Virus record (IMG/VR): IMGVR_UViG_3300007541_008222
Span: 1-27,232 of that record
Reading direction: 5' to 3' (one strand)
Origin: a virus
DNA: 27,232 bases
Position numbers and translations under genes: made by a program. Numbering within the stretch: position 1 is the stretch's first letter; each line of letters opens with the position of its first letter. This document shows, piece after piece, positions 1 to 27,232 of the stretch. The notes beneath the pieces are model-generated. The model did not search any database. It was not told where the DNA came from and worked only from the letters and a program-made list of their open reading frames with translations.

Positions 1-324
1 AGTACCACTAAAAAAATCTTTTCTATACTTGCATTTTTTAATTAATGACCTCCAGACATTTTGTGCTTGATCAGAAGCTTGATGATAATTGGTTTTTAAT
101 GCCCCTTTGTCGTTAATAGCATACTCGTACATACATTTACCGTACCCTTTACCTCTAAACCGTTGCTCTACAAAAGAAGAACCGACAAAAAGGTAATCAT
201 CTTGCTTTTTGTCGGTATAAACTGATATACAACCAGCTCTAGAACGTTTAACGTTCTTTTTTATGTACATTACATACTCTGTAAAGGCTGGCCCCTCGTC
301 AACCTCAAATAGAACCTCTATCAT
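1..324 (-). CDS. GNAT-like acetyltransferase, 3' end cut by window edge
   Basis: The frame is open from an ATG at 324 to the window edge (108 codons, no stop), so the C terminus is missing. The protein has an FRGKGYGKCMYEYAI segment near residues 56-70. This matches the acetyl-CoA binding loop (R/Q-x-x-G-x-G/A) and following helix of GNAT N-acetyltransferases. A later SDQAQNVWRSLIKK segment resembles the conserved helix before the last strands of small phage GNAT-like proteins. The substrate is unknown. The gene starts 11 bases after the tail tube stop, has no promoter box of its own, and is probably co-transcribed with the tube gene. Family assignment rests on motif reading only. Confidence 0.6.
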   Translation of the reverse strand, partial: MIEVLFEVDEGPAFTEYVMYIKKNVKRSRAGCISVYTDKKQDDYLFVGSSFVEQRFRGKGYGKCMYEYAINDKGALKTNYHQASDQAQNVWRSLIKKCKYRKDFFSGT

Positions 325-335
325 AAAGTAAAGTA

Positions 336-881
336 TTAACGACGTCTAAAGTAGTGGTATGCCATAGTAGCTGTAAAGTTAACTATAGTACCACTGCCGC
401 CAGAAATGTTGTACGTTAATTCACCAACATTTCTAACTGATGCGCCAACTAACTGATATTGTGCAACTGCATCTAACTGGGTATCTAACTGAACTAAGTC
501 GATAACAGCAGATTGTCTAGGTGCAAAATAATTACCAGTACTAGTAGCGTCATCAAAAATATCTCTAGACATATCTTCAAACTTCTGTCTAAGTACTGAG
601 TTTTGATCGCTGTAAAAGTTAAGGGTGTAACCGTCACTTCCAGGGTATGTAGCATTTCCTGGCACGTTAAAATTTAACCCCATATATGGTACCGCTACAT
701 TAGTAATTGCTCTTGCTGGTAAATTAGCAGCTGTGCAATACACAAGGTCATCTTCATCAAATGTGACGGAACTGGCGCCACCTGAGTCAATGCTTAAGAC
801 TCTGAATTGAAAATCTCTTGCGAAGTCACGTTCTACTGCTACTCTGTAAAAATCAGATATTGTTTGACGTACGTCTGGCAT
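336..881 (-). CDS. 19: Tail tube protein, gp19-like
   Basis: The product (181 aa) is a structural protein of the contractile tail; T4 gp19 (163 aa) polymerises into the inner tube inside the sheath. The N terminus (ISDFYRVAVERDFARDFQF), a central LPARAI...VPYMGL segment and a Y-x-G-S-D-G-Y-x-L-x-F-Y motif fit the gp19 family, as does the closing strand that ends in an aromatic and basic tail. It lies just downstream of the sheath gene, the T4 order 17-18-19. A late-type box CATAAATA sits 5 bases before the ATG, and a terminator separates it from the sheath gene, so it should be transcribed independently. I prefer this copy over the one at 3526-4104 as the major tube protein. Confidence 0.75.
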   Translation of the reverse strand: MPDVRQTISDFYRVAVERDFARDFQFRVLSIDSGGASSVTFDEDDLVYCTAANLPARAITNVAVPYMGLNFNVPGNATYPGSDGYTLNFYSDQNSVLRQKFEDMSRDIFDDATSTGNYFAPRQSAVIDLVQLDTQLDAVAQYQLVGASVRNVGELTYNISGGSGTIVNFTATMAYHYFRRR

Positions 882-886
882 ATCAT

Positions 887-894
887 TATTTATG
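887..894 (-). promoter_or_regulatory. Late-type promoter box of the tail tube gene
   Basis: CATAAATA is followed by five bases (ATGAT) and then the ATG at 881. It matches the T4 late consensus TATAAATA at 7 of 8 positions. The predicted start point falls on or next to the start codon. Confidence 0.65.
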
Positions 895-914
895 CTTACT
901 TGTTATCTTTTGAT

Positions 915-942
915 AAAAAAACCGGGCCTTACGACCCGGTTT
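915..942 (-). terminator. Rho-independent terminator after the tail sheath gene
   Basis: Read on the minus strand, a 10-bp stem (AAACCGGGTC / GGCCCGGTTT, one G-T pair) with a GTAA loop is followed by a run of seven T. It begins 28 bases after the sheath stop and lies upstream of the tube promoter. The plus strand lacks a matching long T run, so it acts mainly on minus-strand transcripts. Confidence 0.85.
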
Positions 943-970
943 AGGAAGATGTACTAATTTAAGCTATTGG

Positions 971-2791
971 TTAACCGACAATTTCGCTAAAATCAGTACC
1001 AGTGCGCGTAGCATAGAAGTTTACTAAGATAAACTCAGCAGCTCTAACTGGTTTCAAGTATATATCTACTACCAATTCATTGGCATCGATGACGTCTGGC
1101 GTATTATTACGTTCGTCGCAAACAATGAGATAATCATAAAGGCCTTCATTGTTCTTTGCATCTTCAAAGATTGGGGTTAGAACGTTTATGACGTTTGTCC
1201 TGGTAAACAGGGTGTTTGGCTCGAAGACGAAATACTTCACTGTTTCCCTTGTACGTTTTTCTAAGTAAAGGAACAAACGACGAACATTTACTCTGTCAAA
1301 CGCACTTGGTTGACTTTGAAGTGTCTTCTGACCAAATATAACAAACCCTTCGCTCGGGAAGAACGCAACAGGGTTTATATTGACTTGATCATATAACTGA
1401 TCTCTTTGTTTCTGATTTGGATATAATGCAATATCATTTACTGCAACCAACCCTCTAGTGAAACCAGCTGGTGCATACCATGGTGCAAAACTTGCATCGG
1501 TGCGAGCGTAATTCGCAGCTGCTATACCAGAGAATGGAATCCAAACCTGACCTCCAACACCATTATCATAAACCTGGGCATATGATGCATAAGCTGCAGC
1601 ATAATTTGTATTAATAATACTGTAGATTTGTTTTAATGGTGTTAAAATGTTTAACGGGAATGTCTGACCTGGTATATTAATACCTTTTGTATTGTCGCCA
1701 GATATTAAAATTTGACGAATTGGGTCAGATATAAAGATAAAATCTTTTCTTACATTACTTGCAAAGTTAATAAACTTATTAGTAATAGTTGCCCAAGATG
1801 ATCTAATTTTACTTGCATCAGCATCTAATGTAATACCGGTTGTACCTAAACCAGCAATACCGGTTAGGGCATCCCTATCATCGAAATATTTGTTTAGATT
1901 TGATGTGTTAGCTGTATTCTTTACTGTAGTTTGAATTGTACTTAAACCACCATCAGTCATGATATCAATATCAAATAAATCAATATTAGCTAATCTATCA
2001 AATACTCTATCTAACTTACCAGGTAAGTCACCAATTTCATTATTAGTTTCTTTAGTGGTGCTGTAAGAACCTGCAGGTAATAGTGAAGCATCTCCTATTG
2101 AAAATTCTTCTGTTCTTTTATTTCCATTAACATCGTAAATATAATTACCAGCAGCAATATTAGAAATGTTTGCTTGAGGTAAACCTACAATTTCTCTGTA
2201 AGACGTATTTGCATCACCTGTTGTACCACTTTCATAATAGTTATTAACAAGCTGGGTTGTGATTACTCTCACTTTTCTGTTCGGTGTACCGTCATCATTA
2301 AGATTACCAGATGAACCTCTACCCATTATGTTTTTATTAATCTTAACTGCTAAATTAACACTATTATTTGTTAATATTTGCGGTAAGTAGAAACTCATAG
2401 GAGCACCACCGTTAGGGTTATTAATTTGTCTATAATAATCTATACTTCCAAAATAACCTTCTTCTAAAATATAATCAAGTTTTGTAACTTCAGGTGAAAA
2501 TACCGACTGTCTTAATTTGTATAAACCAAATATTAACGTATCATCAAAAGATGGGGTATTAATTTTGAATGTTGGTATACTTTCTTGAGTTAACGATAAG
2601 TTTGCCGGGGTAGCTTCACTGTTATAATCAGCAGATAATAAGAAGTTTAATCTAGACTCAGGTATGGTTTGAAGAACGCTATATTGTTGGGTTTTATTTG
2701 TTTCATCTTTTGAAACTTTTACTTTTACAATATCATCATAATCAGTCGAGGCATAAAGATTAGTATTATCAGCAATGTTTAAGTAATAACC
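971..2791 (-). CDS. 18: Tail sheath protein gp18, C-terminal part (after in-frame TAA)
   Basis: This is the downstream part of the sheath gene: 606 codons in the same frame as 2792-3466, separated only by the TAA at 2792-2794. I translated 2399-2791 and found no further stop. It begins GYYLNIADNTNL, the expected continuation of a sheath protein. The first ATG in the part is at 2398 (475 aa), but that Met sits inside continuous homologous-looking sequence and has no promoter box, so it is unlikely to be a true start. The C-terminal ~100 residues (RETVKYFVFEPN ... LYDYLIVCDERNNTP ... VDIYLKPVRAAEFI) are the conserved sheath domain that contacts the tube. The gp18 assignment is firm; how this part is translated is open. 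Followed by a terminator at 915-942. Confidence 0.85.
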   Translation of the reverse strand, partial: GYYLNIADNTNLYASTDYDDIVKVKVSKDETNKTQQYSVLQTIPESRLNFLLSADYNSEATPANLSLTQESIPTFKINTPSFDDTLIFGLYKLRQSVFSPEVTKLDYILEEGYFGSIDYYRQINNPNGGAPMSFYLPQILTNNSVNLAVKINKNIMGRGSSGNLNDDGTPNRKVRVITTQLVNNYYESGTTGDANTSYREIVGLPQANISNIAAGNYIYDVNGNKRTEEFSIGDASLLPAGSYSTTKETNNEIGDLPGKLDRVFDRLANIDLFDIDIMTDGGLSTIQTTVKNTANTSNLNKYFDDRDALTGIAGLGTTGITLDADASKIRSSWATITNKFINFASNVRKDFIFISDPIRQILISGDNTKGINIPGQTFPLNILTPLKQIYSIINTNYAAAYASYAQVYDNGVGGQVWIPFSGIAAANYARTDASFAPWYAPAGFTRGLVAVNDIALYPNQKQRDQLYDQVNINPVAFFPSEGFVIFGQKTLQSQPSAFDRVNVRRLFLYLEKRTRETVKYFVFEPNTLFTRTNVINVLTPIFEDAKNNEGLYDYLIVCDERNNTPDVIDANELVVDIYLKPVRAAEFILVNFYATRTGTDFSEIVG

Positions 2792-2794
2792 TTA
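2792..2794 (-). other. In-frame TAA inside the tail sheath gene
   Basis: On the minus strand the codons read N-Q-K-F-TAA-G-Y-Y-L-N. Both flanks are sheath-like and share one frame, so only this codon breaks an 831-codon gene. Confidence 0.9.
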
Positions 2795-3466
2795 AAACTT
2801 TTGATTAACTGTAGTTTTTGCTGTATTTAAAACTATAATACCAGCCTTAGCCAACGTAGCTAATTGAGTTGCTGTTGTTGATTGAGTATTATCTACTTCA
2901 AAACTACCTGGTATACCTGGGGTATCACTCCATTGAAAAGCAGAGTCGTCTATAATTGCTGTATATTGCTCTTGTGTTAATGAAAGGAATGTTGGTTTAC
3001 CGACACAATATATAATATCATCCCCTGCTGAAGCTGGGCTGAATTGAGTTTCGGTTTGACCACCTTGTTGATCAATATTAGCTGACAAATAACTGTTTAC
3101 GGTACCACTTAATGCATCAAATGCTGTTTGATTAATAGGTACAACCGGGTAAACAGTCGCAAAATAATTGTTTGAAAACCCAGAACCTAAATTTTCACCA
3201 TATGGTAATCTGTTTACCAAAATATTGGCTCTGCTTTTAAAAGATTCTGCTACTGTATGGTAGAAATATCTTTCTGCTGGGTTAGTTGGGGCCCCATAAA
3301 TCTGAGTGAATTCTGATAAACTGGATACCTGTACAATTTCATCATTTGGTCCGTCAGGAGAGAAACCTGTAATGAAAATATTTGTACCTATTTTGTCTGC
3401 TGGACGCAAGGACAAATCTACTTCATTAATTTCTACACCAGGACTTTGTATAGTTCTTCGTGCCAT
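2792..3466 (-). CDS. 18: Tail sheath protein gp18, N-terminal part (ends at in-frame TAA)
   Basis: The first 224 residues of the contractile tail sheath. The N terminus (ARRTIQSPGVEINEVDLS) is the extended strand that links neighbouring subunits. Next come FITGFSPDGPNDEIVQV and FTQIYGAPTNPAERYFYHT, typical of T4-like sheath proteins. The frame stops at TAA (2792-2794, codon 225) and continues without a shift; read through, the gene has 831 coding positions plus the final stop. T4 gp18 is 659 aa, so 224 aa alone would be badly truncated. CATAAATA lies exactly 5 bases before the ATG. Two explanations remain: a sequence or assembly error, or real stop-codon readthrough. Confidence 0.85.
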   Translation of the reverse strand: MARRTIQSPGVEINEVDLSLRPADKIGTNIFITGFSPDGPNDEIVQVSSLSEFTQIYGAPTNPAERYFYHTVAESFKSRANILVNRLPYGENLGSGFSNNYFATVYPVVPINQTAFDALSGTVNSYLSANIDQQGGQTETQFSPASAGDDIIYCVGKPTFLSLTQEQYTAIIDDSAFQWSDTPGIPGSFEVDNTQSTTATQLATLAKAGIIVLNTAKTTVNQKF

Positions 3467-3471
3467 ATCGA

Positions 3472-3479
3472 TATTTATG
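3472..3479 (-). promoter_or_regulatory. Late-type promoter box of the tail sheath gene
   Basis: CATAAATA, then TCGAT (5 bases), then the sheath ATG at 3466. Same box and spacing as the tube gene. Confidence 0.65.
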
Positions 3480-3507
3480 CATTTTTAGATATAAAAGTCT
3501 AAAATGC
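3479..3507 (-). other. Intergenic hairpin upstream of the sheath gene
   Basis: An inverted repeat, GCATTTTTAGA and TCTAAAATGC (one bulged T), encloses an 8-base loop. On the minus strand it lies 18 bases after the stop of the 192-aa gene and touches the sheath late box. No T run follows on the minus strand. On the plus strand ACC and five T follow. It could be a weak terminator or an RNA processing or stability element; function is unproven. Confidence 0.45.
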
Positions 3508-3525
3508 ACCTTTTTAATAAATATG

Positions 3526-4104
3526 TCAAACTTGAAGAAGCTTAACCGTAAACTGACTGTAAGCCAAGGTAAATGACGACTCAATTTCGTCGGGGTCTCT
3601 GTATGAATAACTAATTCCCCCGATCCTGGTAGGGAATCCCTTTGAAAAATCAAATTGAACTACCTTTTTGTTGTATTCATCTAAACCATAAATGGTAAAA
3701 TTGGCCATATACAAATCTTCAACAACCATTCCTGGTTTATAATCTTTACTCGCGTCAAAATAACCTGCATAATCATCTTGCAATTTATTCAACCACGAAT
3801 AAATGAACCAATAGTTGCTAAATCTATTATCAATTGTGAAATTTATATCAATTGGTGGGTAAGTTGGGCGATTATGACTAGTAATGTGTAAATTCTGACC
3901 GCTATAGCGTGTTTCCACTTCAGGTACACTAACTTCTGGTATAACACTACCGTAAATTGAAAATTGCACCGAGTCTGGGTTAACAAACTTGTTATCTCTC
4001 ACCGTTTTTGATATATCATCCCGTAATACCTTTGGTGTAGGTATAACAAGGACAAATTTATCCTTTCTTTCCTTGTTAAACGGTGATTGTGAGTATGTAG
4101 TCAT
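3526..4104 (-). CDS. Tail tube-like structural protein (second gp19-type)
   Basis: A 192-aa protein between the terminase and sheath genes, where T4 has no gene. It has the layout of a tube-fold protein: an early strand (DKFVLVIPTP), VQFSIYGSVIPEVSVPEVETRY, a central helix-rich stretch (FSNYWFIYSWLNKLQDD), FTIYGLDEYNKKVVQFDF, then a G-F-P-T-R-I-G-G segment before final strands that match the gp19 'P-T-N-V-G-E' turn. It is probably a tail tube paralogue or a tube initiator or terminator. Its box TTTAAATA (4111-4118) overlaps the terminase stop and lies 6 bases before the ATG, putting it in the late class. The stop is TGA. The fold call is by eye only; which of the two tube-like genes makes the main tube is not settled. 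Confidence 0.6.
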   Translation of the reverse strand: MTTYSQSPFNKERKDKFVLVIPTPKVLRDDISKTVRDNKFVNPDSVQFSIYGSVIPEVSVPEVETRYSGQNLHITSHNRPTYPPIDINFTIDNRFSNYWFIYSWLNKLQDDYAGYFDASKDYKPGMVVEDLYMANFTIYGLDEYNKKVVQFDFSKGFPTRIGGISYSYRDPDEIESSFTLAYSQFTVKLLQV

Positions 4105-4110
4105 TGAATA

Positions 4111-4118
4111 TATTTAAA
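4111..4118 (-). promoter_or_regulatory. Late-type promoter box of the second tube-like gene
   Basis: TTTAAATA, then 6 bases, then ATG at 4104. The box overlaps the TAA stop of the terminase gene (4114-4116). Confidence 0.5.
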
Positions 4119-5859
4119 CTAACCATGAGTTAGCAGCAGGAGTAAACGATCTATGAGTTTGAAAGTCACCTACCGGCGTCCAACCATTCTGTTTCATCCA
4201 ATCTAACTCAGAATTATCATCTGACCCGGTTTTTTCTGTAAAGACTATTGTATCAACCTGGTCAGTTTCGTCTTCTTCACCCCAGCTAAACAACTTTTTG
4301 TTAAGATTTGTACCGTAATCATAGTCATAACGTCTGATTTCAGCAGGTCTACCGTTGGAATCAAACCGCAACACGTCAAAATACCGTCTAATAAGGTCGT
4401 TATCTAATATTAATAGAGCCCAACCAAGGGACATAACACGGTCATCCATCATATCTATACCAGGCTTAGCAGCCCACTTACCATTAGGATATTTTATGAA
4501 GTTTTTAATCTCTACTAATGTTTCTAACTCACGAATATTAACTGCTTGTAGTTCATTTACGAAATATCTCATGTTCATCACACATCTATACTTGGTATTT
4601 GTGTGAGATATAACGCCTAACCTGTTATTTTTAGCTTTTCCTTGGCCTGCTTCAAATGAAACTATGTTTCCATAACGTAAAGTATGGTATAAATGATCAA
4701 CTACCTGGGCTCCACAGCTATTTCTTTCAATTAATGCCGGGGGACTACCCCATTGCAACAGAATTTCGTGTAATTTACTGGTAAAGTTAAAGGGATTTAT
4801 GGTATTACTCCAATATGTGGCTACTTGCTCTATATTATTAAGGTCTTTTAAGTCTAATATTTGAATTACACTAGCATTTTGGTGTACACCTTCAGCAATA
4901 TCAACACCTGCTACATATACCCCGTTGTCATCCGGTTGTCTCCAAATTTTGTAATTGTTTTCCTCCATTACAATCTTTGGTTTTTGACAATTTACCTTTA
5001 AAGCTTCGAATAACTCTTCATTTATAGCTAATTCACCAGAAGATATGAATTCACACCCGAACTCTTGGTTAAATGCTTCTTCACTACCAATAGTACGCAT
5101 GGTTTCGTACCTCCACTGTTCATCTCTACCAGGAACCTCATGCCATAAGATTTTATCGTAACCCCAACCGTTTTTATATTCAATAGCACCATTCCAAATC
5201 TTGTAAAACAGGTTATCTGTACCGTTTGCGGTAGATGCTATAAAGATTTTAGACTTTTTCGATGATGAAATTACAGGGAAAACAGATTTCCAAAACTGAT
5301 CCACCAAGTGAGGTTCAATAAATGCTAACTCGTCTAGTACTAGCACGTTAATAGATTGACCACGAGCAGCTGTTCCTGTTGTGGTACTAATACCTATTGA
5401 TGTACCGTTAGTTAATTTCAACGATTCTTTACCATATTCAGTAACACCAGGCTTTAACCAGTTAGGTAACTCTTCATATGCCATTCGAATACGTGAAAAT
5501 ATCTCTTTTGCAGTACCTTCTTTGTTAGCAACAATAAGAATACGTTGATCATTATTAAAACAAGCATGCCATAATGTGTAAATTGTCATCATGGTCGTTT
5601 TTCCTATCTGTCTTGAGGCAAGTAATATAAAGAAACGATTATCTCTCATACCCCTTAGTGCTCTTTTCTGGCAAGAGTGTAGACCAATCTTTTCACGACC
5701 ACGATCTAGGTTAACAATAAAGAAGAAATTTTCTGCGAAGTAAAGAAGGTTTTGTTTTGCCTTCTTCAAATCTTTAATCATTGCCGGTGTCCACTCAAAC
5801 TGAGTATTCTCTGTAGGCAAGTTAGGATTACCCAAATAAAAATCACGGGTAGGTTTCAT
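4114..5859 (-). CDS. 17: Terminase large subunit, gp17-like
   Basis: The DNA packaging motor (581 aa; T4 gp17 is 610). It combines an N-terminal ATPase that pumps DNA into the prohead with a C-terminal nuclease that cuts concatemers. Visible motifs are Walker A SRQIGKT (83-89), Walker B NVLVLDE (171-177, acidic pair D176-E177) and the coupling motif IASTANG (207-213). Nuclease acidic residues appear in VAGVDIAEG (D320), ALIERN (E378) and MMDDRVMSL (D472/D473), the three-acid RNase H-like site of gp17 proteins. The start has GTTAAATA 7 bases upstream. The gene diverges from the plus-strand gene at 5897 across only 37 bases. The small subunit (gp16) was not seen in the window. Confidence 0.95.
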   Translation of the reverse strand: MKPTRDFYLGNPNLPTENTQFEWTPAMIKDLKKAKQNLLYFAENFFFIVNLDRGREKIGLHSCQKRALRGMRDNRFFILLASRQIGKTTMMTIYTLWHACFNNDQRILIVANKEGTAKEIFSRIRMAYEELPNWLKPGVTEYGKESLKLTNGTSIGISTTTGTAARGQSINVLVLDELAFIEPHLVDQFWKSVFPVISSSKKSKIFIASTANGTDNLFYKIWNGAIEYKNGWGYDKILWHEVPGRDEQWRYETMRTIGSEEAFNQEFGCEFISSGELAINEELFEALKVNCQKPKIVMEENNYKIWRQPDDNGVYVAGVDIAEGVHQNASVIQILDLKDLNNIEQVATYWSNTINPFNFTSKLHEILLQWGSPPALIERNSCGAQVVDHLYHTLRYGNIVSFEAGQGKAKNNRLGVISHTNTKYRCVMNMRYFVNELQAVNIRELETLVEIKNFIKYPNGKWAAKPGIDMMDDRVMSLGWALLILDNDLIRRYFDVLRFDSNGRPAEIRRYDYDYGTNLNKKLFSWGEEDETDQVDTIVFTEKTGSDDNSELDWMKQNGWTPVGDFQTHRSFTPAANSWLV

Positions 5860-5866
5860 ATACTGT

Positions 5867-5874
5867 TATTTAAC
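5867..5874 (-). promoter_or_regulatory. Late-type promoter box of the terminase gene
   Basis: GTTAAATA, 7 bases before ATG 5859, in the 37-base divergent gap. Confidence 0.5.
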
Positions 5875-5883
5875 TAAAAAATG

Positions 5884-5891
5884 AATAAATA
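5884..5891 (+). promoter_or_regulatory. Late-type promoter box of the 326-aa acidic gene
   Basis: AATAAATA, then TAGAC (5 bases), then ATG 5897. Divergent partner of the terminase box. Confidence 0.6.
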
Positions 5892-5896
5892 TAGAC

Positions 5897-6877
5897 ATGA
5901 ATCGTAAAAGAGACTTAGAAAATTTGTCAAAATTATACGAAAGCTTTAGTGAAGATGAACAATCAAGTGCATTTGGTCAAGAAATGGCTGATAAAGCTGA
6001 AGATCAAAACCCAGTTCAGAATTACGAAGACGAAGAAGTAAAATTTCAAGTGGGTGATAAGGTAAAAGTTAACGCTGGTAGAAGTTTAAATGATTTACGC
6101 TCTGGTAGATACGGTACTCAAGATTTATATATGTATGGTACTATTGCCTATATTGATGACGATAATGTACAGATCGATACCAACCACGGTACAATGGAAG
6201 TCGATATTAATTCCATAGAACATGATGAAGAAGCTGAAGATTTAGGCCCTAATCAACAACCTGAAAGTTGGGGTGATGAAGCCATGGGTGATGAACAACC
6301 AGGCGAAACATCTATGAGATTTTCTCAAGATACACCTGATGATCCTGCTTCGGGTGGTAGTCCTAACATTGATGATCCAGATGAAGAAGAATATGACGAC
6401 CCTTATTATAATAGAGAAGAAGATTTAAGAAGTAGAGGTATTGATCCTGATGCAGAAGATCCTGATGCCGATGAAAAAGGCAAAGAAGAAAGAAATAGAG
6501 AAGAAGATCAGGAAGATGATAATGCTTTTCCAGAAGATAAATCATACTATGATAACGAAGATGAAGAAATGTCTTTAGAAGATGCTATTAAAGTAATTAG
6601 AAAGCATATTGAGGCCAAAGCTAAGTATGGTGATGATTATGATATTGAGGATGAAACACTCAATTTTGGTGATAGAGAAAAAGCGATGAAAGTTTGGGTT
6701 AAGAATTTTCATAAAAAAATGAAAGCTGGTAAAAAAGATGAAGATGAATTAGGTCAAGCTATGGCTTATAAGAAAATTACCGGTAATGAAGTTAAAAAAG
6801 AGTCATTTAACTCGCATGGTGACAGAGATATGTCTTTATTAGCAGAAAAATACTTAAATATTAAAAATCATGAATAG
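5897..6877 (+). CDS. Acidic protein, probable internal head or scaffold-type protein
   Basis: A 326-aa, very acidic protein of unknown function. The N terminus MNRKRDL is identical to that of the next gene. A short beta-rich, KOW/SH3-like stretch (FQVGDKVKV ... MYGTIAYIDDDNVQID) lies at about residues 50-115. A disordered D/E-rich middle (about 110-230) follows, then a lysine-rich helical segment and a C-terminal SLLAEKYLNI motif. L13-Y14-E15 fits the L-x-E site cut by T4-type prohead proteases, which trim short N-terminal peptides from internal head proteins. A late-type box precedes the start by 5 bases. Acidic composition, late class and neighbours suggest a prohead core or internal head role; this is inference. 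It overlaps the next gene by 8 bases. Confidence 0.5.
   Translation: MNRKRDLENLSKLYESFSEDEQSSAFGQEMADKAEDQNPVQNYEDEEVKFQVGDKVKVNAGRSLNDLRSGRYGTQDLYMYGTIAYIDDDNVQIDTNHGTMEVDINSIEHDEEAEDLGPNQQPESWGDEAMGDEQPGETSMRFSQDTPDDPASGGSPNIDDPDEEEYDDPYYNREEDLRSRGIDPDAEDPDADEKGKEERNREEDQEDDNAFPEDKSYYDNEDEEMSLEDAIKVIRKHIEAKAKYGDDYDIEDETLNFGDREKAMKVWVKNFHKKMKAGKKDEDELGQAMAYKKITGNEVKKESFNSHGDRDMSLLAEKYLNIKNHE
6853..6860 (+). promoter_or_regulatory. Possible late-type box of the 341-aa acidic gene
   Basis: CTTAAATA inside the end of the preceding gene, 9 bases before ATG 6870. The spacing is longer than at other late boxes, so support is weak. Confidence 0.35.
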
Positions 6878-7895
6878 AAAAAGAGATCTTATTCAAATTG
6901 AAGAAGCGTACGCTGCAGTAGCAGGTAACCCACCTGGTAAAGCAGCTGCTAAACAACAATTAAAGCCAGGTAAAGCAATAGATAAAACTTATGCTGCAGC
7001 TTCTAAAGGTATTAAAAACATTCCAGTTGGTAATGATGCAAGTACTCAAGGCTTTGTACATGACAATTCTGGACCTAAGGGGGCTGATAATTTTAAAAGT
7101 ACTGAATTAGACCCAGACAACCCAGCTATTGGAGATGACAATGCTTTTGATATTAAACAAAGCTCTGATGAAGGAGCAGATACATATTTCAAAGCTGAAA
7201 ACAAGAAAATTGCAAAAGAGAATATAAATAATAGTATGGCAAAGAATAAGTCTATTTTTGATCGTTTATACGAGGAAGTGATGGATGACGAACAGTTTGA
7301 CGCAGTTGAGCTTGGCATCGGTGATGACGAGGGCGGCGATGACGTTGAAATGGGAGGAGATGAAGTCACGATTACCATTGATAAAGATTTAGCACAGAAA
7401 CTTCATGACGTTCTTATGGATGTTCTTGACGGTGGAGAAGGCGGCGATGATGAAGCCGACATGGAACCCGAAGGAGATCTTGGTGATGAGGACGAACAGG
7501 CAGCTGGCGGCTTCGAAGAAATGGAAGAAGACGACGCTGACGAAGATGAAGAAGCTGACGAGGACGAAATGGAAGATGAGGACGAAGAGACCTTTAACTA
7601 TTTCGGTGAAGAAATTGAAGCAGAAGATTTAGGTCATCCACTTGTTAACCAGAAGAAAGGTAACCCCGAAAAACCTTCTGGTAAGAACAACGTCGTTAAG
7701 TCCGCTCATACCTCTAATGTAGGTAGCAAAGGCGGCGACGGTAAAGTTACTGACAAGGTTGGTAATGACGGTGATGAAGGTACTCCTATCACAGGTATGA
7801 GAAAGGGACATCCAACTTCACCTAAGGGTTCCGCTAATGTTGTTAAGAGCAAGATTAAGGGTGGTAATCAGGAGTTTTTCCAACGTAATGGTTAA
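6870..7895 (+). CDS. Acidic protein, probable head or scaffold-type protein with internal start
   Basis: A 341-aa protein that starts MNRKRDL like its neighbour; the ATG overlaps the neighbour's end. Residues 1-122 are Ala/Lys/Asn-rich in AT-rich codons. Residues 123-341 begin MAKNKSIFDRLYEEVM, then a small domain (VTITIDKDLAQKLHDVLMDVL), a long D/E run (about 187-252) and a basic Gly/Lys tail that ends GGNQEFFQ. L-x-E or I-x-E cleavage-like sites occur at I10-E11-E12 and L133-Y134-E135. Codons become visibly richer in G+C from about 7270. A perfect TATAAATA box lies 5 bases before Met123 (ATG 7236), so a 219-aa protein may be made as well, or instead. An internal head or scaffold role is inferred. 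Ends at a strong terminator. Confidence 0.5.
   Translation: MNRKRDLIQIEEAYAAVAGNPPGKAAAKQQLKPGKAIDKTYAAASKGIKNIPVGNDASTQGFVHDNSGPKGADNFKSTELDPDNPAIGDDNAFDIKQSSDEGADTYFKAENKKIAKENINNSMAKNKSIFDRLYEEVMDDEQFDAVELGIGDDEGGDDVEMGGDEVTITIDKDLAQKLHDVLMDVLDGGEGGDDEADMEPEGDLGDEDEQAAGGFEEMEEDDADEDEEADEDEMEDEDEETFNYFGEEIEAEDLGHPLVNQKKGNPEKPSGKNNVVKSAHTSNVGSKGGDGKVTDKVGNDGDEGTPITGMRKGHPTSPKGSANVVKSKIKGGNQEFFQRNG
7223..7230 (+). promoter_or_regulatory. Perfect T4-late promoter box inside the 341-aa gene
   Basis: TATAAATA, then ATAGT (5 bases), then an in-frame ATG at 7236. It is an exact consensus match at the spacing seen upstream of real genes here. It would give a leaderless mRNA for residues 123-341. 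Confidence 0.65.
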
Positions 7896-7916
7896 ACGAA
7901 CAAAATAGAGTAGTTC

Positions 7917-7953
7917 AAAAATGCCTGCCAAGCGCTTGGTAGGCATTTTTTTT
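7917..7953 (+). terminator. Rho-independent terminator after the acidic head-type genes
   Basis: A stem of about 11-12 bp (ATGCCTGCCAAG / CTTGGTAGGCAT, one G-T pair), tight loop, followed by eight T. It begins 22 bases after the stop at 7895. The next late box starts right after it. Confidence 0.9.
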
Positions 7954-7954
7954 G

Positions 7955-7962
7955 CTTAAATA
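7955..7962 (+). promoter_or_regulatory. Late-type promoter box of the nucleotidyltransferase gene
   Basis: CTTAAATA, then TTAAT (5 bases), then the GTG at 7968. The spacing supports GTG 7968 over the out-of-frame ATG at 7966. Confidence 0.55.
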
Positions 7963-7967
7963 TTAAT

Positions 7968-9002
7968 GTGAAGTTTTACAACGAAACTTTAAACCCTAAA
8001 TTTTACGTAAAGGATAAAATGATTCCTGCTTTACGTAAAAAGCTTATTGATATTACTAAGGATTTCCTAGCTAATGTACCTATAAAACTTCCTAAAATTG
8101 ACGATATACAATTAACAGGTAGCTTAGCTAATTACAACTACACCCCAAAAAGTGATTTAGACGTTCACATCTTATTAGACTTTAACAAAATTGACGAAGA
8201 TACGGATTTAGTTAAAGCAGCTTTAGATGGTATCCGTTTTATATGGAATACCAAACATGATATTAAGTTAAAGGGTCATGAAGTAGAAATGTACTTTCAA
8301 GACACAAAAGAACCTCATGTATCGTCTGGCTTGTATTCTTTACAAGAGGGTAAATGGGTCAAAAAACCAGAATATAACCCACCAAGTATAAAAGACGAAG
8401 ACGTTAAAAAGAAATTTGAAGATATTAAGGTTCAAATTGACAAGTTAGAAGAGTTAACTAACAAGTACAAAGATGACTCAGGTAAATCTGAAACATTATA
8501 CAATTATGGTAGAAAATTATTTCAGAAAATAAAGAAAATGAGACAAGAAGGTCTCAAAGGTATGGGAGAATTTTCAGTAGGTAATTTAACTTTTAAATTT
8601 TTACGCAACACAGAGTATATTGATAAGTTATACAACTTAATTAATCATAATTATGATGAAATGTACTCAGAGTCATTTTTTAACACCGGTAAAACAAATC
8701 ATAGACAACAACATGCTGTTGTAAGAGACCCTGGTACTAGAAAACACGCAACAACAGTACCAGAATACTTAAGAACGAATTTAGAATTACCAAATAGTTT
8801 TAAAGTAATGCAAAAACCCGGAGGACCAAAATTTGTTTATATTAGTCCTCAAGATGCATACAAATTATCAAAACATTTCGGTGTCAGGGATATAAGGCGT
8901 CCAAAAGGTTTAAAAAAATCTGGTGTAGCTTTAGGAGTAAAACCTGACGGTAGGTATTACCTAATGAGAACTAACAAGAATAAAAGGAGTTATCTAAGAT
9001 AA
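7968..9002 (+). CDS. Nucleotidyltransferase-fold protein
   Basis: A 344-aa protein. TGSLANYNYTPKSDLDVHILL (residues 50-70) has the G-S and D-x-D motifs (G51-S52, D63, D65) of the DNA polymerase beta-type nucleotidyltransferase superfamily. A helical middle (about 140-225) follows. A basic C-terminal part (RRPKGLKKS, RTNKNKRSYLR) may bind nucleic acid. Members transfer NMP to RNA, protein or small molecules; the substrate here is unknown. The start is GTG, because no in-frame ATG lies near and the late box fits the GTG. The gene ends in TAATG, overlapping the start of gp14 by one base, so the two are probably co-transcribed. Placement among late head genes hints at a packaged or assembly-linked enzyme, which is inference. 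Confidence 0.65.
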   Translation: MKFYNETLNPKFYVKDKMIPALRKKLIDITKDFLANVPIKLPKIDDIQLTGSLANYNYTPKSDLDVHILLDFNKIDEDTDLVKAALDGIRFIWNTKHDIKLKGHEVEMYFQDTKEPHVSSGLYSLQEGKWVKKPEYNPPSIKDEDVKKKFEDIKVQIDKLEELTNKYKDDSGKSETLYNYGRKLFQKIKKMRQEGLKGMGEFSVGNLTFKFLRNTEYIDKLYNLINHNYDEMYSESFFNTGKTNHRQQHAVVRDPGTRKHATTVPEYLRTNLELPNSFKVMQKPGGPKFVYISPQDAYKLSKHFGVRDIRRPKGLKKSGVALGVKPDGRYYLMRTNKNKRSYLR

Positions 9003-9850
9003 TGTCTATTGCATGGTATACAGGTACTAATCAAATTATGCCAGGGTTTTTACCTGGTGTTCCTACCCCAAATAGCAGTGGTTCAATTTACCCTAAACCA
9101 AAAACATGCAACCCCTGTTTTAGATTTACTGATAAGGATAACACTTTATGTGAAAGGCTTGTTATTAGTAATTGGTGGTTTGAACAAATATGTTTATATG
9201 GTCAAAGAGTTACATATTGGCAAAACCCCTACAATACTTTATCTGCAGATGGTATACCTGAAGCTGGACCCGGTAACATTTACGGTGAAGAACCTACTAA
9301 GGTGTTTAAAGACCCAAAACAAATAATTGTACTACTCGAGTTGCAAGAAAATGCAGTTATACTTCAAAAGTATGGTTTTGATTCTGATGACGAGTTTACA
9401 GGTTATATACACATTAGTGCATTTTATCAAACATTTGGATATTTACAAGAACCCAAAGCTGGTGATATAATTGAGTTAACAGAATTTGGAGATGATAGAC
9501 CTTATCCCCGTACAGGTAAGAAATTTGAAATTACCGAACGTTTAGATGAAGATGTTGCAAGAATAAACCCATTAGCAGGTCATTATGTTTGGATGATAAA
9601 AGCTAAACGTTATGATTATAGCTTTGAACCTGGTCTTAGTGCTGAAGGTGGAAGTGATCAGGTATATGATGATAAGTTCTCAGGTGTACTTGATGGTGGA
9701 ATGCAAGATAGATCCTCACCTAAGAGTTATGATGGGGATCTTGAAGAGTTATCTAAAGCAATATTTGACTATTCAGGGTTTGATTATGATAATGTTTACG
9801 GAGGCTACGGTAACACGGAAGCTCCTGAAGCCGGTCCGTTTGGACCTTAA
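9002..9850 (+). CDS. 14: Neck protein gp14-like (head completion)
   Basis: A 282-aa protein (T4 gp14 is 256). T4 gp14 joins gp13 to close the filled head so that the tail can dock. Shared layout by eye: an LVISNWWFEQICLYGQRVTYW segment where gp14 has its 'LVAESIQMRGVECYYVPR' strand, a GYIHISAFYQTFGYLQEPKAGDIIEL stretch like gp14 '(K)EGDLIYFP', a KKFEI strand, and an acidic disordered tail. Residues 35-50 have C-x2-C and a further Cys. The ATG overlaps the preceding stop. AGGAG lies 12 bases upstream, one of the few Shine-Dalgarno-like sites here, as expected for an internal operon gene. The convergent stop overlaps the next gene by 4 bases (TTAA). Confidence 0.6.
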   Translation: MSIAWYTGTNQIMPGFLPGVPTPNSSGSIYPKPKTCNPCFRFTDKDNTLCERLVISNWWFEQICLYGQRVTYWQNPYNTLSADGIPEAGPGNIYGEEPTKVFKDPKQIIVLLELQENAVILQKYGFDSDDEFTGYIHISAFYQTFGYLQEPKAGDIIELTEFGDDRPYPRTGKKFEITERLDEDVARINPLAGHYVWMIKAKRYDYSFEPGLSAEGGSDQVYDDKFSGVLDGGMQDRSSPKSYDGDLEELSKAIFDYSGFDYDNVYGGYGNTEAPEAGPFGP

Positions 9851-10167
9851 CCTCGCGAACTATTATTATAAAACGAATCGTAGTCCGGTAGAGTTTCACC
9901 TCTCATATTAGCTATAAGTTTATCTGCATCATTACAACTTGCAAAAACTTCAGTAACTACTTTACCCTTACCGGACTTGAACGTATACTCAACACCGTCT
10001 TCAATTTTTTTGATATAAACTATAGTATATATCTCACCGGGTTCAAATTTAGAGTTAGTTAATGGAGCAGATTCAGTTTGCATACCAAATCTAGTTGGAC
10101 CACCTATACGAGGTCTTAAACTAACTCCACCCGGGGCTTGAAAACTTGTATTAAGTATGTAATGCAT
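9847..10167 (-). CDS. Hypothetical protein
   Basis: A 106-aa protein I do not recognise. It has a Pro/Gly/Arg-rich N-terminal arm (about 10-40) and then a compact alternating-strand region (GEIYTIVYIKKIEDGVEYTF), suggesting a small beta-rich domain, with a Ser/Asn/Arg tail. It overlaps the upstream minus-strand gene by 17 bases and is probably the last gene of the unit that starts near 11184. Its stop forms the 4-base overlap TTAA with gp14. Confidence 0.6.
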   Translation of the reverse strand: MHYILNTSFQAPGGVSLRPRIGGPTRFGMQTESAPLTNSKFEPGEIYTIVYIKKIEDGVEYTFKSGKGKVVTEVFASCNDADKLIANMRGETLPDYDSFYNNSSRG

Positions 10168-10432
10168 TTTCTCTGTAAATATATTCCTTTACTGATCTTG
10201 GTTCTACCTCAACATCACCCATCTTATAATTAATAAGGGTACTTTGATACATCTCTGATATGTAATTTTTAAATGCTAATGGTTTGATCCATGAGTCATT
10301 CTTGTCAATGTCCATTCCAATCTTTTCTGCTTTTGTAGCTACATAATTAACTGCCTCAAAAAGACAAATCCACCTTGAAATTTCTTCAGGTGTCATATCT
10401 TCAATTGTTTTTTTGTTCAATGAATTTTCCAT
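10151..10432 (-). CDS. Hypothetical helical protein
   Basis: A 93-aa protein of unknown function, predicted largely helical (MTPEEISRWICLFEAVNYVATKAE ...). I place the start at ATG 10432 (MENSLNKK) rather than TTG 10441. A strong promoter lies directly upstream: TTGACC, 16 bases, TATAAT, then 8 bases to this ATG; the TTG would fall too close to the -10 box. GAAGGG just before the ATG could also act as a weak Shine-Dalgarno site. It overlaps the preceding gene by 32 bases, which then contains the promoter. The promoter type implies early expression. Confidence 0.6.
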   Translation of the reverse strand: MENSLNKKTIEDMTPEEISRWICLFEAVNYVATKAEKIGMDIDKNDSWIKPLAFKNYISEMYQSTLINYKMGDVEVEPRSVKEYIYRENALHT

Positions 10433-10769
10433 ACCCTTCAATTATAGAGGCTACCCGTTTAGGGTCAAAGTTAAAATTACTTAGCTTGGTATTTTTTAAT
10501 GCATTTTCAATTACCTGCATATTAAGTTTTAGAATGTTACTGTTAGCAGAAATATTCTTAGAGTTTTGTTCGAGTATATCGTCCATAACAACTCTAATTA
10601 GGTTATCTAAAATCTTTTCTTTATTCTTTTCATCTAACGTAGCTTTTGCGGCCAATATACCTTTGTTATAAGAATCATAGTAAGCAGTACCATGATATCT
10701 TTCCGTAGATGGTGTATCACCTACAGGTGGTATAGCTTTATTCTCTGATTCATTAAAATTAATTGTCAT
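10401..10769 (-). CDS. Hypothetical helical protein
   Basis: A 122-aa protein I do not recognise. The N terminus (about 1-45) is Pro/Ser/Tyr-rich and probably disordered. Residues 45-122 form amphipathic helices (KEKILDNLIRVVMDDILEQN ... ILKLNMQVIENALKN). The ATG overlaps the end of the membrane/zinc protein gene by 11 bases, and AAGGA lies 7 bases upstream, a plausible Shine-Dalgarno site for coupled translation. The stop is TGA. Confidence 0.6.
   Translation of the reverse strand: MTINFNESENKAIPPVGDTPSTERYHGTAYYDSYNKGILAAKATLDEKNKEKILDNLIRVVMDDILEQNSKNISANSNILKLNMQVIENALKNTKLSNFNFDPKRVASIIEGYGKFIEQKNN
10441..10468 (-). promoter_or_regulatory. Early sigma-70-type promoter of the 93-aa gene
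   Basis: TTGACC (10468-10463), 16 bases, TATAAT (10446-10441), 8 bases before ATG 10432. It is embedded in the coding region of the 122-aa gene. Confidence 0.7.
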
Positions 10770-11184
10770 AATCTTTTCCTTCTACAAAATTAAAATTCTT
10801 AAACGGGTCATCACTAACAGGTGTGGTTTCTAAAAATGTTTTTGACCCAATATATACCTTTACACTCTTTTTACATTTAGGGCATTCGTACTTATTTTCT
10901 AAGTCTAACCGTATAGGTACATAAGTTTTAGCAGCACAATTTTCATCTGGACAGATACATTCAATTCCTTGTTTAGAAAATTCTTTTATACGCTCATTTT
11001 GGATTGTTTCAAACTCAATTTCAGCTCTTTGTTTTCTCCAGTTAGAAAACAAATTATAAACAAATATTTGAAAGATAGTAGCAAGACCAAATACCGGGAA
11101 AAATGGTAAACTAAGCAAATAGAAACACCCAGCCACAGAAGCACTAACTGAAAATAAAATTAATAAAGATTTAACTAATTCCAC
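10759..11184 (-). CDS. Small membrane protein with zinc-ribbon domain
   Basis: A 141-aa protein. Two hydrophobic segments (about 5-25 and 28-47) are followed by basic residues (NWRKQR), suggesting a hairpin in the inner membrane. A helical linker leads to a likely zinc ribbon: C76, C78 and C83 (C-x-C-P-x3-C), then C101-P-K-C104. The soluble part would face the cytoplasm if the positive-inside rule holds after residue 48. The start codon is GTG. Late-box-like sequence (ATTAAATT) precedes it but is imperfect. It heads an overlapping run of four minus-strand genes ending at 9847. The role is unknown; a membrane-anchored Zn domain could bind host RNA polymerase, a nuclease or other host proteins, which is speculation. 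Confidence 0.65.
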   Translation of the reverse strand: MELVKSLLILFSVSASVAGCFYLLSLPFFPVFGLATIFQIFVYNLFSNWRKQRAEIEFETIQNERIKEFSKQGIECICPDENCAAKTYVPIRLDLENKYECPKCKKSVKVYIGSKTFLETTPVSDDPFKNFNFVEGKDYDN

Positions 11185-11199
11185 TAATATAATTTAATA

Positions 11200-11604
11200 T
11201 TAGGACTCTGCATTACCACTCTCGAATGGTTTACGCTGAACAATTACATCTAAATCTTTAGTCATATTGTTTAAGATATGCTTAATCTTACCACAACGTT
11301 TAATAAAGTTATTTAAATGTTCAGTAGCGTCTTCACTCTCTGTAACTAACGGGTTTTCTTTAGTTTGTCTTGCTTTAGCTTCAATATTATCTGCTGCTAA
11401 GAATAAAGCACCCATATCTTCAATGATATGCGTCATAGGGTAAGGGAGCTCTAAGGGAGCTTTATTTCTATCGTTAGTACCGCTAGCTTGTAATAAATCA
11501 CCTACCGTAACGTGAGAAGGCTTTTGCTCTCTGGTAGCAATACCACGAACCCACTTATTGTACATTTGTATTTGATCTTCTAAAAGTAATTTATTACTTG
11601 CCAT
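11200..11604 (-). CDS. Hypothetical late protein
   Basis: A 134-aa protein of unknown function, mainly helical, with charged C-terminal helices (EHLNNFIKRCGKIKHILNNMTKDLDVIV). The promoter is the best match to the T4 late consensus upstream of any gene here: TATAAATA followed by exactly 5 bases and ATG 11604. This suggests a virion or assembly protein. It diverges from the plus-strand gene at 11637 across 32 bases. Confidence 0.65.
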   Translation of the reverse strand: MASNKLLLEDQIQMYNKWVRGIATREQKPSHVTVGDLLQASGTNDRNKAPLELPYPMTHIIEDMGALFLAADNIEAKARQTKENPLVTESEDATEHLNNFIKRCGKIKHILNNMTKDLDVIVQRKPFESGNAES

Positions 11605-11609
11605 ATTAT

Positions 11610-11617
11610 TATTTATA
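11610..11617 (-). promoter_or_regulatory. Perfect late promoter box of the 134-aa gene
   Basis: TATAAATA, ATAAT (5 bases), ATG 11604. Exact T4 late consensus. Confidence 0.75.
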
Positions 11618-11623
11618 GGAGAG

Positions 11624-11631
11624 ATTAAATA
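11624..11631 (+). promoter_or_regulatory. Late-type promoter box of the 131-aa gene
   Basis: ATTAAATA, AATGT (5 bases), ATG 11637. It is divergent with the box at 11610-11617, with six bases between the two boxes. Confidence 0.6.
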
Positions 11632-11636
11632 AATGT

Positions 11637-12032
11637 ATGAGCTTTTTTAGTAAACGTTTTATTACATTACTTGAGCAAGACGAAACAGTAGAGATTACAG
11701 ATACAGAGGCTATGGAAACACAGCTTGATCCTGAAACTGATGCAGCTGATTTCAATGTCGATGCCCCTCAACAGTCACCTGAAGACATGGTAAAGGCTAA
11801 CAATGCTGCTCAAGCCCAGGAGTTGGCTAGTTGGATATCTAAAATGCAAGAATTTACTAACTATCTTAATAGTGAAGGCGATTCTGTACAGTCTAAATTA
11901 CATCAAGCCAGTTGCGACACCCTTTTTAATAAGATTGCTAGTGCTGAAACCAAAAAGATTGCTAGAGTTGCAATGGATTTAAGTGCTCTTATTGAGAATC
12001 TTAAAGGTTATATGCATAGTGCAGATGTTTAG
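11637..12032 (+). CDS. Hypothetical small acidic late protein
   Basis: A 131-aa protein. The N-terminal half is acidic and disordered (about 14-55); the C-terminal half is helical (about 60-128). L-L-E at residues 11-13, shortly after a basic start (SFFSKRF), resembles the prohead-protease site of internal head proteins, as in the two larger acidic genes on this strand. The late box fits that view. It is not recognised as a named T4 protein; in size it is comparable with small prohead core or internal proteins. It converges on the primase gene with a 4-base stop overlap (TTAG). Confidence 0.55.
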   Translation: MSFFSKRFITLLEQDETVEITDTEAMETQLDPETDAADFNVDAPQQSPEDMVKANNAAQAQELASWISKMQEFTNYLNSEGDSVQSKLHQASCDTLFNKIASAETKKIARVAMDLSALIENLKGYMHSADV

Positions 12033-13069
12033 TATATAATTTGAGATAATTTTACAAGTCCCGGTAATCCTTTGAATGTATTTTGCATTAAAAAATTATT
12101 AGGGACTTTTTCTATGTCTAAAGTTATACACATTTCATTAAAATCTTTAAACTTTATACCAAACTTCTTAGGCCATATGAATACTTTATGACCTTTCTCT
12201 AATAATGTTTTCGTTTTCTTAAGTGAAGCTTTATCTTGCCATTGGGAGTCTAGTGCAATAACTCTTTCATGAAACGGAAACTTCATTAACTGAGTATTTT
12301 GTAGTTTAGTATAAAGATTATCACTACTTTCATTGATACCCGCAACAGCTACACCATTTTCAACAAAGAAAGCATCAATTGGACCTTCTATAATGTAAAT
12401 CTGATCAATGTCTTCTTTAATTTTATCAATATTAAACAAACTTCTATCACTGTCGATCTTGCCTAGATACTTAGGTAGCTTAACTTTGTAGTTCTCAATG
12501 ATAGTTCTACTTTGATAAAAGATGATCTTACCGGAGACATCGTGGAAAGGTATGATAAGTCTATTCTTATGTACTTTATCTTTAAGTGAGAAGTAAAGGG
12601 CTTTAGGTCTATTAATAGCCTTATCTAATTTACGTTTTTTTATGTAGTTAAGAGCAGTTTGTACTAATGCATTTGAGTTATAATACTTTATTTGACCTTC
12701 ATCAAATAGATTAATACTATCTTCTGGTAATGATTTATGTAAAGCTTTCTTTACAACTGCACTTATATCAACATCTGCGGAAAGATCTTTAGGTAACAGA
12801 TCATACTCTTCTGCTTCCTTGTATATTTCACCTACAGTCATGCTCGACACTTCAACAATCCAGTTCATAGGATTAGAATGCCAACCACAATTGTGACAAT
12901 GAACGAAATTATCTTTTACAACATAGAACAACCGACGTTTTTTACCCCAAGACTTACCCTCTCTACACACAGGACATCCTCCTTGGTAAGTCTTTGCAAG
13001 TCTATTATACTTCGGCCGTCCAGCGTATTGATAAAATTTTTGTACGATGTATGCCTCAGGTAATATCAT
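12029..13069 (-). CDS. 61: DNA primase, gp61-like
   Basis: Makes RNA primers for lagging-strand synthesis and works with the gp41 helicase as the primosome (346 aa; T4 gp61 is 342). A zinc-binding domain of the CHC2 type is visible: C32-P-V-C35 and C58-H-N-C61. The Toprim catalytic core follows, with IYIIEGPIDAFF (E228) and VIALDSQWQ (D274), and RLIIPFHDVSGKIIFYQSR leads into it. The start is ATG 13069, with an early promoter (TTGAAC, 16 bases, TATAAT) ending 10 bases upstream. The bases before the ATG (CCTCCTTGGT) are the complement of a Shine-Dalgarno sequence, not a ribosome site, consistent with a very short leader. Confidence 0.93.
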   Translation of the reverse strand: MILPEAYIVQKFYQYAGRPKYNRLAKTYQGGCPVCREGKSWGKKRRLFYVVKDNFVHCHNCGWHSNPMNWIVEVSSMTVGEIYKEAEEYDLLPKDLSADVDISAVVKKALHKSLPEDSINLFDEGQIKYYNSNALVQTALNYIKKRKLDKAINRPKALYFSLKDKVHKNRLIIPFHDVSGKIIFYQSRTIIENYKVKLPKYLGKIDSDRSLFNIDKIKEDIDQIYIIEGPIDAFFVENGVAVAGINESSDNLYTKLQNTQLMKFPFHERVIALDSQWQDKASLKKTKTLLEKGHKVFIWPKKFGIKFKDFNEMCITLDIEKVPNNFLMQNTFKGLPGLVKLSQIIY

Positions 13070-13079
13070 ACCAAGGAGG

Positions 13080-13107
13080 ATTATATACTATTTCTCTAAT
13101 GGTTCAA
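13080..13107 (-). promoter_or_regulatory. Early sigma-70-type promoter of the primase gene
   Basis: TTGAAC (13107-13102), 16 bases, TATAAT (13085-13080), 10 bases to ATG 13069. It lies inside the 65-aa gene upstream. Confidence 0.7.
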
Positions 13108-13285
13108 TAGAAACAACGCCTTTTCTAATAAAAGTACCGCTGTTAGGATCAATCCAATGGGCCTCAGTTATTCTTTCACCATTTCTTTCAAATGTACGTA
13201 ACCTAGGATGCACTGGATTACCAGAAATAGGGCTGGTAATAGGTACTGGCCGTACCATATGCATATTATTAATGTTATTATTCAT
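13088..13285 (-). CDS. Hypothetical small protein
   Basis: A 65-aa protein between RNase H and primase. The N terminus is Asn/Met-rich, followed by a proline-containing arm and a compact C-terminal segment (TEAHWIDPNSGTFIRKGVVSI) that looks like a short beta hairpin. It is chosen over the overlapping plus-strand frame because it fills the gap between two minus-strand genes and has a late box, ATTAAATA, 6 bases before its ATG. The late box inside a replication block suggests separate, late expression and perhaps a virion role. The stop is TAG. Confidence 0.55.
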   Translation of the reverse strand: MNNNINNMHMVRPVPITSPISGNPVHPRLRTFERNGERITEAHWIDPNSGTFIRKGVVSIEPLEK

Positions 13286-13286
13286 A

Positions 13287-14180
13287 TCAAATATTTAATT
13301 TAGCTATAGCTTCTTGTAGTGAATCTTTTAATTTGAAAGTATTAATCCATTTATCTTTATTTTTCATAATTGAACCATACTTATTTTCTACACAATGATC
13401 AAAAAATGTATCTAAGTCTTTTTCAGGCATACCTTCACCCATTTGAGACGAATAAATCGGTTCTTCATCTGGGTAATGTTTATAACCAAGTTTAAGATCC
13501 ATAATTTGAATATTTTTCTTATAGATATCATACTGTTGTTCATTCAACACTTGATCAATTGATTGATCTTTGAACTTCTCAATCAAATTAAGTGCTCGTT
13601 TATGACCTACTTTGTATAAACCTTTGATGTTATCACTATTATCACCAACTAATGCTTTATAATCAAGAAAATGATCTAAACTAACCCCTTTTGTATAAGT
13701 CATAAAGTTATCTGGTGTGACTGTTACTTTCTGAATAGGGTTAAACACAAAAGTTGTATCATTAATAAGTTGATACAGGTCCTTATCAACAGTAACAACA
13801 AACTTCTTACCAGGTAACTTGTGACAAAGATAAGCAATAACGTCATCTGCTTCCATAACGTTAGGGTACATACTTTTAATACCCAAACAGTTAAGTAGAT
13901 CTTTGATTAGTTCATCATTACGGTGAGCTTCTTTAGCTACCTCACTATCACGATTGCTTTTGTATGCACCATTTGAAGTATTCTTACGAAAGTTAGTAGA
14001 AGGGTAGGTTAACTTTTTATCCCAGGCAGCATAAACTTGATCTGGCTTAAATTTATCAACATACGACTTTACAGCTCGTAAAAACATAAGGGTAGATAAG
14101 TCTTCACCCTCTAAATTATTTTTAGAAAACCAAAAAGTACGATACAAAAGATTATTTGCATCAAGAATAAGAGTTGTCAT
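13287..14180 (-). CDS. rnh: RNase H / 5'-3' exonuclease, T4 Rnh-like
   Basis: Removes RNA primers from lagging-strand fragments (297 aa; T4 RNase H is 305). It belongs to the FEN/PIN 5' nuclease family. Metal-binding acids are in place: D7 (LILDANNLLYR), D54 (AAWDKK), E110-A-D112-D113 (EADDVIAYL), D132-K-D134 (TVDKDLYQL) and D180-N-S-D183 (VGDNSDNIKG). A helix-hairpin-helix (KGLYKVGHKRALNLI) for duplex binding follows. The start codon overlaps the stop of the 67-aa gene (TAATG), with AGGTG upstream, so translation is probably coupled. Confidence 0.92.
   Translation of the reverse strand: MTTLILDANNLLYRTFWFSKNNLEGEDLSTLMFLRAVKSYVDKFKPDQVYAAWDKKLTYPSTNFRKNTSNGAYKSNRDSEVAKEAHRNDELIKDLLNCLGIKSMYPNVMEADDVIAYLCHKLPGKKFVVTVDKDLYQLINDTTFVFNPIQKVTVTPDNFMTYTKGVSLDHFLDYKALVGDNSDNIKGLYKVGHKRALNLIEKFKDQSIDQVLNEQQYDIYKKNIQIMDLKLGYKHYPDEEPIYSSQMGEGMPEKDLDTFFDHCVENKYGSIMKNKDKWINTFKLKDSLQEAIAKLNI
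13292..13299 (-). promoter_or_regulatory. Late-type promoter box of the 65-aa gene
   Basis: ATTAAATA, TTTGAT (6 bases), ATG 13285. It lies within the last codons of the RNase H gene. Confidence 0.5.
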
Positions 14181-14383
14181 TATTCACCTTTAGTCTTTTT
14201 AGTCTTTTTGGCTTTTTTAGTTTGAACTGCTCCGTCTAGTTCATCAATGCGTCGCTTTACAGCTTTTCTTACTTTAGTTTTCGTGTTTGTTGAAACAGAA
14301 GTAAATTTTGCAAATTCTTCACATAAAGAATCAAGTTCACTTTTCGTTTTAGCACTAAGAATGCGATCTTTTAACGATTTCAT
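14180..14383 (-). CDS. Small lysine-rich protein
   Basis: A 67-aa protein. The N-terminal 45 residues look like two amphipathic helices (LKDRILSAKTKSELDSLCEE); the tail is a run of Lys-Lys-Thr/Ala repeats. Such a basic tail suggests nucleic acid or protein binding, but no named family was recognised. It is the first gene of an early unit with RNase H: a near-consensus promoter (TTGACT, 16 bases, TATAAT) ends 6 bases before the ATG, and its stop overlaps the RNase H start by one base. Confidence 0.65.
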   Translation of the reverse strand: MKSLKDRILSAKTKSELDSLCEEFAKFTSVSTNTKTKVRKAVKRRIDELDGAVQTKKAKKTKKTKGE

Positions 14384-14389
14384 ATTAAT

Positions 14390-14417
14390 ATTATATGAAA
14401 AATCTGATAATAGTCAA
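14390..14417 (-). promoter_or_regulatory. Early sigma-70-type promoter of the 67-aa/RNase H unit
   Basis: TTGACT (14417-14412), 16 bases, TATAAT (14395-14390), ATTAAT (6 bases), ATG 14383. The -35 hexamer overlaps the stop of the 88-aa gene. Confidence 0.75.
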
Positions 14418-14680
14418 GTGAGGTGTTGTGCTTCTAGAACTTTGAAAACATCTCTGGGTAATTTTTCAACAAATTTAACTATCCCATTATCTATCCCGTT
14501 TTCGAAGTCTTTAATAGGTACTTTTAGTTTTTCATTACCTGGTACTGCGAGAAAACAGTGGTGATCTTGTAGAGTATCGATGTATGCAATAAATTTACCA
14601 GCGTGATCTCCGTTTTTTACTGCATATAGAAATCGCTTTTTAGGCTTTTTGGTATTTTTTGTAATACTGAACCATTTCAT
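14414..14680 (-). CDS. Hypothetical protein
   Basis: An 88-aa protein of unknown function with alternating strands (RFLYAVKNGDHAGKFIAYID ... HCFLAVPGNEKLKVPIKDFENG), suggesting a small beta-rich domain. I place the start at ATG 14680 (MKWFSITK) rather than 14698, to shorten the overlap with the dehydratase gene; either is possible. It still overlaps that gene by 41 bases, so it is likely translated by coupling from the same mRNA. Confidence 0.55.
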   Translation of the reverse strand: MKWFSITKNTKKPKKRFLYAVKNGDHAGKFIAYIDTLQDHHCFLAVPGNEKLKVPIKDFENGIDNGIVKFVEKLPRDVFKVLEAQHLT

Positions 14681-15578
14681 CCCATTCTTTACTATCACGA
14701 ATTGATCTCCTGCATTTAAACCCTAGATTTGCAATCTTATCAAAGTTTAAAGAGTATCTTTTATCGTGACCTTTCCTATCTTCAATATAGCTTAACTTCG
14801 CATTAGTTCCAGTAAATGTACTAATCATAGAAGCTATTTCGTTATTAGTTAATTCTTCTCCTGAGCCTATATTATATATTTCACCAGCATTACCAAACTG
14901 CAACACTTTAAAAATACCTCTTGCATGATCATGGGCATGTATCCATTCTCTTACATTTGTACCATCACCGTATATATCGATAAACCCGTACTTGTTAGCG
15001 CAGGTAATTGATTTAGGGATAAGTTTTTCAATGTGTTGACCTATACCAAAGTTATTACAACAACGAGTAATGCGTATATCCATACCATATGTACGGTGAT
15101 ATGATAATGCAATCATATCCCCACTTGCTTTTGATGCTGAATATGGTGAGTTTGGACTAATAGGGGTATTTTCTGTCCAAGAAGGTTCATTTTCACCTAA
15201 TGAACCATACACTTCATCTGTTGATACTTGGATAAAACGAGGTATACGAAGTTGTTTAGCTAAATTAAGTACATTTATAGTACCAACAACATTAGTTAAA
15301 GCAAAAATGTTAGGGTTTTTAATGCTATTATCGACATGACTTTCAGCAGCTAAATGTATACATGCATCAATTCGATCTAAGTTTGTAAAATCGTTAAAAT
15401 TAAAAGGTTCGTTAATATCTAAGTTAAAATGCTTTTTAATTTTAACGTTATTAGTATTAACATAGTCACAGGCGTAGGTTTTATTATCAATATTATAGAC
15501 GCTGCAACCTTTATCGGTTAAATAGTTGCAAAGGTGACTGCCAATAAAACCAAACCCGCCTGTGACTAAAATGTTCAT
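14640..15578 (-). CDS. NDP-glucose 4,6-dehydratase (RmlB-like)
   Basis: An extended short-chain dehydrogenase (312 aa) that would convert an NDP-glucose to the 4-keto-6-deoxy sugar, the first committed step to rhamnose and other deoxysugars. It has the NAD-binding G-G-F-G-F-I-G (7-13), the LAAESHVDNS loop, the catalytic S-T-D-E-V-Y-G (119-125) with the dehydratase Asp-Glu pair (D121-E122), and Y146-S-A-S-K150. REWIHAHDHARGI matches the dTDP-glucose dehydratase sugar-site segment. It is translated directly after the reductase-like gene (TCATAAATG, stop and start adjacent), so the two form one unit and probably one pathway. UDP- versus dTDP-sugar specificity cannot be told from sequence. Confidence 0.85.
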   Translation of the reverse strand: MNILVTGGFGFIGSHLCNYLTDKGCSVYNIDNKTYACDYVNTNNVKIKKHFNLDINEPFNFNDFTNLDRIDACIHLAAESHVDNSIKNPNIFALTNVVGTINVLNLAKQLRIPRFIQVSTDEVYGSLGENEPSWTENTPISPNSPYSASKASGDMIALSYHRTYGMDIRITRCCNNFGIGQHIEKLIPKSITCANKYGFIDIYGDGTNVREWIHAHDHARGIFKVLQFGNAGEIYNIGSGEELTNNEIASMISTFTGTNAKLSYIEDRKGHDKRYSLNFDKIANLGFKCRRSIRDSKEWDEMVQYYKKYQKA

Positions 15579-16658
15579 TTATGACTTGCTATTTTCAATA
15601 AAGTTGTCGATAATTCCTGACAAGAATTCTTTATCACCGATATTAGCATATTCAATATTAATCATTTCCTTGACAAGACTATTATCCACAATTGTCACAC
15701 TTCTATTTTCCTTGGTAAGGTTCTTTTCCGTGAATTGTTCAAGGTTAACTAACTCATATCTATCGAGATCAGAAACTTCCTCAATAAGACCAGCTTCTTT
15801 AAGCTTCTCTCCCTTTTCTCTCAAGATTTCTATGAATAGAGCAGGACTGAACTTACCATCACTTACAACATTATAGATACCATATGGAATTTCATTAGAT
15901 ACAACAATGTTATAAATGGTATTATGAAGATCAAACAAGTATGTAGCACTATTCTCTTCATTAAGAATGGTTGTATACTTAATAAGCTTTTCAAATAGGT
16001 TTCTATTACCCTTAGGTGAAGGTATTTCACTAAATGGCATACGAATACGTAAACTATACACATTCTTAAACGATGAAGTCAATGCCATTTCAGATGCATG
16101 CTTGGTCTTAGAGTACCAAGAAGACTCTTCATTGTTAAGACCGAAGTTTGGAATGTCTTCTTCCTTCCAACCGTTTTCATTTTCTGATACACCAGTGTAA
16201 ATACAACCCGAACCGATATGAATCAATGAAGGAATTTCCATTTCCTGCACGACAGATGCAAGAGTGATAGGAAAGATAGCATTTAGATAGTATGCTAGCT
16301 CTTTATTGTCTTTAGCATCATCAATATTCTGTTCACCAGCATAACCTACACAGTTAACAACATGGTCAAATTTAACTCCTTCATTTTCATAGTTAACAAA
16401 AAACGTAAGAAGATCTTGTCTATCTAGATAGTTAACTTGTTCTCTATTAATACTATGTACTTCTACATTTTCTTCGTCAATTGCTAAAAAGTTACTTAAT
16501 GTTTCACCAATATAACCCTTGCCTACGATTAGAACTTTAATTCTTTCGTTAGGTTGGTATTCGTCAGTAGTTTCTGTCTGTTCTTCTACTACTTCCGGAG
16601 TGGTTTCCTCATTAGGGGTTTCTTCGAATTCTGCATCTATAATATTATCTTCTGACAT
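15579..16658 (-). CDS. NDP-4-keto-6-deoxyglucose epimerase/reductase-like (UER/NRS-ER type)
   Basis: A 359-aa short-chain dehydrogenase-fold protein. Residues 1-38 are an acidic Glu/Thr extension, and VLIVGKGYIGE (about 43-52) is the NAD(P) loop. The segment WKEEDIPNF, then WYSKTKH (Y182, K186), then NVYSLRIRMPFS, closely resembles the plant and mimivirus bifunctional 3,5-epimerase/4-keto-reductases, which finish UDP-L-rhamnose in one protein. Ordinary bacterial RmlD is the other option. With the RmlB-like gene immediately downstream, the pair could make NDP-L-rhamnose or a related sugar without a separate RmlC. A late-like box ATAAAATA lies 5 bases before the ATG. Confidence 0.65.
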   Translation of the reverse strand: MSEDNIIDAEFEETPNEETTPEVVEEQTETTDEYQPNERIKVLIVGKGYIGETLSNFLAIDEENVEVHSINREQVNYLDRQDLLTFFVNYENEGVKFDHVVNCVGYAGEQNIDDAKDNKELAYYLNAIFPITLASVVQEMEIPSLIHIGSGCIYTGVSENENGWKEEDIPNFGLNNEESSWYSKTKHASEMALTSSFKNVYSLRIRMPFSEIPSPKGNRNLFEKLIKYTTILNEENSATYLFDLHNTIYNIVVSNEIPYGIYNVVSDGKFSPALFIEILREKGEKLKEAGLIEEVSDLDRYELVNLEQFTEKNLTKENRSVTIVDNSLVKEMINIEYANIGDKEFLSGIIDNFIENSKS

Positions 16659-16663
16659 ATCAA

Positions 16664-16671
16664 TATTTTAT
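16664..16671 (-). promoter_or_regulatory. Late-like promoter box of the sugar gene pair
   Basis: ATAAAATA, TTGAT (5 bases), ATG 16658. It is one base off the usual TAAATA core; the same variant precedes the GDP-mannose epimerase-like gene. Confidence 0.45.
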
Positions 16672-16687
16672 TTGTTTATTTTATATT

Positions 16688-17017
16688 TCAAGATTGTTTA
16701 GGTTTAAAATAAGGGGAATTTTTATTGTCATTACTAATTTTTAATGTAGTTAACAACTTTTCAATAATAACTTCCATTGATGAAGTAGCTACCTTTAAAG
16801 GCATCTTCAAAACCGAATCAGTAAACTCAAAAATAGGTGATTCAAAGTCTGGATCTTTTTTACAAGTTATAATTAAACTCTCATGATTAGGGTTCACCAT
16901 TACAGTCCAACGTCTATTATCTTTTTCACTGTAATTTTTAAACAAATCAAGTACTATGAACCCATTATCTTTAAGTCTTTTCTTGAAATAGCCTAATGTT
17001 GATATTTTATTGCTCAT
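16688..17017 (-). CDS. Hypothetical protein downstream of the sliding clamp
   Basis: A 109-aa protein, not recognised. A mixed alpha/beta pattern is visible: helix FKKRLKDNGF, strand IVLDLFKNY, strands RWTVMVNP and SLIITCKK, and a C-terminal helix SMEVIIEKLLTTLK. The start overlaps the clamp stop as ATGA, so it is translationally coupled to gp45 and shares its early promoter. In T4 the gene after 45 is 44 (clamp loader) or rpbA (RNA polymerase-binding). The length is near RpbA (129 aa), but I see no clear sequence match. Confidence 0.65.
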   Translation of the reverse strand: MSNKISTLGYFKKRLKDNGFIVLDLFKNYSEKDNRRWTVMVNPNHESLIITCKKDPDFESPIFEFTDSVLKMPLKVATSSMEVIIEKLLTTLKISNDNKNSPYFKPKQS

Positions 17018-17733
17018 GATTGAAGTCCAGACACTATATACTTAAGATTACTTGTACCGGTGTCAATGTTAAAGATACAAAAGCCTTGATTAGTATTAAT
17101 TTGAACGTTAATTTTATCTGAACTTGAACTAGTTAACAATCTTACAATATCAAAATGAACTGGAAATGACATATCTACGTTCTGACCTTCTTCACTTAGT
17201 AGTATTGAATAACTATCAACTGATGAATTAGTTTTATCAGTAATTTCACCGTAAATACCCTCTTCATTTATATTGAAATATAACTTATCTGACTCAGATA
17301 CAAATGCTGCACCCTTTGCAAGTTCAGCAATCTTAGAAAACTGAATATCAAACTCAATATCACTCTCAAGACTACTAATTTTCTTTAGACTAAGCTTTGG
17401 TGATTGAATAATATTATCATCTAGAAAGTGATACTTAAATCTAATCTTTTTATCTTTATAAGATAGTGCATTTGACCTATATTCTAACTTAAGATTTTCA
17501 CCTTCAATGAATGAAAGTACCTTTTCTAAACGTTTAACGTTAGGAATATTAAGCTGAACGCTATCTTCAAGTTCGATACCATAAGTTGCACATAAAATTA
17601 AACCTTGCTCATTGTTTGCAATGCACAATAGTTTGTTATTTACGTTCTTTATGACGACCGCATCAGTCAGAGCACTAATAGGCTTGAGAAAACTATTAAT
17701 AAACTGACTCTTATCTAGGATATTAATGACCAT
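17014..17733 (-). CDS. 45: DNA polymerase sliding clamp, gp45-like
   Basis: A processivity factor that rings DNA as a trimer and, in T4, also activates late transcription (239 aa; T4 gp45 is 228). The pattern of short strands and a long amphipathic helix (DKSQFINSFLKPISALTD) and the closing strand LKYIVSGL fit gp45. The linker-type acidic IELEDSVQLNIPNVKRLEKVL is clamp-like. The promoter is TTGTAA, 16 bases, TATAAT, followed by only AGGGT (5 bases) before ATG 17733, so the mRNA is predicted leaderless. The next gene overlaps its stop. Confidence 0.85.
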   Translation of the reverse strand: MVINILDKSQFINSFLKPISALTDAVVIKNVNNKLLCIANNEQGLILCATYGIELEDSVQLNIPNVKRLEKVLSFIEGENLKLEYRSNALSYKDKKIRFKYHFLDDNIIQSPKLSLKKISSLESDIEFDIQFSKIAELAKGAAFVSESDKLYFNINEEGIYGEITDKTNSSVDSYSILLSEEGQNVDMSFPVHFDIVRLLTSSSSDKINVQINTNQGFCIFNIDTGTSNLKYIVSGLQS

Positions 17734-17738
17734 ACCCT

Positions 17739-17766
17739 ATTATAGAAGCTATCTACTTTTTTACAA
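17739..17766 (-). promoter_or_regulatory. Early sigma-70-type promoter of the sliding clamp gene
   Basis: TTGTAA (17766-17761), 16 bases, TATAAT (17744-17739), AGGGT (5 bases), ATG 17733. The transcription start should coincide with the start codon. Confidence 0.7.
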
Positions 17767-18256
17767 GAGTCTTTTTTTTGGTAGGAGTTAAATTTTCTAA
17801 AACTTTTGTGATATTAGATAGTTTTATTTCAATATCTTCTAGTTTTTCAAAAATTTCATTAACTGTTGCAGACTTATCAAAGTTTAATTCAAGTTGATTT
17901 GGATCTACAGCAGGTTGTACTACAGGAACTGGTTGTGGATCAGCTTGAATTTGAGGAGCTGGCTGAGGAATAGGTTGTTGTTGGGCTATTTGTTGATCAA
18001 CATGTTGTGGTATTTGATTAACAGGTTGTTGTTTACCCATTAATTCTTTTACTCCCTTTTCTAAAATGGCTTTACCATTTACTTTTTGTAGGGTTTTTGA
18101 TTCTGACACCATGTTATGATTCACCATTCTATCAAATTCACCGTGAACAGCCCCTAATAGTGAACGAAAAGCTAAGGCATCATCGTAAGGGTTGCCCGGC
18201 CCTGTTGGAGCCGGACTAACCGCGTCGTAATTTACATTTGTACGTTCTTCAGACAT
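17753..18256 (-). CDS. Hypothetical Gln/Pro-rich protein
   Basis: A 167-aa protein. I start it at ATG 18256 (MSEERTNV), one base after the gp32 stop (TAACATG), rather than at 18274 inside gp32. It has a helical N-terminal region (ALAFRSLLGAVHGEFDRMVNHN), a long Gln/Pro-rich disordered middle (about 75-120), and a C-terminal coiled-coil-like helix (VNEIFEKLEDIEIKLSNITKVLENL) with a lysine tail. It is probably made from the gp32 mRNA. Function unknown; the layout suggests a flexible binding partner of gp32 or the replisome, which is inference from position only. Confidence 0.6.
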   Translation of the reverse strand: MSEERTNVNYDAVSPAPTGPGNPYDDALAFRSLLGAVHGEFDRMVNHNMVSESKTLQKVNGKAILEKGVKELMGKQQPVNQIPQHVDQQIAQQQPIPQPAPQIQADPQPVPVVQPAVDPNQLELNFDKSATVNEIFEKLEDIEIKLSNITKVLENLTPTKKKTLVKK

Positions 18257-18257
18257 G

Positions 18258-18872
18258 TTATGATGATAGGTCACCTAGACTTGCCAACAAGTCATCAATG
18301 TCTTCATCAGTAGATTTAGTTTCTACAGGTGAATCAGTCACTGTTTTTGTGACTGCTGCAACACTTTCAGTTACTACTGCTGCTGCAGCAACCGGACTTG
18401 TAGCGGTACTAGCTTCTTCATCATTACTTACACAGTAAAAATGCTCGTTCAACACTTCTTTTAGTTCATCGTACGATTTTACTGTAAAGACTGACTCAAG
18501 ATCAAATGCATCGTTATGAATTGCATCAGCACCACCATCATAATCAGTGGTGAGTGTCTTAGGCATACCGAATTTAGATGAAACATAGGTAGGGTAATCA
18601 CCTTGCTTCTCAACTTTGATACGAAAATCACAGCCATTAGCAACGTCAAAGATACGAGGACCGAAATCTTCAGCTTCTTCACCTTGCATAGCCTCCATAA
18701 TGATCTTATGCAACTGTCTACCAAAGCGAAGCAACTTAATTGTACCATTATTATCAGGGTTAACCGGGTCATTTATAACAAGCACATTGACCATCCAGTT
18801 TTCACGACGAAGAATAGATGATGCCTTTGACTTTTCTTCTTCAGAACCAGTCTTAGACAACCTATACCTTGT
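18258..18872 (-). CDS. 32: Single-stranded DNA-binding protein gp32, C-terminal part (after in-frame TAA)
   Basis: Same frame as 18873-19124, separated only by the TAA at 18873-18875. The part opens T-R-Y-R-L-S-K-T-G-S-E-E-E-K, which continues the gp32 core. RENWMVNVLVINDPVNPDNNG aligns with T4 gp32 'SYWANILVVKDPAAPENEG', and KLLRFGRQLHKII with 'KYRFGKKIWDKI'. The end (STDEDIDDLLASLGDL) is the acidic tail that recruits partner proteins. The only nearby start-like codon is TTG 18860, with no promoter or ribosome site, so independent translation is unlikely. The read-through gene has 288 coding positions; T4 gp32 is 301 aa. Confidence 0.82.
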   Translation of the reverse strand, partial: TRYRLSKTGSEEEKSKASSILRRENWMVNVLVINDPVNPDNNGTIKLLRFGRQLHKIIMEAMQGEEAEDFGPRIFDVANGCDFRIKVEKQGDYPTYVSSKFGMPKTLTTDYDGGADAIHNDAFDLESVFTVKSYDELKEVLNEHFYCVSNDEEASTATSPVAAAAVVTESVAAVTKTVTDSPVETKSTDEDIDDLLASLGDLSS

Positions 18873-18875
18873 TTA
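18873..18875 (-). other. In-frame TAA inside gene 32
   Basis: Codons read D-P-I-A-TAA-T-R-Y-R-L. Both flanks are gp32-like and in one frame. This is the second single TAA in an essential gene in the window. Confidence 0.88.
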
Positions 18876-19124
18876 TGCAATAGGATCACGTTCACCCCAC
18901 GTATTAGGACTGATGTGATTAACGTACTGACCAGTTGCAAACGACGTCCATCCATGTGTATAGTAATGGAAGAATGTCTTAGCTGGGTCTTTAACGTTAG
19001 GAATCAACCTAACAGTGTATGTATTACCTACTTCTGTCCTAAGAAACTGACCTCTGGTTGATTGTCCAGTTGCTTTTTCCATAGAACCTTTGATGCTTTC
19101 GAATAATGTATTAATATTTGTCAT
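18873..19124 (-). CDS. 32: Single-stranded DNA-binding protein gp32, N-terminal part (ends at in-frame TAA)
   Basis: The first 83 residues of gp32, which coats single-stranded DNA cooperatively during replication, recombination and repair. TRGQFLRTEVGNTYTVRLIP and FFHYYTHGW match T4 gp32 'KLKLDNAGNGQAVIRFLP' and the following strands. T4 gp32 has a structural zinc site (H64, C77, C87, C90). Here the region reads SPNTWGERDPIA with no Cys, so the zinc site is absent. TAA at codon 84 breaks the frame. A promoter and long leader precede the start (see the entry at 19125). Confidence 0.82.
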   Translation of the reverse strand: MTNINTLFESIKGSMEKATGQSTRGQFLRTEVGNTYTVRLIPNVKDPAKTFFHYYTHGWTSFATGQYVNHISPNTWGERDPIA

Positions 19125-19192
19125 TTTAGTTTAGTTTTAGTTTTTATTTCGTTATTTTTCGTATAGGTAACACTCGTCACCTTACAAAATTA
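19125..19192 (-). promoter_or_regulatory. gp32 mRNA leader with hairpin and A-rich tract
   Basis: Between the promoter and ATG 19124 lies the only long leader in the window. A hairpin at 19165-19182 (AGGTGAC, loop GAGT, GTTACCT, 7 bp with one G-T pair) is followed by about 40 bases that are A-rich and almost free of G, including CTAAAA-CTAAA-CTAAAA just before the ATG. T4 gp32 represses its own translation by nucleating at a folded 5' element and spreading over an unstructured A/U-rich leader. This layout is the same in outline; a pseudoknot was not established. Confidence 0.6.
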
Positions 19193-19220
19193 ATTATAGA
19201 AGAAACCGATTTTAAATCAA
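19193..19220 (-). promoter_or_regulatory. Early sigma-70-type promoter of gene 32
   Basis: TTGATT (19220-19215), 16 bases, TATAAT (19198-19193). The -35 box overlaps the stop of the 214-aa gene upstream. Confidence 0.75.
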
Positions 19221-19861
19221 CCCATTACTTTTACGGCATTATCAAAATGTTTTTTGAATATACCTTTGGTTTGTTCTGAACAATTGTAAAATTTAACCCT
19301 CATATTGGATATATCATTGAATATATCACCTAAAATATGTTGTCTCATTTCAACGTCTACGGTTTTAAGTTGCAGTTCAAAAGATGGGTACATAAAAAGG
19401 AAAAGTAATGTAACTTTTCCGTGTTTTAAATGCTCAAAAAACGAATTCATTGCATTTTCCTCCTTGAAATTAACATAATCAGAAAACTTTATTTGTTTAT
19501 CTTTGCAAAACTTGATAACAAACTCCATAGATTGTTTAAAACCTAATTTAGCATCATCTGAATCTGGAGATTGCCTGTTAATTGAATTGATATACTCTCG
19601 ATAAAGCTTGACTGCTTTCATACTTAGATAAAAATCAAGCCCAAGATGAGGTTTGTCTTTGTATATTTTAAATGGAGCTCTAAAAAATTTATTTATGTTA
19701 ATATTTTTATGCTTATTAAAGAAGTTTGATAAGCGGGTAAGGTATACTTTTGTTGACTCGTCAATTTTATCGAAGTTTTGTCTTAGTTTAAAAGGTTTAC
19801 CTTGACTAGATCTAGTTTCAGCAAGATGTCGATTATAAATTAACTTTTCAAAGTCAGTCAT
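19217..19861 (-). CDS. Hypothetical protein upstream of gp32, possible gp59 positional counterpart
   Basis: A 214-aa, lysine-rich and mostly helical protein. In T4 the gene before 32 is 59 (helicase loader, 217 aa, helical and basic). Length, composition and position agree, and YREYI occurs in both, but I see no convincing alignment, so the name is not given. Notable segments are LTRLSNFFNKHKNININKFF, LDFYLSMKAVKLYREYI and VTLLFLFMYPSFELQ. It has its own promoter: TTGATA, 16 bases, TATTAT, 7 bases before ATG 19861. The stop overlaps the gp32 -35 box. A clearly conserved phage protein of unknown role is the alternative. Confidence 0.6.
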   Translation of the reverse strand: MTDFEKLIYNRHLAETRSSQGKPFKLRQNFDKIDESTKVYLTRLSNFFNKHKNININKFFRAPFKIYKDKPHLGLDFYLSMKAVKLYREYINSINRQSPDSDDAKLGFKQSMEFVIKFCKDKQIKFSDYVNFKEENAMNSFFEHLKHGKVTLLFLFMYPSFELQLKTVDVEMRQHILGDIFNDISNMRVKFYNCSEQTKGIFKKHFDNAVKVMG

Positions 19862-19868
19862 TAAGTCA

Positions 19869-19896
19869 ATAATAAAGATAAACTCTACAATATCAA
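19869..19896 (-). promoter_or_regulatory. Early sigma-70-type promoter of the 214-aa gene
   Basis: TTGATA (19896-19891), 16 bases, TATTAT (19874-19869), TGACTTA (7 bases), ATG 19861. It lies partly within the end of the 97-aa gene. Confidence 0.6.
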
Positions 19897-20178
19897 GTTT
19901 TTTCTCCTACTATTGACATACTTCATTATGTATTTGCTTTTATGAAGAGAGGGATCAAAGAATAAAAACATTTGAACGAATTCATAATCGGTATCAATGT
20001 CTAAAAGTTCTTTAAAAAATGTTCTAAGCTTTCTATCTTTGAGTAGCATTATAAAGATGTTAGGTAAATTTATTTTTTTGTTATGTAAAATAGAAATAAA
20101 GGAACAAAACCCCATAAACGTATGAGTTGTCTCTTTAACATACGTGTTTTCTAAAGGGTTGTTACTTGAGATTTTCAT
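19885..20178 (-). CDS. Hypothetical protein
   Basis: A 97-aa protein, helical, rich in Phe/Leu/Lys, with a strongly basic C terminus (KYVNSRRKNLIL). It is translationally coupled to the DHH protein (ATGA overlap at 20175-20178). T4 has gene 33 (late co-activator, 112 aa) in the order 33-59-32, and this gene lies in the gp33-equivalent place, but gp33 is acidic in key parts and I see no match. Function unknown. Confidence 0.6.
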   Translation of the reverse strand: MKISSNNPLENTYVKETTHTFMGFCSFISILHNKKINLPNIFIMLLKDRKLRTFFKELLDIDTDYEFVQMFLFFDPSLHKSKYIMKYVNSRRKNLIL

Positions 20179-21071
20179 ATTTTAGTAAACATCTTACTTA
20201 ATTTAAGAAACTTTTCATTAACTGCTCCACCTGCTGAGTCAGAATGACCTCCACCATCACATAACTTGTTAGCTAACTTAGAAAGGTTAACGTTACATGA
20301 CTTTGACTTTCTAAAACTTACACTTTTTGATTTTAAATTAACAACTAAACAAATATCCGCGTTATGTTTCTTTAAAACCTCATAAGCTACTTCATTAATG
20401 TTATGATCACATTGAATACACACCACTTTACGTTCCTTTCCATCTATAGGAAAGTTAATCATGAATGTATCAACTGTGTTGACCGTGTCTTGTACCTTCT
20501 TTTCAGCAATAGCTATCATATTTTTATGGAACGTACTGAAACCATTAAAGCCTAAACTAAACTCTTCTAAGAACTTAGTAACCCGGTTACCGGTATACGA
20601 CCATAACACGTTATTAAGACCAATACTATCAGGTAAAGCTAATTTATAGCTATCATAATCATCCACAAGGTTAACAAACTTGGCTATTTGATGAGTTAAC
20701 TTGGAACTTAAGGAAGGATCTTCACGAAGAAATGTTTTAAGTACTAATTTAGTAGTAGAACTAAAGTCTTGGTCGAGCACCAACGTAGCTTTTTTAAAAT
20801 TTACGTAACCATCTTTACCATTATGGTGATCAATAACGTTAACGTTAGGATGATCAAGTAAATCAAAATGTTCAGCAACGTTGATGTCGAATATATAGAC
20901 TTTTTCATAGTCGGAAAGCTTATTAGACGACAACCACCTAACAAAATCTTCTCTAAAGTGTTTATGAGTTGTTGTGGTAAAGGATGTTATACCCTTTAAC
21001 CACCTACTAACCATAAAACTACCAACACCATCTAAATCAGCATCAGTAAATACATAACACCTACCAGACAT
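20175..21071 (-). CDS. DHH-family phosphoesterase (RecJ/NrnA-like)
   Basis: A 298-aa protein. Metal-binding motifs in order: D10-A-D12-L-D14 (VFTDADLDGVGS), D62 (YIFDINV), D81-H82-H83 (VIDHHNG) and a mid-protein D-D-Y-D (VDDYDSY). The C-terminal DHHA1-type glycine motif is CDGGGHSDSAGGA. These features define DHH phosphoesterases, which degrade single-stranded DNA 5'-3' (RecJ), short oligonucleotides or cyclic dinucleotides (NrnA, GdpP). At 298 aa it is closer to the compact NrnA type than to RecJ. Possible roles are recycling nanoRNA and oligodeoxynucleotides or removing host cyclic-nucleotide signals. It lies after the helicase gene and before gp32 in a replication block. Confidence 0.8.
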   Translation of the reverse strand: MSGRCYVFTDADLDGVGSFMVSRWLKGITSFTTTTHKHFREDFVRWLSSNKLSDYEKVYIFDINVAEHFDLLDHPNVNVIDHHNGKDGYVNFKKATLVLDQDFSSTTKLVLKTFLREDPSLSSKLTHQIAKFVNLVDDYDSYKLALPDSIGLNNVLWSYTGNRVTKFLEEFSLGFNGFSTFHKNMIAIAEKKVQDTVNTVDTFMINFPIDGKERKVVCIQCDHNINEVAYEVLKKHNADICLVVNLKSKSVSFRKSKSCNVNLSKLANKLCDGGGHSDSAGGAVNEKFLKLSKMFTKI

Positions 21072-21105
21072 TAAGAATAATTAGTAATAAACATCATTTC
21101 TTCAA

Positions 21106-22434
21106 CTATTTACCTAACCCATCCATGACTGATATAACATCAGCCGATGTACTACCAATATCATGTATATCACCATCACTAATAGTAAGAGTTGGGTAAT
21201 GAATACTAAACTCACTAGTACCATGATTAGGTCCGAAACGGTTCTTCATGACACCCATACGAATGATGTCTAAGTCCCTATCTTCTTCTTTCTGAAATAC
21301 GGAAAAGATAGCATCAGCACCCATTGCCAACCCCATACTCTCACCGATAGTATCAAGACTAGGGTCTTCCTTATCATAACCTGACCTATTTAACTGTGTT
21401 GCAGTAATAACTGGGCAGTTATACTGATATGACAAGGCACGTACTTGTTCTGTGGCTATTTTAACTCTTTCATAGCTGTTATTACCCATTGGTGAGTGCA
21501 TTAAGTTAACATAATCAAGTACAATAGCATCTAACTCAACCCCATTCTGTTGTATCTTCTTGATAAAGGCACCTAATTGGGAAGGCGTAATAGTACTAGG
21601 TGGAAACTCCTTAATTAACAATCTACTAGTTGGGTTATTAGTAATAAATGATTGTAACTTATCTTCTAACTGAGGTAATTCATATCTAAGGTTATTAACT
21701 TCAATACCCGTTAAGTTACCAGCTAATCTCTTAGCATAAACCATTTCAGACATCTCAAGACTAACCAATAGTACCGTTTTACCTTGTTTAGCTATGTTAC
21801 ATGCTATGTTACCTAACACAATTGACTTACCAACGTTAGTTTCACCAGCAAATATGTAAATAGACCTACCATTCTCAAGGAACCCACCGTCTAGCTTATT
21901 ATCTAACCACTGCCAACCCGATGATATAGTTGGTTCTTCAGTCTTAAGGTCTTCAATTAACCGTGAATACGATCGTAAGAAGTCAAACCCTGTATCTACT
22001 GATAGATTAATACTACAACACTTCTCAAACTTATCAAAAATAGATGCTGGGTTAATATCACCTTTAGAACAATCATCAGCCACATCAGTCATTGTATGGT
22101 AAACTGACTTTTCTTTAAGAAACCGTTCCGTATTTTGATATAACTCGTCAACATTTAAGTTTTTATCAATGTCTTTTATCTTCTTAACGGTGTTCTTGAA
22201 ATCTTCCTTAAGTTCAGGTGTATTACAGAAAGATAATATCTCTGTCTTAGTAGGTACGGTAAATCTCTTTTGAAAGAAAGACGTAATTAACGTAAATACA
22301 CGTTTAAAGCTTTCATCAGTAAAAAATCGTGGTTGCACATGGTCTATAACTGATGCCAAGTAACGGTCATCAGTAAGACTCTTGTAAACCACGACTTTTT
22401 CGAAATAATCTAAGTCTAACGTTTGTCTACTCAT
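21106..22434 (-). CDS. 41: Replicative DNA helicase, gp41-like (DnaB family)
   Basis: A hexameric helicase of the replication fork (442 aa; T4 gp41 is 475). An N-terminal helical domain (about 1-150) is followed by a RecA-like core. Walker A is G197-E-T-N-V-G-K-S204, the catalytic Glu lies in VSLEMSE (E227), Walker B is AIVLDYVNLM (about 304-312) and TATQLNRSG (about 344-352) is the sensor motif. An acidic C terminus may bind partners. The promoter (TTGATA, 17 bases, TATAAT) ends 11 bases before ATG 22434 and lies in the last codons of the epimerase-like gene. Confidence 0.93.
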   Translation of the reverse strand: MSRQTLDLDYFEKVVVYKSLTDDRYLASVIDHVQPRFFTDESFKRVFTLITSFFQKRFTVPTKTEILSFCNTPELKEDFKNTVKKIKDIDKNLNVDELYQNTERFLKEKSVYHTMTDVADDCSKGDINPASIFDKFEKCCSINLSVDTGFDFLRSYSRLIEDLKTEEPTISSGWQWLDNKLDGGFLENGRSIYIFAGETNVGKSIVLGNIACNIAKQGKTVLLVSLEMSEMVYAKRLAGNLTGIEVNNLRYELPQLEDKLQSFITNNPTSRLLIKEFPPSTITPSQLGAFIKKIQQNGVELDAIVLDYVNLMHSPMGNNSYERVKIATEQVRALSYQYNCPVITATQLNRSGYDKEDPSLDTIGESMGLAMGADAIFSVFQKEEDRDLDIIRMGVMKNRFGPNHGTSEFSIHYPTLTISDGDIHDIGSTSADVISVMDGLGK

Positions 22435-22445
22435 ATACGTAGACG

Positions 22446-22474
22446 ATTATATACTTATGCCTCTTGTTTATCAA
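22446..22474 (-). promoter_or_regulatory. Early sigma-70-type promoter of the helicase gene
   Basis: TTGATA (22474-22469), 17 bases, TATAAT (22451-22446), 11 bases to ATG 22434. Confidence 0.72.
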
Positions 22475-23534
22475 GTTTTACTTGTTCAAGAATCCAACTA
22501 TAAGTAAGTCGCAAGCCTTCCTTTAATGCAAAATTAGGTGACCAACCAAGCTTTTCTTGGATAAGGTTATTATCACTGTTTCTTCCACGTACCCCAGTCG
22601 GTGCATCTAACTTATGTACCGTTTTAAGTGATTTACCACTAATGGATTTAAGGTATTCAACCATTTTATTAATAGTTACCATCTCATCTGAACCAATATT
22701 AACTGGACCGGTAAAGTCTGACTCCATTAAACGACGTATACCTTCAACACACTCATGAACATACAAGAAAGACCGTGTTTGTTCACCGTCACCCCACACT
22801 TCTATGGTGTCTCCTGATTCGGCTTGGGCAAACTTTCTACATAGTGCTGCTGGGGCTTTTTCTCTTCCACCTTTCCATGTACCTTCAGGTCCGAAAATAT
22901 TGTGAAAACGTGCAATACGAACGGGTATACCCCTATTCCGATTATAAGCAAGGTATAACCTTTCGCTAAATAGCTTTTCCCATCCATATTCACTATCTGG
23001 GTTGGCCGGGTATGCGGAACTTTCTTCACAGTTAGGGTTCTCCGGGTCTAATTGGTTATGTTCAGGGTACATACACGCTGAGCTACTGTAGAAAATTTTA
23101 GTATTAATAGGTTCGTAAGAAGTGTGTTCTAAACGTGCCTCATGATACCAATCAGATCGAAAAAACAGGTTCGACTCATCTACAGCCTTTAATATATTTA
23201 AGTTAATAGATGCTGAGTTCTGCATAACATTAGCATCGTTTTCACCAGTAAAAATATAACCAGCGCCACCCATATCAGCAGCAAGTTGATAGATTTCATC
23301 GAACTGCTCTCTATATTGAATAGGTGGTTTATGGAAATAATCACCAGTTACAATTATTTCACGAACAAAATTATAATCTGTTAAATCACCACCAACAAAT
23401 TCATCAGCTTTGGTTGTTGAAAATTCTGGTTCCTTAAGGTCTACTGCTCTAACCCAGTACCCTTCTTCTTTAAGACGGGAAACGAGGTGACTTCCAATGA
23501 AACCACCTCCACCGCATACGAGTGCTCTCTTCAT
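22455..23534 (-). CDS. GDP-mannose 3,5-epimerase-like enzyme
   Basis: An extended short-chain dehydrogenase (359 aa). The NAD loop is G8-G-G-G-F-I-G14. LAADMGGAGYI, YSSSACMYPE (C154), EYGWEKL (Y183, K187), and RFHNIFGPEGTWKGGREKAPAA are near-identical in pattern to plant GDP-mannose 3,5-epimerase, including its catalytic Cys, Tyr and Lys. WGDGEQTRSFLYVHECVEG also fits. The product would be GDP-L-galactose (and GDP-L-gulose), a precursor for glycans; a phage would use it for glycosylating DNA, virion proteins or host envelope. A late-like box ATAAAATA stands 6 bases before the ATG, the same variant as at the other sugar genes. Confidence 0.82.
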   Translation of the reverse strand: MKRALVCGGGGFIGSHLVSRLKEEGYWVRAVDLKEPEFSTTKADEFVGGDLTDYNFVREIIVTGDYFHKPPIQYREQFDEIYQLAADMGGAGYIFTGENDANVMQNSASINLNILKAVDESNLFFRSDWYHEARLEHTSYEPINTKIFYSSSACMYPEHNQLDPENPNCEESSAYPANPDSEYGWEKLFSERLYLAYNRNRGIPVRIARFHNIFGPEGTWKGGREKAPAALCRKFAQAESGDTIEVWGDGEQTRSFLYVHECVEGIRRLMESDFTGPVNIGSDEMVTINKMVEYLKSISGKSLKTVHKLDAPTGVRGRNSDNNLIQEKLGWSPNFALKEGLRLTYSWILEQVKLDKQEA

Positions 23535-23540
23535 ATAAAA

Positions 23541-23548
23541 TATTTTAT
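23541..23548 (-). promoter_or_regulatory. Late-like promoter box of the GDP-mannose epimerase-like gene
   Basis: ATAAAATA, TTTTAT (6 bases), ATG 23534. Same variant core as at 16664-16671. Confidence 0.4.
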
Positions 23549-23559
23549 AAAGTAGCTGT

Positions 23560-24171
23560 CTATATCAATGCAAAAGGACTGTTACTTTTAAACTTACCAA
23601 TTGGAGCAATTGTATCTTCAACAAGATAAACAACCCCGTCTCTCAATGCATAACTACCAGTAAATTTTACTGATGAAAATGTAGTGCCATCATAAAATAA
23701 CGTACTACCTTGTTTAACTAAGTAAATGTTACCACTTGATTTATTAATTATCCAACATGCAAATGTACCTTCTAATAAACTACACACATTTTCAATAGAA
23801 GTTACTTCTCCTTTAGTCTCCTTATCAAGAAGAGCAGGTATATAACTACTATCAACATCACAATTATGTTCTTTTAACAGTTCCTTATGATTTGTTAATA
23901 CACCATTATGTGCTACTACCCACTCACCACAAACAAACGGGTGAGAAGTACGGTAATCATATAAACGAACTGAAGAAGTAGGAGCTTGATCATGGGCTAG
24001 AATATACTTTGCATTACTTAGTGGTTTGATATATTCACGACCTTTAGTAGTCATAAATTTACCGTCTTTGTTCCTAAAAACTACACTAAACGCAAACCCA
24101 CCACGTTTATGATTTAGTTCATATAATGAATCGAATTGTTCTTTATTTTTTGTACCAAATATTGCACACAT
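23560..24171 (-). CDS. Free-standing class II glutamine amidotransferase domain
   Basis: A 203-aa protein that is only the Ntn-hydrolase amidotransferase domain, with no synthetase domain. Cys2 (MCAIFG) is the nucleophile exposed after Met removal. LAHDQAPT (57-65) replaces the usual G-H-T-R-W-A-T, with Gln where Arg is normal. HPFVCGEWVVAHNGVLTN (77-94) carries the oxyanion Asn-Gly pair. It releases ammonia from glutamine for a partner enzyme. The most likely partner is QueC, encoded about 600 bases away on the same strand. Fused Gat-QueC proteins, known from some archaea and phages, take part in making 7-deazaguanines such as archaeosine. No late or early box was found at the expected place; the divergent gap is 16 bases. 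Confidence 0.75.
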   Translation of the reverse strand: MCAIFGTKNKEQFDSLYELNHKRGGFAFSVVFRNKDGKFMTTKGREYIKPLSNAKYILAHDQAPTSSVRLYDYRTSHPFVCGEWVVAHNGVLTNHKELLKEHNCDVDSSYIPALLDKETKGEVTSIENVCSLLEGTFACWIINKSSGNIYLVKQGSTLFYDGTTFSSVKFTGSYALRDGVVYLVEDTIAPIGKFKSNSPFALI

Positions 24172-24173
24172 AT

Positions 24174-24181
24174 ATTAAATA
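24174..24181 (+). promoter_or_regulatory. Late-type promoter box of the 194-aa gene
   Basis: ATTAAATA, ATAATA (6 bases), ATG 24188. It lies in the 16-base gap between two divergent start codons. Confidence 0.5.
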
Positions 24182-24187
24182 ATAATA

Positions 24188-24772
24188 ATGAAAGACAGAG
24201 AAAATCAATTTCTATTTGAATCGTATATGCAGTCCATTGAAGAAGGACGTAAAAAACAATACAAAGATAGAGAACGTAAAACTGTCGTAGACCCGGATAC
24301 GGGAGAAGAAAGACCTGAATCATATTATGAAATTATGATGAGGTTAAAAGGTAAAGGTTCGGGTATAAGATCAAGAGCAACAAGACAGCGTAAAGAAAAA
24401 ACCAGTAGTAAAGTTAAACTTGGTAACAGAGAATTTAAAGTTGCTGATAAATCATACGAAGAAAGATTAAACACAGCCCAACGTGATGTTGTAAGGTATG
24501 TTGAAGCAGACGATTCAGCAAAAGCTAAAGACATAATGGAGTTTCTTACTAAAACAGGAATGGATAAAAAAGAAGCAGAAGTACTTTTAGGTGGAATGAT
24601 AGCTGACGGTTACTTAGACGAAATTAACATTAAGGGTGGCGAAGCGGTGGAACCAACTACTGCTGATTATGTTGATCCCACCGCTTCTATGGACACGGAG
24701 TATGATGAAATTGATGATCGTCCCGATGATGATATGTCCGAATATCAGGACGACGATTTAGAGGACTATTAA
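24188..24772 (+). CDS. Hypothetical late protein with acidic tail
   Basis: A 194-aa protein inserted, in the opposite direction, between the amidotransferase and QueC genes. The N terminus (FLFESYMQSIEEG) has L-x-E at residues 9-11 and I-x-E nearby, like the head-type acidic proteins at 5897 and 6870. A basic region (RSRATRQRKEK) follows, then a helical, winged-helix-like stretch (AKAKDIMEFLTKTGMDKKEAEVLLGGMIADGYLDEI), and finally an acidic disordered tail. A late box precedes the start. An internal head protein or a DNA-binding protein are both possible. It converges on QueC with a 4-base stop overlap (TTAA). Confidence 0.55.
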   Translation: MKDRENQFLFESYMQSIEEGRKKQYKDRERKTVVDPDTGEERPESYYEIMMRLKGKGSGIRSRATRQRKEKTSSKVKLGNREFKVADKSYEERLNTAQRDVVRYVEADDSAKAKDIMEFLTKTGMDKKEAEVLLGGMIADGYLDEINIKGGEAVEPTTADYVDPTASMDTEYDEIDDRPDDDMSEYQDDDLEDY

Positions 24773-25566
24773 CCTCTAGTACCTCCTTTTTGTAAAAAGA
24801 ATCCAGTAGGGCATGGCTTACAGTCATGCTCTTCCCATAATGATGTAAGATCTTGCTTATATGGTTGAGGGTCAATATAACCAGCATCACAAAAACCCTT
24901 AATACGTAATGCACTACTTGGTGTAGTTGCATCAGCAATTTCATCACCACTATAACACGTATATGTTTCACCAAAATCTACCCTGTTACTAATACCAGAT
25001 AGAATAATGTCTTTTTTACTAAGGTTAATTAACGGGCATTTAACTGTAATTTGATTCTGCCTATTAAGACTAATCAATTTATTGAAACTATCTTGGAATT
25101 CAGGACTACCATCCCAGTAACCAGCAAGACTATCAACTTGGGTAGCACCGTGATATACAGTATCAGCACCAATAGACTCAGCATAAGCACATGCAATACT
25201 TAGAAACAATTGGTTCCTAAAAGGTACATAACTCACTGGTTGAGCCTCACCAACCATATCTTTAACATCAGGGTTATCAATATCAGTATTAGTAAGTGAA
25301 CTAGTTGTTGCAAGTTCCTTAATAAACGAAACATCAATAATCTTATGATAGATACGATGAAACTCGAACGAGTGACTAAATGATCTTACTTCATTGTGTT
25401 CAATTTGAGTTTTAGCACATTCGATCTCACGCTTATGACGTTGACCGTAATCAAAAGTAATACAATATAATTCATCATGTGCTGTTTGAGCCATGTTAAG
25501 CATAACAGCACTATCCATACCACCACTAAATGGCATTACAGCTCTACGTAGTTTTCTTTCACTCAT
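24769..25566 (-). CDS. queC: QueC-like 7-cyano-7-deazaguanine (preQ0) synthase
   Basis: An ATP-dependent enzyme (265 aa) that, in the standard pathway, turns 7-carboxy-7-deazaguanine into preQ0; phages use it for queuosine-type DNA modification. It has the PP-loop S14-G-G-M-D-S19, the QueC signature FDYGQRHKREIE (38-49), VPFRNQLFLSIACAYAE (114-130), GYWDGSPEFQDSF and TYTCYSG (201-207). The usual zinc cluster C-G-x-C-D-S-C-x-L-R after TYTCY is missing and reads ADATTPSSALR. Remaining candidates are C204, C226 and a new C249-K-P-C252 close to the C terminus. TATAAT stands 7 bases before the ATG. FolE, QueD, QueE and a DNA transglycosylase (DpdA) are not in the window. Confidence 0.88.
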   Translation of the reverse strand: MSERKLRRAVMPFSGGMDSAVMLNMAQTAHDELYCITFDYGQRHKREIECAKTQIEHNEVRSFSHSFEFHRIYHKIIDVSFIKELATTSSLTNTDIDNPDVKDMVGEAQPVSYVPFRNQLFLSIACAYAESIGADTVYHGATQVDSLAGYWDGSPEFQDSFNKLISLNRQNQITVKCPLINLSKKDIILSGISNRVDFGETYTCYSGDEIADATTPSSALRIKGFCDAGYIDPQPYKQDLTSLWEEHDCKPCPTGFFLQKGGTRG

Positions 25567-25573
25567 ATGCTAT

Positions 25574-25579
25574 ATTATA
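25574..25579 (-). promoter_or_regulatory. -10 box of the queC gene
   Basis: TATAAT, ATAGCAT (7 bases), ATG 25566. Only a weak -35 (TGGTAA at 16 bases) was seen. Confidence 0.5.
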
Positions 25580-25585
25580 GAACTA

Positions 25586-27187
25586 TTACCAATGTTTACC
25601 ATAGTAAAAATCTTCAATAATGAGATAATCCATTTGTGAATGTTCTAACACCCACATAGCATCGGCAATAGTATTGAGAATTGGTTTACCTGCAATATTA
25701 AATGAAGTATTAAGAAGAACTCCATGTCCAGCTTTCTTTTCAAATTCGGTAAGAAGGTCATACAACCATTCATTTTGTTCTCTTGTTACTGTTTGAAGTC
25801 TTGCAGTACCGTCAATATGGGTAATAGATGAAAGCTTATCTTGCCATTCAGGTCTTACCCTAGGGCAATACAACATGTGTTTTGATTCACCTTCCCATTC
25901 AAAGTACTTAGATGCATCTTCTAGTCTACATACCGGGGCAAATGGCCTGTACCATTCCCTATGCTTAACTTTATGGTTAAGAATATCTTTCATCTCAGGG
26001 AAGGCTGGATTACAGATGATTGATCTGTTACCAAGAGCTCTAGGACCATGTTCACAACGACCTCTTGCAACTCCAAAGATTTTACCACTACATAGTTCAC
26101 TAACAATGGCATTAAATGTAACTGGCTTAGCAACGTTACTTTCAATCCAAGCAGGGTAGGTATTTTTATCGATTAGTTCCGTACCACCGTATGTAATATC
26201 AATAGGAGTATCGGGTTTATTAAAACCGGCCAATAACCCAACAGCAATTCCACAATCATTAGTGTTAGGAGCCACGAAGACACCCCGTTCAGGATAACGC
26301 TGTCGTAAATCAGTGCTAAGTAATATGTTAAGGCCGCACCCACCAGTAATGATAATAGGTAACTCATATTTGTCTAAATAAGGTTTAGCTACTTCATAAA
26401 AACACTCTTCAAAAGCCTTTTGAGATGTGGCTGCAACGTCCCAACTCAACTGACCTTCAAGTCTATTGTTTTCATCAAACACCAAACCACATGGATCACC
26501 AATATATTCCTTAAGATATCTAACATAATTTTCACCATCTGGTTTAGCATAGTAAAATTTCTTGAAGTGAGGTAACCATTCATCTCTACTTTTACCAAAA
26601 TTACAGAGACCCATGATCTTACCACTGTAAACTAAGTTACCGTCAGAAATCCATTCCTGTTTAATGTCTTTGCAGAAGTGTGCAAAACACATATAAGGAA
26701 ATCCAAAGTCGAAGTCGTATTTAGTTCGATCGGCGGGGTTGGTTTTATCAAGATATGTAACACCATTTTTTCTATCGGCTAAAAAGATGTTGAAAAAACC
26801 ATCATTACCACCGCCGTCGAAACTAAAAATTAAGGCCTGTTTAAAATCAGATTGATAGAAAGATCCACTTGCATGTGCATGGTGGTGCCAACCTTCATAA
26901 ACGTTTTTAGCAGGAATATAATCCTTGTAACTGTAGGTAATATCGTCATGAACACATTCAGTATTAATATGAATCATGTTATCGAAAGGAGCTTTAAACC
27001 CTAGTTCCTTATCGATATAGTCTAACATTGCATAAACAGCCTCTTCTCTATACCGAAGAGGCTTGTATTGTGCTAGACCGATATTCTTTACATTAAAAAA
27101 CCGTTCAAATTCAATAACGTGATATTCACCATTATTTTCCAAGGCAATAGCGCCATTATGCGAGCCGTAGATTGCGATGTTAGCCAT
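25586..27187 (-). CDS. Carbamoyltransferase, NodU/CmcH/TobZ family
   Basis: An enzyme (533 aa) that makes carbamoyl-adenylate from carbamoyl phosphate and ATP and passes the carbamoyl group to a hydroxyl, typically on a sugar or antibiotic. The N-terminal Kae1-like domain has HHHAHASGSF (101-110, metal-binding His) and FSFDGGGNDG (D124). TGGCGLNILL (281-290), G-x-x-x-G-R-x-E-H-G-P-R-A-L-G-N-R-S (near 372-389) and KHREWYRPFAPV are the family hallmarks. Length is near TobZ (about 570 aa). The phage target could be a sugar from the nearby nucleotide-sugar genes or a modified base; this is inference. A weak late-like box GGTAAATA lies 7 bases upstream. Confidence 0.88.
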   Translation of the reverse strand: MANIAIYGSHNGAIALENNGEYHVIEFERFFNVKNIGLAQYKPLRYREEAVYAMLDYIDKELGFKAPFDNMIHINTECVHDDITYSYKDYIPAKNVYEGWHHHAHASGSFYQSDFKQALIFSFDGGGNDGFFNIFLADRKNGVTYLDKTNPADRTKYDFDFGFPYMCFAHFCKDIKQEWISDGNLVYSGKIMGLCNFGKSRDEWLPHFKKFYYAKPDGENYVRYLKEYIGDPCGLVFDENNRLEGQLSWDVAATSQKAFEECFYEVAKPYLDKYELPIIITGGCGLNILLSTDLRQRYPERGVFVAPNTNDCGIAVGLLAGFNKPDTPIDITYGGTELIDKNTYPAWIESNVAKPVTFNAIVSELCSGKIFGVARGRCEHGPRALGNRSIICNPAFPEMKDILNHKVKHREWYRPFAPVCRLEDASKYFEWEGESKHMLYCPRVRPEWQDKLSSITHIDGTARLQTVTREQNEWLYDLLTEFEKKAGHGVLLNTSFNIAGKPILNTIADAMWVLEHSQMDYLIIEDFYYGKHW

Positions 27188-27193
27188 ATAAGG

Positions 27194-27232
27194 CTATTTA
27201 CCGTACTTATAGGCGGATTTCAACTTTTTATC
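27194..27232 (-). CDS. Possible C-terminal end of an upstream gene
   Basis: At the window edge the minus strand reads D-K-K-L-K-S-A-Y-K-Y-G-K and then TAG at 27194-27196. The composition fits a basic C terminus, and the stop is 7 bases from the next start, as elsewhere in this genome. Only 12 codons are visible, so this may be chance. Confidence 0.3.
   Translation of the reverse strand, partial: DKKLKSAYKYGK
27195..27202 (-). promoter_or_regulatory. Weak late-like box of the carbamoyltransferase gene
   Basis: GGTAAATA, GCCTTAT (7 bases), ATG 27187. It matches only the TAAATA core. Confidence 0.35.

Follow-up and report, generated by a model that had tools for sequence, protein, structure and literature searches.

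We conclude, with a probability of about 0.88, that a consensus base error in a single metagenomic viral contig accounts for the in-frame TAA interrupting the tail sheath gene analysed here, a reading drawn from comparison with related sequences. The gene lies in a 27,232-nt stretch of viral DNA (IMG/VR record IMGVR_UViG_3300007541_008222), the whole of which is called the window below. In the real phage population, the site would hold a glutamate codon and the sheath would be a full-length protein of 831 residues. The same error process would have created a second false stop, in a gp32-like ssDNA-binding gene, together with three missense changes. The second stop is absent from the preliminary description of this DNA, which had reported the sheath stop alone.

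Translation of the minus strand from 3466 to 971 gives 224 sense codons, the TAA, 606 sense codons and a terminal TAA, so that the preliminary description was right about one stop flanked by long open stretches in an unshifted frame. It had also noted sheath-type sequence on either side of the stop, and profile searches agree. The part before the stop matches PHROG 23 'tail sheath' over residues 7-137 (E 1.9e-6), and the part after it matches both PHROG 23 (E 2.7e-61) and Pfam Phage_sheath_1C (PF17482; E 6.8e-16). The gene therefore has the profile of a gp18-like contractile sheath, including the C-terminal sheath domain. A frameshift at the TAA was considered and ruled out, as the frame is unshifted and the relatives align without gaps at the site.

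Table 1. Features of the window discussed in the text
Feature	Position	Strand	Remarks
Tail-tube-like gene	881-336	-	PHROG 45
Tail sheath gene (T4 gp18-like)	971..3466	-	831 codons; in-frame TAA at codon 225
In-frame TAA of sheath gene	2792..2794	-	Private substitution at 2794; GAA (Glu) in all relatives
Tail-tube-like gene	4104-3526	-	PHROG 45
Terminase large subunit gene	5859-4114	-	From profile search
Private missense	11847	+	Gln in window; Glu or Asp in every aligned relative (a single close relative in the alignment)
Private missense	13197	-	In 65-aa ORF 13285-13088; Arg in window; His in all closer relatives, Lys, Arg or Ile in some distant ones
gp32-like ssDNA-binding protein gene	18258..19124	-	288 codons; in-frame TAA at codon 84
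Second in-frame TAA	18873..18875	-	Private substitution at 18875
Private missense	24334	+	Ile in window; Met in every aligned relative

Several other features of the window were recorded (Table 1). The two tail-tube-like genes that flank the sheath gene have diverged from each other, both belonging to the same PHROG. Just downstream of the stop of a tube gene, a noncoding five-base tandem duplication (AAGTA, 331-335) is missing in a near-identical contig. Two adjacent acidic, low-complexity proteins of 326 and 341 aa, both starting with MNRKRDL and without a PHROG match, are encoded at 5897-7895. The regions 14640-16658 and 22455-27187 contain nucleotide-sugar epimerase-like genes and a carbamoyltransferase (Pfam), as well as putative QueC-like and glutamine-amidotransferase-like genes judged by eye.

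The relatives of the sheath gene are uniform at the site. With the sheath protein as query, viral contigs yielded 22 loci, and every relative that covers the site has GAA there, in 12 of 12 distinct local sequences. Contig 3300022198_005695 aligns with the window from 102 to 18480 over 18,379 positions and differs by six substitutions and one 5-bp indel; the sheath stop is one of these six base differences. Contig 3300007542_007111 is 99.8% identical over 4,431 bp and likewise has GAA, and its eight remaining differences from the window are all synonymous. The stop is thus missing from near-identical, independent contigs, as would be expected of an error. When 2.9 million viral contigs, a collection from which the window's own record may have been excluded, were scanned with a degenerate pattern, the stop-bearing version gave no match. 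Named phages showed no DNA-level match to the window in a DNA search.

Five substitutions are private to the window, meaning that the window's base is present in no relative. They were counted over positions 102-27232, which two near-identical contigs together span, leaving the first ~100 bases outside the count. From relatives to window, these change Glu to stop at 2794 and 18875, Glu to Gln at 11847, His to Arg at 13197 and Met to Ile at 24334. All five are protein-altering, two of them nonsense and three missense at residues conserved in close relatives. Strain differences, taken between the window and its 95-98% relatives plus the 99.8% one, are mostly synonymous (203 nonsynonymous to ~1030 synonymous, or ~84% synonymous). 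Set against the ~16% of altering changes among these, five of five gives a Fisher p = 1.3e-4, in a comparison that pools pairs and counts positions common to several relatives repeatedly. The private changes therefore look unselected and carry no signature of purifying selection.

The second stop behaves like the first. The gp32-like gene is open for 83 codons before its TAA and 204 after it, and a codon-level alignment of 73 distinct relatives contains no stop at codon 84, which is GAA or GAG in 67 of them; the remaining six, all distant, have other sense codons. Contig 3300025647_004884, 99.9% identical to the window over 8,807 bp, encodes Glu at this site. In 11 distant blastn alignments the base at 18875 seemed to be an 'A', but this came from a misplaced gap, all relatives having a sense codon in the codon-level alignment.

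The private changes are also distinctive in kind. The classes G:C>T:A and G:C>C:G account for four of the five, as against 91 of 824 strain differences (11%; Fisher p = 7e-4), the private set being small (n = 5) and the strain-difference spectrum counted without direction. Both have been ascribed to guanine oxidation in sequencing libraries (PMC8748355); the transition at 13197 is the one private change outside them. Were substitutions of the oxidised-guanine classes to strike these genes at random, the expected proportions would be 86% missense, 7% nonsense and 7% synonymous. Of all the ways in which one substitution can create a stop in this coding sequence, GAA>TAA is available most often (489 sites), so its appearing twice calls for no particular explanation.

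Comparable changes were found in one other contig, IMGVR_UViG_3300006810_004734 (L015), for which five near-identical sisters are available for comparison. The relatives contribute 181,737 aligned codons, of which seven are in-frame stops, three of these in L015, the only full-length relative whose sheath gene is interrupted. It carries 12 private substitutions in 5.2 kb, as against 0-4 in its sisters, and its stops, TAA, TAG and TAA at L015:483, 1529 and 3645, fall in two tube genes and the sheath gene. About nine of the 12 fall within aligned genes: three nonsense, a single synonymous one and otherwise missense. When L015 is added, the enrichment of G:C>T:A and G:C>C:G reaches p = 1.5e-7. 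L015 thus also looks error-laden, and since the same syndrome there includes a TAG, the syndrome is not tied to TAA.

How the error arose can be sketched as follows. Most likely, the stretch around the sheath stop was thinly covered, and one damaged or miscalled read would have set the base at 2794; guanine oxidation may have been the source of the damage. The preliminary description had offered an error among its options, and this one is now the best supported, whereas readthrough or suppression is disfavoured by relatives that all have a sense codon and by a change that is private and only one of five that alter proteins. Its hint of something biologically remarkable is not upheld.

We infer a sequencing or assembly error rather than a true mutation of one sampled genome, and the latter is the alternative that deserves most attention. 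Defective genomes occur in mixed populations, and one sampled genome or minor subpopulation, whether defective, damaged or freshly mutated and perhaps sustained by co-infection, could have dominated the assembly. True but unselected mutations would equally be private and lie at conserved sites, and a rare real variant is compatible with intact relatives, these being other contigs. However, this account requires that a single 27-kb molecule bore five unselected changes, including two that inactivate essential genes, and that these reached the consensus while near-identical relatives stayed intact, and the oxidised-guanine-like spectrum suits an artefact better. We therefore regard it as unlikely. 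A deliberately split sheath, or programmed readthrough in which the 224-aa and downstream pieces are both made, might be suggested by two pieces that are each open and sheath-homologous. The stop is nevertheless absent from all relatives, even at 99.9% DNA identity, and the next in-frame ATG lies ~130 codons downstream, at 2398, which leaves this the least probable of all the readings weighed here.

Decoding of TAA as glutamate or another amino acid by a host or phage suppressor tRNA would yield both essential proteins at full length, and it accords with in-frame TAA codons at conserved glutamates of two essential genes whose downstream parts are fully conserved. Stop usage speaks against it. 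The 34 delimited genes of the window end in TAA 19 times, TAG seven times and TGA eight times, bearing out the preliminary description, which had taken all three for ordinary stops and judged wholesale recoding of TAA improbable. If TAA were read as sense, the products of the 19 genes that end in it would be extended by 0 to 348 residues. Together with the sense codons at both sites in every relative, this usage led us to reject recoding: TAA is neither rare nor absent as a terminator, and in-frame copies occur in two genes with no relative sharing them, rather than recurring across many genes of close relatives. Suppression would also leave the three missense changes of the same private set unexplained, and L015 shows the same syndrome with a TAG. 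The window contains no tRNA gene, and an ARAGORN scan confined to ~300 kb of related contigs yielded just tRNA-Arg and tRNA-Leu, neither of them a suppressor. Suppression is highly improbable. Its specific form, a T4-like aquatic phage lineage that recently acquired ochre codons at essential sheath and ssDNA-binding glutamates and relies for their decoding on an ochre suppressor tRNA encoded by its host or in another part of its own genome, is more improbable still; even jointly, readthrough, suppression and a split sheath have only a very slight chance of being correct.

If the sheath TAA is a base error, as we favour, it is not a real feature and has no biological significance. Its interest would then lie in method: within a single viral contig, essential genes may be broken by several in-frame stops that are false, and L015 suggests that the window is not the sole error-laden contig in the collection. 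Comparison with near-identical contigs, asking whether changes are private, amino-acid-altering and of the G:C>T:A or G:C>C:G classes, tells false stops from true recoding.

Among known systems, the T4-like gp18 sheath (PHROG 23, Phage_sheath_1C), with relatives that include Pelagibacter phage HTVC008M and cyanophages, is homologous to the sheath of the window, which likewise is flanked by tail-tube-like genes and lies near a gene for the terminase large subunit. It differs in its N-terminal and middle parts, which are long, divergent and without a match in named phages; a protein search of named phages returned distant sheaths only, with about the last third aligning. Phage stop-codon reassignment, as described for genetic codes 15 and 4, affects TAG or TGA in many genes, and about half of code-15 phages carry a suppressor tRNA (PMC11210395). 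The window resembles such phages in having in-frame stops within conserved genes, but just two of its genes are affected, each by one TAA that no other contig shares, and TAA otherwise serves as its main ordinary stop. For consensus errors in metagenomic viral contigs (PMC8748355), formal proof comes from reads and strand asymmetry, whereas the window is known from its consensus alone. The window shares with them isolated, private substitutions, lacking signs of purifying selection and enriched in G:C>T:A and G:C>C:G, that create false stops.
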